Shown here one piece after another: positions 1-64,000 of a DNA stretch of 64,000 nt. Below the pieces are notes generated by a model. The model had not been told where the DNA came from, made no database searches, and saw nothing but the letters and a program-made list of their open reading frames with translations. The stretch spans positions 1-64,000 of the forward strand of contig JAEFAE010000005.1 in NCBI GenBank assembly GCA_016291135.1. The letters are read 5' to 3'. Every line of letters starts with the position of its first letter. Position 1 is the stretch's first letter. The translations under genes were made by a program, and so were the position numbers. This DNA comes from Bacteroidales bacterium. GTDB lineage: Bacteria; Bacteroidota; Bacteroidia; Bacteroidales; F082.

Positions 1-2
1 GG

Positions 3-1511
3 ATGGCTCGCCTCGGCGGCCCCTTGGCCATCATCGCCTTCGTCGTGATTTATTGGTGCTGCCACATCGGCTTCATCGACAACCTGAACACCGAGATGCT
101 GACCGAGAAGGCCTTGAAGCGTTGCAATGACATCGGCTTCGAGGAGTTCCTCCGCACCAACTACGCCATGCTCGCCATCTTCGTCGCGGGTCTCATCCTC
201 TGGATGACGGAAGCCATTCCCAACTACCTGACTTCCTTGTTTATCATCCTCGGCATCGTGCTCTGTAACGTCACCACGCAAAAGGATGCCTTGGCTCAAC
301 TCGGTCACCCCGTGATGTGGCTGAACATCCTTTCCTTCGTGTTGGCAAGTATGCTGGTCAAGACGCAATTCGCCAAACGCTTGGCTTTGGCCTTCGTCAT
401 CAAGTTCGGCAAGAGCGCCAAAGGTGTGCTTTGGAGTTTCTTGATCATTAATTTGGTGTTGTCGGCCTTTATCTCGGCTACCACTGTGAAGGCTACCATT
501 ATGCTGCCCATTTTCATGACCGTTTGCGCCATCTACGGTGCGTCCAATGGCAACCGCAACAACTTTGGTCGTAACCTTGTTATTCAAAACCTCTTCCAGG
601 TGAATATCGGTGCCAACGCGTTCTACACGGGTAGCGGCGCCCACCTGCTGGCCATCTCACTCATCGCAGGCTTCGTGGGCAGTTGCGACTTCGGCTATGC
701 CGACTGGCTCATCTCATGCGGCCCAATGAGTTTGCTCATCTTGATTATTGGCCTTCTGTTGGGCATGTATGTCTTCTTCCCGATGAAGAAAGAAGAGCAA
801 GTGCCACAAATCGAAGGCGGCTTGGAACGTTTGAAGGAAGAACTCAAGGCCATGGGCAAGATGAAAGCAGAGGAATACAAGGCCGTGGCAATCTTCGTGC
901 TCGTACTGTTCTTATGGGTTACTAAGGGCACTTTCCACAACATCGATGAGACCATCGTCGCCCTGTTGGGTGCCGTCCTTGCCCTGTTGCCGGGCATCGG
1001 CGTGGTGAAATGGAACGATGTCGACATCCCTTGGCACCTGATGCTCTTCTCGGCTGGTGCTTATACCCTCGGCTCGGGTCTCAACGCCACCGACCTGCCC
1101 AACACCATGGTCAATGCCGCCTTTGACAGTCTTGGCATCACCGCCAACACGCCTTTCTGGGTGCTGTATGTCATCCTCACCTTCTTGATGATGTATTCGG
1201 GCTTGGTCTTCCAAAGCAAGACCATCCGCACCATGGTCTTCGTGCCCATCGCCTTGGGGGTGGAGGCCCGTTTCGGCTTCCCCGTCATGAGCCTCAGTCT
1301 GCCCGTGGCCATGCTTATCGAGCACTGCTATGTGCTGCCCTTCAACAGCAAGCCCGCCGCATTGCTTTACAACACCAACCAATACAGCCAGACCGACGCC
1401 TTCAAGTTCGGCATCACCATGATGACCATCTCATGGGTGCTTATCCTCGTCTGGGGCGAGACGGTGCTGCATTGGCTTGACATCACGCCGGGGTTGTTCT
1501 TAGTGAAGTAG
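3..1511 (+). CDS. DASS/SLC13-type anion or dicarboxylate symporter
   Basis: Very hydrophobic protein of about 502 residues with some 11-12 predicted membrane segments, arranged as two similar halves separated by a charged cytoplasmic loop near residues 258-290 (rich in K and E). This layout and the conserved WMTEAIP segment near residue 67 fit the divalent anion:sodium symporter family, which takes up sulfate or C4-dicarboxylates with sodium. The substrate cannot be told from the sequence. The first ATG lies three bases into the window, so the true start may be further upstream and the protein longer. The gene converges on the TonB receptor gene, with 11 bp between the stop codons. Confidence 0.85.
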   Translation: MARLGGPLAIIAFVVIYWCCHIGFIDNLNTEMLTEKALKRCNDIGFEEFLRTNYAMLAIFVAGLILWMTEAIPNYLTSLFIILGIVLCNVTTQKDALAQLGHPVMWLNILSFVLASMLVKTQFAKRLALAFVIKFGKSAKGVLWSFLIINLVLSAFISATTVKATIMLPIFMTVCAIYGASNGNRNNFGRNLVIQNLFQVNIGANAFYTGSGAHLLAISLIAGFVGSCDFGYADWLISCGPMSLLILIIGLLLGMYVFFPMKKEEQVPQIEGGLERLKEELKAMGKMKAEEYKAVAIFVLVLFLWVTKGTFHNIDETIVALLGAVLALLPGIGVVKWNDVDIPWHLMLFSAGAYTLGSGLNATDLPNTMVNAAFDSLGITANTPFWVLYVILTFLMMYSGLVFQSKTIRTMVFVPIALGVEARFGFPVMSLSLPVAMLIEHCYVLPFNSKPAALLYNTNQYSQTDAFKFGITMMTISWVLILVWGETVLHWLDITPGLFLVK

Positions 1512-1522
1512 GAATCATTTCT

Positions 1523-3763
1523 TTACCACCCCGCCCTAAGTGAAACATTAGGCAAAATTCCAAACATCGAGTAAGCGTAAGCCCGCATCTCGCCTGATTC
1601 TATATCGGTTTCAAACTGATACCCCAACGGGTTCAAGCGGTTGTAGGCATTGAACAAACCAACACTCGCACTCCAGTTGAAGCCATTCCTGTACTTTGGC
1701 GAATGATAGGCGCACGAAAGGTCGAGGCGATGATAGGCAGGCGTGCGGCTCGCGTTGCGCTCGGTGTAAACCGGGACGGTCTGCCCCATGTACTCGTAGA
1801 AGCCCACAGGCAAAGTGACGGGATGTCCGCTCGAATACTGCCAAGCCGCACTCGCACTCCAGCGTGGCGTGAATTGGTAGCAGCCGTTGATGCGGAAGTC
1901 ATGCGGGATGTCTGATAAAGCCGAATAGGGATTGCCGTCGTTGATGCCGTCGATGGCATAAATCACACGTGAATAGGTGTAACTCATGGCTCCCGTGAAC
2001 TTTCCCGCGTTTTTGGAAAGATTCAGTTCCAGACCGTAGGCCTTCGAATTGCCGCTTCTCACTTGGTTAATGACATTCGGGTTGCTGATGAGCTGCGCAT
2101 GGTCGATGAAGTCGATTTGGTTTTGACCTTTCTTGTAATAGAGTTCAGCCGAAGCGGAATACTGCCCACCGAAATCAAGGAAGCAGCCACCCGAAACCAC
2201 ATCGGCGATGACAGGCTTCAATCCGTTGACCGCAGGGAACCAAGTTTCAAGCGATTGGTAGTCCAAAGCCGTGTTTTGCAGCACTTGGATATATTGCACA
2301 TTCCGCGCGTAGCCGGCCTTCAGCGAAGTATTTTCGCTCAGCATGACGTTCATGCTCACACGAGGCTCGGGATAGACCATCAGTTTCTCTTCGTTGTTCA
2401 AGGGCTGGAAGGCCGATAGGTGCAGACCATAGTTGAAGCCCAGCCACGGCAAGGGTTTCCAGTCGTTCAGCGCGTAGGCGGAATACTCCATCGCTTGATA
2501 ATGCGGCAGACTCATGCCGATGCTGTCGGACTCGCCAGGAGTGAAGGCATGGCGGATGGCACCTGCGCCAATGCGCAGTTCGCAGTCGGGAGCGATGTAA
2601 TAACTCAAGGATGCCTTCAAGTTGAGGTCGGAAATGCCTGTGCGCCAGTTGAATTTGCGTCTTTTGAATTGGTAGTCGAGGTCGTTGCTGTAATCGCTGA
2701 CGATGAAGGCTGTGTTGAGGAACCAGCGGCTGCCGAAGTTGTGCGTCCAGCGCAAGGTGCCGGAAGTGTTGCCCCAGGTGTTGTACATGCCTTGCGATTG
2801 GTCGATGCCGCCCATGGACTCAATGACATCGTGGCCTCGATAGAATGAGAGATAAATACGGTCGTTCTTCCCGATTTTGGTGTTGATTTTCGCGTTCAGG
2901 TCATAAAACTTCGGGACAAGCGGCATGCTTTCGTTAGGCTTCACGAAAAAGTCGATGAAACTCCTGCGTGCCGAAACCAGGTATGAAGCCTTTTCCTTGA
3001 CGATGGGACCATTGGCGGTCAAAGTGGCGGCAAAGGGACTCAACGCCACCGAGAAATCGTGGTGGTTCATGTTGCCTTCCTTCATTTTGCAGTCGAGGAC
3101 GGCAGAGACGCGACCGCCATATTGAGAGGGTATGTTGCTCTTGTAGAGCGTCACCTGGTTCACGGCTTCGGGGTTGAAGATGGAGATCATGCCGAAGAGG
3201 TGCGAGGGGTTGTAGATGGGTGCCTCGTCAATGAGGATGAGGTTCTGGTCGTTGGTGCCGCCGCGCACGAGCAGTCCTGACGAGGCGTCGCCGATGGTCT
3301 TCACGCCCGACTGCATTTGCACCGCCTTGATGATGTCGGCCTCGCCGAACACACTCGGCAGTTTGCGTATCGAGTTGATGGTCAGCATCTCGGCATGGAA
3401 CTCGTTCTGCATCTGGGGACGCTCCACGGCTGCCGCCTCCACAGTGATTTCTCCCAATCCCACGGATTTTTCCTCCAACTTGATTTCCAAGGTTTGGTCG
3501 GCATGGAGTTGAATTTCAATCTCTTTGGTGTTGTAGCCCAAATAGGCGCATTGCAACTTGTGTTTCCCCGCTGGCAAACGCAGCGAATAGAAACCGTAGC
3601 CATTGGCCGAGGTCCCCGTTTGCGATGAAGCCTCAAACAAGGTGGCACCGATAAGCGTCTCGCCCGTGGCGGCATCAGTGATGTGGCCGCTGAGGGTATA
3701 GGTTTGTGCATAAAGGCCAACAAAAGAGGCCAAGAACAATATGGTGATGAGGATACGTTTCAT
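1523..3763 (-). CDS. TonB-dependent outer-membrane receptor with carboxypeptidase-like N-domain
   Basis: The 746-residue protein has a signal peptide (residues 1-19, ending LYAQ), then a CarboxypepD_reg-like beta-sandwich (about 22-105, typical YTLSGHITDAATGETLIGAT start), a plug domain (about 115-225, with GVKTIGDASSGLLVRGG) and a C-terminal 22-strand-type barrel. It would import a ligand across the outer membrane using TonB energy. It begins 3 bp after the DUF4249 gene, so the two are one operon. DUF4249 lipoproteins commonly sit beside such receptors. The ligand is unknown. It is shorter than SusC proteins (about 1000 residues) and lacks a SusD partner, so glycan uptake is not implied. Confidence 0.92.
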   Translation of the reverse strand: MKRILITILFLASFVGLYAQTYTLSGHITDAATGETLIGATLFEASSQTGTSANGYGFYSLRLPAGKHKLQCAYLGYNTKEIEIQLHADQTLEIKLEEKSVGLGEITVEAAAVERPQMQNEFHAEMLTINSIRKLPSVFGEADIIKAVQMQSGVKTIGDASSGLLVRGGTNDQNLILIDEAPIYNPSHLFGMISIFNPEAVNQVTLYKSNIPSQYGGRVSAVLDCKMKEGNMNHHDFSVALSPFAATLTANGPIVKEKASYLVSARRSFIDFFVKPNESMPLVPKFYDLNAKINTKIGKNDRIYLSFYRGHDVIESMGGIDQSQGMYNTWGNTSGTLRWTHNFGSRWFLNTAFIVSDYSNDLDYQFKRRKFNWRTGISDLNLKASLSYYIAPDCELRIGAGAIRHAFTPGESDSIGMSLPHYQAMEYSAYALNDWKPLPWLGFNYGLHLSAFQPLNNEEKLMVYPEPRVSMNVMLSENTSLKAGYARNVQYIQVLQNTALDYQSLETWFPAVNGLKPVIADVVSGGCFLDFGGQYSASAELYYKKGQNQIDFIDHAQLISNPNVINQVRSGNSKAYGLELNLSKNAGKFTGAMSYTYSRVIYAIDGINDGNPYSALSDIPHDFRINGCYQFTPRWSASAAWQYSSGHPVTLPVGFYEYMGQTVPVYTERNASRTPAYHRLDLSCAYHSPKYRNGFNWSASVGLFNAYNRLNPLGYQFETDIESGEMRAYAYSMFGILPNVSLRAGW

Positions 3764-3766
3764 GGC

Positions 3767-4666
3767 TTATTCGTTTTCGGGGGTGATGGCATTGTAGATT
3801 TCGTGGTAAGTAAAAGGTTTGCGCCGCACATCGGAGGCGAAGAAGTAGCCGTAGCCGTTTTTCACATTGCCTCGCACGTTGCCCGAGATGGTGGCGAACA
3901 GGCCCAGGCTCCAGTCGTCTTCGTTGAAGACATCCAACAGGAAGGTGTAGAATTCGGGCGAGACCGAACAAGCGATGAAAGTCTCACTTTGGTCGAGATG
4001 ATCTTCCGTGACATGATAGGAATACCAGAACAATCTGGCAGTGAACAGGGCCGAAAGCGACATGTCATTATGGACGAACGAAACGCTTTCGAGGCTGTCG
4101 ATGGGGAAATCCTCTGGCTGTCGAAAGGTCAGGCCGCAAATAACAGGTTGTTCCCCAACGGTATAGATGTGTTTGTCAAACTGGAATTCATGCGCCATCT
4201 TGCCCGAGTGCATCTGATAACTCCTCACTTTTGTATGGTCCTTGATGATTGGGAGGTAATCCGCATCGCCCAAAGGCGTGAGATAGTCCTCGGCGGTGAT
4301 GTCGCCCGTTGGCGTCTCGATGACGAGTTTGTAGGTCTTGCCCGCCTCACCCTTGAAAGGTTGTTCCGAGACAAAAGTCATGCTGTTACGGTCGGCTTCC
4401 TTTTCAATATAAGGAATCGTGTCGTTGCCGCAAAGCACAAAAACGCGGTTGATTTCAGGCAAAACAGCCTGGTTGTCACCCCATTGATGGACGGGTGAAA
4501 TGGTGACGCTATGTTGCCGCATCTCAGTAGTCACATTTCCGAACACGGCAACGGTGCCGTTCAAGGCCCCGCCATCCGGCTGGTCGAAACTGTTGATGTC
4601 GACTTCATCGATTCGGCTGCAGGAAGCGAGGAGCATTATCACTATAACTAATACACTTATTTTCAT
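3767..4666 (-). CDS. DUF4249 family lipoprotein
   Basis: A 299-residue protein with a lipoprotein signal (LLASC lipobox, Cys16) and a beta-rich body carrying a typical DUF4249 order: an N-terminal segment about a value and a metal- or ligand-like loop, then the TYKLVIETPTGDITAEDYL stretch near residues 110-130. It is expected at the outer membrane. It is the first gene of an operon with the TonB receptor, so it probably acts as a surface partner of that receptor. The molecular function of DUF4249 is not established. I saw no clear TAnnTTTG promoter directly upstream. Confidence 0.85.
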   Translation of the reverse strand: MKISVLVIVIMLLASCSRIDEVDINSFDQPDGGALNGTVAVFGNVTTEMRQHSVTISPVHQWGDNQAVLPEINRVFVLCGNDTIPYIEKEADRNSMTFVSEQPFKGEAGKTYKLVIETPTGDITAEDYLTPLGDADYLPIIKDHTKVRSYQMHSGKMAHEFQFDKHIYTVGEQPVICGLTFRQPEDFPIDSLESVSFVHNDMSLSALFTARLFWYSYHVTEDHLDQSETFIACSVSPEFYTFLLDVFNEDDWSLGLFATISGNVRGNVKNGYGYFFASDVRRKPFTYHEIYNAITPENE

Positions 4667-4722
4667 GATACAGTTATTTATTATTCTCAGAAAGGAATGT
4701 CATATTATGATAAAACACAGCA

Positions 4723-4760
4723 AAAGAGAGTGACCTAATAGCAAGGCCACTCTCTTTTGA
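4723..4760 (-). terminator. Hairpin terminator of the 4777-5496 gene
   Basis: AAAAGAGAGTG and CACTCTCTTTT form an 11-bp stem around a loop of about 16 bases. On the minus strand the stem ends in a T-run directly after the lipoprotein gene, and on the plus strand it also ends in TTTT. The stem could stop transcription in both directions. Confidence 0.75.
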
Positions 4761-4776
4761 AATAACAATTGATTTA

Positions 4777-5496
4777 TTAGAAATCAAACTCTATAGTAAC
4801 GGATTCCGGAGAACCATCATATTTTCTCCGTGCTTTCATTTGATAACAATTTGTTCTCGTATGAGTAAATGTGTCGTGACGACCAACCTGCTTCCATTCC
4901 GATACAATAGTTGACCAGCTTTGATTCACGGAACTCCTCCATTGTAATCCATAGTATCCATAATACCAAAAGTTTGCACCATAAACATGACATGTAATAG
5001 TACCACCGCTATCTAACGCATAGGAGTAATGTGTGGCATACTTCCACCCCTTTTCACCCGTTTCAGGTGCCTTTTCATACAATAATACTTTTTCCACATC
5101 GTCTTTCAGCGTCTTACTAATAAACATGGTAAAAATCTCTTTACCAGTGTCCGTGTCATCAAAGTTTTCCTCATCCGCCATTTCCCCTCGTGTTCTTCCT
5201 GCAAAGAAGGCATCCAACACCTCTTTTGTATCTTCACCAAACTTTACAGGGATCAGTTCGAAGTTCTTTTCTGTCCATAAATCCAAATAGGACTTGTCGT
5301 TTGAACCAACTTTAAGAATAGCAGAGTTTTCACCCTTTGCATCTGTAATAACAAGCTCTTTAGAATACTTTCCAAAGTCGCTTTCATCATACAAATACAT
5401 CGCTTTTTGATCACCTTCCTTTTTACAGGAACTGAAGGCGAGTGTCATCGCTAATGCCGCTATCACGTAGATAGCTGAATACTTTAACTTTTTCAT
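4777..5496 (-). CDS. Secreted lipoprotein of unknown function
   Basis: I do not recognise this 239-residue protein. It has a lipoprotein signal with lipobox FSSC (Cys24) followed by KKEGDQK, a charged acidic middle (about 110-125, EEFDDTDTGKE-like), and an aromatic C-terminal third rich in Tyr and Trp (about 165-190), which looks beta-stranded. It stands alone between a hairpin terminator and a long leader. Its promoter carries the same 17-bp inverted repeat as the genes at 7832 and 15364, so it is probably controlled together with them. Confidence 0.75.
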   Translation of the reverse strand: MKKLKYSAIYVIAALAMTLAFSSCKKEGDQKAMYLYDESDFGKYSKELVITDAKGENSAILKVGSNDKSYLDLWTEKNFELIPVKFGEDTKEVLDAFFAGRTRGEMADEENFDDTDTGKEIFTMFISKTLKDDVEKVLLYEKAPETGEKGWKYATHYSYALDSGGTITCHVYGANFWYYGYYGLQWRSSVNQSWSTIVSEWKQVGRHDTFTHTRTNCYQMKARRKYDGSPESVTIEFDF

Positions 5497-5569
5497 GGTT
5501 ATAATAAGTTTTAAAAAGGTTTAAATGCCTCCTCAGATATCCTGCTTTATAGAGCTTAGTTTCAAGTTG

Positions 5570-5624
5570 CAAAAATACCCAGTCTTTTAAATCGCCCCTA
5601 ACAAAAGCGCAGGAATTGTGCGGG
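5570..5624 (-). promoter_or_regulatory. Promoter with upstream inverted-repeat box
   Basis: On the minus strand, TATTTTTG (5577-5570) fits the Bacteroidetes -7 element TAnnTTTG, with TTG at 5604-5602 upstream (24-bp spacing, a little long). Thirty bases upstream of the -7 element lies CGCAGGAATTGTGCGGG (5608-5624, plus-strand reading). It differs at one base from the box at 15449 and at three from the box at 7907. Confidence 0.6.
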
Positions 5625-5639
5625 TTCAAGAAGGAAATG

Positions 5640-5855
5640 TGAAGGAATCAAGCTAAAGATTTTCTATTTTGACAACCCGACAACTCCTATATATCAATCC
5701 TTCCGCCCTTGCGAGCAAAAAAGGCCACTGAAATTTATCTCAAAAAAATCCATTGCTGCAAATCATAAAAACACCGTCTTTACACTCGATAAAACTGTCA
5801 CATGTGACACAAAAATCGAATAGCTGGGAGTTAAGAATAAGCACGACTATATTTA
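5640..5855. other. Intergenic DNA with a perfect 14-bp palindrome
   Basis: No gene is visible here. At 5796-5809 there is the perfect palindrome TGTCACATGTGACA, the right form for a dimeric regulator of CRP/FNR or bHLH-like geometry. It lies 47 bp past the end of the HARE-HTH gene and about 300 bp upstream of the lipoprotein gene start. No U-tract follows it, so a terminator role is unlikely. Confidence 0.5.
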
Positions 5856-7832
5856 TTAACCGTTACCACCCGCTCCGCCCCTCAATCCATAATACCCCTC
5901 TCCCATCATCACAAACCTCTCCCTGTCGCTTCCCAAGCTCGATGCAACACTTTTCTTATTCGTGTAAGGATAGTCCCGCAACACTTTCTCCATGATGACA
6001 TCGATATGCAAAGGAGTCCCGGCCTTCTTGAGTATGTCGGCCACCAAATCCCTGACGCTCCCCCGATACACATCATTCCATTCCGCCAAGGCATATCTCC
6101 CGCTTATCCCGATGGGCTTTATGATGTCCGAACGCAGTATCTTCCCTCTCATCTCCTCCGGCTTCTTGTACCTGACTTCCGGGCATCTCTCTTTCAGCTC
6201 AGCAAACAGTTCTGCCAAACTCATAGGTCTGCGCTTGCTTCGGAGGATTTCGCTCAACTCAAATATCACATCAACCCCATTGGGAGGCAATATAATGTTC
6301 CCTTTATCATCAACAACCAATCCGTATGCCTTGGTGACGATTGCCGGCATAACCATTTTATAATCTTCTATTTTGTCATCGGGCACATTCTTCAGCAAAT
6401 CGCCAAGCCAGATGGTTTCAATCACCGACTTAATTCGCCTGTTTTCCCTGTTGATTTCCTTGCAGATTCTCTCGATGATTTGACTGCTGAAACGATTGTT
6501 CACCAAAAAACGCACATCATTCACCTTTACCATTTTCAGCGGGAACCCTCTGGTACAAACCTGGGTAAACACGTCAAAGGTAATATTCACTTTCTCGCGT
6601 TCAACGACATTCAAATACAAATCATCAATTTCGGTCGTGACAAGGATGCTGTCAAAATGGTAATCCCGCCAATCTTTGTCTTTGAACAAATCTCTCGGTG
6701 CCGTTTCCAACAGCTGTCTGATGCGCTCCCGGCTGTATTCCAACTCCTTTCCTATCTCAGCCATGTTTTTGGGACTCCCGTCACACAAACCCGTTGCCAT
6801 AGCAAACATCCTATCCAAATGTTCATTCGAGTGTGCCAAACGTTCTCTTAGCAGGAAAAACATAGGATAATATTCGTATTGCTCAACAAACTCCGCCACA
6901 AAATCAATTTGTTCCTCCGTCAGATAATGATATTTTTTCGCAATGAAGTCTTTAAGTATCTCTTTCTTGTCAAGGTTTTCATAATCAAACAGCACAACAT
7001 TCAACCCGTCCAACAAATGAAACAGTTCACGGTAGGTCATTCCCCAAGGCCGTATTTCTTGTAAAAGTCCTCTCACCTCTTCTTCCGAGAGCAGAAGCAT
7101 CCCAGCGGCCTTCGAATAGTTGGGAATCAGCAACCGCTGATGTCTTTTCACATCTCTCGGCAACAAACCAGTCCTAATGTCAAAGTCATCCAGGAGAGCT
7201 TTTCGCCTGATATTTAAATCCTTGTCAACGGCTTCAAGCTCTTCCGCAAACCGTTCGTCACAAAACCATAAAACATTCCTTGCGATGACAACCAGTTCAT
7301 AAGTCAAGGTTCCGTCCAGGTTTTTCTTTCTAATCTCGGCATGAATGATCGAAAGCAGTTGGTAGCAATAATGCTTCAACTCCCAGTTCTCCAATTGGTT
7401 GAACCTGTTGACCAAATTCTTTTGGTCGAGGCAGAAGAAGCCATAAAACGAATGCGGTCCATTGAAGGTGGCGTAAAACCATTTTATGCCATCCAGCGAA
7501 AAGTCCATCAAAGGCCTGCGGTAGTTTGTTTCAAAGATGAATTTCAATTCTTCGGGCAAATCTTCATATAGATCCACCTTGTTTACGAGTTGGATGACTT
7601 GTCTCTTGTTGATTGGAGCGACTATCTTTTCTAGCTCCTCAATGGTTTTCCTACCACAATTACGCAACTTCGGCAAATCCCCATCATGATACACCCGAAG
7701 CAACTCGCCCACAGTGTACATTTCACATCCCACACACACCAAGTAAGCCCGCGACGAAATCATGCCGGCATCATAATACCTCTGGATCGGTGTCCTGAGT
7801 ATCGCCCTTATGTCTTTCCCGGACGTAATCAT
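5856..7832 (-). CDS. Multi-domain protein with alpha-CTD-like, sigma-4-like and HARE-HTH-like modules
   Basis: A 658-residue protein if read from ATG 7832. A longer reading from 7889 is open, but the -7 element at 7875-7868 lies inside it, so I prefer 7832. Residues 27-71 resemble the RNA polymerase alpha C-terminal domain (TVGELLRVYHDGDLPKLRNCG, then GRKTIEELE). Residues 356-376 look like a sigma region 4 helix-turn-helix (MAEIGKELEYSRERIRQLL). Residues 522-584 and 592-652 look like two winged-helix HARE-HTH domains, the second ending in GEGYYGL. All of these are nucleic-acid or polymerase-contact folds. No enzyme motif is visible. A transcription-associated or DNA-sensing role is an inference. 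It follows the KaiC-like gene on the same strand but has its own promoter. Confidence 0.7.
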   Translation of the reverse strand: MITSGKDIRAILRTPIQRYYDAGMISSRAYLVCVGCEMYTVGELLRVYHDGDLPKLRNCGRKTIEELEKIVAPINKRQVIQLVNKVDLYEDLPEELKFIFETNYRRPLMDFSLDGIKWFYATFNGPHSFYGFFCLDQKNLVNRFNQLENWELKHYCYQLLSIIHAEIRKKNLDGTLTYELVVIARNVLWFCDERFAEELEAVDKDLNIRRKALLDDFDIRTGLLPRDVKRHQRLLIPNYSKAAGMLLLSEEEVRGLLQEIRPWGMTYRELFHLLDGLNVVLFDYENLDKKEILKDFIAKKYHYLTEEQIDFVAEFVEQYEYYPMFFLLRERLAHSNEHLDRMFAMATGLCDGSPKNMAEIGKELEYSRERIRQLLETAPRDLFKDKDWRDYHFDSILVTTEIDDLYLNVVEREKVNITFDVFTQVCTRGFPLKMVKVNDVRFLVNNRFSSQIIERICKEINRENRRIKSVIETIWLGDLLKNVPDDKIEDYKMVMPAIVTKAYGLVVDDKGNIILPPNGVDVIFELSEILRSKRRPMSLAELFAELKERCPEVRYKKPEEMRGKILRSDIIKPIGISGRYALAEWNDVYRGSVRDLVADILKKAGTPLHIDVIMEKVLRDYPYTNKKSVASSLGSDRERFVMMGEGYYGLRGGAGGNG

Positions 7833-7867
7833 TCTCTTTAATATTCCTGCTACTTCAACTTGAGCCG

Positions 7868-7923
7868 CAAAATTATTCCAACCACCCAATACCCCCCAAA
7901 CAAAACCGCAGGAAATATGCGGG
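7868..7923 (-). promoter_or_regulatory. Promoter with upstream inverted-repeat box
   Basis: The minus strand reads TTG (7899-7897), 21 bp, then TAATTTTG (7875-7868). CGCAGGAAATATGCGGG lies at 7907-7923, 31 bp upstream of the -7 element. The position relative to the promoter matches the boxes before 5496 and 15364 within one base. This supports start codon 7832 for the gene downstream. Confidence 0.6.
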
Positions 7924-8001
7924 AAATGATGCTGTGTTTATCTTTTTCATTTTTACATTATGTAACATAATAAACAAAACAAGAATTCAGGCTGGTGCAA
8001 T

Positions 8002-10530
8002 TCAGGACTCTTTCGTTTTAGCCTTCTTATTCTTCCGATTATCTGTTTTGGGTTTACGCCCCTCTATCATATTATCCGTTCCTATAACAGCCCACATTTG
8101 CCTAATTATCTCGTTTTCTTTATCAAGCATATTAATATTTGTTCCGCTCGGAACTGAGGCATAAACATAATTGGTCATGTGATGTTTCTTAGTATAGGAA
8201 GCTATTGCCGGCAGCACAAGACCTTCCTTGTTTAAGCACGGATAAGCAAAACTCATATAATTCAAATCGCCAATGATTAAATGCGTTCGCTCATAGTGAG
8301 TATCAGGCGCGACCTCCTTTTTGTTAGTTCTCGATATTGCGTGCACCTGTTGATCCAACGCCCACATAAACTCATCTGCATGAAGATATCCAGGTTGAAA
8401 AGTAAAAAGATGAATGTTATCCTTATTACTTTTATTAACTTGTTCAATTAAATTGTAATATTTGTGCTTGAATTCAGTCCTGTTGAAATTCAAATCAACG
8501 AAGAGAAAATTATGTTCATTAAACTTTTTTGATTTTAATTCATCCAAAATCATTTTCATAGCATTTATCTTATCGGAATGCAGCACTCCTTTCAAAGCGC
8601 TCTTGTTTGTATCAAATCTAACCTGTTTATCCGATGCATAAGCATATTTTTCATAGAAATCGCCTTTTTTTATAGTCTCATCAGAAAACAAACCATTTTC
8701 ATCTAGCCAAAACGGATAAGGATCCTCGTCTATGGGGAGTAAAGCATCAGCAACAATATCGTCCATAAGATAGCGTGTTATCAACTGAAAATGTATGCTC
8801 GGTATCACCTCGATTCCCGCCATACGCATCTTATAGCTATGCCAGCCATATGCATTTCTCTGATACAAACACTTTGATATACGTAATGCGTGATAAAGTT
8901 GGTCTGGGTTCGGTCTCTCTTTTATGGCCATATCTATTACTATATCTGTGCTTATTTCTGAAGATTGTATTTTTTCATCCGCTGTGATAACACCTATTTT
9001 ACAGGCCTTCCTTAATTTATCCGACAGGGCATTAAATGGACATTGAGCAATTTCCTCTTTTGTCAACCGAGACAAGCCATCGACCATAATATAATCAAGT
9101 ATCTTCCCTCCATTATCTTTTGGCAAATACTTATCTATAATATCCAATAGATTATTAAACGTTGTCAATCCATCAGCCATCCGATTTCCTTTATTCAACT
9201 CATCTCTACCAACAATCTTCACCAACGAATCCTCTGGAACAAATAACTTACACAACAACATATCTCCTGTATCAGGAGCTCCCTTTTGATGGCGCAAATG
9301 CAATCCATGTGTTCGTCCATTATAATAAATAAAACTGCTTCGAATATGACTGGCAAAAGTCCGAGTTTGTTTTTCTGAAGGTTTACTACCCATTATTGAA
9401 GGCAGCCCGTATTTTACCAAATATCCATTTTTCGGTTTATCCTTCTCACAACACGAATTATCCAAATACCACACCATTCTTTGTAATAGTTCCACAGAGG
9501 AGTCCGCGAACTTATTCCCAGACCTAATATTCCGTATTAAACGCTGCATATAAAAATCATAGTATTTACTTTTTAATGAAACGCCGTCTTTATTTAATGA
9601 TATAAAAAGGATCTTTTCATCTGCATGTCTTTTTGATTTACCGACACCCTTAACCTCCTGATTTATTTCAACTAGCTTTTTAATATAATTACACTCATCT
9701 CCTTCTATAATACTTTTTAAAACTTCATTTTCAACATCTTCTTTCTCCTCGTATTTAAGAAACTGATCAACCAAATTACCCTTTTTCTTCAATTCTTCCT
9801 CAATAAATCTTGCAAAAACACCATAATATACAGCAACTTCTTTATTAAACCTCCTTAATTCCCTCCTATCATTTTCTTCACCATGACTTTTTACCCATTC
9901 TTTTACACGACTGGTAAATCTTTTTATGATATTATATGTTGTTTCTTCAACAACATACATTCGTAAAAGCGAAGTGCTGTAATTTTTAACTGCATCTTCC
10001 AAAGCTTTCTCAACATCCCCTTTATTCCTATAGTAATCCAAACCATAACGCTCATTCCAATAACTTTCTATTAACTCTTTATTATCATTTAAAGTTTCTT
10101 CTACAAATCTTATCGCACAGTTACGAGCAAACGTATTATCCTCACTATATTTCTTATGGAATTTCTTCAACTTTTCATCCTTCTCCATCTGCTTTCTTAC
10201 ATATTCTTTGATGATTTCTGTTACAGAGTCCGCAACAAGCATTTTTAAAACCGAGACATCATCAAATATAAAACTCTTATTTATTGCAGAAGACAATGGG
10301 CTAAAACTTTCAAATGCATTAACTTCATCTGTTTCATTTTGGGAGATATATAGTCCTTCACACATCTGCATAGCAAGATGTATCTTATTTACTCCATGCT
10401 CACCTCGAGCCAAAACAAGTAAACCATCAGAGTTCTCAGTATTATGTTCCAATTGTATGCCGCCATAGAACAACTCATCTAGTCCTTCTATGCCCGTACT
10501 CAGTTTTTTCTTGTTGTTATTGTTCTCCAT
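8002..10530 (-). CDS. KaiC/RecA-like ATPase with large insertion and degenerate P-loop
   Basis: An 842-residue protein. It opens with LSTGIEGLDELFYGGI (residues 10-25), the hallmark entry of KaiC-type RecA domains. The P-loop position reads RGEHGVNKIH instead of GxxGxGKT, so the Gly before Lys is Asn and the Thr is Ile. Residues about 65-430 are a long, charged helical insertion. The fold then resumes with a Walker B-like DYIMVDGLSRL, a RISK segment and GIEVIPSI, as in KaiC. The last 280 residues hold a second Walker B-like strand (THLIIGDLNYM), which suggests a second degenerate RecA unit, and a basic tail. It overlaps the SIR2 gene by 14 bp and is surely co-translated with it. A sensor or regulator of the SIR2 effector is my inference. 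Confidence 0.7.
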   Translation of the reverse strand: MENNNNKKKLSTGIEGLDELFYGGIQLEHNTENSDGLLVLARGEHGVNKIHLAMQMCEGLYISQNETDEVNAFESFSPLSSAINKSFIFDDVSVLKMLVADSVTEIIKEYVRKQMEKDEKLKKFHKKYSEDNTFARNCAIRFVEETLNDNKELIESYWNERYGLDYYRNKGDVEKALEDAVKNYSTSLLRMYVVEETTYNIIKRFTSRVKEWVKSHGEENDRRELRRFNKEVAVYYGVFARFIEEELKKKGNLVDQFLKYEEKEDVENEVLKSIIEGDECNYIKKLVEINQEVKGVGKSKRHADEKILFISLNKDGVSLKSKYYDFYMQRLIRNIRSGNKFADSSVELLQRMVWYLDNSCCEKDKPKNGYLVKYGLPSIMGSKPSEKQTRTFASHIRSSFIYYNGRTHGLHLRHQKGAPDTGDMLLCKLFVPEDSLVKIVGRDELNKGNRMADGLTTFNNLLDIIDKYLPKDNGGKILDYIMVDGLSRLTKEEIAQCPFNALSDKLRKACKIGVITADEKIQSSEISTDIVIDMAIKERPNPDQLYHALRISKCLYQRNAYGWHSYKMRMAGIEVIPSIHFQLITRYLMDDIVADALLPIDEDPYPFWLDENGLFSDETIKKGDFYEKYAYASDKQVRFDTNKSALKGVLHSDKINAMKMILDELKSKKFNEHNFLFVDLNFNRTEFKHKYYNLIEQVNKSNKDNIHLFTFQPGYLHADEFMWALDQQVHAISRTNKKEVAPDTHYERTHLIIGDLNYMSFAYPCLNKEGLVLPAIASYTKKHHMTNYVYASVPSGTNINMLDKENEIIRQMWAVIGTDNMIEGRKPKTDNRKNKKAKTKES

Positions 10531-11629
10531 TTTTAAGTTCTCCTAGCATTTTATAAATATGACCATATCCTTGTTCATCATATAGAACCGTGAGGCCGTT
10601 TTTTTCATGAAATTTATTTTTAATACTATCTTTTATTTTCTTTTTTGCATCACCACAACCAGCCGTAATATAATATAGATTTCCGTGATGCTTTCCTTTT
10701 ACATAGTGCAGCAAACGTTGGTTGGTGTAATCATCAAGCGAAAGGCCACAAAAAAGACATGTGTACTGTGACAGGAAATGAAGTTGAGAAGCAATCTGCC
10801 ATGAATAAACATTTCGTGAATCCTCGTAGAACTCATCCATTGAAAGCACTATTCTGTTGTCTTTTGGTGCCTGTATGTCATCGTAACGAGGAATAAAGCC
10901 ATGAACATGATAGATGTTCAAATGATTATATGTAAAATCAGTTTTACCTTTCCAATCGCAAATGATGTTAGGGGTTATTTCCCTAACTTCATTAACGCGG
11001 TTTTTATAATCTGGACAACTTTTCAAAAAGCAAATAGCATCACACAAGAATTGATCATAGTTTTGAGTAACAACGGCTCTGATATTGCGATTACGCAATA
11101 TCAAATCCGCAATGCTAAATAAAGAAAAGAAACTAGGCTTAATGTCTGTTTTACTATTCAAATAATCAACATAATTTTTACCCGCTTCCTCTATCTCTTT
11201 CTTTTCCATCCTGCCATATAAAAAATCCTGAATCAATTTCACATATACTTCATTTCCCAAAGTCTGTTTCACTATAGTTGCCTTAACATCACGAGGAAAC
11301 CTGAAATCAAAATCAATTTGTTCTTCCAATCCAAACAGCCTTTTTTTCAAAACCTCTTTGTTGCTTTCATCCTCATCACAAAGCATCTCCTTAATCAACT
11401 TTTTTGCAGAAGATGACATTTCATCCGCCATCTGTTTCCCCATGTCATCCGCTGGTAACAATTGCATAACAGCATACGATAGCAAATGGTTCAGCAAGGC
11501 ATCCCATGAATAATCCACCCCGTGAGGAGCCTCAAAATCAATGCCAGCACCTAAAAAAAGAGCTATAGATCGTTCTTGCTTGAAGTCTTCTTCAAGTTGT
11601 TCCCAATGCAAGGGTTTTCTGTTTCCCAT
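10517..11629 (-). CDS. SIR2-like (probable NADase) protein
   Basis: A 370-residue SIR2_2-type protein. The nucleotide-binding FLGAGI lies at 25-30, the TQNYD motif (Asn190, Asp192) contacts NAD in the family, YHVHGF holds the predicted catalytic His243, and CLFCGLSLDD (291-300) is the typical C-terminal Rossmann strand. Stand-alone SIR2 proteins of this group in defence islands cleave NAD+ and stop phage growth by killing the infected cell. That activity is known for the family and inferred here. No zinc-ribbon of deacetylase sirtuins is visible. It overlaps the KaiC-like gene by 14 bp and lies 123 bp after the caspase-like gene. Confidence 0.85.
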   Translation of the reverse strand: MGNRKPLHWEQLEEDFKQERSIALFLGAGIDFEAPHGVDYSWDALLNHLLSYAVMQLLPADDMGKQMADEMSSSAKKLIKEMLCDEDESNKEVLKKRLFGLEEQIDFDFRFPRDVKATIVKQTLGNEVYVKLIQDFLYGRMEKKEIEEAGKNYVDYLNSKTDIKPSFFSLFSIADLILRNRNIRAVVTQNYDQFLCDAICFLKSCPDYKNRVNEVREITPNIICDWKGKTDFTYNHLNIYHVHGFIPRYDDIQAPKDNRIVLSMDEFYEDSRNVYSWQIASQLHFLSQYTCLFCGLSLDDYTNQRLLHYVKGKHHGNLYYITAGCGDAKKKIKDSIKNKFHEKNGLTVLYDEQGYGHIYKMLGELKNGEQ

Positions 11630-11752
11630 ACCTACGTTTCTATTACTTTGGTTGCAAGTTTATTCTTTATTTCGTTTTTTGCGTTTCAAAAACCTTTGCA
11701 AAAAGCATACAATCGCCTGAATAGTCCAGCCCTCATCCACAATGCGTACCAA
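11630..11752 (-). promoter_or_regulatory. Short gap with a weak promoter-like sequence before SIR2
   Basis: The only -7-like element is TAAACTTG (minus strand, 11662-11655), one base off TAnnTTTG, with TTG about 24 bp upstream. No clear terminator follows the caspase-like gene, so read-through from the genes upstream is also possible. Confidence 0.3.
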
Positions 11753-13234
11753 TCAGCCAAAACTCTTGATAGAAAAATCAAGTTTTATCTTGTTGTTTTT
11801 CACATAAACATCCTTGTATTCAACAGTATTACCATTGATGATTCTTTTTGAATACGACAAAGGAATAGGGCCGTCAAAACCCCATCCGTTTTCGATGTTA
11901 AAGTCAAAACTATATGTCCTGATATGATCATTGGGATTTGTCTTATCCCAATCCCACACTTCAACATTGAGATAGATATGGCTCTCTCCATTCAGGATGA
12001 ACGAATCATAGAAAACATTTGTGTTTTGAGGATGTCCAGCATCAACAGCTTTCCCCTCGTAAATAATATCAAACTCTTTGCCTCCATGCTTGCGCTTACT
12101 GTAATCTGGCCAACGCTTAGAATTCTCAATACACATGTCATCCTGCCACATTTTAACGACAACATACATCTCTAATGAATAATCTGTATAACCATCCCGG
12201 ATCCTCCCTGTTTGCCTGATGTGATTAAGGATGTATTTTAATGTGGTATGTCCCGCCACTCTTCCATCAGCATATTGAACAATTACACCACCCATAAAAT
12301 TCTGATATTTTATAGTTGTTCCACTTACAGTTTCCACTGGACCTACCGCAAAACCATAAATGCCTGTCTCACCGCCATGCTGCTTATAATACGCATCTAT
12401 GGTTGGATTCTCTGATGTAACAAATCTTGGACCCGTGCAAACAGGGACATCACCAAAAACAGGGAAAGAAGTGTTTTCCGGGTAGCACAAATCGTTCTGG
12501 TGTTGCTTGTTATCGTATGTTTTCTGACTTGTGTAGTCACACAAATCTTTTAACGACACGAAACCATCATGGTTAGTATCAGCATAACGTCTTGTGGCCA
12601 TTGATTTCCCATAGTCCCAACCTGCACCTTTGCACCAAGATTTTGTAAAATAATTCCCACTGGTATTACCCCAAGCACTTTCGTCACCATGACATGCGGT
12701 TATGACAAGGTAGTTGTTAGCACGCAATTCTCCCGTTTTAAGATTTAAATTGGCTTTGTTTGGCACAAAAGTGTTAATAATTGCCCTATTTACGTCCTCA
12801 GGGGTTTTCTTTGACAAACTCCTAGCTCGAGTAATGCTCTCACCAGATTGGCAGGATTCTATCATCAACACTTTCATTCCAGGGATTGTATCCAATAACG
12901 ATTTGAGTTGAGTATATGTAATTAAAACTGTCTTTGGTCCCCTCAAAACCATCGCCAGGCCACTCGTGTTTCCGTGACAATTGATATAGATGTAACTTAC
13001 GCTTCTATTATCGGCACTCATGAATACTTTTTCAATGGTGTCTCTCAACGTCTCATAAGTAACATTCGAAACTACCACTGGGGAAATATTGTTCCGATTG
13101 AACATGCCCGTCACCATCTTCCTGTTGGATTCTCTTCTAAGGTATTCTCGTTTTAAACTTTCCTGATCATCCGAACTAGTATTAAGTGTGATCATGTCGG
13201 ATGCTGTAATTATTAAGCCTAAATTATTATTCAT
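11753..13234 (-). CDS. Caspase-like (clan CD) protease with EF-hand, LGFP-like and C2-like regions
   Basis: A 493-residue protein from ATG 13234, which has GGAGA upstream. A longer open frame to 13375 overlaps the KwaB-like gene and is not used. Residues 1-185 form a caspase/metacaspase-like p20 domain with His87 in YINCHGN and Cys128 in IESCQSGE, the expected dyad. Asp219-Asp230 (DTNHDGFVSLKD) is an EF-hand loop, so calcium may control it, as in metacaspases. Residues 285-330 (HGGETGIYG through GGVIVQYADG) resemble an LGFP repeat, and 415-445 (IYLNVEVWDWDKTNPND) a C2-type strand pair. There is no signal peptide. It lies 52 bp after the KwaB-like gene. Cleavage of a toxin or of a neighbour's product on infection is inferred. 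Confidence 0.75.
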   Translation of the reverse strand: MNNNLGLIITASDMITLNTSSDDQESLKREYLRRESNRKMVTGMFNRNNISPVVVSNVTYETLRDTIEKVFMSADNRSVSYIYINCHGNTSGLAMVLRGPKTVLITYTQLKSLLDTIPGMKVLMIESCQSGESITRARSLSKKTPEDVNRAIINTFVPNKANLNLKTGELRANNYLVITACHGDESAWGNTSGNYFTKSWCKGAGWDYGKSMATRRYADTNHDGFVSLKDLCDYTSQKTYDNKQHQNDLCYPENTSFPVFGDVPVCTGPRFVTSENPTIDAYYKQHGGETGIYGFAVGPVETVSGTTIKYQNFMGGVIVQYADGRVAGHTTLKYILNHIRQTGRIRDGYTDYSLEMYVVVKMWQDDMCIENSKRWPDYSKRKHGGKEFDIIYEGKAVDAGHPQNTNVFYDSFILNGESHIYLNVEVWDWDKTNPNDHIRTYSFDFNIENGWGFDGPIPLSYSKRIINGNTVEYKDVYVKNNKIKLDFSIKSFG

Positions 13235-13286
13235 GATTAATCTCCTTATAATTTTTTTATTTCTTATTTTTCCAACATATATAATC

Positions 13287-14123
13287 CTACACCACCTTCG
13301 AAATCCCAGTGGAACTCGTGGCCACTTGAACTTCATCCTCCAACGGAGGCATGTAAAACCGCTGCTGGATGCCATAAAGTAACAAGCGAAGTTGGGTGTC
13401 GGTGTTTACCAAGAACTTCCCGGCTTTATCATCAAAATCCAAATTGCCGCCAACGCTCTTTTTGATGTATTCTTTTAAAGTAGCTTTCTCTTTGAGAGAA
13501 TACGCCTCATATTTTGTCAAAATAGAAGTGATGCGTTTTCTGTTCGACACACCAACCTTGTCCATTGGCAACGTTTTAGCATCCACAATATCTGACTGAA
13601 GAAAACGATTGGTCTCATCATCAGTAGCCACCTGATAATCCATTTTAAGACTACTGAAAATGCCGTATGCTTTTGCAATGTCCATAAAGTAAATCACTTT
13701 AGAGCTAGTGTCATAAATGCAGTTTGGAATAGGATTGATGTAGATGATGCCTTCGTCCTCTTGATACCTAAGGATGTCCCCATCCCAGGAAAACCATTTC
13801 TTCTTCAAATAATTACCTCTGGTAATTTTTTGCATGAAATAGCGTCCTCGGTCAAAAAAGGCGATGAACTCAATATTATCATACTGTTCCCTTTCAAGAT
13901 TATCCAAATCGGCAGCGTTGATCTGTTGGGCCAACAATGGCAAGAAACCCTCTTTTTGGTCGAAACCGTCTATCTTGAACCATTGGTTTGCTTCGGTATT
14001 GTTCGGGTCGTATGCTACGGCATCGTCCAATACGATTTCCGAAAGTTCGTCATTTATAACCTGGTCAATAATTTTGTACCAGTGTTCATTATCATCTTTG
14101 GTTTTCGCAACAAAAATACCCAT
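13287..14123 (-). CDS. kwaB-like: KwaB-like DUF4868 protein (Kiwa-type defence)
   Basis: A 278-residue protein that fits DUF4868 in its middle (about 83-165, IEFIAFFDRGRYFMQKIT then a Tyr-Asp segment) and its C-terminus (residues 234-270, where an acidic beta pair is followed by LRLLLYGIQQRFYMPP). DUF4868 is the KwaB family, the cytosolic, DNA-associated partner in the Kiwa anti-phage system. The gene starts 8 bp after a four-helix membrane-protein gene in the order known for kwaA-kwaB, which raises confidence. It is a little shorter than the E. coli protein (about 315). I could not test family membership by search, so the call rests on pattern and context. Confidence 0.6.
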   Translation of the reverse strand: MGIFVAKTKDDNEHWYKIIDQVINDELSEIVLDDAVAYDPNNTEANQWFKIDGFDQKEGFLPLLAQQINAADLDNLEREQYDNIEFIAFFDRGRYFMQKITRGNYLKKKWFSWDGDILRYQEDEGIIYINPIPNCIYDTSSKVIYFMDIAKAYGIFSSLKMDYQVATDDETNRFLQSDIVDAKTLPMDKVGVSNRKRITSILTKYEAYSLKEKATLKEYIKKSVGGNLDFDDKAGKFLVNTDTQLRLLLYGIQQRFYMPPLEDEVQVATSSTGISKVV

Positions 14124-14131
14124 AACTTTTT

Positions 14132-14710
14132 TTAATATTTATCCACATCCAAATACACCAATTCGTTTATTTTTCGCAGGTTGGGGAACGAGAGTCTGTT
14201 TTCACTTTTCCTTACCTTGCGTTTTGTTATCACGAATACTTTGACATTGTTCTTTGTCTTCACTCTATAATACCCATAACCAAACAAGATGAATATCGGA
14301 TTGAAACACAGTGATTTCGAAAAAGCCACAAACAAACAGACCATACAATACACAACTATGAGATTGGTCCAATCAACACCACCCGATGCGCTTGCGGGAA
14401 TACCCATGGAGACAAAAATGTACCCCAAATAAACGGGTAAATAATCATTGTTCACAGGGGATATCTCGTCAATATCATACGTAATGGAGTCCGCCGCTTG
14501 ATGCTTCATCCAATACAGCGACACAATGCTTAACAGCACTGGAACGCCAAGAAACACCAATAAGTCAAGACCTGCATCCACGCCATCAATTCCACTATTC
14601 CATAAATGCGTTGAGTTCTTAATAAAATAAACTGCGGGAAGCAAAGACGTAGCCGCCACTGCCATAAAGAACCACGAGAGTATTCTGTATAGTTTTTCTA
14701 ATTTGTTCAT
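14132..14710 (-). CDS. kwaA-like: KwaA-like four-helix membrane protein
   Basis: A 192-residue inner-membrane protein with four hydrophobic segments near 9-29, 47-68, 89-108 and 114-144, then FGYGYYRV and a basic cytoplasmic tail of about 45 residues. Size, topology and place directly upstream of the DUF4868 gene match KwaA, the membrane sensor of Kiwa, which is reported to respond at the site of phage attachment. It is the first gene of the same-strand run KwaA, KwaB, caspase-like, SIR2, KaiC-like. I found no clear TAnnTTTG promoter in the 270 bp upstream. The sequence alone cannot exclude another four-helix family. Confidence 0.55.
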   Translation of the reverse strand: MNKLEKLYRILSWFFMAVAATSLLPAVYFIKNSTHLWNSGIDGVDAGLDLLVFLGVPVLLSIVSLYWMKHQAADSITYDIDEISPVNNDYLPVYLGYIFVSMGIPASASGGVDWTNLIVVYCMVCLFVAFSKSLCFNPIFILFGYGYYRVKTKNNVKVFVITKRKVRKSENRLSFPNLRKINELVYLDVDKY

Positions 14711-14909
14711 TGATATATGTCTACAAATCGGTTAATTATAATTCAAACGACTCGTTACTTGACATCACTTTCCTGCAAGAAACGGGTATAACAAACACGC
14801 CAAAAGCTTATGCCTTATACGTTCAGGTCTTCTCGTTTTGCTTCAGGTACTTGGGGGTAAGGCAATCTTCCACAAAAGCAATCTCTCCTCAAACACCTTG
14901 TTTTATATA

Positions 14910-14929
14910 AAGCCTCTCCTAGGAGGCTT
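14910..14929 (-). terminator. Hairpin after the DUF3244 gene
   Basis: AAGCCTC and GAGGCTT form a 7-bp stem with a 6-base loop, 52 bp past the DUF3244 stop. On the minus strand the stem runs into an AT-rich TTTATATAAAA stretch rather than a clean U-run. The rest of 14711-14980 holds nothing I can name. Confidence 0.55.
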
Positions 14930-14980
14930 CAATGAATGAATCTGTTCTTCTCCTTCATAAACATTATCGTTTCGCGTTCA

Positions 14981-15364
14981 TCAATCCGTCACTGTAAATT
15001 CACCATAATACTCATCACCGTTGGAGAGCATAAAGGTGACAGTGTAATTTCCCGCATTGGGAATGTAAACCTGCAAACCATTCGGCGTCAGCACCGAGAG
15101 ACACTGTACGGAAGCGCCAGCCATCGTAGCAACTTCCACAGATACTTGCCCAATGTTTTCATTGAATACCACCGTGAGAACATGACCATTAATTGAAGGA
15201 TTAATTGAATTACCCTTGCTAAGTCCTGTATAGCTAGACACCTCTAGTAAATCAATTGGAATTCCATCTCCTTCCTTTGTTGACCTATCTTCGCCACGAA
15301 CGAAACAAAACACCCCTGAAAGAATGAAGCAGAGCATCAGCATCAATTTTGTTACTTTTTTCAT
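14981..15364 (-). CDS. DUF3244 family secreted protein
   Basis: A 127-residue protein with a signal peptide (residues 1-23, hydrophobic core LMLMLCFILSGVFCF) and a single Ig-like beta-sandwich that ends GNYTVTFMLSNGDEYYGEF, the common C-terminal pattern of DUF3244 proteins in gut Bacteroidales. It is exported to the periplasm or surface. The function is unknown. The promoter carries the shared 17-bp inverted repeat, and the next gene upstream encodes a membrane-bound TPR/HTH regulator, a pairing that suggests control by that regulator (inference). Confidence 0.8.
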   Translation of the reverse strand: MKKVTKLMLMLCFILSGVFCFVRGEDRSTKEGDGIPIDLLEVSSYTGLSKGNSINPSINGHVLTVVFNENIGQVSVEVATMAGASVQCLSVLTPNGLQVYIPNAGNYTVTFMLSNGDEYYGEFTVTD

Positions 15365-15409
15365 TTTTAGTTTGTTTTAAGTGAACATAATTTGTTGTAA
15401 AATCTGCAA

Positions 15410-15465
15410 CAAATTTACTCCAACCTCAGTATAGCACACAAGTTTTAGCGCAGGAATTTTGCGGG
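15410..15465 (-). promoter_or_regulatory. Promoter with upstream inverted-repeat box
   Basis: The minus strand reads TTG (15441-15439), 21 bp, then TAAATTTG (15417-15410). CGCAGGAATTTTGCGGG lies at 15449-15465, 31 bp upstream of the -7 element. A further stretch (GAAGGAAT, 15471-15478) is also shared with the copy at 5608. The rest of 15466-15729 is AT-rich with no gene. Confidence 0.65.
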
Positions 15466-15729
15466 ATTACGAAGGAATTATACATTAATTGAGCTTAGGT
15501 AGGTGGTAAAACCACTGATTATCAGCAATTTACAAATATACAAATTTTTATAAAATCCCTCCCGCATCCGCAGATTTCCCACACATTTCCATCTAAAAGA
15601 TATATCCAAAAGGGGAAAAGGAATTATCTTCTTTCAAGAATTAAACCAAAAAGAAATAAAAATAGCACCTTTCGCAAGCACGAAAGCACGCTAATACACA
15701 AAACATATCCTTTCAAGAAAAACCACCCA

Positions 15730-17757
15730 CTATTCTTCAGCCACACCTTCTATTCCACCCACCCTGAAAACATACTCCCTCACGGTTTCATCAATTCTCA
15801 ACCTCCCCATCAGTTCTTTTGCCTGTTTCCGAACCGTGGAATAATCCCTTTGACGCAGCACGGCAATCTGCTTATTGCTCAAGCCCAAAAGATAAAGATA
15901 GCACAACAATAGATCCTCATGACCAATGCCTGGATAATGACATTGTAAAGCTGGCTTCAGCTCACCATAATGCGCCGTCACCACCTCGCTAAGTTGAGCA
16001 ATCGTCTCGTTATCGAGATTAATATGATAATGTGAATAAGGCTTCCTTGTGGTAATGTGCAAATCGCGCACCAAGGCGTTGATTTTAGTGCATACGGGTT
16101 CCTTTAAAAACGCCGCATAATGTTCGGCAGCATCCGTCCGTTTACGACCAAGTTCCTCTTGCAAAGCGCTCACATTCTCCTTGCTCTGTTGTAAGCTTCG
16201 TTCCAATTCCTCTCGTTCTTTCTGGTAGGCATTACGCTCCGCTTCCAATTCTGCCTCATGCCGTTTCTTCGTTCGCGCTATTTCTTGCTCCGATTGGTCT
16301 TTCTGTAATTTCAGTTCCTCTTCATGTCTTTTCACCATTTCTTCTACCTTCTGCTGATGTTTACGCTCTGCATCGGCTAACCGTTGTTCGGCTTCCGTCT
16401 GCAATCGTCTCAATTCATTTTCATGCTCTTGCTTTGTCTCTCCAAACCTCCTGTCCGCTTCCTCCTGCTGCTTCTTCAATAGTTTCTTGCTCTTTAGTTT
16501 TGCTAAAAGAATGATGACTAATACAACCATAACAGCAATGGGCACGATTATTTTTATTGTTTTTTTGATGGACTTTTCTCTTTCCGCTTCAGCCTCTTTT
16601 TCCTGTTTTTTGTCCATGTAATTCTTAAACAGATCTTCAAGTTTCGAAACCAAAGCTTTCGTTTCTCCCTCTGTTTTCTTATGGTTGGCCAGAAACCGCA
16701 TACATTCTGCCAAATGGTCCTTATCACCAAGACTATCATAGTTGACAAGAAGAAATTCCGCAGCTTGGATTTGTAAAGGCATATTATCTTTGACTTCAAA
16801 TACCGGAATAAGATAATACAGGGCAGAATCATAGGATTGTTCAACAGTGAATATGCCTCCCATTGACAAAAATCTGGTCAACTTTTCCATTTCACTGCTC
16901 GAATAAGCAAGCACTTGCCGTATCGCAGACAATGACGAATCGGCTTCAAGCCCTGCTTGATAATCACTAAGTGCTTTTGTCGCCACAACGTCCCGATATT
17001 CAGCTTTATTTAAATCGCACAACTCTTTCATCGCCTGGCCATAATAGAAGTTTGCGACCTCTTTTTCGCCCTTCTTATCGTATTGTTTCCCAAGATGGTA
17101 ATGAATAATAGGAATATCTTTGAATAGGGACGGTTCTCTTTGGCAGTATGTCATGGCCTGCTTTCCACAAGTAATAGCGGGATCCATCATAAACTGCGCT
17201 GAGAAAAGCTCCAATAGTCGATAATATACATATGACATGAACACCGCCCTCTTTTCAAACATTGCCTGATCTTCATAACAATTCTCCATAACTTCCAATG
17301 CATATAGATATTCGGCACATGCCTGAGCCTCATTTCGCTTTTCATATAAGCCCACGCCACTAATATAATGTGCCCGAGCATCTAAAAACACATTCCGATC
17401 CTGTTCAGATTCTCCACGTCTGTCTGCCAAAACCAACGAATCAAAATAACATACCGCCTTCAACAATTCTTCTCTATTGCTCTGTCCATAATCATTTTTA
17501 TACAGCAATTCCGAAATCAACAACTGGCAGTAATGTCCATTAAACACGTCCAAACTATCCGCCATCGAACTGGCCGCAAATTCCCTCAGCCTGGCAAATG
17601 CGCTATCAGGCTGTTTCCACATCAAACTGTCAATCTCTTCCAACTCCCGGCATGGCCTATCCTCCGGCACCACCACCGTCGAATTGCAAGCCGCCACTAG
17701 CGCAGCCACCATTAATATCACCATCCAAATCCCACAATTATTCCTATGTGTTTTCAT
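15730..17757 (-). CDS. Membrane-anchored TPR/coiled-coil protein with C-terminal HTH
   Basis: A 675-residue protein. I chose ATG 17757 because it places a lipobox-like LVAAC (Cys24) after a hydrophobic segment. Residues about 40-370 are TPR-like helical repeats outside the membrane, 401-421 a transmembrane helix, 422-536 a long charged coiled coil, and about 605-650 a LuxR-like helix-turn-helix (GLSNKQIAVLRQRDYSTVRKQ). This architecture is common in Bacteroidetes and is thought to pass a periplasmic signal to DNA across the membrane. No phosphorylation domain is visible. It is the only obvious regulator next to the boxed promoters at 15410 and 7868, so it is a candidate for binding them. Confidence 0.75.
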   Translation of the reverse strand: MKTHRNNCGIWMVILMVAALVAACNSTVVVPEDRPCRELEEIDSLMWKQPDSAFARLREFAASSMADSLDVFNGHYCQLLISELLYKNDYGQSNREELLKAVCYFDSLVLADRRGESEQDRNVFLDARAHYISGVGLYEKRNEAQACAEYLYALEVMENCYEDQAMFEKRAVFMSYVYYRLLELFSAQFMMDPAITCGKQAMTYCQREPSLFKDIPIIHYHLGKQYDKKGEKEVANFYYGQAMKELCDLNKAEYRDVVATKALSDYQAGLEADSSLSAIRQVLAYSSSEMEKLTRFLSMGGIFTVEQSYDSALYYLIPVFEVKDNMPLQIQAAEFLLVNYDSLGDKDHLAECMRFLANHKKTEGETKALVSKLEDLFKNYMDKKQEKEAEAEREKSIKKTIKIIVPIAVMVVLVIILLAKLKSKKLLKKQQEEADRRFGETKQEHENELRRLQTEAEQRLADAERKHQQKVEEMVKRHEEELKLQKDQSEQEIARTKKRHEAELEAERNAYQKEREELERSLQQSKENVSALQEELGRKRTDAAEHYAAFLKEPVCTKINALVRDLHITTRKPYSHYHINLDNETIAQLSEVVTAHYGELKPALQCHYPGIGHEDLLLCYLYLLGLSNKQIAVLRQRDYSTVRKQAKELMGRLRIDETVREYVFRVGGIEGVAEE

Positions 17758-17783
17758 CTCAAAATCAATCAAATTTGCACCCG

Positions 17784-17816
17784 CAAAATTACTCAAAATC
17801 CATCAAACTCAATCAA
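17784..17816 (-). promoter_or_regulatory. Promoter with helically phased TCAA tracts
   Basis: The minus strand reads TTG (17816-17814), 22 bp, then TAATTTTG (17791-17784), upstream of the TPR/HTH gene. TCAA occurs at 17793, 17803 and 17813, exactly 10 bp apart. A similar phased set lies upstream of the SNase gene. Confidence 0.5.
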
Positions 17817-17879
17817 AAATCTATCGTTTTCACGAATCATCGACAAACACTCCCAAGATTTCGCAAACCCAATCGCTCT

Positions 17880-18246
17880 AATTTGACTCCATATCTGGAT
17901 AAAGTATAAAAAGTGGCTGAAATAGCCAATTTATATTTATCCAATCATACACCACGAACACTTCTCTCTTAACCATCTCCCACCCTTTATTGGTGTTCCG
18001 CCACTTCAGAAGCCCTGTCTTGGAGCTGGTTCCGCTACGCCGGCTTCATTCCGCTATGCTCCATGAAAGCCGTCTCCGCTACACCAGACCCAAGACAGGG
18101 CCTCTTACGCGGCTCCACATCTTGTTTATCCCAACCAGCCGCACAAGCCCAAGCTGGAGGCATCCGCTGCTTCATTGCTCCGCTCCATCCCGCAGCCAAT
18201 GCCCCCAGCCCCACCCCGCAACATACATTAACAAACCACAAGGAAA
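17880..18246. repeat. GC-rich intergenic repeat
   Basis: A GC-rich block in AT-rich surroundings. It contains imperfect inverted repeats, for example CCCTGTCTTGG (18012-18022) against CCAAGACAGGG (18090-18100), and short CCGCTAC/CCGCTATGC copies. GCTCCACATCTTGTT (18112-18126), followed by a CC-rich ATCCCA stretch, recurs at 39081. No ribosome-ready gene is seen and the open frames have the feel of chance. Confidence 0.6.
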
Positions 18247-19782
18247 TCACACAACTACACCCACTTGAAACGGCTCTGTCAGCGCCAGCTTCTTCGTAAA
18301 ATGTTCCACCTCGCATACTAAATCTGGACGTCTTTCTTCGTAAAACTTCATCATTCTAAACCCACTTTCTTTATCAAACTTGTTAAAAGTTATGTTTGCG
18401 TGATGGTCGCTACTTTGCTCATCATAGATTGTCTCATATTTCCCATCACCTCGTCTATATTTGTTCCCAATGCTTTCAGCGTAACAAAAAACAAGTTGAC
18501 AAACCGCTTTCAAGAAATATCCATACCTCTTCTTATCCTCCTGGATCAATTCATCACTTGCCATTGTTTCAAATGTATTGATCAAATCTTGAAGACTATA
18601 TTTGAACGAACTGATATTATCAAACACCTCCGGCTCACACACTTTCAAATAAGTCATCAAAAAATAGACATCTGCAAACAACTTGCTATTTGTCGCCATC
18701 TCACACAGCACTATCCTTGCCAAAGCAAATATTCTTTCCGTTTGCCTCAAATTCAAATGCTTATACTTCACAATGAGTTTGGCAATGGAAAGTAAATCAC
18801 CCTTATCATCAACAGACCGTCCCGTAACAATCCTTTTCCTGCCTTCGCTCTCTGTGAAATCAGCAAAACCATAGAAATCGTATAGGTATTCACAATAATG
18901 ATCGGAATCAGGTTCGGGCAAGTTATAGTCAATATCTATAAATCTCCTCAGATACTCCATCGAATTGATTTGCTCGCTACCATAAAAGCCATTGATGGAG
19001 TAGGCTAACTGTTGTTTGTCTATGGATAGCACAAACACCACATTGGGCACATCAAACAAATGCTTTATTCTCTCCAATACCTTAACGGCAAATGTTGGAT
19101 TACATCGGTCAAGTTCATCAATAAAATACACCAAAGGCCGATTGTTGTCACAAACAAAAGCAACATATTCAACCAGGTCATTTTTGAATTGTTGCAATAC
19201 AATTGCCGTTTCATCTTCTTTGTCAAGAGAATTCACAATCTCTTTTTCAACTACATCTAAGCCACTTTTACCAGCCTCTGCTGCAACATCGCCGAATTTC
19301 CCCAAAGCACCTTTTACAGCGCCCATCCCAATTCCAACAATAATCTTACTGCCCACAGAAAAAACCTTTTTCAATTTACCTTCTTTATCCTCTTCTTTGT
19401 TAACTGTTTTCAAGCACCGCAAAAGAGAGAATAAAGGCTCCTCGCTAATGTCATCTTCCCAGGCGTTGTAATAGATAACAGGGAAGCCGTTGTTTTTTAA
19501 GTGTTGCGACCACATTTTTACAAATGTGGTCTTGCCAGTTCCCCATGTGCCGTTCAACGCAAGAACCGCCCCATCTTGATATGCGAAAGCAGCACTTGTC
19601 AACACTTCGGCATTCTTTTTTCTATCTAATTTATCATTAGCAAAAGGATCCTCTTTAGAAATCACAAAATCCCTAACTTTCGCTTTAACAGAATGATACA
19701 CCTGCTCCGACTTCAACTCCGTCATCTCAGTTTCCATAGTTTCTCTCTCCTTTTTCTTTTTAAACAATTTGCACATAATCAA
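18247..19782 (-). CDS. KAP-family P-loop NTPase
   Basis: A 511-residue protein with Walker A NGTWGTGKTTF (77-87), the family's YYNAWEDD segment (104-111), a hydrophobic Gly-rich pair of segments (about 140-163) that fits the membrane hairpin inserted in KAP domains, Walker B PLVYFIDELDRC (216-227) and a sensor-like VFVLSIDKQQLA. KAP NTPases are membrane-associated and several act in phage defence or toxin control. It faces the DUF3800 gene across a short intergenic region with promoters in both directions. The C-terminal 150 residues have no clear match. Start 19782 and ATG 19776 are both possible. Confidence 0.88.
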   Translation of the reverse strand: MIMCKLFKKKKERETMETEMTELKSEQVYHSVKAKVRDFVISKEDPFANDKLDRKKNAEVLTSAAFAYQDGAVLALNGTWGTGKTTFVKMWSQHLKNNGFPVIYYNAWEDDISEEPLFSLLRCLKTVNKEEDKEGKLKKVFSVGSKIIVGIGMGAVKGALGKFGDVAAEAGKSGLDVVEKEIVNSLDKEDETAIVLQQFKNDLVEYVAFVCDNNRPLVYFIDELDRCNPTFAVKVLERIKHLFDVPNVVFVLSIDKQQLAYSINGFYGSEQINSMEYLRRFIDIDYNLPEPDSDHYCEYLYDFYGFADFTESEGRKRIVTGRSVDDKGDLLSIAKLIVKYKHLNLRQTERIFALARIVLCEMATNSKLFADVYFLMTYLKVCEPEVFDNISSFKYSLQDLINTFETMASDELIQEDKKRYGYFLKAVCQLVFCYAESIGNKYRRGDGKYETIYDEQSSDHHANITFNKFDKESGFRMMKFYEERRPDLVCEVEHFTKKLALTEPFQVGVVV

Positions 19783-19805
19783 AACACATCTTGGAAAGTC
19801 ACTTG

Positions 19806-19840
19806 CAAAGTTAACAAATCTCTACTTTTTCCTAACTTTG
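19806..19840. promoter_or_regulatory. Divergent promoters with identical -7 elements
   Basis: TAACTTTG occurs on the plus strand at 19833-19840 (toward the DUF3800 gene) and on the minus strand at 19813-19806 (toward the KAP gene). Neither has a TTG at the ideal distance. Confidence 0.5.
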
Positions 19841-19861
19841 AGACCTTAAAACATTAAAAAC

Positions 19862-20926
19862 ATGATTTACTTTGACGAAGCAGGATATACGGGCCCAGAT
19901 TTAAGAAATGCGGCACAACCATATTTTACCATGGCGTCAATCAAAATGACTGATGATGAATTAGAAAAGATAAAGAAAGACATCAACTATGAAGGATGGG
20001 GGAAAGAACTCCATTTTTCAAGCATGTATCCTGATCCGAAGGGAAGAATAATGCTTGAACAAATATTTGCCCATCCTCTCTTGAATGCGGAGCATGTGTT
20101 ACCGTCATTCGCCTTGAAACGTTATTGCATTTACGCAAACATCGTAAACATCTTAATTGAGACATTTTATCATAATAAAGGCATCAATCTTTATGCTGGA
20201 GCTACGAATCTCATCTTGGCCAATGGCCTGTTTTACTTTACAGAGCTACACCCCAACAAGAATTTAATTGTCGAGTTTGAAGACAACTTTGTTAAAATGG
20301 TAAGAGAGCCCTCAATCGAATCAATAGCCGATTTCTATAGAACAACCGATAGGCTTAGGGCGGACAAAGACACAGCGGAGGGTTTATTTGAAATGTTGTC
20401 CGAAATACCACCAACAATTGAATATATCGAAGAAGCTTTGTCAAATAACAAATTCTATATCGATCTAACCGTACCCTTGTTTTCCATTTCGATACAAGAG
20501 TGGTATAAAAAGACTGGTAAAAAAGACGATGTCCTATTTGATTCATCAGAGCCCTTCTATGCCAACAAGGCCTTTTTGGAGAGCTTACGGGATATGAACG
20601 TTCCAGAGACAGAAGTGGGATATGGGAAAAGCAGGCACGTTTATCCACTTCCAGTAGGAAAAATGGGAATAGCAAAATCCCATGACGAATTTGGCATTCA
20701 GCTTGCAGATGTTTATGCAAGCGCCTTGAATTTTGCGCTCACGCCAAGGACAAACAAGTTCAAACAATACCAACAGAGACTCAAGACACTACCAATCTTT
20801 CAAAACATAAAATTGAATTTAGCACCATCATCTAACGATTTCATTGAAGAAAGAATGAAGGAAACCGCCGACATCGATCCGTTGGAGTTCCTGTGTGATC
20901 ACGAAAAAGACATAAGAATACTTTAG
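19862..20926 (+). CDS. DUF3800 family protein
   Basis: A 354-residue protein that starts MIYFDEAGYTGPDL, the typical DUF3800 opening with an acidic pair (Asp5, Glu6), and ends its core with GIQLADVYASAL (about 280-291). DUF3800 has an RNase H-like fold and may cut or bind nucleic acid, but the activity is not proven. DUF3800 genes are common in defence islands. It converges on the gene at 20931 with only 4 bp between stops and diverges from the KAP NTPase. Confidence 0.8.
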   Translation: MIYFDEAGYTGPDLRNAAQPYFTMASIKMTDDELEKIKKDINYEGWGKELHFSSMYPDPKGRIMLEQIFAHPLLNAEHVLPSFALKRYCIYANIVNILIETFYHNKGINLYAGATNLILANGLFYFTELHPNKNLIVEFEDNFVKMVREPSIESIADFYRTTDRLRADKDTAEGLFEMLSEIPPTIEYIEEALSNNKFYIDLTVPLFSISIQEWYKKTGKKDDVLFDSSEPFYANKAFLESLRDMNVPETEVGYGKSRHVYPLPVGKMGIAKSHDEFGIQLADVYASALNFALTPRTNKFKQYQQRLKTLPIFQNIKLNLAPSSNDFIEERMKETADIDPLEFLCDHEKDIRIL

Positions 20927-20930
20927 GCTT

Positions 20931-21617
20931 TTAGGGCTTTATCTCCAATCCTTCCAAACTAACAATGAAGTCCTCGCTGTTTTCGGCCAACCACATAAGA
21001 TAGCGCATATCCTTTCCCGCTATCTGCTTTATTGTCTCTCCCTTGTATTTACCAAAGTTTATAATATCGTCAAGGTTCAATACTTTAATATCATTTTTCC
21101 GTTCCTCGGCAACTGCGTCGACATCAAAGAAAAAATGCGAAGAATGTTCGTTTGCCCATTTCACCCAGCCCCAGTCATTATGAATAACATCAACCAACAT
21201 CTCTCCTTGGTGTTTTCCCTTTTCTAAAATATCGTTGATGCCATATATTTTGACTGGTTCAACTGTTGGCTCTCCAAGTATATCCAGAAGCACCCACGAA
21301 CCACATGCGGCGCAGGGTATCTCCCGTGGTGTTTCGTCATCAATTTTGCACCAGCTTGCTTCACTGTCTTCCCACGCATTCGCTCTTTCTCCATTCCTGA
21401 AATAGAATCCATAGGCAGAGCCATACCTTCCACCTCTTCCACCGGGTTTTACTTGATGCACTTCAACATGCTGTGAATAATACCAGTTTGACACTCTTCC
21501 GTCTGGGAATCTTTGAGCCGTAAAGGGCAACGCCCTCCCTATGTTATAATAGAGTGAAATCAAGCTATTGCTTAACCCTTTTTGTTGGATGGCCTTAATA
21601 AGTTTTTCTTTTTCCAT
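20931..21617 (-). CDS. Protein with two ExoX C-terminal-like repeats
   Basis: A 228-residue protein. The last 100 residues contain two copies of one unit. The first is about 124-164 (INDILEKGKHQGEMLVDVI, then a Trp-rich WGWVKWANEH). The second is about 177-217 (LDDIINFGKYKGETIKQIAG then DMRYLMWLAENSEDF). The second copy fits the short domain at the C-terminus of ExoX-like exonucleases (FGKYKG, then YLxWL), which is found alone or appended to nucleases. The N-terminal 110 residues, with CAAC at 102-105, resemble nothing I know. No exonuclease DEDD motif is present, so a catalytic role is not supported. Confidence 0.6.
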   Translation of the reverse strand: MEKEKLIKAIQQKGLSNSLISLYYNIGRALPFTAQRFPDGRVSNWYYSQHVEVHQVKPGGRGGRYGSAYGFYFRNGERANAWEDSEASWCKIDDETPREIPCAACGSWVLLDILGEPTVEPVKIYGINDILEKGKHQGEMLVDVIHNDWGWVKWANEHSSHFFFDVDAVAEERKNDIKVLNLDDIINFGKYKGETIKQIAGKDMRYLMWLAENSEDFIVSLEGLEIKP

Positions 21618-21684
21618 ATCAGTCGCAAATTTACATTTTTTTGGTGATGTTTCGATCTATAACATGGATTTTTTTTGAAAAGTT

Positions 21685-21714
21685 TTGGTTGTTAATCGAA
21701 ATATCGTACTTTTG
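21685..21714 (+). promoter_or_regulatory. Promoter of the AAA_14 gene
   Basis: TTG (21685-21687), 19 bp, TACTTTTG (21707-21714), a near-ideal Bacteroidetes promoter, 24 bp before the ATG at 21738. Confidence 0.65.
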
Positions 21715-21737
21715 TAACGCAAAATGAATTTGGCATT

Positions 21738-22997
21738 ATGGTAACAAAAGATTTGCTTAGACAGGTGATCTATGAGCAGCGGGAACTCAACGAGCCGTTG
21801 GGGGTTAAAAGAAAAATATATAACGAACAGATAGAAGCACCAGAAGTTCTTGTGATATCTGGAGTGAGACGATGTGGAAAATCGGTTCTGATGCAGCAGA
21901 TTAAAGCTGGGCAAATCGAGCAAGATTATTGTCTATGTTTTGACGATGATCGTCTCCTGCATTTCGAAGTTTCGGACTTCCAAACGATGTGCGACGTATT
22001 TGCCGAGGATTTCGGCATACAAAAAACATTCTATCTTGACGAGGTCCAGTTAATTGCAGGATGGGAACGTTTCGCAGACAGGTTATACAACCACCACAAC
22101 AAAGTATTCATCACTGGTAGTAATGCATACCTGTTGAGCAGAGAATTGGGCACATTGCTTACAGGGCGTCATCTCACCCAAGAGCTTTGGCCGATGTCTT
22201 TTGTGGAATTCATGGAATTAAAAGGTGAGAAATGGCAGAAAAGTGATCTGTACACGACTGTTGGAAAAGCAAGGTTTGTGAATTTGCAGAGTGCCTATTT
22301 GCATGAAGGCGGTTTCCCACAATACCTTCAAACAAGGAACCCGAGATATCTAAAAGAGTTGTATAATGACATCATCTATCGAGATATCGTGGTAAGGCAC
22401 AAATTGTCTTTGGACAGACAAATACGGGAAGTGGCATATTACTTAGCAAGTAATTTTACGCATCGTTTCACATACCTATCTGTTGCAAGAGTCACAGGTA
22501 TAAAGAGTTCTGAAACGGTTCAGGATTATATACGATATCTAGAGGAAGCCTATTTGGTTGGTGTGCTAACTAAATATGACTATAAGGTGGGCGAGCAACT
22601 GAAGAGCCCGAAAAAGATTTATTTTGTCGACAATGGCTTAGTGGGGCAAATCGGTTTCAGTTTCAGTAGTAATATTGGCCCTAAGCTAGAAAATGCTGTT
22701 TATATAGAATTGCGTCGTCGTGAACAGGAAATCTTTTATTATCAGGATAAATGGGAGTGCGACTTTGTAGTTAGGGAAAATACAGATATTGTAAAAGCCT
22801 ACCAGGTATCGGTATCTTTGGCCGACTCTGAAACTAGTCAACGCGAAATGAAAGGACTCGTGTCTGCGATGGATGCCTTCGGACTCATCGAAGGGGTTAT
22901 TATAACGATGGATGAATCCGAAGAATTAAAACTTCACGACGGCAGGATAATCCATGTAATTCCTTTCTACAAATGGGTATGTGAAGAGAATTATTAA
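21738..22997 (+). CDS. AAA_14/DUF4143 ATPase
   Basis: A 419-residue protein with Walker A SGVRRCGKSVL (41-51), Walker B TFYLDEVQ followed by GWERFADRLYN, and the sensor segment FITGSNAYLLS, then a C-terminal DUF4143 domain (about 190-390) with the conserved SSETVQDYIRYLEEAYLV and a PD-(D/E)XK-like strand (WECDFVV). Such ATPases are widespread orphans in bacteria and archaea. The role is unknown. The gene stands alone with its own promoter. Confidence 0.9.
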   Translation: MVTKDLLRQVIYEQRELNEPLGVKRKIYNEQIEAPEVLVISGVRRCGKSVLMQQIKAGQIEQDYCLCFDDDRLLHFEVSDFQTMCDVFAEDFGIQKTFYLDEVQLIAGWERFADRLYNHHNKVFITGSNAYLLSRELGTLLTGRHLTQELWPMSFVEFMELKGEKWQKSDLYTTVGKARFVNLQSAYLHEGGFPQYLQTRNPRYLKELYNDIIYRDIVVRHKLSLDRQIREVAYYLASNFTHRFTYLSVARVTGIKSSETVQDYIRYLEEAYLVGVLTKYDYKVGEQLKSPKKIYFVDNGLVGQIGFSFSSNIGPKLENAVYIELRRREQEIFYYQDKWECDFVVRENTDIVKAYQVSVSLADSETSQREMKGLVSAMDAFGLIEGVIITMDESEELKLHDGRIIHVIPFYKWVCEENY

Positions 22998-23285
22998 AAA
23001 CACTCGAAAAACTCTTGCATTTTGCAAGCATTCCACAACTTCAACAGGACAAAATTGTCATTACAACAACAATTATCACATAGTTTCTGTTTCTATTATG
23101 TCATTATGGATTTGTCCAATCGCGTCCGTCCATTGCTTTTTCAATCCTTTCTATATGATATTTGCATTACTGCCAGAATATCCTTTCCAGAGGGAGAACT
23201 TGTATTAAGGATTATGCAACACGAACTCTATTCCCTGCATAAAGACAAACAAATTTGCCAGTTAAAGAATAACAACCCCAATAAA
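22998..23285. other. Intergenic region without a supported gene
   Basis: AT-rich. Open frames on the plus strand (about 75 and 94 codons) overlap each other and the small gene at 23286, and neither has a convincing start. No terminator or promoter stands out. Confidence 0.5.
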
Positions 23286-23495
23286 TCACATTATCCAATT
23301 CGCTAATAGTGAGGCGAGAAATCCACCTAAAAAACTGGCACCTCCTATTTCAAGATAGTGCTTAAACTGTAAATTGACAGTAGTACTATTGTTACTCTTA
23401 TCCATTACTTTGGCTTTGGCCCCCACAACCTTGCTATTCGGGCCCGCAACAACGCTGCCAATGTTTGACTTACCATTTTCATTAAACTCTTCCAT
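23286..23495 (-). CDS. Small C-terminal-anchor membrane protein
   Basis: A 69-residue protein. The N-terminal 45 residues are polar, with repeated Ser/Gly/Val, and the C-terminal 20 (about 50-68, GGASFLGGFLASLLANW) form one membrane helix ending at the C-terminus. This tail-anchored form is seen in small effector subunits that act on the membrane. It follows the 166-residue gene by 12 bp and is the third gene of the operon that begins with the ATPase at 25700. I do not recognise the family. Confidence 0.65.
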   Translation of the reverse strand: MEEFNENGKSNIGSVVAGPNSKVVGAKAKVMDKSNNSTTVNLQFKHYLEIGGASFLGGFLASLLANWIM

Positions 23496-23507
23496 ATTAT
23501 TCGTAAT

Positions 23508-24008
23508 TTAAGACATTACTTTTGCTTGTCTAACAGTAGCGCCAACACCAGCTACTATAGAATGATCAATTAACATTTGTTGTACTATTGGTCTGCCATG
23601 AATAAAGTCATCGGCATATTTACAATCTACAATCCGAACGGATTTATCAAATCCAATCTCACTTTGTTTTACATAACTACTTGTTGACTGGAGACTATCT
23701 ACCACCATCATCCTTTCTCCCACGAGTGAAAAAGTCATATCCAAGATATCCATATCTTGAACATTATTTGGATCAATGGAGAAGGGGGCTTTAGTAAATT
23801 TACATAAACCATCCGTAACAAACCCCACCCATGAACTTAACAAATCGCCATATTTACATCTTTTTTCATACAATTCTGGCAATTTTACATCTTTATCAAC
23901 GGCAACTCTATGTGTACAATGGCAATCATTACATAAATGATATAGCATTAAGAGATGCCCTGTAATTGCATTTTCAAAAAAATCAAATGAGAAAGTTAGC
24001 GTAGCCAT
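23508..24008 (-). CDS. Protein of unknown function, middle gene of ATPase operon
   Basis: A 166-residue cytosolic protein with five Cys and a His-rich CNDCHCTH cluster (27-34) that could bind metal. Later DCKYADDFIHG (128-138) has acidic and His residues. I recognise no family. It starts 48 bp after the ATPase gene and is followed at 12 bp by the tail-anchored small protein, so all three are likely one transcript and one system. Confidence 0.6.
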   Translation of the reverse strand: MATLTFSFDFFENAITGHLLMLYHLCNDCHCTHRVAVDKDVKLPELYEKRCKYGDLLSSWVGFVTDGLCKFTKAPFSIDPNNVQDMDILDMTFSLVGERMMVVDSLQSTSSYVKQSEIGFDKSVRIVDCKYADDFIHGRPIVQQMLIDHSIVAGVGATVRQAKVMS

Positions 24009-24056
24009 AATTAATGTTTTGGATCAAAAATGCTCAGTTTGCGGATAACTCATTTA

Positions 24057-25700
24057 TTATTCTTTTTGCAATCTCAAAAAAGCCAGATTGTCTTCCATTT
24101 CTGTTTTATAAAAGTCCCCGGGCCAATCAAAGGCACCTGTTTCATTAATTTCCAGTCGCCTAACAGAAATATAATCTTTCCTTTGATTATAGTCCTTTCG
24201 TTCAAAATAGTAGATGGCAACTTCTTCAGGTGTCAATTGTTTCTTCTCGGCCATTAACCTCCTTAATCTCCTTAGCATATATTCACTGTGGCTTTCAATG
24301 ATGAGTTTCTTGTTTTTATTCGAGACCAACTCGGCAAAAAGATTTGCCAATTCTGCTTGCATCTTAGGGTGTAAATGGATTTCTGGCTGTTCTATCATAG
24401 TTAATGAGTCAGCTTCCGCAGAATGACATTGAATTAGAATGGGTAGTATCTGAGAAACGCCAAAACCCACCTCGGGAATATTCAACATATTCTCATCTTG
24501 TTCCACAATCAAATGATTTATCATTTCTTCATTACTTTCAGATACATCAATAGAAAAATTAAACTTATATAACCATTCATTAACGAATGCCTTGGTCTCA
24601 GGTTTACTTTTTAATATCTCAACACAAGTTTCAGGATCGGAGCAATCGATATAATCCAAATAATGATCTTTATCTAATACATAATAATGCTTGGGTGCAG
24701 CACGAAGAGGGCCAATATGATTGAGTTGATTTAATTCAAATTCATGCATCAAACCTAATAAAACATTCTGGACAATTTTTAGAAAATAGTTTGCCAATGT
24801 TGTTTCATTGTCCTTCCTATTGAAATTTTCATATGGATATTCGAAACATAAAAAAATTGAATTACTATGCATAAAATGGTTTCCAATGGAATCAATGTGT
24901 CGACTACTCATTTCTGACATGTCGATCAAATCCGAATGGAAAACAAAATCCGAATCCTTTTTGGACAATTTAAAAAGTACTTTGTTATCAACCATTATTT
25001 TTATGTCTGAAATCACAAGCTTTTTTCTTTCGTATGAAATTGTGTAAGAAACGGTATACTCATAATTCTCTCTCATTGCATTTTGAAGATTCGAAAGCAT
25101 AGTGTGCACCGCTATAAAATCTCGCTTTGAAGGATCATAGAAATCAGATTTAGACAAACATGTACCATTTATATTAATGGATTCTGAACGTCGTATATAA
25201 TCCTGCGCATTCGGTTTCGAAACGACATCAACTAATTTATTAATAAAAACAGAAAAAGTTTTTGTTTCCATTAGACTATCATCGGTAAACCTCTCACTAT
25301 CACCCAATTTACTACGATTGTAAATCAAGTCACTTAAGCCGGCCAAACGTAAAGAACTGGTCAAACGCAGTATTGAACGCACATATTCCCTCAAACAACG
25401 ACTCAACCAATAATTAGGGGAATGACTGCTAAACTTTATTGCTATTTCGAACGGTTGAGATGTATCCTTATTGCGAAAAAGATGTCCAATTGGTCCCATT
25501 TTAGCAAAATGTCCATGGAGATCTAATGGGGCCTTTTCCCTAAATTTAGATGGTTGAGCGGTTTGGAACAACAACAACAACAATTGAATAAGAGAAGTTT
25601 TACCAGCACTGTTTTCTCCAAGGAATATCGTGATGGGTTTAAGGTCAATTTTAGCTTCTTCGAATCCTTTGTAGTTTTTAACGGCTAACGATTCTAACAT
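24057..25700 (-). CDS. OLD-like AAA ATPase with DUF3696
   Basis: A 547-residue ABC-type ATPase. Walker A is GENSAGKTSL (29-38), a signature-like VGFGVSQILPIL lies near residue 408, Walker B is LTMIEQPEIHLHP (about 428-440) and the H-loop is IIESHSEYMLRRL. The last 60 residues (AIYYFERK, then GAFDWPGDFY) fit DUF3696. No TOPRIM domain follows, so it is not a full OLD nuclease. Such ATPases work with partner proteins in several defence and toxin systems. Here the partners would be the 166- and 69-residue proteins. Confidence 0.85.
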   Translation of the reverse strand: MLESLAVKNYKGFEEAKIDLKPITIFLGENSAGKTSLIQLLLLLFQTAQPSKFREKAPLDLHGHFAKMGPIGHLFRNKDTSQPFEIAIKFSSHSPNYWLSRCLREYVRSILRLTSSLRLAGLSDLIYNRSKLGDSERFTDDSLMETKTFSVFINKLVDVVSKPNAQDYIRRSESININGTCLSKSDFYDPSKRDFIAVHTMLSNLQNAMRENYEYTVSYTISYERKKLVISDIKIMVDNKVLFKLSKKDSDFVFHSDLIDMSEMSSRHIDSIGNHFMHSNSIFLCFEYPYENFNRKDNETTLANYFLKIVQNVLLGLMHEFELNQLNHIGPLRAAPKHYYVLDKDHYLDYIDCSDPETCVEILKSKPETKAFVNEWLYKFNFSIDVSESNEEMINHLIVEQDENMLNIPEVGFGVSQILPILIQCHSAEADSLTMIEQPEIHLHPKMQAELANLFAELVSNKNKKLIIESHSEYMLRRLRRLMAEKKQLTPEEVAIYYFERKDYNQRKDYISVRRLEINETGAFDWPGDFYKTEMEDNLAFLRLQKE

Positions 25701-25807
25701 GACGTTTAATATTAGAAAAATTATGAAATAAAATCAACAATTATTTTAAACACTTTACCATTAATAAATAAGCAAAAAAAGAACTTTAGTAAATAGAAAT
25801 AAATCCT

Positions 25808-26026
25808 TCACGGCAACCGAGGCTCTTCTTCCCGATATTCCAAAATATCCCCTGGCGTACACTGTAATTCTCGACAAATCGCATCAAGAGTATTCAGTCG
25901 GATAGCCTTCACCTTCCCTGTCTTCAATATGGAGAGATTAGCTTGTGTAAGGCCTATCTTCTCCGCCAACTCGTTTGAACGCATCTTGCGTTTGGCCAGC
26001 ATCACATCCAAATTCATTACAATCAT
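25808..26026 (-). CDS. XRE-family HTH regulator
   Basis: A 72-residue helix-turn-helix protein of the short Cro/CI type (SNELAEKIGLTQANLSILKTG, then LNTLDAICRELQCTPGDILEY). It begins 3 bp after the DUF2975 gene. DUF2975/XRE pairs are a standard arrangement, in which the regulator is thought to control its own operon together with the membrane partner. Confidence 0.92.
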   Translation of the reverse strand: MIVMNLDVMLAKRKMRSNELAEKIGLTQANLSILKTGKVKAIRLNTLDAICRELQCTPGDILEYREEEPRLP

Positions 26027-26029
26027 GAC

Positions 26030-26509
26030 TCAAACGGTTAAATTGTTCTCCTCCACCGCATCAGCGGCAATCTTATACATAAAGGCAAAGAAAAGGATGC
26101 AGAAAGGAATAACGATATTTGAATGGGTATAGCCGAAATTAAAGTCCTCGCGAAATAGAATTGGCTCATTCGCCCAACAAAGCCGATGCACGAAATAGGC
26201 CAAAGCCAACCAGAAAAACAACTTCACATTACTCTTTGGGAAGACGACGCCGTCCCGTGTGCTTTTCAAAAAATTAAAAGCGGCCTTAACGCACAGGCCA
26301 ATCGTTATAGCAATACTAAACACATCCAACACAAAAAACGAAATTTTTAGCACTGTACGTTGCGTCCAGTCAACATCCCTACTCATCACTCCTTTTCCCG
26401 TCAAAAAGCCATAATAAACAAGTGCATAAAACACCGCCCATGCGGCACACAATACAATAGCCACATAGCTGCAAATTCGGATACCCATCCAAGTTTTTTG
26501 TGTAGTCAT
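26030..26509 (-). CDS. DUF2975 membrane protein
   Basis: A 159-residue protein from ATG 26509. The longer open frame starts upstream of the promoter -7 element at 26547-26540. It has four membrane helices (about 10-30, 53-75, 95-115, 130-150). Its size and its coupling to a short XRE gene identify DUF2975. The function is unknown. Confidence 0.85.
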   Translation of the reverse strand: MTTQKTWMGIRICSYVAIVLCAAWAVFYALVYYGFLTGKGVMSRDVDWTQRTVLKISFFVLDVFSIAITIGLCVKAAFNFLKSTRDGVVFPKSNVKLFFWLALAYFVHRLCWANEPILFREDFNFGYTHSNIVIPFCILFFAFMYKIAADAVEENNLTV

Positions 26510-26539
26510 AATTGAGTGTTTAACGGTTGGTTTAGGTTG

Positions 26540-26547
26540 CAAAGGTA
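26540..26547 (-). promoter_or_regulatory. -7 element of the DUF2975/XRE operon
   Basis: The minus strand reads TACCTTTG 30 bp upstream of ATG 26509. There is no clear TTG at the expected distance. Confidence 0.5.
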
Positions 26548-26631
26548 ATGCTTTTTCCGTTTTAATCTCACACTGGGGGTGCCAATTTTTCACTGGCACC
26601 CCTACAATAACATCCCTAAACATGGCCACAT

Positions 26632-27234
26632 TCAGTTTGATGGGTAAACATCAACAGCCACGGCCACGTATCTCCCAAGAACCTCGTCGTAATATGCGGC
26701 ATAAATGCCCTCTCTAATAATGATGGTATCGTTGTCCACCACAATAGGTTGACCTATGGCGAGGTATCCATCTGAAGTAAACCCATTCTCGTCCGCGGTA
26801 GGAACAATAACAAGCTTACCATCCACCAAACATCCCCTTACATTCGCCCCATGATTGATAGTATCCATCTTGGATGCAGAACACAGCCCATAAAGGTCAT
26901 TATCACAATCACCATTAGCCAATGGCCAATGCCATGTAATCACATACTGTGTGCCTTGCGTTCTATCCTCCTCCCCACAATTGTTAATCACATTTTTGCA
27001 AAGATCAGTGTAATCTTTAACTTGGTGACTATCAAAAAAGGCCTTTCCCTGCTCCCAACTCATAACTTCAGCCATTTCAGCCAAAGTATAGCCTTCAACA
27101 TTATCTTCTTGTGTTTGCGTAAAATTAGATTGGAGATTGTTTTTCTCTTCTATTTTTTCTTTGCTACAAGCCCCGACAACCGCAACTATAACAGCAAAGA
27201 CAAACATTACCATTAAAATCCTTATTGTTTTCAT
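26632..27234 (-). CDS. Lipoprotein of unknown function
   Basis: A 200-residue protein with lipobox VVGAC (Cys23). The rest has TLAEMAEVMSWEQGKAFFDS near 52-70 and four further Cys. I know no family. It follows the thioredoxin/DUF1573 gene by 37 bp and is probably the last gene of that operon. Confidence 0.7.
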   Translation of the reverse strand: MKTIRILMVMFVFAVIVAVVGACSKEKIEEKNNLQSNFTQTQEDNVEGYTLAEMAEVMSWEQGKAFFDSHQVKDYTDLCKNVINNCGEEDRTQGTQYVITWHWPLANGDCDNDLYGLCSASKMDTINHGANVRGCLVDGKLVIVPTADENGFTSDGYLAIGQPIVVDNDTIIIREGIYAAYYDEVLGRYVAVAVDVYPSN

Positions 27235-27271
27235 ACAATCAAATTTATTGTTTGTTCCAATTTACTTTATA

Positions 27272-28870
27272 TTATTTATTTAGCACGAACCCATTGATCC
27301 GAAGTACTATTTGTGGGAAAGATTCGTCATTTGATTTCACAACGATAGCTTTTGTAAACGATCCAGTTTTATTTGGATAATACCTCACCCTAATACATCC
27401 TTTCTCATTTGGCCCAATAGGCTGTTTGGACCATTCCGGAATTACACAGCCACATGATGAAAAAGCCGAAGTTATGAGTAATGGCGCCATCCCCTTGTTA
27501 GAGTAATCAAATACATGTTCTACACTTTCGTAAATACTAATAGTATCGAAGTTAAACACAACATCTTCAAAAAAAATACTCGGTTCACAAGAATCTCGAA
27601 TCCCAATCCCCGGGGTGAAGCCTTGTTGTTGCTCATAAGCCTTTTTAGCATTGAGGAGTCCTGAATAATCAAGACGGTTGGATCGCCAAACAACTTCTTT
27701 CTGGGGTGAAATAAGATAGTATGATGGATAAGCATTCCCCACCAGAGCAATTGTCGTGTTTATACCTTTCGCGGAAAAAAGAATATCTTCTATGCAGTAT
27801 TTTTTTGCTGTTTCTGCTATAAGATTCCAATTGTCTGATAAAGCATTGACCGCAATAATGCGAACACCTTCTGTCTCAATCAAACAATAACCTAGCGAAT
27901 CTTTTTCTTTCCGCATTTTTTCAAATCCTTCACAGCAGCCCCTACATCCAAATTGCCAAAGATCGAGAAGTACCCATTTTGATTGTTCCTCCAGTTTAAC
28001 CGTATCACCATTTAATGACACCAATGGATATTTCCATAAATCAGAAAACAATTCTTCTTTAGCAATTACCGTCATATTATATGGGAGGGACAACTCCGTA
28101 TGAGTACAAAAACCATCATACTTTACACTTTTTAAATCAAACAAGGAATCATAAAACACTGACTTATCTTCAAAACTATAATTATACAATCTATATATTA
28201 TCCTTTCTTTGAAGTCATTTTGTGTGCTGTTATAGGCAAGGATGCTATCAACTAGATAATTATCCGAATTAATCCATGTTTGAAATTCGTATTGAAGTGG
28301 TTCTGTAAAACCATCACTTTCACTCTTTTTTCGAAAAACCTTTTGTGTAACTCCATTAAAGCATATCCTTGGCTTTTCGTTGAATACTGCATCTTCATAA
28401 TGATAAATATATGATTTTTGCAATCCCAACCTCATATAAAATGGCAGATTCAGCGTATAATATGGTAAAAAACGCAACAAGCCAAACACGTGCCTTTTCA
28501 TAACAAAATATGTATTATTGAAATTAATTCTATTATGAAAAACTGATATTTCCCGATTCATTGCATCAATCACACAAATACTATCCCTAGTGATCATATA
28601 GCACACCTGATTGTCAATGAAATTAACAAACATCCTAGATTTATGCTTATTATACTGGTAACTAATGCAACACGAAGATCTTTCTTCTAATTCATTGAAT
28701 TGATTATCTATTTTCAGCCAAAAGCTTATCCATTCTTTCCCTTTCACCGATTGGGTTGAACAATTTTTATATTTTTTCTGCGCCTCACTGCACCCTGGCT
28801 TAATCAGCATGTACGCTATCACAATCAGCACAACACACACAATTGTTTTGAAAATAGCGCTTTTTTTCAT
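27272..28870 (-). CDS. Thioredoxin-fold protein with C-terminal DUF1573
   Basis: A 532-residue envelope protein. The N-terminus has a hydrophobic anchor (about 7-23, FKTIVCVVLIVIAYMLI) followed by Cys27. The first 280 residues are beta-rich, as in 6-bladed propeller-like Bacteroidetes proteins. Residues about 285-400 form a TlpA-like thioredoxin fold with an unusual CRGCC active site in place of CxxC alone. The last 100 residues are an Ig-like DUF1573 (HVFDYSNKGMAPLLITSA then SSCGCVIPEW). It overlaps the lipoprotein gene before it by 4 bp. A periplasmic redox role on Cys-rich partners is likely. Confidence 0.75.
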   Translation of the reverse strand: MKKSAIFKTIVCVVLIVIAYMLIKPGCSEAQKKYKNCSTQSVKGKEWISFWLKIDNQFNELEERSSCCISYQYNKHKSRMFVNFIDNQVCYMITRDSICVIDAMNREISVFHNRINFNNTYFVMKRHVFGLLRFLPYYTLNLPFYMRLGLQKSYIYHYEDAVFNEKPRICFNGVTQKVFRKKSESDGFTEPLQYEFQTWINSDNYLVDSILAYNSTQNDFKERIIYRLYNYSFEDKSVFYDSLFDLKSVKYDGFCTHTELSLPYNMTVIAKEELFSDLWKYPLVSLNGDTVKLEEQSKWVLLDLWQFGCRGCCEGFEKMRKEKDSLGYCLIETEGVRIIAVNALSDNWNLIAETAKKYCIEDILFSAKGINTTIALVGNAYPSYYLISPQKEVVWRSNRLDYSGLLNAKKAYEQQQGFTPGIGIRDSCEPSIFFEDVVFNFDTISIYESVEHVFDYSNKGMAPLLITSAFSSCGCVIPEWSKQPIGPNEKGCIRVRYYPNKTGSFTKAIVVKSNDESFPQIVLRINGFVLNK

Positions 28871-29577
28871 AGTGCGAGTATTGCTAATATTACACCAATA
28901 ACCGCCAAATACCCACTATTATCAATTGTTATATCACAATATCTTTGCGGATTATCTCCTTTACACTCCGTACAAGTCCAGCCAAACAATTGAGGTTTAA
29001 TCGGCAGACATCCCCTTGAACACAAATGAGATGTGCAACTAATACAAAACAAAGGGCCTCCTGGTTGATAGCAAGGAGTTACACTATCTAATCTGTGATC
29101 CACCACACTAACATTCGATATTTCATCCCCATAATTTATGAATGAATAACACCCTCCTTCAACTTCTTTTGAAAGATAATAACAAACACTGTCCTCGTAA
29201 ACCACCTTATCTATAAAAGCTTCAGACGCCCATACGGTAATACTGTTTTCTGTTTCGGTATCGATTATCACAATTTGTAAGCCGGAAAACGAGGTATCCC
29301 CTACGGGTATTGCTTCAACTATCTCAACGGTTTCTAAATAATAACGATCAACATTTTTTTGAGGCATTTGCTTGTTTAATACACCTTGTAAATCTTCAAT
29401 GTTAAACGAATACGATACCTTTCCGGTTTCTGTCACCATAGTTGCTAATGGTTTCTTTTCTTCTATCCCATTTATTATTGGGGGAAGTATCCGATTATTT
29501 TCTTTTTTGCAAGCCATAAAAGTCGTGGCCATCATCGCGAGAATCAATGTTCCCATTGTAAATCTAAACTTTTTCAT
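28867..29577 (-). CDS. Cys-rich lipoprotein
   Basis: A 236-residue protein from ATG 29577 with lipobox TTFMACKK (Cys23). The C-terminal third has a cluster of about ten Cys (CISCTSHLCSRGCLPIK, then CTEC and YC), followed by a hydrophobic end (about 218-235). The Cys cluster next to the thioredoxin-fold gene, which it overlaps by 4 bp, suggests a substrate or partner in disulfide exchange. I do not recognise the family. Confidence 0.7.
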   Translation of the reverse strand: MKKFRFTMGTLILAMMATTFMACKKENNRILPPIINGIEEKKPLATMVTETGKVSYSFNIEDLQGVLNKQMPQKNVDRYYLETVEIVEAIPVGDTSFSGLQIVIIDTETENSITVWASEAFIDKVVYEDSVCYYLSKEVEGGCYSFINYGDEISNVSVVDHRLDSVTPCYQPGGPLFCISCTSHLCSRGCLPIKPQLFGWTCTECKGDNPQRYCDITIDNSGYLAVIGVILAILAL

Positions 29578-29652
29578 TTCAAAATTTTTAATAGTTAAAC
29601 ATTTTTTGTTGACAATTCCGAGCGCGCACTCTTTTTTAATCAATTGATGCTT

Positions 29653-29681
29653 CAAAATTATAACTTTTTATTGATTAACAA
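29653..29681 (-). promoter_or_regulatory. Promoter of the lipoprotein/DUF1573 operon
   Basis: TTG (minus, 29681-29679), 18 bp, TAATTTTG (29660-29653), about 75 bp before ATG 29577. Confidence 0.45.
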
Positions 29682-29947
29682 TAATTTTTTATGAATTTTT
29701 TTGATTTATTTTAATATTCTTATTTTTCCAGAGAACAAAACAGCATCACACACTCCCTGAATCCAGCAGGAGTAATCCCGAAACAACTAATCAATTTGTT
29801 TAGAATTCTCAGTTGGCTTTAGGGGTTATAAATATGGGTATTCCAAAATAAGAAGTCTGTATTACAAGGGAAGAAAGAGACTCCCTCTAAAAAATCCTAG
29901 TGGTGGCCTTAGACACAAACCAATCCATCGGTTTGTACTTCTTCTAA

Positions 29948-30185
29948 ATGTGGAATGATTTGGAGGAACTATTAGAGCGCAATGTCGATCTCGTTTCCGA
30001 AGGCACCCTCATTCAATTCGCCCACGAAACTGCTGAAGGTGACAAATCTTGATCAATGAGGAAACATAGCTACGACATGGATACGGAAAGTCCTCAATAA
30101 TGATCTTCCTGAACATTCCCAGCTGATCGACAAACACCTCTCCGAAACCGACCGGACCACCTGGGAAGACTCTGATTCGAAATAG
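29948..30185 (+). pseudogene. Degraded MNT/HEPN toxin-antitoxin pair
   Basis: A 34-codon fragment at 29948-30052 (DLEELLERNVDLVSEGTL) matches the C-terminal end of MNT-type nucleotidyltransferases. Beyond its stop, two frames carry pieces of a DUF86-type HEPN protein: RKHSYDMDTE, like the conserved RNxxxHEYxxxDTE site, then in another frame VLNNDLPEHSQLIDKHL. A frameshift separates them. Neither gene has an intact start. The region from 29700 to 29947 has no other gene I can support. Confidence 0.6.
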
Positions 30186-30187
30186 CT

Positions 30188-30472
30188 CTATTTGATGTAG
30201 TTTACGTCATCGTATTCTGGATTCTCAAACTCCCTGACGGCGTAGGAGCAGAAAGCATGGATAAGGAATCCATGTTCACGGGCATAGTTGACGGTGGCAT
30301 CAAGCAACGCCTTGGCGACACCGTGTCCACGATACTCGGGCTTCACTATGGTGTGCATCAGGCCGAGCGTTTTTGGCTCAATCCACTCGTAGGATATGTG
30401 GCCAATTCTTTGACCGTTCTCCTGAGCGATGAACACACCATTCTTTTCGCCGTTCTTATGAATTATCTCCAT
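30188..30472 (-). CDS. YjdJ-like GNAT acetyltransferase
   Basis: A 94-residue minimal GNAT fold with the acetyl-CoA loop VKPEYRGHGVAKALL (about 43-57) and a C-terminal HAFCSYAVREF. The short form without the N-terminal GNAT strands is typical of the YjdJ group. It follows the YjdI-like gene by 11 bp. The substrate is unknown. Confidence 0.85.
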   Translation of the reverse strand: MEIIHKNGEKNGVFIAQENGQRIGHISYEWIEPKTLGLMHTIVKPEYRGHGVAKALLDATVNYAREHGFLIHAFCSYAVREFENPEYDDVNYIK

Positions 30473-30483
30473 CTACCGACTTG

Positions 30484-30693
30484 TTATTTGTTAAGCTTAT
30501 AGGTCAGAGCTCCAGATGGACAGGCCTCAATCTGAACGATCAGTTCTTCCGTTGTGGCGTTCTCTGGTCGGCACCACGGCCTTGCTTGGAGGTTGTAAAC
30601 TTTGGGCAAAGTGCGGAAACAGATTCCGGCATGTGTGCATTTCTCGGGTTGCCAAATTACAGTCAGGTCTTCTGTCTTGTATTCTTTTATCAT
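30484..30693 (-). CDS. YjdI-like mono-cluster [4Fe-4S] protein
   Basis: A 69-residue protein from ATG 30693. CTHAGIC (about 19-25), the RPWCRP segment and EACPSGAL hold the Cys that fit the divergent 4Fe-4S mono-cluster family. It is paired with the YjdJ-like gene, the usual arrangement. An upstream ATG at 30729 lacks conservation and is nearer the -7 element. Confidence 0.8.
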   Translation of the reverse strand: MIKEYKTEDLTVIWQPEKCTHAGICFRTLPKVYNLQARPWCRPENATTEELIVQIEACPSGALTYKLNK

Positions 30694-30742
30694 AGCAGTA
30701 AAGATGTGTTTTTGAATTATAGTAGGCAAACTGTTTGTTGGG

Positions 30743-30770
30743 CAAAGATAATCATTTTTCCCTATCTTTA
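30743..30770. promoter_or_regulatory. Divergent promoters of yjdI-like and esterase genes
   Basis: The minus strand has TATCTTTG (30750-30743) and the plus strand TATCTTTA (30763-30770, one base off), about 23 bp before ATG 30793. Confidence 0.55.
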
Positions 30771-30792
30771 CCGCTTCAAACTACTGAACGCC

Positions 30793-31422
30793 ATGAAAGA
30801 GGAAAAACACAGAATTTGTTATATGATTCTTCCCGAAGGAATCCGTGAGGATTTGGCGGAAGGGTTAATAGCCATGTCTGAGGAATACGCCGTTTCCATT
30901 GTTGTGATTCCTGGAGTGAACTGGAACGATGACCTCACTCCGTGGCCAGCGGAAGGCGTTTTCAAGAAAGCCAAGCCTTTCGGTGGAAATGCTTCATCTT
31001 CCCTTGACAAACTCACCAATAAGATCATCCCGGAAACCGAGAATCGTATGGGTGTCGTGGATGCTGAAAGAACCATCCTCGGCGTTTCGCTGTCTGGCCT
31101 TTTTGCGATTTGGGCGGCTTTCAACACCGATGCATTTACCAATGTCATCAGCATTTCAGGCTCGCTGTGGTATGATGGCTTTGTCGACTGGATGAGCGAA
31201 AACATACCATCACCCCAAGTCCAGAAGGTTTGTGTGCTGTTAGGTGAGCAGGAAAAGAACGCCAAGGACAAAAGGATGGCAACGGTAGAGGAGAGAAGTA
31301 TTCTTGCCGCTAATATTCTGAAAGCGAAAACTACTGCAGCTGTTTCATTTGAAGTGGTCGAAGGGACCCACTTTTCACCTATTTTGCCAAGGTTAGAGCG
31401 AGCCTTTGAAATCTCTTTCTGA
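30793..31422 (+). CDS. Alpha/beta hydrolase, esterase-like
   Basis: A 209-residue protein from ATG 30793. The nucleophile elbow GVSLSG (Ser99) is followed by FAIWAAF, and the C-terminal catalytic His lies in VEGTHFSP. This is the layout of the IroE/Fes-like or esterase D-like putative-esterase family (COG2819). It is at the short end of the family and has no signal peptide. The substrate is unknown. Longer in-frame reading upstream crosses the YjdI-like gene and is not used. Confidence 0.75.
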   Translation: MKEEKHRICYMILPEGIREDLAEGLIAMSEEYAVSIVVIPGVNWNDDLTPWPAEGVFKKAKPFGGNASSSLDKLTNKIIPETENRMGVVDAERTILGVSLSGLFAIWAAFNTDAFTNVISISGSLWYDGFVDWMSENIPSPQVQKVCVLLGEQEKNAKDKRMATVEERSILAANILKAKTTAAVSFEVVEGTHFSPILPRLERAFEISF

Positions 31423-31895
31423 TTTGACTCATCCTTTTAGTCATTGTTTTTTTCTTTTGGGCGCATCCCCCGACGGCCTGCTGAAGTGTGTCTTTGAGAG
31501 GAAGTGTATCGATATTGGTCAAGCTTTATCGATAAAGCAGAAGTGTCTCGAAGGCCGTCGGCGGTCGGGCTTTCCGGGGCTCCGCTATCGCTCCGGTGGT
31601 TTGTTCCATTCCACTTCGGGACAACGGCTCCTGCCGTCGCCGTCGACCCTCCGTTCCATTCCACAAACCACCAAGCCCCTCCAATCCCTTGCGCGCTGCC
31701 ACACCCCAGTCAAACGTCTGATGGCCTTCCGATTTTAATTATAATTCATCACCTATTTGTCCTCTATTTGTTAAAGTTTTTATGTAATTACCTTAGCCGC
31801 GTTAATAGTTGGAACTTAATATTATGAAAACAATAATATGCTCAGCCATACCCCCTCCTGTAAATCACAACCCGAAAAAGACAAGAAGGCGACCC
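31423..31895. repeat. GC-rich intergenic repeat before the IS
   Basis: 31460-31700 is GC-rich with inverted repeats (CCCGACGGCCTGCTGAAG, 31470-31487, opposed to GAAGGCCGTCGG, 31550-31561). CTCCGCTATCGCTCCG (31581-31596) recurs exactly at 39061-39076. The open frames here look like chance. From about 31740 to the IS the DNA is AT-rich and empty. Confidence 0.55.
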
Positions 31896-31937
31896 AACCT
31901 GATGTGACCCCCAGAAGTTGGACAGTTTAACATTAAA

Positions 31938-32720
31938 TTAAGTCCCTGAGAAAAGAGCTCGGTACTGCACCGGGCTCTTTCCTTTTAGCCTCAGTTTGAT
32001 TCTGTCGTTGTTGTAATATTGGATGTACTTTTTGAGTGCATCCTTGAACTGTTCGACAGAGTTCCAGTCCTGCAAATATAGCAATTCGTTTTTCATCAGG
32101 CCGAAGAAGTTTTCCATCATCGCGTTATCAAGGCAGTTCCCCTTGCGCGACATGCTCTGTGTTATATTCCTGTCTTCCAAGGCTTTCTGATATCGTTTGT
32201 GCTGGTACTGCCAGCCCTGGTCCGAGTGGAAAATGAGGTTCCCGTGTATGTCTCTTTTCTTGAAGGCCTTGTCCAGCATTCCCATGACCATCTTCAAGTC
32301 AGGACTATCTGATATTGTGTAGGAGACGATTTCTCCGTTGAACATGTCCAGGATGGGGGAAAGATACATCTTCCTTTCTTTGATTTTCACCTGCGTGACA
32401 TCGGTGGTCCATTTCTGGTCCGGCGCCGAAGCCTTGAAGTCCCTGTCAATCACGTTGGGGGCGATTTTGCCGAGTTCTCCCTTGTAGGACCGGTAGTGCT
32501 GTTTCTTTCCCTTGGCTTTCAAAGACATCTGTCCCATCAGCTTTTGGACGGTCTTGTGGTTGATGTCAACCCCTTCGTTGCGCAGTTGTGCCGTTACCCG
32601 GCGGTAGCCGTAACGGCCATGGTGTTCCTCATATACTGAACGTATGCGCTTCCTGACGGCATCATACCCGTCTGGCTGTCCCATGCGCTTGGTGTGGTAA
32701 TAGAAGGTGGAACGAGCCAT
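31938..32720 (-). CDS. IS150-like transposase OrfB (DDE)
   Basis: A 260-residue integrase-core protein from ATG 32720. It starts MARSTFYYH, has the HTH_21 segment (about 20-60) and a DDE set: Asp in WTTDVTQ (about 106), Asp in FHSDQGWQY and Glu in NAMMENFFG. Without frameshifting it lacks the N-terminal DNA-binding part. A -1 shift at the A7G run in orfA gives an in-frame fusion that enters this frame through KKSEGLSRGK and WAEAIEGLR. Confidence 0.92.
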   Translation of the reverse strand: MARSTFYYHTKRMGQPDGYDAVRKRIRSVYEEHHGRYGYRRVTAQLRNEGVDINHKTVQKLMGQMSLKAKGKKQHYRSYKGELGKIAPNVIDRDFKASAPDQKWTTDVTQVKIKERKMYLSPILDMFNGEIVSYTISDSPDLKMVMGMLDKAFKKRDIHGNLIFHSDQGWQYQHKRYQKALEDRNITQSMSRKGNCLDNAMMENFFGLMKNELLYLQDWNSVEQFKDALKKYIQYYNNDRIKLRLKGKSPVQYRALFSGT

Positions 32721-32761
32721 CCCCTTGATCTCAAGAAGGAGGTCAAGGTTGTGTTCCGGCC

Positions 32762-33325
32762 TCAGTCCTTCGATGGCTTCCGCCCAGTCCCTTTGAGACG
32801 GGCTTCTCTTTCCTCGACTAAGGCCTTCACTTTTTTTAGCAGGGCGTTCTCGGCCCGAAGGTACTCGTTCTCATAGCGGAGCCGTTCCAGCTCCGTCATC
32901 TCCTCCGGTTTCTTTTTCTTCGGTCTACCCATGTCTTTCCTCGGTCTTCCCAGGGGCTTGCCCAGCAGCGCCTCCTTCCCGCCTGATACGTACTGCTTGC
33001 GCCAACTCCTTATCGCAGATTCGCTCACCCCTCGGTTTAACATAATGTCTGACAAAGGTAGGTGTTTTTCCTCGTAATCCGCTATCACCTCTAACTTTTC
33101 TTCTACCGTAAAGTGGCTCTTCCTCTTCTTGACAAGGGCTGAAGAGCCCTCGGCCTGGTATCTCTCCCATAGATACCTCAACAACCCGCCATTGATGCCA
33201 TAGTGGACGTGGATGTAGGTAGGGCTGTATCCAGCCTCCAACATCTTCATATACTTCAGGCGATTCTCATAGGTGTGTTTGTTTCTCTTTTTGGACATAA
33301 AAAACCCCGAAAGTTTTTTGTCCAA
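32762..33325 (-). CDS. IS150-like OrfA
   Basis: A 187-residue protein with two helix-turn-helix units (about 15-60 and 70-120) and a leucine-zipper-like end (ELERLRYENEYLRAENALLKK). It binds the IS ends. The minus strand carries AAAAAAAG at 32837-32830 within its last 30 codons, which is the programmed -1 frameshift site for making the OrfAB transposase. Confidence 0.9.
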   Translation of the reverse strand: MDKKLSGFFMSKKRNKHTYENRLKYMKMLEAGYSPTYIHVHYGINGGLLRYLWERYQAEGSSALVKKRKSHFTVEEKLEVIADYEEKHLPLSDIMLNRGVSESAIRSWRKQYVSGGKEALLGKPLGRPRKDMGRPKKKKPEEMTELERLRYENEYLRAENALLKKVKALVEEREARLKGTGRKPSKD

Positions 33326-33419
33326 CTTTCGGGGTTCAGGTCAACCTTCTGAAAAAAACTTCGGCCTTCCTCTGCGCAACAAACGATATCGTTAGGAATC
33401 CCTGATACGTTTAGGCACC

Positions 33420-33873
33420 ATGCTCTTCCTGTGTCTAAGCATCAACTCTGATCATGTAAAGTTTTTTATTGAAAGATTCGAAAAAGGGGCGTTTACACTG
33501 AAATCAGTTAGAAGACTGACAGCGAAAAAAAATCCAAGAAGTCGTTGCGCGCAAGGACGATCTTTCTGATTCCATGAAAAACAAAATGAAAGACTGGTTC
33601 GCAAGTTTTGGAGCGTTGTCGTCAACTGACACAGATTATATTGAACAGTACTACGGTATCCTTCAAGAACTATTGTTAGCTGGTTTGAAGAAGAATATTT
33701 CTTTTAAAAGTCCTACGGGACAGCATACCTTGCTTACTCAGCACATCGTAGGTCAGGAGAAAGCATTGGAGTTTGACCGATTTATTGTTATATCTATTGC
33801 AGGAACTGTTTGCCGTCTGGATTCATTGTCCTTGCATAAACCTTCAGTTTATTGTCTCTATTTTTACTTATAA
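33420..33873 (+). pseudogene. Frameshifted gene of unknown family
   Basis: Two frames make one protein-like sequence if a slip is allowed at an A8 run (33525-33532). The first frame, from ATG 33420, gives KFFIERFEKGAFTLKSVRRL and the second gives IQEVVARKDDLSDSMKNKMK, then a 76-residue helical stretch. The second frame alone is open from 33574 to 33873. Its last 25 codons are hydrophobic and look non-homologous. I recognise no family. The insertion of the IS just upstream may have truncated it. Confidence 0.35.
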
Positions 33874-33877
33874 CTTC

Positions 33878-33907
33878 TTGATAGTTGTCGTAAATTTATT
33901 ATTTTTG
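33878..33907 (+). promoter_or_regulatory. Promoter of the histidine kinase operon
   Basis: TTG (33878-33880), 19 bp, TATTTTTG (33900-33907), a strong match, giving a leader of about 65 bases before ATG 33981. Confidence 0.65.
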
Positions 33908-33980
33908 ACGTCGCAAATCTGGTTGCAGACAATCACGCTGCAAAACCAAGGTTTGCACCGACATTTGACAAGAATAAACA

Positions 33981-36377
33981 ATGATTGACAGCACTTCATC
34001 ATCAGACATTAAACAGCTAATAGCCGAATGCGGCAACGAGGCAATGAAAAAAATCCTTGACAGCCATCTTCCCGAAAAACTGACAGAATTAGCGAAAGCA
34101 CTAGCAAATTATTATCAGTGTTGCTATTGTGGCATCGGAACAATTGATGGTGACTATGCCGAAGACCGTGCCTGCTGGCCCCAAGGACTACCCGCGAAGA
34201 TGAAGAGAGGCAAACGAAAAGAGGGTCAAAGTGAATACCTTTTGTTCAAAGCCCTTGAAAAGAATGGGAACCCCACAGTTGTAATTTACGGGAAAAATGA
34301 GATTGAAAAAGCAATTAATTCCAAAGCCTATCATGAAAATTATGGTGATTTTGAGTTTTGTTCCATTATCATTTTTCGTGAAAGAGACGAATCACCACAT
34401 GGATATATCCAGTTCCTGAGTGCTGAAAAACCAATTGGAGAGGCTGTAGATTTCCCATTTGCAGAAGATATTCTTCGATTAATTTTTACTATTAAATTAT
34501 GGTATGCACGAAAAGACGAGCATTCCTTCAGAGAAGATTTTGATTTCATCAACTTTATTTCCCAACAGACAGATGATGTGGACTTGATTCTTCAAAAAAT
34601 CATGGAGTATTTGTCCGAAACGTTTAATGCTGGAATTATTTCATACCGAATCCCATTGCTTGTCGGTTCTGATAGAAAGCCTGTTTTTTATCTTCGGAAG
34701 TGGTATATCAGAGACGACATCCAAGACAAAGAACATATTCGTGAGGAGCATTTTACCAAAAGGCTGTTAATCGGACAGGATGAGATGGATGGGGGAAAAG
34801 AATTAAGTCGCAATAACCATGTCTTTCCCATCTTTACCTGCAATCCTGAGGATATTATCAAATTAACCGACGAACAGTTATTGAAAGACAAGGCGGTGAT
34901 TATCCCCATTATCCGAGTCCATGCTGAGAAAAATGAGTGTATAAATAATCTGAAAGCAGATATGTTATGCGAAGGAAATAAAGAATTTGCCTCACATTTT
35001 GAAAAATACCTTGGAGTATTTAATCTACGGATTTTCGAAGTTGCAGAAAACTCTGAGGATAATACTGTTCTCAGATTAGCAACTATGGCAAAGCATATTT
35101 CCTCTATGCTAAGCACTATTGTCACTGAACAAGAGAATCAATCTTTGAGAAAATTTCAGGTTCAATTAAGAAGTACATCGTTCGCAAGAATTGGAGAATT
35201 TGATGAACAATGTGCTAAGATATTGTGTGACTCAGTTGGAGCAGAAGCCTGTGCAATATACAAATATGTAAGACAGCAAGATAAAATGATACTTACGGCT
35301 ACCTATCCAAATGACATGCGTATTTATTCTTCAGGTAATATAATAGTAGAATTCCATAAAGACTTTGGCATAACTCTTGTGAATATTAACAACAGGTTTA
35401 ATCCCCAAAAAGTGAGACCAGACGTTGATGATTCAAGTTATGTTGTCAAATACAAGAATAGACAACTAAACTCGCTGTTATTGAAACCAATAATAAAAAA
35501 GGACGGTTCGAAGTTAGGAATGATATTGCTGCTAGGAAAACGACAGGAGGGGAGCGAGAAACTTGTATCAAAAACCTATTGGGAACAAGACAGGAGATAT
35601 ATCGAGTTCATGGTGGATATTCTTGGTCGGATTGAAGAGTCGGACTCGGAAAGACTGACATTTCTACAGCAGTTGTCTCATGAACTCCGCTCGCCTATCA
35701 CACAAATGGTATCTGGAAACGAGTTGCTGATTGAAACATATAAGCGGAACAAAAATGAGTTATACAGAGGAAAGCCAATCACAGACTATACAATAGGTGC
35801 GCTTGAAGACAATGTGCGGCAGACGATGATGTTCAAGCAAATAATTGGTGATGTTCAATTTATCTATTCACTAAGTAAAGGTGAAGTGTCATACAATCTG
35901 GAAAATGTAGATATTAAAGAATGCATTCTTGATTGCATCAAGTTGTTTGAGAAAGTCCCAGATTCTATTCTGGAAACTCCAAAACGACTAAGTTTTAACA
36001 CTCAGTTGCGACAACTTCCTGTGACTCTTTTCGTGGATAGAGAAAGAATCAAGCAGGTCTTTATTAATCTTCTGAAGAATGCAGTACAATATGCTGATGA
36101 CCATAGTATAATTACTATCAGATACAACTATAATGACGAAATAAAGAGCCACGAAATAGACTTTATTAACTATGGCATCGGCGTGGACCAGAGCAAAGGA
36201 AACCGATTGTTCCAGTTATGGGAGCGAGGTGGAAACGCCCAGCGGCTGCGTCCAAGTGGTACAGGCATGGGACTGTTTATAGTACAAGAAATCATGAAAG
36301 CCCATGAAGGAGAATGCTGTATCAAGAGATATTACAATCCAACAATATTCACAGTGAGAATACCCTTAAAGAAATAG
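33981..36377 (+). CDS. Cytosolic sensor histidine kinase with GAF-like N-terminus
   Basis: A 798-residue protein without membrane segments. Residues 1-550 contain probably two or three GAF-like sensor folds (for example about 20-180, 190-380 and 400-540). The kinase core has His567 in QLSHELRSPITQ, the N-box FINLLKNAVQY (about 694-704), G1 NYGIGVD, an F-box LFQLWERGG and G2 GTGMGLFIV (about 759-767), so it is intact. It is the first of three genes with a lone receiver and a membrane protein. The input is unknown. The layout resembles two-component defence systems such as Detocs, as an inference. Confidence 0.85.
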   Translation: MIDSTSSSDIKQLIAECGNEAMKKILDSHLPEKLTELAKALANYYQCCYCGIGTIDGDYAEDRACWPQGLPAKMKRGKRKEGQSEYLLFKALEKNGNPTVVIYGKNEIEKAINSKAYHENYGDFEFCSIIIFRERDESPHGYIQFLSAEKPIGEAVDFPFAEDILRLIFTIKLWYARKDEHSFREDFDFINFISQQTDDVDLILQKIMEYLSETFNAGIISYRIPLLVGSDRKPVFYLRKWYIRDDIQDKEHIREEHFTKRLLIGQDEMDGGKELSRNNHVFPIFTCNPEDIIKLTDEQLLKDKAVIIPIIRVHAEKNECINNLKADMLCEGNKEFASHFEKYLGVFNLRIFEVAENSEDNTVLRLATMAKHISSMLSTIVTEQENQSLRKFQVQLRSTSFARIGEFDEQCAKILCDSVGAEACAIYKYVRQQDKMILTATYPNDMRIYSSGNIIVEFHKDFGITLVNINNRFNPQKVRPDVDDSSYVVKYKNRQLNSLLLKPIIKKDGSKLGMILLLGKRQEGSEKLVSKTYWEQDRRYIEFMVDILGRIEESDSERLTFLQQLSHELRSPITQMVSGNELLIETYKRNKNELYRGKPITDYTIGALEDNVRQTMMFKQIIGDVQFIYSLSKGEVSYNLENVDIKECILDCIKLFEKVPDSILETPKRLSFNTQLRQLPVTLFVDRERIKQVFINLLKNAVQYADDHSIITIRYNYNDEIKSHEIDFINYGIGVDQSKGNRLFQLWERGGNAQRLRPSGTGMGLFIVQEIMKAHEGECCIKRYYNPTIFTVRIPLKK

Positions 36378-36442
36378 CGGCAGCCACAATACCATATTTA
36401 TGAAAGAATAAAACTCATAATGTAACATAATTCAATCAAACA

Positions 36443-36904
36443 ATGAAAAAGATACTTTTTTTTGATGATGAGCCATTCTATGTTAATCTGTTGATTGACA
36501 ACCTTGAATTAAACCATGGCTGGACAGCAGATAATAAAGGCAAAATAAAATATATTTCGGACCCTGCGGAAATGATTGATGAAATAAAGTCAAGTAATTT
36601 GTATGACCTGTTTGTTCTGGACATCATGATTCCCTCTTATGAAATTGAAAAAAAAGGTATTTTCAATAAGAAAGAAATTCAAAGAATCGAGAGAGACAAC
36701 AATATGGGCATACTGATAGCTGAGAAGATCAGAGCTTTTGAAAAATACAAAACGACTCCCATCATCTTCTTGTCAGCAAAAGGAGATAGAGAAATCCCCA
36801 TTTCATTAGGAGCCCCTGTTGATTGTGTCACAAAACCAACACTTGCCAGAGATTTTTCAAATAAAATGGAAAATATGCTATCATCACAAAATCAAGCCAT
36901 ATGA
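36443..36904 (+). CDS. Stand-alone receiver-domain protein
   Basis: A 153-residue CheY-like protein with the acidic pair Asp8-Asp9, the phosphate acceptor Asp60 in VLDIMIP, Ser in FLSAKG and Lys in TKPTL. About 20 extra residues after Asp60 (YEIEKKGIFNKKEIQ) lengthen one loop. There is no output domain. It starts 65 bp after the kinase gene and overlaps the membrane-protein gene by 4 bp, so the phosphoryl group may go no further than this protein or it may act by contact with the next product. Confidence 0.85.
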   Translation: MKKILFFDDEPFYVNLLIDNLELNHGWTADNKGKIKYISDPAEMIDEIKSSNLYDLFVLDIMIPSYEIEKKGIFNKKEIQRIERDNNMGILIAEKIRAFEKYKTTPIIFLSAKGDREIPISLGAPVDCVTKPTLARDFSNKMENMLSSQNQAI

Positions 36905-37617
36905 AACGTGTTTTATTGTTTGTTCTATGCTTTTTGCCGCTACTAGGATTACAAGCACAAGAGCTTTCCGATACCAGTAGCAATTATCTGGTAGAAGAAT
37001 TTTCTAATCAAATAGAGCATAATGATCCACCTACACAGGATACAGTATCAACGCTCACCCTACTAATAAATATGGCTAACAATTCATTGACCAGTTGTAA
37101 TAACCAGATAGAGCAATGGTCTCTAATATTGACTATTCTTTCAATTTTTTTGACAGGAGTGGGAGTCTTTGGCGTCTCAAGAATTAGACGTTTAGAAAGA
37201 AGATATTCACGGTTTGAAAAAAGCGAGGAATCGCAGCGTCAGAAAAATGAGATTTTAGCATATTATATACGGAGGTTAAGCGACTGGCTGTATAGAGAGA
37301 GTTTTAATTCAATAAATACTAGCGCAGAAACAGCAATGAATGATAGACAATACGAATCCATGAAGGATGTATATATAGGATATCAACTTATTAGACTGAG
37401 TGTCACAATTATTCCCAATGAAAATAAACGGGCTGAAGAAACAAAACGGGCTATTAAGGAGATAGAACAAGCGTTAAACCAAATCGTTGGGAGAGGAGGC
37501 AAGGATGATCTAAAAGCACTGCAAGAAATGGCCGAATTTGAAATAAACAAAGTTAAGAAGAAAATGCTAAAGAAAGCTGCAAAAGAACTTCAAGACAGAT
37601 TGATAAATCATGGTTAA
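36901..37617 (+). CDS. Membrane protein with cytosolic helical domain
   Basis: A 238-residue protein. The signal peptide (1-20, LFVLCFLPLLGLQAQ) leads to a short periplasmic segment, then one transmembrane helix (about 78-98, LILTILSIFLTGVGVFGV) and a cytosolic helical, charged domain of 140 residues. I do not recognise it. Its coupling by ATGA overlap to the receiver gene suggests it is the output of that pathway, perhaps a membrane effector. Confidence 0.7.
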   Translation: MKRVLLFVLCFLPLLGLQAQELSDTSSNYLVEEFSNQIEHNDPPTQDTVSTLTLLINMANNSLTSCNNQIEQWSLILTILSIFLTGVGVFGVSRIRRLERRYSRFEKSEESQRQKNEILAYYIRRLSDWLYRESFNSINTSAETAMNDRQYESMKDVYIGYQLIRLSVTIIPNENKRAEETKRAIKEIEQALNQIVGRGGKDDLKALQEMAEFEINKVKKKMLKKAAKELQDRLINHG

Positions 37618-38194
37618 CTTTCTCTTGGAGTGTGTTTTTGACTAATAACTAAATGACAGGGAGAGGTCTGTCTCTTGGTGTTTTTTAACTGCAACTGCAA
37701 CAAATCAGTCTTCGAATTGGACTTTCAATTGAGATTGTTGTCAAAAAACAAAACAACTGGTCAAAGGATATTACGTCCTGGATAATGCATCTATATTCGT
37801 TGTTGTTCAGTCCAAAAGACGTGATAACTGTTTTTAGTTCAAATGATATTTTTTCCCATCTCTACACTTGAAAAATTACTAATATTTCAAAGGTGCAATG
37901 AATAATTAACATTCCTTAAAGGACGGTGAAACCATCATAAAATGATTAACGTCATGTATGAAGATAGTATGCTGTTTCACTCCGGCTTTCCAGCAGAGAG
38001 TTTATGAAGTGAGCTTCAACTGCTTTGAGTTTATAACACGGCATCTCCCTATTAATGAGTCAATTATATAATGTATTTGGGAATTTGGCCAGTTTTCATT
38101 TGGGAACTTGGCATAAAAAGACCAAGACTAAGGCGAAGTTAGATGCCAATTTAGGCCATCCATCTTTTGTCACCAAAGGCAAAATTATTGTTTA
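37618..38194. other. Intergenic region without a supported gene
   Basis: A weak hairpin with a T-run at about 37661-37685 (GGGAGAG, CTCT, then TTTTTT) may end the kinase operon. The rest, to the MNT promoter, is AT-rich. A 107-codon frame at 38055 overlaps the real MNT gene and has no family features. Confidence 0.4.
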
Positions 38195-38225
38195 TTGCCA
38201 TTATTCCAAAAAAGCATTATCTTTG
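38195..38225 (+). promoter_or_regulatory. Promoter of the MNT/HEPN pair
   Basis: TTG (38195-38197), 20 bp, TATCTTTG (38218-38225), the best promoter match in the window, 23 bp before ATG 38249. Confidence 0.7.
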
Positions 38226-38248
38226 CACCGAAGTAAAAAGTTCCAATC

Positions 38249-38563
38249 ATGTCTCGGAAAGAGATTGTTTTACAGATCCAGATGCTCATGCGGAGGCTGT
38301 TTCCCACCGCAGAGGTCATTTTGTATGGTAGCGAAGCCCGCAACGAGGCAAGGCCTGATAGTGATATCGACCTCCTAATCCTCGTCGACGGTGACAAGCT
38401 TACCTTATCTCAGGAGGATGCCATCACCACTCCGTTGTACGAGTTGGAGCTTAAAACCGGCGTGGCCATCAGCCCCATCGTCATGCTGAAAAAGCAGTGG
38501 GCCAACCGGCCAATGATTACGCCATTTTACCTTAACATCATAAAAGAAGGAATCAGACTATGA
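38249..38563 (+). CDS. MNT-type nucleotidyltransferase (antitoxin)
   Basis: A 104-residue minimal nucleotidyltransferase with GSEARNEARPDSDIDLLI, that is the GSxxR helix and the Asp-x-Asp metal pair. In characterised MNT/HEPN pairs this protein adds AMP to the HEPN partner and silences it. The next gene overlaps by 4 bp and is the HEPN protein. The pair is intact, unlike the fragment at 29948. Confidence 0.92.
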   Translation: MSRKEIVLQIQMLMRRLFPTAEVILYGSEARNEARPDSDIDLLILVDGDKLTLSQEDAITTPLYELELKTGVAISPIVMLKKQWANRPMITPFYLNIIKEGIRL

Positions 38564-38964
38564 GCGGACTGGATGATGATAGCAGAAATGCGTTGGTCGA
38601 ATACCGTCTCGAACGGGCTTATAAGACAATGGAGGAAGCCGCGCTTTTGGAAGAAAAAGACTATTACAACGCGGCAGTGAATAGGTTGTATTACGCCTGT
38701 TACTACGCCACCGAAGCTTTGCTGCTGAAGAACAAGATTGAAGCCAAGTCACATGCAGGTGTCAAAGCCATGCTGGGGCTCCATTTTGTCTCGAAAGGTC
38801 TGATTCCCGTAAACATTGGCAAGATCCTCTCAACTCTATACGAAAAGCGTCAAAGTGGTGACTATGACGATTTCATCTATTGCGATAAAGAGATGACCGA
38901 CGATCTCACAGTCCAGGCCAAAACTTATATCGATAACCTTTCCCAGTTAATAAGAGGGGAGTAG
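38560..38964 (+). CDS. HEPN-domain protein (toxin)
   Basis: A 134-residue helical protein with NRLYYACYYATEALL (about 47-61), SHAGVKAMLGLHF and YEKRQSGDYDD (the KRQ segment typical of this HEPN group). The RxxxxH site of ribonuclease HEPN proteins is not clear, so RNA cleavage is not shown. It is the second gene of the MNT/HEPN pair. Confidence 0.9.
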   Translation: MSGLDDDSRNALVEYRLERAYKTMEEAALLEEKDYYNAAVNRLYYACYYATEALLLKNKIEAKSHAGVKAMLGLHFVSKGLIPVNIGKILSTLYEKRQSGDYDDFIYCDKEMTDDLTVQAKTYIDNLSQLIRGE

Positions 38965-38996
38965 CCAATATTATCACAGAATTCCTAGAAACCTTT

Positions 38997-39027
38997 GTGC
39001 TGGCCTTTTTTGGTCAGCACTTTTTTT
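38997..39027 (+). terminator. Terminator of the MNT/HEPN operon
   Basis: GTGCTGGCC and GGTCAGCAC form a stem around TTTTTT, followed by a run of seven T, 32 bp past the HEPN stop. Confidence 0.88.
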
Positions 39028-39034
39028 CAGTAAT

Positions 39035-39130
39035 CCACCCAGCAGCGGAGTTCCGCGCTCCTCCGCTATCGCTCCGTAGCGCTCCACATCTTGTTCATCC
39101 CACCCACAAAACCTGCTGGAGGCTACAGCC
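39035..39130. repeat. GC-rich intergenic repeat (third copy)
   Basis: CTCCGCTATCGCTCCG (39061-39076) is shared exactly with 31581-31596. GCTCCACATCTTGTT, then CATCCCACCCA (39081-39105) matches 18112-18136 with about two changes, and CTGGAGGC follows in both. It is therefore a composite dispersed element shared by three intergenic places. Confidence 0.65.
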
Positions 39131-39132
39131 AC

Positions 39133-39167
39133 AAAAAAAGGATTCCCAGCCTCACGACCGGGAATCC
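39133..39167 (-). terminator. Terminator of the M15 peptidase gene
   Basis: GGATTCCC (39140-39147) and GGGAATCC (39160-39167) form an 8-bp stem. On the minus strand it is followed by CTTTTTTT. Confidence 0.8.
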
Positions 39168-39200
39168 AAAAACGCATGAAAAAAAAAATATGGATCAAAG

Positions 39201-39563
39201 CTACTTGAGCTCAAAGTGGCACTTGTCAACAAAGCTTTTCCAGTTGCCACCCCAGCCGATTTCAACATCCAGTTCCTTGGCCACTTGGAACATCAGTTCG
39301 GCCAAGTCTTCAAACCTGGACCAATCGACCTCTTTCCGATTCATGGTGAGAGGGTAGAGGTCAACCGCTTTCCCAACCAAGTGCTTCGACTTCATCGTCC
39401 GCGACTTCCCCTGCTTCACATATTCACGCTGCTTCGCTTCGCTACGCAACCCTTCGGACACATTGAACGGGAACCTGCACCGCGTTGCGCATTCCATCAC
39501 AACCGCCTTCAGACGCTCATCCACGCCCTCCAGCCTTTTCTTCGATAATTCCGATAGTTCCAT
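39201..39563 (-). CDS. M15-type peptidase, endolysin-like
   Basis: A 120-residue D-Ala-D-Ala or L-Ala-D-Glu peptidase with SKHLVGKAVDLYP (His and Asp zinc ligands, about 60-70) and FVDKCHFEL (third ligand His117). There is no signal peptide. The short single-domain form is that of phage endolysins and their relatives. It ends 72 bp before the SNase gene begins on the same strand and sits among other phage-like genes. Confidence 0.88.
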   Translation of the reverse strand: MELSELSKKRLEGVDERLKAVVMECATRCRFPFNVSEGLRSEAKQREYVKQGKSRTMKSKHLVGKAVDLYPLTMNRKEVDWSRFEDLAELMFQVAKELDVEIGWGGNWKSFVDKCHFELK

Positions 39564-39635
39564 AACTTGTTCTCCTTTCTTTTGTTCCGTCCCTTCGTCC
39601 CCTTTTCAAGAGGGTTCTGCGAAGCGACGGAAGAT

Positions 39636-40322
39636 TCATTCCTTATTCCTATATGCGTCTCGCTCAGCCTTGCTCATTCTGCGCCATCGCCAAGGTGCCA
39701 CTGGCCGGTCATCACGCCAAAGCCCGAAACCGTTCCATCGGGCTTCATTCTCCAGCTGAGCATAGCGGGGATTGCTGTCATGTTCCTTGAAATGCCACGC
39801 CAAACCTTGACGAAGCAACTCTTCGGCGACATCTTCGCAATCCAGATAGACCGTCGCAATCCATCGGCCATAGAAGTCCTTCTGCTTCAGTTTCAGTCCG
39901 ACGGTCTTTCCGCCGATGAGTGAGTAAAGATGCAGCGTGGCCACATCGCCATAAAACTGTCCTCGTTCCGGCGCAACGATGCCGTTGATCCTGACTACCA
40001 CCTTGGTGAGCTCATACGCCCACGGATTCACACCCGGATTGCCGCTCTCGGCCAAACGCCCCTCGAAGGTGTCCCCATCGATGACCCTGCTGACTTTCAG
40101 GCAAACCAGCGAACTGCTATCATTCTCCAAACGCTTTGAGATTAACTCTGCAAGACTCTCGGTGACTCCTTTTGTCAGGTTGTTCGAAGAACCAATTACC
40201 ATTCCCTTGTGTGCGCTCGCCGCTTCGCGGCTCGCGCAACCACAAGCTCTGCTTTCTGTTTTCTCCAGACAGCCGAAAGAAAGCATAAGAAATGCGACTG
40301 CCATAATCAAAAACTTCTTCAT
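39636..40322 (-). CDS. SNase-like (thermonuclease) lipoprotein
   Basis: A 228-residue protein with a lipoprotein-like N-terminus (FLMLSFGC, Cys18) and a staphylococcal nuclease domain at about 70-200. The catalytic set is visible as DGDTF, an Arg near RINGIVAPE and a later Arg in GRWIATVYLD. The tail has the usual EARWNGFGLW. It would cut DNA or RNA in the periplasm. It lies upstream of the M15 gene on the same strand. Confidence 0.88.
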   Translation of the reverse strand: MKKFLIMAVAFLMLSFGCLEKTESRACGCASREAASAHKGMVIGSSNNLTKGVTESLAELISKRLENDSSSLVCLKVSRVIDGDTFEGRLAESGNPGVNPWAYELTKVVVRINGIVAPERGQFYGDVATLHLYSLIGGKTVGLKLKQKDFYGRWIATVYLDCEDVAEELLRQGLAWHFKEHDSNPRYAQLENEARWNGFGLWRDDRPVAPWRWRRMSKAERDAYRNKE

Positions 40323-40345
40323 AATCTATTGTTTTTAAGGTCTTG

Positions 40346-40413
40346 CAAAAATATGGCAAAAATCCCTTTCAAAATCAAGTCAAATTCGCTCAAAATCAGT
40401 CAAAAGCAATCAA
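40346..40413 (-). promoter_or_regulatory. Promoter with helically phased TCAA tracts
   Basis: TATTTTTG (minus, 40353-40346) with TTG 22 bp upstream (40378-40376). TCAA occurs at 40369, 40380, 40390, 40400 and 40410, spaced 10-11 bp. On the plus strand a second -7 element, TATTTTTG (40441-40448), may serve the DUF6266 gene. Confidence 0.5.
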
Positions 40414-40578
40414 GAAATCTAAATTCAGCTATAATCCACTTATTTTTGCGCAACCGCCGCCTAAAATGGCGTGTCTCGCCGCATCAAAAACACTATAAAG
40501 ATTATGAAATGCTGCGTTACCCATGAATGGCGACGGCTTATAGTTCATTTATTTATCAACCCCTAAAATCTATTTATC

Positions 40579-41247
40579 ATGGGTAAAATCAAACAAGGAA
40601 TCCTCGGAGGATTCAAAGGAAAAGTCGGAACCGTCATTGGTTCCTCTTGGAACGGCATCGCCTATATGAAAGGCCAAGCCCAAAGCGTCAGGAACCCAAA
40701 AACTGCCGCACAAATGACTCAACGCAACTTTTTTAAAGAGGTTCAAGAGCTGGCTGCACAGATCTCAAACGAACAGCTCGCTTTTCTGTTCCCCAACTCC
40801 CCCAAAAACATGACTCGTCGCAACATGCTCGCCCAGCAACTTGCTGCTGATCCCATTATCACCGATAATGAAAAGCATGTTAACCTGTCCTGTCTTACCA
40901 CCATTGGCAACGCCCCTACGGCAGAGCTCCCCGCAGTCACCATTGAGGCTAATGAAAACTTTCTCAACATTTTTTGGCAGGATGAAACCGACATTCGCTC
41001 TCTCCACGCCAACGAATACCCCACTGTGTTTGTGGCCAATGTTACCAAAAAGAAGATTTTTCTGGTCAACTCCACAGTAGCACTCGGTTCGGAAGCCACT
41101 GTCAACATGCAAGCCAATCTTGCAGCTTACGGAGAATCTGGAGACACCTTCTCAGGCTTCATGCTACTCACCGGAGCTACAGCTGCACCTCAAGGATTCA
41201 CCAATCTGAAAGTCACGGAACGTCCAGCACGTGTCATTAGCGAATAA
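40579..41247 (+). CDS. DUF6266 family protein
   Basis: A 222-residue protein that opens MGKIKQGILGGFKGKVGTVI and continues SSWNGIAYMKG, the marked start of DUF6266, a family restricted to Bacteroidetes and often near phage-like or integrated elements. The role is unknown. It could be a structural or binding protein. A terminator follows. Confidence 0.85.
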   Translation: MGKIKQGILGGFKGKVGTVIGSSWNGIAYMKGQAQSVRNPKTAAQMTQRNFFKEVQELAAQISNEQLAFLFPNSPKNMTRRNMLAQQLAADPIITDNEKHVNLSCLTTIGNAPTAELPAVTIEANENFLNIFWQDETDIRSLHANEYPTVFVANVTKKKIFLVNSTVALGSEATVNMQANLAAYGESGDTFSGFMLLTGATAAPQGFTNLKVTERPARVISE

Positions 41248-41271
41248 TTCCTCCCTAGGAGACAATTCTTG

Positions 41272-41300
41272 GAAAGCCGCCCATCAGGACGGCTTTTTTA
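41272..41300 (+). terminator. Terminator of the DUF6266 gene
   Basis: AAAGCCG (41273-41279) and CGGCTTT (41290-41296) form a stem followed by a T-run. Confidence 0.88.
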
Positions 41301-41394
41301 GGTACTTTTATGAACTTGATTGGATAGGGACCAACTCTATACCAACTCCGAATCAAGTCTTACTAAACATGAACCTTTTCAAATTATTACTAAC

Positions 41395-41649
41395 ATGAAT
41401 ACATTAGAATGGATCTCCGTATTGCTAGCACCCTTCACGGGTGTCGTTTCTTGGCTCGCCGCAACAAGGCTCCGTCAAAACAGAACCATCCAGGAGATGC
41501 AGAAAACAATACTGAACCTCGTGGAGGAGAACAAGCGTGTTTATAGTGAACTCACCGAAGCCCGACGTGAAATCGTGAGCCTTTCGGCCCAAGTGGCCCA
41601 GCTGACCCTCGAGAACGCTGAATTGAAGGAGTTGATCGAAAACCTGTAA
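41395..41649 (+). CDS. Small membrane protein with coiled coil
   Basis: An 84-residue protein from ATG 41395. One membrane helix lies at about 3-24, then a coiled coil of 55 residues (NRTIQEMQKTILNLVEENKR and on). It overlaps nothing and is 3 bp before the next lipoprotein. In a phage-like cluster such a protein could be a holin or spanin-like part. This is an inference. A longer reading from 41320 adds 25 residues without support. Confidence 0.7.
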   Translation: MNTLEWISVLLAPFTGVVSWLAATRLRQNRTIQEMQKTILNLVEENKRVYSELTEARREIVSLSAQVAQLTLENAELKELIENL

Positions 41650-41652
41650 GCC

Positions 41653-42120
41653 ATGAGAACACGCCTTTTTATCTTTCTCCTGTTGTCGATGGGGCTGTTT
41701 GCCTGCAACACCCAACGCCGTGCCCAGCGTCGCATCCGACGCATCACAGAGCAATGCCCGGAACTGGTTGCCATCCAGGCACACCCCATCGACACATTCT
41801 TGCCAGTACCCTCACTGGCTGACACGGCCATAATGCCCCTTGCGCCAATCCTCGAAGGCCAAACCGTCACAGTCACAACCGACCAAGGCACTTTCACAGC
41901 GTCGGCAGTTAACGACAGCCTCACAGTCACCTACGAGGCCGAACCCGAGCCAATCCATTACGAGGACACCTTGCATTATTCGCAAGTGGTTATCGAGGAA
42001 CCGTCTCAAAACAAGAAGCCACCCAATTACGTGTGGTTTCTGCTGGGCATGGTGACCATTCTATTGGCCATCGTTATCACAATAATCATTGTCATAGTAA
42101 AAAGGGTGAAAGCTTCCTGA
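41653..42120 (+). CDS. Lipoprotein with C-terminal membrane helix
   Basis: A 155-residue protein with lipobox LFAC (Cys18), a basic segment of repeated Arg (22-31), a beta-like middle and a C-terminal transmembrane helix (about 128-150, WFLLGMVTILLAIVITIII) ending in a basic tail. Having both a lipid anchor and an inner-membrane helix is the form of a single-gene spanin. I call that a possibility only. Confidence 0.65.
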   Translation: MRTRLFIFLLLSMGLFACNTQRRAQRRIRRITEQCPELVAIQAHPIDTFLPVPSLADTAIMPLAPILEGQTVTVTTDQGTFTASAVNDSLTVTYEAEPEPIHYEDTLHYSQVVIEEPSQNKKPPNYVWFLLGMVTILLAIVITIIIVIVKRVKAS

Positions 42121-42428
42121 TTTTGTATCGGGAAGCCTTCCCTGATAGTGAACCCTCAGTCGGCCAACGGCTGCGGAGCTCAGTCGTGTCGTTTTGGTGG
42201 CAGTGAGTGCGCCGCAGCCATTGTCCGCCTTCGGTTAATACTCTCCTACCCTTGCAATGTTATCATTCATGGGGCTGCCTGTCTGCCAAAGGCTGCGGGG
42301 TAAGAGTGTCACCCTTTTGTGACCGCTTCTGTGCCGCAGCCTTCGTCAGCCAGTCAGACTCCAACAAAGAAAGAAGCATTGGACAACAAAAAACATCTTT
42401 ATCCAATGCTCTATCCAAAGAAAAAGTC
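42121..42428. other. Intergenic GC-rich region
   Basis: Hairpin-like GGGAAGCCTTCCC (42130-42142) follows the lipoprotein gene but has no T-run. Further on, repeated GGCTGCGG and GCCGCAGCC pieces (about 42167-42345) can form stems with each other. An 88-codon frame here has no family features. Confidence 0.4.
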
Positions 42429-42515
42429 TATCTTTGCAACTGCTCCATAATCACGAGATGCGGAGTTCGTTAACAAAAGGGAGCCGATAGCCACTTTAAC
42501 TCGGCTTCCTTTTTT
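42429..42515 (+). ncRNA. Possible small RNA with promoter and terminator
   Basis: TATCTTTG (42429-42436) is a full -7 match, although no TTG is at the right distance. About 75 bases later GGGAGCCGA (42479-42487) and TCGGCTTCC (42501-42509) form a stem followed by TTTTTT. In between there is no start codon with a useful frame and a small stem is possible (GCTCC with GGAGT). The stem may also serve as the terminator of the integrase gene, which ends at 42514 on the other strand. Confidence 0.35.
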
Positions 42516-44016
42516 AAAGTGAACTTATCATCTTTTGTTTCGTTTCATTGCTGACCTTTCGGTAACGCGAAATTGCTTTGCTGCCTTCCGCATGACCGCT
42601 CATTGCCGCAATATCAGCTTCCCTATAGCCCGCCTCATATAAATTTCCACAGAAGTTCCTACGTCCCATGTGACTGCTCGCCACCTCCGAGAGCTTGACC
42701 TGCTTTTCCAACCTAGTCACAGGATCGAGTATAGAAACCGTATGGTCAATTTCAGGCACCGCTTTGAACATCTCTTTTATCAATACATTGTACCTTTGAT
42801 CAGTTCCGAAAGGCAACAGTCTATCATCTTCCAGATTGCTATATCTTTCCAAGATGATTTTAGCCGTGGGATGCAAAGGGATCGTCACCAACTTGCCACT
42901 CTTGTTTTTCGTCTTTCCAGCCACATATTGAAGGTATTCACCGTCCACAATATTCGACTTCTTAAGCCTCTTTAAATCACCGATACGACAACCCACAAGC
43001 GATTGGAACACAAAAATATCCCTTTGCACGGCCAATTCCGGGTTGCTGCTGAAATCAGCTTCAAAGAGTTTATTTCTATCCTCATTGGAAAAGAAATACG
43101 GTGTTCCGTAAATTGACTGCTCCACGGGGAAGGTCGCAAAAACATCTTCTACTTTGGCCTTCTGAATCCTAATTAGCCAATGCCAAAACGCTTTCATGTA
43201 CTTGAAATGAACCGCCACCGTGTTCAAACTGCGTTTATACACTCCCCTATAGAGCACATAGTCATAACCTTCATAAATATACTCGTAACGTTTCAAAGGC
43301 ACCCTCCTTTCAACGGTCTTCATACATTTCTTATACACACCCTTGGTTACTTGAACCGTTTCCCAAAGGTCACACTCATTGACAATGAAATGCCGGAAAT
43401 CATATAAGCCGGCCGTCGTCAAATCTTTCACACGATACCGCTTGCCTTGGTATTTCTCCATCCTATCCCAGATGCCCCAGCAGGTGAAATAGGTCTTGTG
43501 GCGCACCTCTACGATAACTCCGTTTTTGAGCTGCTCATCAATGAAGTATTTGAAAGCGTCAAGCAGATACCAGTTCTCAATTTTGGCCATTTCCCTCTTT
43601 TGCACCGCAATCTCTTTGGCCTTCTGCGCCCTGCTCCCCATCCTCCATGAATTGACCGATGTCGTTTCGCCATTGATAACAACATCCTCCCTTTCAGCAT
43701 TCCACTCCACATCCTTCAGCCAAGTTGTCAACGAGTCCGGCTTCAAATCATCCTCGTTCGTTTTTTCCCAACAGCGAATCAAATACGATGTCAATTGATT
43801 CAACCTATCCCTAATCTCCTCGCAATCGTCGCCATACTTGTTCACTTTCTTGCCTTTGGGCATCCCCTTCTCACTGTCCCAATTCCCTGCAGTAATGAAG
43901 ATTCCCGTAGCTGCCCTTTTCACGAAATTTCTGTTACCGCTGAAACGTAGTTGAATTTCGCCCCTTTCGTCATCTTTCTTGATGAACCTCGAAAGGTAAT
44001 ACTTGATAGTTGCCAT
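42514..44016 (-). CDS. Tyrosine site-specific integrase
   Basis: A 500-residue recombinase. The N-terminal 30 residues form an arm-type DNA-binding beta-sheet (ATIKYYLSRFIKKDDERGEI), followed by a SAM-like core-binding domain (about 150-300) and a catalytic domain with Arg344 (GCRIGDL), Lys368, His449 and Arg452 (SHMGRR), His475 (GHAEGS) and Tyr485 (SRYRKVS). It lacks no catalytic residue. It sits at the right edge of the AT-rich region and faces the housekeeping gene xth. Confidence 0.93.
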   Translation of the reverse strand: MATIKYYLSRFIKKDDERGEIQLRFSGNRNFVKRAATGIFITAGNWDSEKGMPKGKKVNKYGDDCEEIRDRLNQLTSYLIRCWEKTNEDDLKPDSLTTWLKDVEWNAEREDVVINGETTSVNSWRMGSRAQKAKEIAVQKREMAKIENWYLLDAFKYFIDEQLKNGVIVEVRHKTYFTCWGIWDRMEKYQGKRYRVKDLTTAGLYDFRHFIVNECDLWETVQVTKGVYKKCMKTVERRVPLKRYEYIYEGYDYVLYRGVYKRSLNTVAVHFKYMKAFWHWLIRIQKAKVEDVFATFPVEQSIYGTPYFFSNEDRNKLFEADFSSNPELAVQRDIFVFQSLVGCRIGDLKRLKKSNIVDGEYLQYVAGKTKNKSGKLVTIPLHPTAKIILERYSNLEDDRLLPFGTDQRYNVLIKEMFKAVPEIDHTVSILDPVTRLEKQVKLSEVASSHMGRRNFCGNLYEAGYREADIAAMSGHAEGSKAISRYRKVSNETKQKMISSL

Positions 44017-44086
44017 AATTTTGAGATGTTTAATTGTTCGTTAACTGTCCGAATCAAAGGGTAGCCACCCCCTTCAATAGACAATG

Positions 44087-44131
44087 CAAAGATAAGTAAA
44101 AAATCTTAATCCGTGTCAACGCTGTGTCAAC
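44087..44131 (-). promoter_or_regulatory. Integrase promoter and direct repeats
   Basis: TTG (minus, 44119-44117), 22 bp, TATCTTTG (44094-44087). GTGTCAAC is present twice (44113-44120 and 44124-44131), 11 bp apart, overlapping the -33 element. The pair could be arm-type integrase sites. No att core could be identified. The rest to 44291 is AT-rich and empty. Confidence 0.55.
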
Positions 44132-44291
44132 CAAACACGTTTTTTTGAACAATCATAGTAATTTATTATCAGTCTAAACAACACCTAAACTAATAATATA
44201 ACGCTGATTTTCAATTAATTAAATAAGTAATAGAACCAACCATCATATTTACGAATATCAACGTAAAATCATTTCTCGATTCCTAGTGGGG

Positions 44292-45053
44292 CTACTTCAG
44301 ATCAAGCACGATCGGGCAATGGTCCGAGTGCATCACCTCAGGGAGAATGTCAACCGCGTTGATGTTCTCCCTTAAGTTTTCGGTAACGATATGATAGTCG
44401 ATGCGCCAACCCAGGTTCTTTTGGCGTGCCCCGGCGCGGAAACTCCACCAACTGTATCGGTTGGGTTCCTTCACCAGATGACGGAAGCTGTCGATGTAGC
44501 CGTCACTGAGGAAATCGGTCATCCACTGGCGTTCTTCCGGCAAAAAGCCCGACGAGGTGTCGTGTTTTCTCGGGTTGTTGATGTCGATGTCCTCATGGCA
44601 GATGTTGTAGTCACCCGAGAGGACCAGTTTCGGCCGTTCCTTGCGCAGTTGGTTCACATAGTTGCGGAAGAAATCGAGCCACACCATCTTGAAGGCCTGA
44701 CGTTCGTCGCCTGTGGTGCCCGAGGGGTGGTACACGCTCACCACGGAGCAGTCGCCGAAGTCGGCACGCAGGAAACGTCCTTCGTTGTCGTAGAGGGGAT
44801 TGCCCATGCCATATTCCACATGGTCGGGTTCCACTTTGGTGATCAGCCCCACCCCACTGTAGCCTTTCTTTTGGGCAGGGAACCAATAGGGGTGGTATCC
44901 CATCATCTCAAAATCCATCTGGGGGATTTGGTCCGGGGTGGCCTTCAACTCCTGGAAACAAAGCACATCCGGCTGGTATTCATCAATCCATTGGAGCAAT
45001 CCCTTCCCGATGGCGGAACGGATGCCGTTGACGTTGTAGCTGACGATTTTCAT
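44292..45053 (-). CDS. xth: Exodeoxyribonuclease III
   Basis: A 253-residue protein of the ExoA/APE1 family. It starts MKIVSYNVNGIRSA, has CFQELKA (metal-binding Glu34 area), YHPSGT, SGDYNICHEDID (catalytic Asp-Asn pair) and SDHCPIVLD (catalytic His). It cuts at abasic sites and degrades duplex DNA from the 3' end in base excision repair. It has the normal length. Confidence 0.95.
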   Translation of the reverse strand: MKIVSYNVNGIRSAIGKGLLQWIDEYQPDVLCFQELKATPDQIPQMDFEMMGYHPYWFPAQKKGYSGVGLITKVEPDHVEYGMGNPLYDNEGRFLRADFGDCSVVSVYHPSGTTGDERQAFKMVWLDFFRNYVNQLRKERPKLVLSGDYNICHEDIDINNPRKHDTSSGFLPEERQWMTDFLSDGYIDSFRHLVKEPNRYSWWSFRAGARQKNLGWRIDYHIVTENLRENINAVDILPEVMHSDHCPIVLDLK

Positions 45054-45157
45054 GGCGTTTTTCCTATAAGCAACGTGCGAAGATACGGTTTTTTCAACTA
45101 TTTTTTCGTCCGCTCCAACGTTTTTTCTAACTTAGCGGCCGGAAAAGAACGAGCAAC

Positions 45158-46936
45158 GTGACGAAGCATCGGATCAGCAACTGGATCGACCGTTTCAACA
45201 ACTGGCGCCAAACCCATCTGACGAACCAGCAGTTCATGCTGTTGTTGAGCATCCCGACAGGTTTTCTGGCGGGGCTGGCCGCTGTCATCATCAAGAAATC
45301 GGCTCACGGCATCCGCGACTTGGTGCTGGGCATCCATTTCGAGTATTCTCACCTGATGTATTTTGTGTATCCCGCCATCGGCATCCTGCTCACGATCTGT
45401 TTCTGCAAGTTCATCCTCAGAAAAGAGATCGGCCACGGCATCCCAGGCATCCTATATGCCATCCGCAAGAAAAAAGGCGAGGTGAGCCCGCACAGCATGT
45501 GGTCCACCATCATCGCCAGTGCCTTGACGGTGGGCTTCGGCGGGTCCGTCGGTTTGGAGGGGCCTTCGGTGTCGACCGGCGCTTCCATCGGCTCCAACCT
45601 GGGAAAATGGCTGAAACTGGAATACCGGCAGGTGGTCATGCTCATCGGCATGGGAGGCGCAGCGGCCTTGGCCGCCATCTTCCAGGCGCCGATGACCGGC
45701 ATCTTCTTTGCGCTGGAGGTTTTGGTGATCGACCTGTCGCTCGGTGCCTTGATCCCCATCATCTGCTCCTCTTTCACGGCCATCCTCACCTCCTACCTCT
45801 TCCTCGGCCAGGCCGTGGAGTACAACGCCCTCATCACCGAAGGCTTCATCCCCAGCAACGCGCTGTACTATATCGGGTTGGGACTGTTTGTGGGACTGGT
45901 GTCGGCCTATTTCCTCAAAGTCACTTTCAGTGTGGAGAAGCGTTTCAAGCGGGTGGCTTCCCCTTGGCGACGGTTCCTCGTGGGCGCCGTGCTGTTGGGT
46001 GTGCTGATCTACCTCTTCCCCGCCCTGTACGGTGAAGGCTACGACGCCATCAACTCCGCCCTGAGAGGCGACTACAGCACCATCTACGGGAGCCCCGTCT
46101 TTGCCGGTTGGGCCGGAAAAGAGTGGAGCATTCTGATCCTGTTGGCCGGCATCATCCTGCTAAAGGCTTTCGCCACCGCCCTCACCTTCGGTGCGGGTGG
46201 CGTGGGTGGCACCTTCGCCCCGGCCTTGTTTATCGGAGCCTTCTCCGGACTCTTTTTCTCCTTGACGGTCAACTACCTCGGAATCGGCGAGTTGGATCCT
46301 GCCAAGTTTGCCTTGGTGGGCATGAGCGGCCTCATCGCCGGCATGCTGCATGCCCCGCTGACGGGCATCTTCCTCATCGCCGAGATCACCAACGGCTACG
46401 CCCTCATCGTCCCCTTGATGATCGTCTCCGCCCTCTCGTACTTCGTCAACCGGATCTTCTTCAAGCATTCCGTCTACACCAATGCCGTGGCGGAACACGG
46501 GGTCGAAGTCACCCATAACAAGGACGTCAGCATCCTGAGCATGATGACCATCAACAACCTGATCGAGACCAACTTCAGCAAAGTCAAAAGAGGGTCGAAA
46601 CTGGGCGACATGATCCCGGTCATCTCCTCCTCCACCCGCAACATCTTCCCCGTCGTGGACAAAGACGGCACCTTCTGCGGCCATGTCCTCTTCGACGACA
46701 TCCGCAGCGTGATGTTCGAGCAGTCGTTATACGAGGCTCCCATCGAGGAATTCACCGTGCTTCCCGAATACATCATCCATCCCGAGGATTCCATGGAGGA
46801 AGTCGTGAAAAAATTCCAGGTGTCCGGAAAATACAACATCCCCGTGATCGAGAACGGCAAATACCTGGGCTACATCTCCCGCGCCAACGTGTTCTCCACC
46901 TACCGCAAGACCTTGAGCGAAATCTCCGACGATTGA
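45158..46936 (+). CDS. ClC-family chloride channel or antiporter with CBS domains
   Basis: A 592-residue protein starting at GTG. The ClC filter motifs are GHGIPG, GLEGPSVSTG (retains the gating Glu) and GGTFAPALFIG, and about 10-12 membrane segments are visible up to residue 440. Two CBS domains follow (about 455-520 and 530-590, with IIHPEDSMEEV), which often bind adenosine nucleotides. It probably exchanges Cl- for H+. The gene diverges from xth across about 100 bp. Confidence 0.93.
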   Translation: MTKHRISNWIDRFNNWRQTHLTNQQFMLLLSIPTGFLAGLAAVIIKKSAHGIRDLVLGIHFEYSHLMYFVYPAIGILLTICFCKFILRKEIGHGIPGILYAIRKKKGEVSPHSMWSTIIASALTVGFGGSVGLEGPSVSTGASIGSNLGKWLKLEYRQVVMLIGMGGAAALAAIFQAPMTGIFFALEVLVIDLSLGALIPIICSSFTAILTSYLFLGQAVEYNALITEGFIPSNALYYIGLGLFVGLVSAYFLKVTFSVEKRFKRVASPWRRFLVGAVLLGVLIYLFPALYGEGYDAINSALRGDYSTIYGSPVFAGWAGKEWSILILLAGIILLKAFATALTFGAGGVGGTFAPALFIGAFSGLFFSLTVNYLGIGELDPAKFALVGMSGLIAGMLHAPLTGIFLIAEITNGYALIVPLMIVSALSYFVNRIFFKHSVYTNAVAEHGVEVTHNKDVSILSMMTINNLIETNFSKVKRGSKLGDMIPVISSSTRNIFPVVDKDGTFCGHVLFDDIRSVMFEQSLYEAPIEEFTVLPEYIIHPEDSMEEVVKKFQVSGKYNIPVIENGKYLGYISRANVFSTYRKTLSEISDD

Positions 46937-46993
46937 GAAAGGCGTTTCTGTCATTTTTCGGGGCATCTCTCCTTCCGGCTTCCAATATTTTTG

Positions 46994-47001
46994 TATCTTT
47001 G
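46994..47001 (+). promoter_or_regulatory. -7 element of the M23 peptidase gene
   Basis: TATCTTTG, 28 bp before ATG 47030. The sequence upstream overlaps no gene. Confidence 0.55.
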
Positions 47002-47029
47002 CCGTTTAATGCAATAAAGCTTGACTCAA

Positions 47030-48121
47030 ATGAAAAGACTGACCCTTCTCTCCTTACTGCTTATTGCCTTTGCCCTTCCGGCATTTTCCCAGGAGCCCGC
47101 GCAAGACACCATCGAGAAAAAACCATGGTTCAAGCGCATTTTTAGCCGACCTACCGTCGTGGTTCACGACACCGTTTTCATTTATGGAAGCGAAAACCCG
47201 GATGAAGGAATCGACGACGACAGCGATGAATTGGAAGAAATGCATCCCGACGGAGGCATCCCCATTCCCGTCGACACCTTGAGCACCGACGACCGCTATC
47301 AGAAAGTGATCCTTTTCGACAACGGCTCGTGGGTCTATCTCGACCTCCCCAAACCCGACCTCCCGGACTTCATCAGCAACGACCACTGGATGACCGACCA
47401 TGTACATGCCTACTACGATGTCAACATCAAGGAACTGCCCGAAGAGGTGGACCTGGTGCTCTGCGACTCGACCCACGGATGGCATATTCCAGGGATCGGC
47501 CGCATTACGTCAACCTATAAGATGCGGTGGGGTCGTCAGCACCAAGGCATCGACATTGGCATCCCCTTCGGCGAGCCTATCTACGCCGCCTTCGACGGCA
47601 TCGTCCGTGTCGCCCTGCCCACCAAACTCACGGGAGGCTACGGCAATGTCGTGGTGCTGCGTCACGCCAATGGGCTGGAGACCTACTATGGCCACATGAC
47701 CCACTATGTCGTCGAAACCGGTGACGTGGTTGCCGCCGGCGAGATCATCGGCTACTGCGGCTCCACCGGACACTCCACGGGCCCCCACTTGCATTTCGAG
47801 ACCCGTTACATGGGCCAGTCGTTCGACCCGGAACGCATCTTCGACTTCAGGGAAGGTGTGTTGCGCGACACCACGTTTACCCTGAAAAAGCACTACTTCA
47901 GCATCTATTCCCACGTGGGACAGTCCGACAACGAGTCGGAGAATGCCTCAAAGCAAGTGACGCCCCCGGCACCCAAGCGGGTCGTGCACGTCGTCAAGAA
48001 GGGCGAGACCCTCAGCAGCATTGCCAAGAAACACCACACCACAGTGAAAAAGATCTGCAACCTGAACAAGATCAGCGCCAAGAAGACCCTCCGCATCGGG
48101 CAGAGACTCATTGTAAAATAA
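47030..48121 (+). CDS. M23 peptidase with LysM domain
   Basis: A 363-residue exported protein from ATG 47030 (a TTG 9 bp upstream is less likely). Signal peptide 1-20. Peptidase_M23 at about 165-275 with HQGIDIG (zinc His and Asp) and GPHLHFETR (zinc His). LysM at about 315-363 (HVVKKGETLSSIAKKHHTT) binds peptidoglycan. It cuts cell-wall cross-bridges. It lies 12 bp upstream of gmk. Confidence 0.93.
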   Translation: MKRLTLLSLLLIAFALPAFSQEPAQDTIEKKPWFKRIFSRPTVVVHDTVFIYGSENPDEGIDDDSDELEEMHPDGGIPIPVDTLSTDDRYQKVILFDNGSWVYLDLPKPDLPDFISNDHWMTDHVHAYYDVNIKELPEEVDLVLCDSTHGWHIPGIGRITSTYKMRWGRQHQGIDIGIPFGEPIYAAFDGIVRVALPTKLTGGYGNVVVLRHANGLETYYGHMTHYVVETGDVVAAGEIIGYCGSTGHSTGPHLHFETRYMGQSFDPERIFDFREGVLRDTTFTLKKHYFSIYSHVGQSDNESENASKQVTPPAPKRVVHVVKKGETLSSIAKKHHTTVKKICNLNKISAKKTLRIGQRLIVK

Positions 48122-48133
48122 CAGCACAACAAT

Positions 48134-48760
48134 ATGGAAAAAGGAAAACTCTTGATCTTCTCCGCCCCCTCGGGCTCGGGCAAGACCACCCTGCTCAACC
48201 ACCTGCTGGGCGAAGTGCCCGGCATCGCCTTCTCCGTGTCGGCCACCACCCGTGCCCCGCGAGGTGAGGAACAAAACGGCGTGGAGTATTACTTCATGAG
48301 CCTGGAAGAATTCAAGCAACGTGTCGAGAACGACGAGTTCCTGGAGTGGGAAGAGGTCTATCCCGGCCGCTGCTACGGCACCCTGAAGGCAGTCATCGAG
48401 AAGATGCGCAACGAAGGGTACCACGTCGCCTTCGATGTGGATGTGGTCGGAGGCACCAACATCAAGAAGTTCTTCGGCGACGAGGCCCTGTCGATCTTTA
48501 TCCAAGCCCCTTCGATCGAGGTGCTGCGCGAACGGCTCATCAACCGGGGTACCGACTCCATGGAGGAGATCGAGAAACGGGTTTCCAAAGCGGCCTGGGA
48601 GACCGAGTTCGCCCAAGGCAAGTTCGACACCACCATCATCAACGACGACTTGGAGACCGCCAAGCGGGAGATCGTGGAGACGGTCCGTCGTTTCTTTGAG
48701 GCCACCCCCGCCGAGGCCGAGGGGAAAGCCTTGGAGGCCGAGGGAAACCCCACTGTGTGA
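48134..48760 (+). CDS. gmk: Guanylate kinase
   Basis: A 208-residue protein with the P-loop SAPSGSGKTTL (10-20), the GMP-binding stretch TTRAPRGEEQNGVEYYF and the lid segment (RLINRGTDSMEEIEKR). It makes GDP from GMP and ATP. Overlaps nadD by 4 bp. The last 20 residues are Ala/Glu-rich and extend past the usual end. Confidence 0.96.
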   Translation: MEKGKLLIFSAPSGSGKTTLLNHLLGEVPGIAFSVSATTRAPRGEEQNGVEYYFMSLEEFKQRVENDEFLEWEEVYPGRCYGTLKAVIEKMRNEGYHVAFDVDVVGGTNIKKFFGDEALSIFIQAPSIEVLRERLINRGTDSMEEIEKRVSKAAWETEFAQGKFDTTIINDDLETAKREIVETVRRFFEATPAEAEGKALEAEGNPTV

Positions 48761-49353
48761 GCCGGAAGATCGGCATCTACTCCGGCTCGTTCAACCCCAT
48801 CCATCACGGCCACTTGATGCTGGCCAACTACCTGGTCGCGTTCAGCGACTTGGATGAGCTGTGGTTTGTGGTTTCGCCCCAAAACCCCTTGAAGAAGAAG
48901 GAAGACCTGATGGACGACGACGACCGTCTGGAGATGGTCAGACGCGCCATCGGCGACGACCCTCGCATGAAGGCCTCCGACATCGAGTTCTCGATGACCC
49001 AACCCTCCTACACCATCCATACGCTGCGTGCCCTGTCGGAGCGGTATCCCAACGACCGGTTTGTGTTCATCTGCGGCATGGACAGCCTCCAGGGGCTTCC
49101 CCGTTGGAAGGAATACCAAGCCATCCTGGACGGGTATGAGCTGTTGGTCTTCCCGCGCAAAGGCTACGATGGCGGCGCGTTGCTGCACCATCCCCATGTG
49201 AAGGTGCTGGAGACGCCAGTGATCGAGGTGTCGTCCACTTTTATAAGGAACTGCCTGAAAGAAGGGAAAGACGTCCGACATTTCATGCCGGAAAAAGCCT
49301 ATTCGTATCTGATGGAAACCGTCAGAAGTCGGAAGACAGAAGACGAAAGATAG
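48757..49353 (+). CDS. nadD: Nicotinate-nucleotide adenylyltransferase
   Basis: A 198-residue protein starting at GTG inside the gmk end (GTGA overlap). It has GSFNPIHHGHL (nucleotidyltransferase motif), MDSLQGLPRW and VSSTFIR (the ISSTxIR motif). It joins AMP to nicotinate mononucleotide in NAD synthesis. It converges on holB with 3 bp between. Confidence 0.95.
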   Translation: MSRKIGIYSGSFNPIHHGHLMLANYLVAFSDLDELWFVVSPQNPLKKKEDLMDDDDRLEMVRRAIGDDPRMKASDIEFSMTQPSYTIHTLRALSERYPNDRFVFICGMDSLQGLPRWKEYQAILDGYELLVFPRKGYDGGALLHHPHVKVLETPVIEVSSTFIRNCLKEGKDVRHFMPEKAYSYLMETVRSRKTEDER

Positions 49354-49356
49354 GGA

Positions 49357-50490
49357 TTATTTCATTCTGAGGAGTTTCGTCATCTTAAAGCTGACATCCA
49401 AGAAAACCAGCGGTGCATAGCCGTTGCGTTCGATCTGCCGTGAGGCTTCCTCCAGCAGCTCGGCGATCTGGACCATGTTGGCAGGCTTCACGAAAGGCGC
49501 AAATCCCGCATTGAACTTCTTCTCTTCCCCCGGGAGCATCACCAAGTCAGCCAAGTTGTTATTGAACAACAAGGAATTGCGCACGATGCCGAGCCCATAG
49601 TCCAACAGCTGTTTCTGCCGTTCACGCCCCAAGGTCTTGATGTTGTTCGAGAAGTCGATCAGCTCGCTGACCGCCGCCTTGAAGCATAGGCGCATCCATT
49701 GCTGGAAGGTCCGGAAATACACCTTTTGGTCCTCGGCATCCTTCACGTTTTGGCTGGCCTTGATCCAATTGCCTTCCGACACCATGGCGGCATCCGAGGC
49801 CTCTTGCACGGTGCATCCTAGCCGCTGCACCAACGCGGGTTGCAGGTCGTTTAGTTCGATGCGGGGCACCTTCACCAGCGAGGTCCTGGAACGGATCGTG
49901 GCCAGGAGCTCCTCCTGGTCTTCGGCGATCAAGATGAACAACGTCTTCTCTGGCGGCTCCTCCAACAGCTTCAGCAATTTGTTGGCCGTATCGGTACGCA
50001 TCTTCTCCGCCATCCAGATAATGGCGATCTTGTATTCGCCTTCGTAGGCCTTGAAACTCAGCTTCCTGAGGAGCGAAGCCGCGTCGCGCACCGAGATGTA
50101 GCCCTGCTTGTTTTCCACCTCCAGGAACTCGTACCACGACGAGGTATCGACATAGCCCTCTTTTTGAAGCACATAGTCGCGCCACTCGGTCATGAACAGA
50201 TCCGACTCGGGATTGCTCTTCACGCTTTTGGTGGTCGTGGTGGGCACCACGAAATGCAGGTCAGGATGGGTCAGTTTGCTGATTTTCTGACAGCTGGGAC
50301 ACATCCCACAGCTATCGGTCGCCGTCCGGTGCGGGCAGAGGATGTATTGCGCGTAGGCCAAGGCGAGGGGCAGTTTTCCATTGCCTTCCGGGCCCAAAAA
50401 CAGCTGGGCATGCGGCACCCGGTTCTCCTGCACGCTCAGAATCAGCTTGCGCTTGACTTCCTCTTGTCCGATGACATCCTTGAATTGCAT
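49357..50490 (-). CDS. holB: DNA polymerase III delta' subunit-like clamp-loader protein
   Basis: A 377-residue AAA+ protein from ATG 50490. [16 protein letters not shown] is the family start. The P-loop is replaced by [11 protein letters not shown] (Thr to Leu), as in non-hydrolysing delta' subunits, and four Cys form the zinc finger [16 protein letters not shown] (about 58-73). It helps load the sliding clamp. An upstream ATG gives 13 added residues that overlap the promoter (TATTTTTG, minus, 50516-50509). Confidence 0.92.
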
Positions 50491-50557
50491 GGCTTTGTAT
50501 TCGCATGACAAAAATACAAAATTCTTCATTCATCATCCTTTATTCATAATTAAAACG

Positions 50558-50565
50558 TACCTTTG
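50558..50565 (+). promoter_or_regulatory. -7 element of lysS
   Basis: TACCTTTG, 19 bp before the ATG at 50585. Confidence 0.55.
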
Positions 50566-50584
50566 CACCCAAATTCAACGCCTT

Positions 50585-52297
50585 ATGTTAAGCGAACAGG
50601 AACAAATCAGAAGAAATTCGTTGGCCGAACTCTACAAACTCGGCATCAACCCGTATCCGCAGGCCGCGTTCCCCGTGAACGTATTCACCACGGACATCCT
50701 TGACCAATTCGACGACAACAACCCCGATCCGTTTCAGGAAGTGACCATGGCGGGCCGTATCATGAGCCGCCGCATCATGGGCGCCGCCTCGTTCTGCGAG
50801 CTGCAGGACTCGAAAGGCCGCATCCAGCTCTATGTGAAGCGCGACGAGATCTGCCCCGGCGAGGACAAGACGATGTACAACACGGTGTTCAAACGCCTGC
50901 TCGACATCGGTGACTTCATCGGCGTGAAGGGCTTCGCCTTCCGTACCCAGATGGGCGAGATCTCCGTCCATGTGAAGGAACTGACGGTGCTGAGCAAGAG
51001 CCTCCGCCCGTTGCCCATCGTCAAGGAGAAAGACGGCGTGAAATACGACGAATTCAACGATCCCGAGCTTCGCTACCGCATGCGCTACGTCGACCTCGTG
51101 GTGAATGACCGGGTGAAGGACATCTTCATCACCCGCACCCGCATCATCGACAGCATCCGAAAGTTCTTCAACGAGAGCGGCTATCTCGAGGTGGAAACGC
51201 CTGTGTTGCAAGCCATCCCCGGCGGCGCCTCGGCACGTCCGTTCATCACGCACCACAATGCGTTGGATATCCCCATGTACCTGCGTATCGCCGACGAGCT
51301 TTACCTGAAGCGCCTCATCGTGGGCGGCTTCGAGGGCGTGTACGAGTTCTCGCGCAACTTCCGCAACGAGGGCATGGACCGCACCCATAACCCCGAGTTC
51401 ACCGGGCTGGAGATCTACGTGGCCTACAAGGACTACCTCTGGATGATGGACTACACCGAGGAGATGATCCATCGTTGCGTGATGGAGGTCTTGGGCAAGG
51501 AAACCGTGAAAGTGGGCGATAACGAAATCAGCTTCAAGCGTCCCTTCAAGCGCATCACCATGATCGACTCCATCAAGGAGAAGACCGGCATCGACATCAC
51601 GGGCATGGACGAGGCCCAGCTGCGCGACGTGTGCAAGCAACTCGACATCGAGGTGGATGCCTCCATGGGCAAGGGCAAGCTGATCGACGAGATCTTCGGC
51701 GCGAAGTGCGAAGGCACCTACATCCAGCCGACTTTCATCACCGACTATCCTGTGGAGATGTCGCCGCTCTGCAAGCGTCACCGCAACAACCCCGAACTGA
51801 CCGAACGCTTCGAGTTGATGGTCAACGGCAAGGAGCTGGCCAACGCCTACACCGAGTTGAACGACCCCATCGACCAGCGCAACCGCTTCGAGGAGCAGAT
51901 GAAGCTGGCCGGCCGTGGCGACGATGAGGCCATGGTCATCGACAACGACTTCCTGCGTGCCCTCGAGTACGGCATGCCTCCGACCTCCGGCATGGGCATC
52001 GGCATCGACCGTTTCGTGATGCTGCTCACGGGCCAGACCACCATCCAAGAAGTGCTGCTGTTCCCGATGATGCGTCCTGAAAAGGTACAGAAGGTGGCCA
52101 CGCCCGAGGACTTCATGGGCATCGGCGTTCCCGAGGTCTGGGCCAAGGTTTTATGCGCCAATGGCTACACCAGCGTCGAGAAACTGAAGGAAGAAAAGGC
52201 GACTGCCTTGCGCGAGAAGCTCAACGGTTTGCGTAAGAAGAACAAGATGGATGTGCCCGCCTTGCAGCTCGAAGAGGTAGAAGCTTGGCTTCAGTAA
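50585..52297 (+). CDS. lysS: Lysyl-tRNA synthetase, class II
   Basis: A 570-residue protein from ATG 50585. OB-fold anticodon domain at about 55-155. Class II motif 2 with [13 protein letters not shown] (about 261-273) and motif 3 [11 protein letters not shown]. The extra residues after 500 (helical, [19 protein letters not shown]) are the small C-terminal addition common in Bacteroidetes LysS. It charges tRNA-Lys. An in-frame extension to 50381 is an artefact of open reading through the holB region. Confidence 0.96.
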
Positions 52298-53170
52298 TTA
52301 AAGAATATTGAGCACCTGCTCCTTGATCTTTTCCAGCTCGTCCTTCATCTTCACGACGAGCTTTTGGATGTTGACCTCATTGGCCTTGGAGCCGAGGGTG
52401 TTGATTTCGCGACCCATCTCCTGGCTGATGAAGCCCAACTTCTTACCGGCCTGATCCTCGTCGCAACTCTCGTTGAAGTAGTTGCAATGTTGACGGAGAC
52501 GTACCTTTTCTTCGGTAATGTCCAGTTTTTCAAGATAATAGATCAACTCCGCCTCAAAGCGGTTCTCATCGTATTGTCCCGAGGTGGTGAGCTCGGTGAG
52601 GTTCTTCGTCAGCCGTTGCTTGATGGTGTCGTGCCGTCCTTTCTCGAAAGGATCCACTTGGTCAAGCAGGCCAAGGATCAGTTCCACCCGATGCAGCAGA
52701 TCTTTCTTCAACGTTTGTCCTTCCTGGATACGGAATTGGTCCACCTTATCCAGCGCCATGTCGAGGGTCTCCGCGATCTTGGCCACAAACGTCTCGTCAT
52801 AGCATTGTTCCTGGATGTTGAAAATGCCCGGCATCCGGAAGAGCAAGGTGGCATAATCGGCCGAAGGGGCAATGCCGAGGTGCTCCGAGATGGCCTGGAT
52901 CTGACGGAGATACGAAGCCACCACCTCCTCGTTGATCTGGTTTACCTGGTCAACGGCCGTGTCGGTGATGTTGATCATCACATCGATCTTGCCGCGCAAC
53001 AGTTTCGCACCCACTTTGTTACGGAAGTCCAATTCGGCAAAACGCAGTTCGTTGGGCAGTTTCATGGCAAGGTCCAACTGCTTGCTGTTGAGGGTTTTGA
53101 TTTCGACTACAATCTTCTTGGTAAGGTACGTGTTTTCGGCTATGCCATAGCCCGTCATCGAACGAATCAT
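52298..53170 (-). CDS. YicC-family endoribonuclease
   Basis: A 290-residue protein from ATG 53170. It starts MIRSMTGYG, the clear family opening, and ends with the DUF1732 part (EMGREINTLGSKANEVNIQ). YicC proteins are reported to act on RNA. The stop codon adjoins the lysS stop, so the two converge. The longer reading to 53575 runs into nqrA and is wrong. Confidence 0.93.
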   Translation of the reverse strand: MIRSMTGYGIAENTYLTKKIVVEIKTLNSKQLDLAMKLPNELRFAELDFRNKVGAKLLRGKIDVMINITDTAVDQVNQINEEVVASYLRQIQAISEHLGIAPSADYATLLFRMPGIFNIQEQCYDETFVAKIAETLDMALDKVDQFRIQEGQTLKKDLLHRVELILGLLDQVDPFEKGRHDTIKQRLTKNLTELTTSGQYDENRFEAELIYYLEKLDITEEKVRLRQHCNYFNESCDEDQAGKKLGFISQEMGREINTLGSKANEVNIQKLVVKMKDELEKIKEQVLNIL

Positions 53171-53191
53171 AAGGTAAAAGCAATATTTTTG

Positions 53192-53240
53192 CAAAGGTAG
53201 CAAAAGATCTTCGTTCTCCTCCAACAATTTACTATTTTTG
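53192..53240. promoter_or_regulatory. Divergent promoters of yicC-like and nqrA genes
   Basis: Minus strand TACCTTTG (53199-53192) with TTG 22 bp upstream (53224-53222). Plus strand TATTTTTG (53233-53240), 12 bp before ATG 53252. Confidence 0.6.
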
Positions 53241-53251
53241 CATCTTGAATC

Positions 53252-54682
53252 ATGCAGGACATCATCACCATACGAAAAGGGCTTGACCTGCCCATTGACG
53301 GGGCTGCCGAAAAACGCCTCACCGATGCGCGAAGCATCCCGACCTGTGCGGTGAAACCCACCGACTTTGTGGGGCTCACCCCCCGCCTGATGGTCGAGGA
53401 AGGCGACACCGTGGCCGTCGGGGATGTCCTGTTCTGCGACAAACGCGACGAACGCATCCGGTTCACCTCTCCGCTCAACGGAAAGGTTAAGGCCATCGTG
53501 CGGGGCGAAAAGCGGAAACTGTTGGCCGTCGTGGTTGAAAAAGCGGAACCGGCTGCCGTTGAAAACAAGACCCATCCGCTTCCCGAAACCGCCGAGGCCC
53601 TCAAGGACCTCCTGTTGCAGTGCGGCCTATGGACGATGTTACGCCAACGTCCCTTCGGCACTGTCGCCAAGCCCGACGACAAGCCGAAAGCCATCTTTGT
53701 CAGTGCGTTTGGCACGGCACCCCTGGCACCCGACTACGACTTCGTCGTGCAAGGCCGGGAAGCATTCCTGAAGAAAGGCCTCGAAGCCCTCACCCTGCTG
53801 ACCGAAGGAAAAGTCCACATCAGCTTCCGTCCCGACCAGCCCTGGTCTCAAAAGCTGTCCACGGCCAACCCTCAACTGTCGATGCACCGGATCAAGGGGC
53901 CCCACCCTGCCGGAAACATCGGCACCCAAATCGCCCACATCGACCCGATCAACAAAGGCGAGGTCGTTTGGACGATGAACCTGCAAGACGTGGCGGTGTT
54001 GGGCGAGCTGGTCGCCACAGGCATCTACCGCCCCGAAAAGGTCATCGCCGTGGCCGGTCCGCATTGCAAAAATGCCCATTACTATCGCGTGAGAGCCGGG
54101 GCATGCTTATCGGAACTCTCTCAGGCACAATGGCTTAACACCGCCTTCCCCAAGAGAGACGATACCGACGCCACCCTTCACAACCGAATCATCTCGGGCG
54201 ATATCTTGAGTGGCACACAGGTGGCCGCCGATGGTTTTCTAGGCGCCTACGACGACCTGGTGAGCATCCTTCCCGAAGGCGACCATTACGACTTCATGGG
54301 ATGGATGATGCCCGGCATCAAGAAATACTCGTTCTCCCGTACCTTCCTCAGCGGCTTCATGCCCAAGAGCACTTTCAAGCCCTTGGGGATCACCCTCCCC
54401 CGCTTCAAGCGCTTCTGGACCTTCGACACCAACACCCATGGCGAAGAACGCCCGCTGGTCTTCACGGGCCAGTTCGAGCGGGTCTTCCCTTTCGACATCT
54501 ACCCCACCCAGCTCATCAAGGCCTGTATTGTGGGCGACATCGAGCTGATGGAGAACCTGGGCATCTACGAGGTGGAGCCTGAGGACTTTGCGCTCTGCGA
54601 ATTCATCGACACCTCGAAGACCGACATCCAGTCCATCGTCCGTGAGGCGCTGGAAACCATCAGAAAGGAGGCGGAAGCATGA
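53252..54682 (+). CDS. nqrA: Na+-translocating NADH:quinone reductase subunit A
   Basis: A 476-residue peripheral subunit with a barrel-sandwich-like N-terminus (ARSIPTCAVKPTDFVGL) and the conserved GPHPAGN and RTFLSGF regions. It heads the nqrABCDEF operon, which oxidises NADH, reduces quinone and exports Na+. The length is slightly above the usual 445-450. Overlaps nqrB by 4 bp. Confidence 0.96.
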   Translation: MQDIITIRKGLDLPIDGAAEKRLTDARSIPTCAVKPTDFVGLTPRLMVEEGDTVAVGDVLFCDKRDERIRFTSPLNGKVKAIVRGEKRKLLAVVVEKAEPAAVENKTHPLPETAEALKDLLLQCGLWTMLRQRPFGTVAKPDDKPKAIFVSAFGTAPLAPDYDFVVQGREAFLKKGLEALTLLTEGKVHISFRPDQPWSQKLSTANPQLSMHRIKGPHPAGNIGTQIAHIDPINKGEVVWTMNLQDVAVLGELVATGIYRPEKVIAVAGPHCKNAHYYRVRAGACLSELSQAQWLNTAFPKRDDTDATLHNRIISGDILSGTQVAADGFLGAYDDLVSILPEGDHYDFMGWMMPGIKKYSFSRTFLSGFMPKSTFKPLGITLPRFKRFWTFDTNTHGEERPLVFTGQFERVFPFDIYPTQLIKACIVGDIELMENLGIYEVEPEDFALCEFIDTSKTDIQSIVREALETIRKEAEA

Positions 54683-55956
54683 CACGACCCACCAACCGCT
54701 ATGGCTTCGGAAAGGCCTTCCGCGACTTCTTCATCGCCTCCAAGGAAGAACAAAACGGCGTGAAAGGACGGATCGGCGGTCTCAGACACTATATCGACAA
54801 GCTCAAGCCCTCCTTCAGCGAAGGGGGACGGTTCCCCTGGCTGCACAGCACGTTCGAGGCTTTCGAGACCTTTGCCTTCAGTCCCAACCGGGTCACCGCA
54901 AAAGGCTGCCATGTGCGCGACGCCATCGACCTGAAACGTGCCATGATCATGGTGGTCGTCGCCTTGATGCCCGCCTTGTTGTTCGGCATGTGGAACATCG
55001 GCTACCAGACTTCGCTGCACGCGGCAGACTGGCCTTTCCAACTGGGCACTTCCGCCAGCTGGTGGTATTGTTTGTGGTTCGGCTTCCTTAGGATGCTGCC
55101 CCTGCTGGCGGTCTCCTACCTCGTCGGACTCACCATCGAGTTCGCCTTTGCGCAGATCCGGCACCACCAGGTAAACGAAGGTTTCCTAGTCACGGGCTTC
55201 ATCATCCCGATGATTGTGCCCGTCACCACCCCCTTGTGGCAGCTGGCCCTCGCCGTGGCCTTTGCCGTCATCATCGGCAAGGAGGTGTTCGGCGGCACGG
55301 GAATGAACTTCCTCAACCCCGCCCTGGTGGCACGCGCCTTCCTCTTCTTCGCCTATCCCACCCGGATGTCGGGCGACCAAGTTTGGATCGCCGCCGACCG
55401 TTGGGGCACCGATGCCATCACGAGCGCCACGCCGTTGGCGGAACTGGCCGCTGGCACATCTCCCACGGCCTCCGTCCTGGACCTGCTGATCGGTACCATC
55501 CCCGGCTCCACCTGCGAGACCTCGGTCATCGCCATCGCGCTGGGGGCCATCCTGTTGTTGGTTACAGGCATCGCCAGCTGGCGCATCATGCTCTCCGTCG
55601 TCCTCGGCGGCGGCCTCATGGGCCTGCTGTTCAACGCCATCGGCGCCAACGCCTACATGCAGCTGCCGTTCTACTACCATTACTTGATGGGCGGCTTCCT
55701 CTTCGGTGCGGTCTTCATGGCCACCGACCCCGTTACCGCGGCCCAGACCAATATCGGCAAATGGATCTATGGTTTCCTCATCGGCCTGTTTGCCGTGTTA
55801 CTCCGCGTGGTCAATCCCGCCTACCCTGAAGGCATGATGCTCAGCATCCTGCTGATGAACTGCTTCGCCCCGCTCATCGACCACTGTGTCGTTGCACGCA
55901 ACATAAAACGACGCCAAAAACGCGCCATTGTCAAACAAAAAGCCACTACCCGATGA
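54679..55956 (+). CDS. nqrB: Na+-NQR subunit B
   Basis: A 425-residue membrane subunit with about 10 helices. The SATPLAEL stretch (about 254-261) holds the Thr that carries FMN in the family. N-terminal GYGFGKAFRDFF-like region is cytosolic. Overlaps nqrA and nqrC by 4 bp each. Confidence 0.96.
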   Translation: MTRPTNRYGFGKAFRDFFIASKEEQNGVKGRIGGLRHYIDKLKPSFSEGGRFPWLHSTFEAFETFAFSPNRVTAKGCHVRDAIDLKRAMIMVVVALMPALLFGMWNIGYQTSLHAADWPFQLGTSASWWYCLWFGFLRMLPLLAVSYLVGLTIEFAFAQIRHHQVNEGFLVTGFIIPMIVPVTTPLWQLALAVAFAVIIGKEVFGGTGMNFLNPALVARAFLFFAYPTRMSGDQVWIAADRWGTDAITSATPLAELAAGTSPTASVLDLLIGTIPGSTCETSVIAIALGAILLLVTGIASWRIMLSVVLGGGLMGLLFNAIGANAYMQLPFYYHYLMGGFLFGAVFMATDPVTAAQTNIGKWIYGFLIGLFAVLLRVVNPAYPEGMMLSILLMNCFAPLIDHCVVARNIKRRQKRAIVKQKATTR

Positions 55957-56552
55957 AGCGAGACATCAACAGCAACGGATACATCTTCCTGTATTCCACC
56001 CTCCTGGTGGTGGTCGTGGCGGTCTTGTTGACAGCGGCAGCACTGTGGCTGCAACCTTATCAACAACGCAACAAGGACAACGAGCAACGCCTCCAGATCC
56101 TCAAGGCGGCAGGCATCAAAGACGTCGACAAAAACAACGCCTCCGAACGCTTCGAACAGCATTGCACCGCGTCTCTACTGTTGGATGAGAAAGGCAACGT
56201 CACCCAAGACGGAGCCCTTCCGCTTTATGTCATCGACGACGAGATCCGTGTCGTGCCCATGAAAGGCAACGGCCTTTGGGGACCCATCTGGGGTTACCTC
56301 GCCGTGGCGGCCGACGGCAAGACGGTGGTAGGCGCCACCTTCGACCACAAGTCGGAGACGCCCGGCCTGGGTGGCGAGATCACCACGGAGCCGTTCCAAC
56401 GCCAGTTCGCCGGAAAGCGGTTCATGAACAACGGCCGTCTGGTCCCTCTTGAGGTGGATGCCATCAGCGGTGCCACCAAGACCTCCAATGGAGTCAAGGA
56501 GATGGTCAACCGTACGATACAACAATACGCACCTTATTTTGAGCAACGATGA
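55953..56552 (+). CDS. nqrC: Na+-NQR subunit C
   Basis: A 199-residue subunit with one N-terminal helix (about 10-30) and an FMN_bind domain with DAISGATKTSNG, the covalent flavin Thr motif. It is shorter than the usual 250, with the loss mainly in the periplasmic linker. Overlaps nqrD by 4 bp. Confidence 0.95.
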   Translation: MKRDINSNGYIFLYSTLLVVVVAVLLTAAALWLQPYQQRNKDNEQRLQILKAAGIKDVDKNNASERFEQHCTASLLLDEKGNVTQDGALPLYVIDDEIRVVPMKGNGLWGPIWGYLAVAADGKTVVGATFDHKSETPGLGGEITTEPFQRQFAGKRFMNNGRLVPLEVDAISGATKTSNGVKEMVNRTIQQYAPYFEQR

Positions 56553-57172
56553 ACGCCAAGAAACTCCTCATAGAACCCCTACGCAAGACCAACCCCGTCA
56601 CCGTATTGGTGTTGGGTATCTGTTCCTGCCTGGCCGTCACCGCCAAGCTGAAACCCGCCTTGGTGATGGGAGCCTCCGTGACGGTGGTGACGGCGTTCTC
56701 CAACCTCATCATCTCCCTCTTGCGCAAAGGCATCCCTTCCCGCATCCGCATCATCGTGCAATTGGTTGTCGTAGCCACCCTGGTCATCCTCATCGACCAG
56801 TTCCTGAAGGCTTTCGCCTACGACGTCAGCAAGCAGCTTTCCGTGTATGTAGGCCTCATCATCACCAACTGTATCATCATGGGACGGTTGGAGGCGTTTG
56901 CCTTGTCGCATGGCCCCGGCGAGTCGTTCTTGGACGGCTTGGGCAACGGCCTGGGCTACAGTCTGATCCTCGTCATTGTGGCCTTCTTCCGTGAACTGTT
57001 GGGCTCGGGAACGCTCCTTGGCTATCCGATATTCCCCCAGTCTTTCTACGAGGCTGGCTATCAAAACAACGGCTTGATGATCCTGCCACCCATGGCCTTG
57101 ATCGTCGTGGGCATCATCATCTGGATCCAACGCAGCCGTCATCCCGAAATGCAGGAAAACAACCAAAAATAA
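56549..57172 (+). CDS. nqrD: Na+-NQR subunit D
   Basis: A 207-residue subunit with six helices, including the FxRELLGSG segment (about 149-157) that, together with its inverted relative in NqrE, forms the Na+ path. Separated from nqrE by 6 bp. Confidence 0.96.
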   Translation: MNAKKLLIEPLRKTNPVTVLVLGICSCLAVTAKLKPALVMGASVTVVTAFSNLIISLLRKGIPSRIRIIVQLVVVATLVILIDQFLKAFAYDVSKQLSVYVGLIITNCIIMGRLEAFALSHGPGESFLDGLGNGLGYSLILVIVAFFRELLGSGTLLGYPIFPQSFYEAGYQNNGLMILPPMALIVVGIIIWIQRSRHPEMQENNQK

Positions 57173-57178
57173 ACGGCC

Positions 57179-57793
57179 ATGGAACTCTTCAAACTCTTTG
57201 TCAAATCGGTTTTTGTAGACAACATGATCTTTGCCTATTTCCTGGGCATGTGTTCCTATCTGGCCGTTTCGAAGACCGTGAAGACCAGCGTGGGATTGGG
57301 CTTGGCCGTGACTTTTGTGCTCACTGTGACTGTTCCTGTCAACTATTTGATTAACAAATATTTACTATCTCCAGGCGCTTTGGCATGGATCAACCCAGAC
57401 TGGGCCTCCGTCGATTTGAGTTTCCTGACGTACATCCTCTTCATCGCCATCATCGCCGCCATCGTTCAGATCCTGGAGATGGTCATCGAGACCTTCACCC
57501 CGTCGCTGTATTCCGCCTTGGGCATCTTCCTGCCGCTGATTGCCGTGAACTGTGCCATCCTGGGGTGCTCGCTCTTCATGCAGGAGCGCAACTTCGGCAA
57601 CGTAGGTGAAGCGGCCGTGTTCGGTCTCGGCTCGGGCATCGGCTGGTTGTTGGCCATCACCGCCATCGCCGCCATCCGTGAGAAACTGCGCTATTCCAAG
57701 ATCCCCAAAGGCCTGCAAGGCGTGGGTATCTCATTCATTATTACGGGCTTAATGGGCATCGCCTTCATGGCATTCATGGGCATAAAACTTTGA
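57179..57793 (+). CDS. nqrE: Na+-NQR subunit E
   Basis: A 204-residue six-helix subunit homologous to NqrD, with [15 protein letters not shown] (about 121-135) and the conserved Cys of the Fe-S site between NqrD and NqrE. Followed by nqrF after 4 bp. Confidence 0.96.
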
Positions 57794-57797
57794 TCCG

Positions 57798-59135
57798 ATG
57801 GACTTCAGCACCAATATCATCCTCAGCATCGTCGTTTTTCTGGGCATCACGCTTTTGCTGGTTGCCCTGCTGCTATGGGTACGCAACAAACTCATGCCCA
57901 AAGGCAAGGTGAAGATCACCATCAACGACGACAAAGCCTTGGAGGTCCAACCCGGCAACTCGCTGATGGCCACCCTGGCAGACGAAAAGGTGTTCCTGCC
58001 TTCGGCCTGCGGCGGCAAAGGCAACTGCGGCCAGTGCAAATGCCGAGTGGTGGAAGGGGGCGGCAGCATCCTGCCCACGGAGGTCGGCTTTTTCACCCGG
58101 AAGCAGATCCAAGACCATTGGCGCCTAGGGTGCCAAGTGAAGGTGAAGGAGGATCTGAAGATCTTGGTGCCCCAATCGGTGCTCGATGTCAAGGAATATG
58201 AATGCACGGTGGTCAGCAACCGCAACGTGGCCACCTTCATCAAGGAGTTCAAGGTACAGCTGCCCGAAGGCGTGCACATGGACTTCATCCCCGGTTCCTA
58301 CGCCCAAATCAAGATCCCGAAGTTCGACATCAAGTATGCCGATTTCGACAGGGAACTCATTGGCGCCGCGTATCTTCCCGCCTGGGAGAAGTTCAAAATG
58401 TTCGACCTTCGTTGCGTCAACACCGAACCGACGGTACGGGCCTATTCCATGGCCAACTATCCTGCCGAAGGCGATGTGTTTATGTTGACGGTGCGTATCG
58501 CCACACCGCCGTTCAAGGCGAAAGGCCAAAAGTCAAAGAAAGGGGCGCCCGACTCACCGTTTATGAATGTGAATCCAGGTGTCGCCTCCTCCTATATCTT
58601 CTCGCTGAAACCGGGCGACAAGGTGCTGATGTCGGGTCCTTACGGCGAGTTCCACGTGAAAGCGCATGACACGAAACATGCAACGCCAAACGGTAAACTA
58701 CCTGAGATGATCTGGGTGGGTGGCGGTGCCGGCATGGCGCCCTTGCGTGCACAAATCATGCACCTGACCCGCACCCTGAACGTCAGAGACCGCGAGATGC
58801 ATTATTTCTACGGTGCCCGCGCACTGAACGAGGTCTTCTATCTCGACGACTTCCGCCAACTGGAGAAGGACTTCCCCAACTTCCATTTCCACCTGGCGTT
58901 GGACCGTCCCGACCCCGCCGCCGAGGCGGCGGGTGTCCCTTACACCCCCGGCTTTGTGCATCAGGTGATGTTCGACACCTATCTGAAAGACCATCGTGCC
59001 CCCGAAGACATCGAATACTACCTGTGTGGTCCCGGCCCGATGAGTGCCGCTGTCGTCAACATGCTCGACAACCTGGGCGTGGCGTCGGAAAACATCCTCT
59101 ACGACGACTTCGGTGGCGGCGAAAAGAAAAAGTGA
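57798..59135 (+). CDS. nqrF: Na+-NQR subunit F (NADH-oxidising)
   Basis: A 445-residue subunit. N-terminal helix (about 7-30), a ferredoxin domain with CGGKGNCGQCKC (2Fe-2S), an FAD-binding RAYSMANYP, and an NADH-binding region with GGGAGMAPLR and CGPGPM. It has about 25 residues more than Vibrio NqrF, in a loop near 245-265 (KKGAPDSPFMN), a known Bacteroidetes insertion. Confidence 0.96.
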   Translation: MDFSTNIILSIVVFLGITLLLVALLLWVRNKLMPKGKVKITINDDKALEVQPGNSLMATLADEKVFLPSACGGKGNCGQCKCRVVEGGGSILPTEVGFFTRKQIQDHWRLGCQVKVKEDLKILVPQSVLDVKEYECTVVSNRNVATFIKEFKVQLPEGVHMDFIPGSYAQIKIPKFDIKYADFDRELIGAAYLPAWEKFKMFDLRCVNTEPTVRAYSMANYPAEGDVFMLTVRIATPPFKAKGQKSKKGAPDSPFMNVNPGVASSYIFSLKPGDKVLMSGPYGEFHVKAHDTKHATPNGKLPEMIWVGGGAGMAPLRAQIMHLTRTLNVRDREMHYFYGARALNEVFYLDDFRQLEKDFPNFHFHLALDRPDPAAEAAGVPYTPGFVHQVMFDTYLKDHRAPEDIEYYLCGPGPMSAAVVNMLDNLGVASENILYDDFGGGEKKK

Positions 59136-59171
59136 GCCCCTGATTTCCAGGGATACAAGCGGTTCCTCCTA

Positions 59172-59666
59172 TTAGGCTTCCCCGGCAAACGCCCGCAAGG
59201 CGGTCTCGTCCAGGCGTTGCACCGTCCATTCGTCCATGGGCACCGCACCGATGCTGCGGTAAACGGTCAGGGCAGGCTTGTTCCAGTCGAGACAAATCCA
59301 CTCCATGCGCCCACAATGACGCTCCACTGCGATCTTGGCCAGGTATTTCAACAAAGCCTTGCCATAGCCCCGGCCACGTTTCTCGGGCAGGATGAACAGA
59401 TCCTCGAGATAGAGGCCCTTGCGTCCGACAAAGGTGGAGAAGTTGTGGAAAAACAAGGCGAATCCGACGACCGCACCGGCTTCTTCGGCAAAAACCACCT
59501 CGGCGGAATGCTCCACAAAGAGGGAATGGTAGAGGGTGGCTTCGTCGGCCACGACCTCGTCGGCACATTTTTCGTAAACAGCGAGTTTCTTGATGAACTC
59601 AAGGACGAGCCCTGCCTCCTCAGGCTTCGCAGAACGGATATTGAATGACGTGTTCATGGTTGGCAT
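59172..59666 (-). CDS. GNAT N-acetyltransferase
   Basis: A 164-residue GNAT of the diamine (spermidine/spermine) acetyltransferase-like form, with FVGRKGLYLEDLFILPEKRG (acetyl-CoA entry), GYGKALLKYLA and the tail CGRMEWICLDWN. The substrate is uncertain. ATG 59657 (three codons in) is an equally good start. The next gene on the strand is 12 bp away. Confidence 0.85.
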   Translation of the reverse strand: MPTMNTSFNIRSAKPEEAGLVLEFIKKLAVYEKCADEVVADEATLYHSLFVEHSAEVVFAEEAGAVVGFALFFHNFSTFVGRKGLYLEDLFILPEKRGRGYGKALLKYLAKIAVERHCGRMEWICLDWNKPALTVYRSIGAVPMDEWTVQRLDETALRAFAGEA

Positions 59667-59678
59667 TTTTAAGGGAGG

Positions 59679-60428
59679 TTATTCATAGTGTCGGATCCGG
59701 ACATCGATGCCGTCGGCTTTCAACGCCTCGGCGATCCCGCTCAAATCGGTCTGGCCATAATGGTACGGGAACAGCGTCTTCGGCTGGAGGGTCTTGGCTG
59801 CACGCACCAGTTGTTCGGTGGTCATGGTATAAGGCTGGTTACAAGGCAGGAAGGCGATGTCGATATCCTTGAGGTCGGCCATCTCAGGGATGTCTTCGGT
59901 GTCGCCGGCAAGGTAGATCCGCAACCCATCGATGGTGAGGACAAAACCATTGTCACGCCCTTTGGGATGGAACTGCAGGTGGCCCTCGGTAGTGTTGTAG
60001 GCGGGTACAGCCTCCACATGGAGCCATTCGTCCAACACCTTTTGGTCGCCGTTCGCCATCACCGTTCCATAGCCCAGCATGTCGAAACAGCGTTGGTTGG
60101 TGATGAGTCGGGTTTCCGGCTTGGTGAGGGTGGCGATGGCAGCCGTGTCGAGATGGTCGAAATGCTCGTGCGTAACAAAGATATAGTCCGCCTTGGGGAA
60201 GGCAGCATAGCCAATGACACGGTCCCCCATCTTGCTGACAGGGTCGATCTCAATCTCTTTCCCGTCATACTCGATACGCATGCTGGCATGGGTCAGGGCA
60301 TGGATCTTGAGGGTTTTCCCGCTTGCCGTTGTAAAGGTGTCGGTTTCGTAGGTATCGCCTGTAGGGCGCTGTTGTCCGCAAGCCACGATGCTGATGACCA
60401 GCGGAAGGAGGATCAGGGTGTTTTTCAT
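59679..60428 (-). CDS. Metallo-beta-lactamase fold lipoprotein
   Basis: A 249-residue protein with lipobox IVAC (Cys17) and an MBL fold of the UlaG/UPF0173 type with THEHFDHLD (about 86-94) and AGDTED. It would be exported and lipid-anchored, which is less common for this family. It is upstream of the GNAT gene by 12 bp, so the two may be an operon. Confidence 0.88.
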   Translation of the reverse strand: MKNTLILLPLVISIVACGQQRPTGDTYETDTFTTASGKTLKIHALTHASMRIEYDGKEIEIDPVSKMGDRVIGYAAFPKADYIFVTHEHFDHLDTAAIATLTKPETRLITNQRCFDMLGYGTVMANGDQKVLDEWLHVEAVPAYNTTEGHLQFHPKGRDNGFVLTIDGLRIYLAGDTEDIPEMADLKDIDIAFLPCNQPYTMTTEQLVRAAKTLQPKTLFPYHYGQTDLSGIAEALKADGIDVRIRHYE

Positions 60429-60451
60429 AGGATATCAAGTAGATTTGAATG

Positions 60452-60478
60452 CAAAGATAGTTTTTTTCAGTATTTTTG
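60452..60478. promoter_or_regulatory. Divergent promoters of the MBL and sdhC genes
   Basis: Minus strand TATCTTTG (60459-60452) and plus strand TATTTTTG (60471-60478), 21 bp before ATG 60499, with TTG about 23 bp upstream of the latter. Confidence 0.6.
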
Positions 60479-60498
60479 CCATTGAAAACATCCGAGCA

Positions 60499-61305
60499 AT
60501 GAACCTTCCTAAGATCCATTCCATCACAAAAAAGATTCTTGTGGGCGCCTTGGGTGCGTTCCTGAGTTTCTTCCTGCTGTTTCACGCCAGTGCCAATCTC
60601 CTCATTTTGAGGCATGACGGCGGTGAATGGTACAATGCCTTTTGCCATTTCATGGGCACCTATTATATCGTTAAGCTGCTAGAAATCGGCTTGTTCGCCG
60701 CCCTGTTGCTGCATGCGGTCCTAGCCATTTGGCTGGCCGTCACCAACAAGATGGCCCGACCCAAAGGCTACCATAAGCCGCAACGCTCCAAAACGCACAC
60801 CGGATCCAAACTCCAGATGTGGACAGGCATCCTCATCTTTGCCTGCCTCCTCATGCACTTCACCGACTTCTATTTTGTGAAGATCGGCTGGGTGAAAGGC
60901 AAATACATGGCCAAGACAGAAGCGGTGGTGGCGCTGAAAACCACGCAACCCAATGCAGCCAACCATGCCGAACAACATGGCGAATATTCCGCCAAGGGCA
61001 CCTGGCTCACCAACTTCGACAAAGAAGACAAGGCCATCCTCGAGGCTGCGGGGCTTGAAGTCGAGCCCGACTTCTATCACCAGGCCCGCGAGAAATTCAA
61101 GGTGCTACACATCGTCATCTCGTACCTGATATTCTTCACCGTCGTGTGGTTCCACCTGCGGCATGGCTTCCCCGCCATCTTCCAGACCTTCGGGCTAAAC
61201 AACCATAAATACAGCCGTGCCATCGAACTATTGGGCCAGCTCTTCACCTGGGGGGTATGCCTGATGTTTGCCGTCGTGGTCGTCGGTGTCTATTTTGGAT
61301 TATAA
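60499..61305 (+). CDS. sdhC: Succinate dehydrogenase/fumarate reductase cytochrome b subunit
   Basis: A 268-residue protein from ATG 60499 with five membrane helices, as in the single-subunit diheme B-type. His in FHASANL, LLHAVLAI, LMHFTDF and HIVISY are candidate heme ligands. It is longer than the usual 220-235 owing to a loop of about 50 residues near 135-185 (KTEAVVALKTTQPNAAN and on). It anchors SdhAB and exchanges electrons with quinone. Confidence 0.93.
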   Translation: MNLPKIHSITKKILVGALGAFLSFFLLFHASANLLILRHDGGEWYNAFCHFMGTYYIVKLLEIGLFAALLLHAVLAIWLAVTNKMARPKGYHKPQRSKTHTGSKLQMWTGILIFACLLMHFTDFYFVKIGWVKGKYMAKTEAVVALKTTQPNAANHAEQHGEYSAKGTWLTNFDKEDKAILEAAGLEVEPDFYHQAREKFKVLHIVISYLIFFTVVWFHLRHGFPAIFQTFGLNNHKYSRAIELLGQLFTWGVCLMFAVVVVGVYFGL

Positions 61306-61359
61306 TCTACGATTTACGGAGGTGAAAGGATAACTCAACATGCTAAATTCTTAAGACAA

Positions 61360-63318
61360 ATGCTCGACCCTAAAATACCTTCCGGTCCGCTCGCCGAGAA
61401 ATGGACCCAATACAAAGCCTCGCAAAAGTTGGTCAATCCCGCCAACAAGCGCAAACTCAACATCATCGTAGTCGGCACAGGTTTGGCCGGCGCCTCGGCA
61501 GCCGCCTCGTTGGGCGCCCTGGGCTTCAACGTCGACATCTTCTGCATCCAGGACTCGCCGCGACGCGCCCACAGCATCGCCGCCCAAGGCGGCATCAACG
61601 CAGCCAAGAACTACCAGAACGACGGCGACAGCGTAGAACGTCTGTTCCGCGACACCGTCAAAGGGGGTGACTATCGGGCCCGCGAAGCCAACGTCTACCG
61701 CCTGGCCGAAGTCAGCGGCGCCATCATCGACCAATGCGTGGCCCAAGGGGTGCCCTTTGCCCGCGACTACGGCGGCCTGCTCGACAACCGCTCCTTCGGC
61801 GGTGCCCAGGTCAGCCGGACCTTCTACGCCAAGGGACAGACGGGACAACAACTGCTCCTCGGCGCCTACGGAGCCCTGAGCCGCGAGATCGCCCGAGGCA
61901 GGGTAACACTGCACACACGCCGTGAGATGATGGACCTCGTGGTAATGGACGGCCGGGCCCGGGGCATCATCGTGCGCAACCTGGTCACCGGCGACCTGGA
62001 GCGCTATGCGGCCCATGCCGTGGTGCTGGCCACCGGCGGCTATGGCAACCTCTATTACCTCTCTACCAATGCCATGAACAGCAACGGCAGCGCCGCCTGG
62101 GTATGCCACCGCAAGGGCGCGGCCTTTGCCAACCCCTGCTATGTGCAGATCCACCCCACCTGCATCCCCGTACACGGCGACTACCAAAGCAAGCTCACCC
62201 TGATGAGCGAGAGCCTCCGCAACGACGGTCGCATCTGGGTACCTAAGAAGAAAGAAGACGCCGAGGCCATCCGTGTCGGTAAGCTGAAAGCCAATGATAT
62301 TGCGGAAGACGACCGCGACTATTACCTGGAGCGCCGTTACCCTGCCTTCGGCAACCTGGTGCCCCGCGACGTGGCCAGCCGTGCCGCCAAGGAACGCTGC
62401 GATGCCGGCTATGGCGTAGGCACGGGCTATGCCGTCTATCTCGACTTTGCCGATGCCATCCGACGCATGGGGAAAGAAGCCATCGAGGAAAAATACGGCA
62501 ACCTCTTCCAGATGTACCAGAAGATCACGGATGAGAACCCCTACGAGACCCCGATGATGATCTATCCCGCCATCCACTACACCATGGGCGGCCTCTGGGT
62601 CGATTACGAACTCCAAACCACCATCCCGGGTCTCTTTGCCGCCGGCGAGGCCAACTTCAGCGACCACGGTGCCAACCGACTCGGCGCCTCCGCCCTGATG
62701 CAGGGACTCGCCGACGGGTATTTCGTGCTTCCCTATACCTTGCAAAACTACCTCGCCGACCAGATCAGCGTAGCCAAGCCCTCTGTGACGGCCCCCGAGT
62801 TCGACGAAGCGGAAGCGGCCGTACGACAACGCATGGACCGTTTCATGGAGATCGGGAAAGCCCTAGGGAAAGGACAGACGACCTCGCTGCATACGGTAGA
62901 CGACTTCCACAAACGGCTGGGTAAGATCATGTGGGAATACTGCGGCATGGCACGCAACAGCGAGAGCCTTACCACCGCCAAGCGACTGGTGAAGGAGCTC
63001 GAAGACGATTTCTGGAAATCGGTCTTCGTCCCTGGCAACGCCAACGAGATGAACCCCGAGCTGGAAAAAGCCTGTCGGCTGGAAGACTATTTCGAGTTGG
63101 CGCAACTGGTCATCGACGACGCCCAGCATCGTGAGGAATCCTGCGGCGGCCATTTCCGTACGGAACACCAGACCGCCGACGGCGAGACGCTCCGCGACGA
63201 CGAACACTTCATGTATGTGGCCGTCTGGGAATACCAAGGCCACGGACAGCCCGAGACCATGGAGAAAGAGCCGTTGGTCTATGAACACATCAAGATTGCG
63301 AATCGAAACTATAAATAG
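61360..63318 (+). CDS. sdhA: Succinate dehydrogenase/fumarate reductase flavoprotein subunit
   Basis: A 652-residue flavoprotein. FAD-binding [15 protein letters not shown] (about 32-46), the covalent FAD His in [15 protein letters not shown], and the active-site region with HPTCIPV and [13 protein letters not shown]. It oxidises succinate or reduces fumarate. Bacteroidales often use this complex as fumarate reductase in anaerobic respiration. Follows sdhC by 54 bp. Confidence 0.96.
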
Positions 63319-63342
63319 CCAACCAACGCCCACTGAACAACC

Positions 63343-64000
63343 ATGAACTTCACCCTCCATATCTGGCGACAGGAATGCGCCCAAGCCAAAGGCCACTTCG
63401 AGACCTACAAGATTGAAAACATCAGTCCCGACTGCTCGTTTCTCGAAATGCTTGACATCCTGAATGAGCAACTCATCTCCGGCGCTCCTCACGACACACA
63501 ACCCTCCACACCCAACGCTCCCATCGCCCATCCCGTGTGCTTCGACAACGACTGCCGCGAGGGCATCTGCGGCATGTGCGGGCTCTACATCAACGGCCGT
63601 CCGCATGGCAACGACGACGGCATCACCACCTGTCAGCTCCACATGCGGAAGTTCAAGGACGGCGACGACATCTGGATCGAGCCCTGGCGGGCCAAGGCCT
63701 TCCCCGTCATCCGCGACCTGGTGGTGGACCGTTCCGCCTTCGACAAGATCATCCAGGCAGGCGGCTACATCAGCACCACCACGGGCGGGGTACCCGATGC
63801 CAATACCATCCCCATCCCGAAACACGACGCCGACATGGCCATGGACGCCGCCTCGTGCATCGGCTGCGGCGCCTGCGTGGCGGCCTGCAAGAACGCCAGC
63901 GCCATGCTGTTTGTGGGCGCCAAGGTCACCCACCTGGCCTTGTTGCCACAAGGCCAGGTGGAGGCCGCCGACCGGGTCCATAAGATGGTTGCCAAGATGG
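63343..64000 (+). CDS. sdhB: Succinate dehydrogenase/fumarate reductase iron-sulfur subunit, cut at window end
   Basis: The first 219 residues, from ATG 63343. [14 protein letters not shown] (about 66-79) binds the 2Fe-2S cluster and [16 protein letters not shown] (about 170-185) the 4Fe-4S and part of the next cluster. The C-terminus lies beyond the window. Follows sdhA by 24 bp. Confidence 0.95.

Follow-up and report, generated by a model that had tools for sequence, protein, structure and literature searches.

SIR2 effectors are known to occur with several types of sensor, including HerA, STAND, Argonaute and Thoeris. In the two-gene Nezha system (SIR2-HerA), an NADase-type SIR2 protein is coupled to a partner of the RecA superfamily; NAD-site mutants are no longer immune, and immunity is weaker when HerA is missing (PMC11559045). 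The FAM118 proteins have been grouped near the bacterial antiphage sirtuins (PMC12700824). Kiwa is described as a two-gene unit and as a membrane assembly (PMC12904381).

Relatives of both Kiwa and the SIR2 effectors lie side by side in the window, by which we mean the whole stretch of 64,000 nucleotides that was analysed. Five open reading frames follow one another on the same strand, with spacings of 8, 52 and 123 bp and one 14-bp overlap, the latter between the SIR2 and KaiC-like genes (Table 1). An earlier description made from the DNA letters alone, hereafter the sequence-only reading, had reported the same five genes with these gaps. Its coordinates agree with ours and its gene-by-gene identities were right: PADLOC recognises KwaA and KwaB, Pfam SIR2_2 recognises the SIR2 protein, and predicted structures identify the KaiC-like and caspase-like proteins. 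For the caspase-like gene, the list of open reading frames gives a longer frame (11753-13375), and the ATG at 13234 has an AGGAG-like motif ahead of it. We propose that the cassette probably consists of two or possibly three adjacent units within a defence island, and that the second is a stand-alone system of a SIR2 and a KaiC-like protein. The first unit, as judged from profile matches, comprises KwaA and KwaB of a divergent Kiwa, behind which the caspase-like gene is placed.

Table 1. Genes of the five-gene cassette, with positions in the window
Feature	Position	Strand	Basis
KwaA-like membrane protein of Kiwa, 192 aa	14132-14710	-	PADLOC KwaA
KwaB-like protein of Kiwa, 278 aa	13287-14123	-	PADLOC KwaB
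Caspase/legumain-fold protease-like protein, 493 aa	11753-13234	-	Foldseek; His87/Cys128
SIR2-family protein of 370 aa, upstream gene of the pair and predicted NADase effector	10517-11629	-	Pfam SIR2_2
Tandem KaiC-like protein of 842 aa, downstream gene of the pair and predicted sensor or switch	8002-10530	-	Predicted fold

The cassette is embedded in a stretch of low GC content, with 34-48% GC in 2-kb steps from 4 to 44 kb versus 52-60% outside. The window also has an integrase gene at 42514-44016. Its defence-type neighbours, as named by PADLOC, include a KAP protein (PDC-S20, 5.1e-133), PDC-S01 (1.1e-106) and an NsnB/AriA-like ATPase (1.2e-56).

Both Kiwa proteins of the window are matched by PADLOC profiles, KwaA with an E-value of 1.9e-17 and KwaB (DUF4868) with an E-value of 1e-7 over residues 64-209. 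The search against Kiwa-family profiles that the sequence-only reading had put forward as a check therefore recovered both. Pfam offers no family for either protein at E-values up to 1, DUF4868 included, and the NCBIfam KwaA model gives the window protein 32 bits, below its cut-off of 100, which is why we regard the two as divergent members of Kiwa. When 344 genomes of the order were searched for KwaA, eight had a match, including the window's own genome, and the other seven loci were all compared. At each of these seven, KwaA adjoins a KwaB named by PADLOC, just as the two genes stand side by side in the window. The window KwaA is 36-37% identical to its counterparts at L084, L085 and L086, which likewise have three hydrophobic segments, and the window KwaB is 29-31% identical to theirs (E 6.8e-34 to 7.6e-38). 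Identities at L087 are 29% for KwaA and 23% for KwaB. By BLAST, L083 matches the window in KwaA only (23%), and L088 and L089 match neither protein; of the seven KwaB proteins confirmed by profile, the four of L084-L087 are BLAST relatives of the window KwaB. Within the stretches compared, none of the seven loci has a profile match for the caspase-like, SIR2 or KaiC-like protein. Since KwaA lies beside KwaB and the extra genes find no match at all seven loci, we conclude that Kiwa is a two-gene unit here.

This comparison bears directly on the claim of the sequence-only reading that all five genes form one extended Kiwa, in which the caspase-like, SIR2 and KaiC-like proteins would act as additional effectors or regulators. 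The shared strand and the short gaps are in line with such a system, and Kiwa and SIR2 types are both known from defence. However, the three extra genes are absent from all seven other Kiwa loci, and neither a Kiwa gene nor a BLAST relative of the caspase-like protein was found at any of the 14 other KaiC-like loci (4.6 to 19.9 kb per locus). The distribution within the genus points the same way: among 99 genomes, KwaB (by single-protein search) and the caspase-like protein (by profile) occur only in the window's own genome, whereas the KaiC-like gene is present in nine. All five genes together, the pattern that the sequence-only reading had proposed to look for elsewhere, did not recur within the stretches compared, either at the seven other Kiwa loci or at the 14 further loci with a KaiC-like gene. 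On the basis of these two sets of loci we rejected the five-gene unit, which we consider extremely improbable. The correction is of practical consequence, as the five-gene reading would have steered experiments towards a fused system for which the comparative data give no support. The same reading had offered a fallback of two neighbouring systems, Kiwa with the caspase-like gene and SIR2 with the KaiC-like gene. The comparative evidence supports this split, whereas the grouping of Kiwa with the caspase-like gene is seen at one locus only. The weak promoter-like sequence it had placed before the SIR2 gene did not hold up, as sigma-70-like sites are no more frequent than expected by chance (31 on both strands between 7500 and 15500, against 27.5 +/- 5.6 in shuffled sequence).

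The caspase-like protein scores 18.4 bits with Pfam Peptidase_C13, below the cut-off of 22.8. Its predicted structure (pLDDT 82.4) retrieves CED-3, MALT1, caspases and legumain in Foldseek, with a best E-value of 3.1e-9 and a probability of 1.00. In an alignment of 17 caspase-like sequences, 16 have both His87 and Cys128, and the remaining one (P0063) is without that region. Going by the structural model, the protein has a caspase-like fold with a His/Cys dyad and is a putative protease. It also contains an EF-hand-like loop of the DxNxDG type at residues 219-230, which varies among relatives, and its C-terminal beta domain weakly matches PLAT/C2. Together with the caspase fold and the gap of 52 bp after KwaB, these features would fit a Kiwa extended by this gene alone, in which a PLAT/C2-bearing and perhaps calcium-responsive protease sits at the membrane beside the KwaA-KwaB assembly; the description of Kiwa as a membrane assembly (PMC12904381) is consistent with this. 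However, the arrangement is confined to a single locus, and the caspase-like gene is absent from the seven other Kiwa loci, so that the Kiwa of the window differs from them in what follows it. Moreover, the sole clear relative of the caspase-like protein (L090, from the order sample) lies apart from Kiwa and adjoins genes that, judged by eye, are of the outer-membrane nutrient-uptake type. We therefore regard an extension of Kiwa by the caspase-like gene as unlikely. The caspase profile matches 24 genomes in the scan of the order, of which only the window's own genome and G307 were counted. The remaining 22 were left out, with best E-values above 1e-9 and many of the matches in frames near 1100 aa; we take them to be other clan CD proteases.

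In the second unit, the SIR2 protein matches Pfam SIR2_2 with 38.8 bits against a cut-off of 24.5 (E 1.2e-9). Residues G27, G29, N190, H241, H243 and G244 are identical in all 11 pairs aligned, and with its NAD-site residues conserved the protein is a predicted NADase-type effector. Of these residues, N190 and H243 are the counterparts of the active-site Asn and His of Nezha, an equivalence drawn by motif and not by structure. In the PDB, the SIR2 profile matches human FAM118B with its N-terminal region (E 8.8e-7). Unlike FAM118B, the window protein is bacterial, and its KaiC-like partner is encoded next door.

The partner scores 19.1 bits with Pfam KaiC, below the cut-off of 26.6. KaiC is nevertheless the best match to its predicted fold, which contains tandem KaiC domains, each spanned by full-length KaiC alignments. 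The protein is thus predicted to have two KaiC-type RecA domains, the first of which carries a long inserted helical stretch in the model. Its P-loop is conserved but non-canonical, and a Walker A motif ending in GK[S/T] is absent from the window's clade. In the close group of 56 sequences, the lysine is kept in 53 and gapped in three, and a Ser or Thr follows it in none; in a wider listing of 120, the lysine is found in 70, Ser/Thr in 97 and a Gly ahead in two. Because the P-loop keeps its lysine and lacks the GK[S/T] ending in the window's clade, ligand-gated binding appears more likely than motor-like ATP hydrolysis. Whereas the two domains link the protein to KaiC and KaiC-like ATPases, the altered P-loops, the helical insertion, the sub-threshold Pfam score and the pairing of window-type proteins with a SIR2 or membrane protein set it apart from them. 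The likeness to Nezha is limited in a similar way: both systems consist of two genes, for an NADase-type SIR2 protein and a RecA-superfamily partner, but in the window the partner is predicted to fold as a tandem KaiC protein, its P-loop is altered, and it does not match HerA. The KaiC-like family is broad, with 480 proteins at E <= 0.001 in a profile search, the best 120 of which all have E <= 1.5e-105.

The pairing of the two genes recurs. We assembled 15 KaiC-like loci, comprising the window and loci from searches of the genus, the order, another family, the phylum, genome contigs and phage records. In 12 of them a SIR2 gene lies directly upstream of the KaiC-like gene (the window, L035-L042, L013, L125 and L126), with a spacing that ranges from a 41 bp overlap to a 33 bp gap under mechanical start choice. 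Within the genus, all nine genomes with the KaiC-like gene (profile search) have the SIR2 gene adjacent to it. The genomes with the pair come from two families of bacteria (coded f1 and f60), and a metagenomic scaffold carries it too; the order is fixed and the spacing tight. SIR2 and KaiC-like distances are strongly correlated across 11 loci (Mantel r 0.899, p 0.0001, 9,999 permutations), a value uncorrected for species descent and calculated without L013, whose KaiC-like frame is short or broken (321 aa). When the proteins of the 15 loci were clustered, the KaiC-like protein was present in 15 and SIR2 in 12, followed by a KAP NTPase in three. The latter was rejected as a third partner, as it adjoins the pair only in L035 and L036, and the KAP protein of the window is distantly related and located elsewhere.

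The wider searches were filtered as follows. The KaiC-like profile matched four of 393 genomes in the order sample; one was the window's own genome, and G353 was dropped (35-aa open frame, one stop). A broader profile matched two of 171 genomes of another family, one of them already known. In the phylum, 30 of 296 genomes matched, and the window's own genome and the divergent G768 were counted. The other 28 matches, mostly to the N-terminal ATPase region, were left out and taken as RadA/RecA paralogues by their length (27 open frames of 447-592 aa and one of 251 aa). A profile scan of genome contigs added L013, its other four loci being the same places as L035-L038. A SIR2 match in G018 was set aside as a different SIR2_2 protein from that of the pair. 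Phage records gave one match, the unverified scaffold MT835535.1, which carries both genes, and none to the membrane protein of L043. In viral contigs no relative turned up with KwaB, SIR2, the L044 protein or the KaiC-like alignments. One weak locus, L127, was picked up there with the SIR2 alignment; its SIR2-like ORF is 547 aa long and has no KaiC-like neighbour recognisable by eye. Plasmids yielded no KaiC-like or caspase match. SIR2 was matched once, on a plasmid of Bacteroides thetaiotaomicron (L128) without a KaiC-like gene, where the SIR2 frame continues into a part that by eye resembles mannose-1-phosphate guanylyltransferase.

In two further loci, L043 and L044, a multi-span membrane protein is encoded directly downstream of the KaiC-like gene instead of SIR2; the upstream side of the gene is unreadable at L044. 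The two membrane proteins are homologous (30% identity, E 2e-37), with 7 and 8 hydrophobic segments respectively. This suggests that the KaiC-like protein is a switch with exchangeable effectors. We tentatively place these loci in an as yet undescribed modular class of Bacteroidales immunity, although we hold this at somewhat less than even confidence: a tandem KaiC-fold sensor or switch with a conserved, non-hydrolytic-looking P-loop would be combined with an exchangeable output, mostly a SIR2 NADase and otherwise a multi-span membrane effector. The KaiC-like protein may form a ring or scaffold that keeps SIR2 inactive. On sensing infection, through a phage component or a change in nucleotides, it would activate SIR2 and NAD+ would be depleted, so that the infected cell would cease to support the phage. 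Abortive infection through a KaiC-like sensor that releases a SIR2 NADase is the likely mode of action that we infer for the pair, and SIR2-HerA (PMC11559045) is the nearest precedent worked out so far. Where the partner is a membrane protein, a switch of this kind would instead act by opening or disrupting the membrane.

Tight two-gene coupling, a patchy distribution and a HipA toxin-type gene near the pair at L035 could be expected of a toxin-antitoxin-like or stress module, in which the KaiC-like protein does no more than hold SIR2 in check and the pair serves to maintain mobile DNA rather than to defend against phages. However, the partner is no small antitoxin but a large KaiC-like protein of two domains, and the membrane-protein variant retains this same large partner, which makes such a module quite unlikely.

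The surroundings of the pair were assessed by PADLOC scans of chosen neighbours at four loci besides the window. L035 and L036 have a related KAP NTPase beside the pair (the L035 copy matches PifA at 4.2e-45), L035 also has the HipA gene among its defence-type neighbours, L037 has an AbiH-FGE protein and type I restriction-modification nearby, and a HerA/mad8-like protein is encoded a few genes from the pair at L042. By these matches, the window, L035, L036 and L037 are defence-type contexts. In contrast, sugar or polysaccharide genes surround L039, L043, L125 and L126 (L043 by Pfam, the others by eye). These settings are the chief result against a purely defensive reading of the pair and, together with the plasmid locus L128 in a similar setting, are what a role in cell-surface polysaccharide biosynthesis, as regulator or component, would predict. 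Such a role is nonetheless very unlikely, given the defence-type contexts of the four loci above. Moreover, the genes around the sugar loci mostly differ, with only two small families shared, and polysaccharide clusters are known for variable cargo.

The SIR2 and KaiC-like pair therefore looks like an undescribed bacterial defence system, as far as gene content and neighbourhood indicate. Neither protein of the window's pair matches any PADLOC family at E-values up to 10, HerA included in the case of the KaiC-like protein, and the SIR2 relative at L126 has weak matches there (PDC-S25, 3e-4; SIR2, 0.0026). We found no paper joining KaiC and SIR2 in defence in a literature search covering mainly open-access papers. 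Whereas the Kiwa pair is already known, the new part would be the KaiC-fold type of sensor in a two-gene system of SIR2 and a RecA-superfamily protein. If true, this would add a sensor type for SIR2 effectors and point to what a large family of unnamed Bacteroidales KaiC-like proteins may do. With NADase and membrane-type effectors exchanged, the KaiC-like protein would be a general switch, and its altered P-loop would allow a direct test of what nucleotide binding contributes to KaiC-type sensing.

The most divergent KaiC-like locus (L124, in G768) has neither a SIR2 nor a membrane partner. A weak counter-result to the separation of the caspase-like and KaiC-like genes comes from its edge, where a 118-aa stretch matches the caspase profile (E 1.2e-4) at a distance of 7.5 kb from the very divergent KaiC-like gene.

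The caspase-like protein between the Kiwa genes and the SIR2-KaiC pair carries an EF-hand-like calcium loop, and it also returned PLAT/C2 matches, which are weak. On the other side of the pair, the 677-aa protein adjoining the KaiC-like gene gave weak matches to sigma-70 region 4, the RNAP alpha C-terminal domain and HARE-HTH. Clustering of the locus proteins placed no relative of this protein at the other KaiC-like loci. The further window genes, some of them with matches to PADLOC models, are listed in the table together with features of the compared loci.

Features in the window and at compared loci (L013, L037, L043 and L044, KaiC-like; L128, SIR2-matching)
Feature	Location	Remark
677-aa protein	window 5856-7889	adjoins KaiC-like gene, downstream side
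Caspase-like protein	window 11753-13234	
KAP NTPase	window 18247-19782	PADLOC candidate PDC-S20 match, 5.1e-133
AAA_14/DUF4143 protein	window 21738-22997	PDC-S01 match, 1.1e-106
AAA_15 ATPase	window 24057-25700	best PADLOC matches include NsnB (1.2e-56), AriA (4.7e-42)
Histidine kinase, response-regulator-like protein and third protein, consecutive	window 33981-37617	within low-GC stretch
KaiC-like gene	L013 9998-10963	broken or short frame
Fused AbiH-like and formylglycine-generating-enzyme domains	L037 6483-8447	directly behind SIR2-KaiC pair
Multi-span membrane protein	L043 11078-12115	directly behind KaiC-like gene, SIR2 replaced
Multi-span membrane protein	L044 8230-9336	directly behind KaiC-like gene, SIR2 replaced
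KaiC-like gene	L044 9333-11385	broken or short frame
SIR2 relative	L128 9001-11178	Bacteroides thetaiotaomicron plasmid

Comparing the two membrane proteins that stand in place of SIR2 reveals that they are homologous, with 30% identity (E 2e-37). At the plasmid locus L128, no KaiC-like gene accompanies the SIR2 relative, whose frame continues into a part that, labelled by eye, resembles mannose-1-phosphate guanylyltransferase.

Sugar or polysaccharide gene clusters house SIR2 and/or KaiC-like genes at five loci (L039, L043, L125, L126 and L128).
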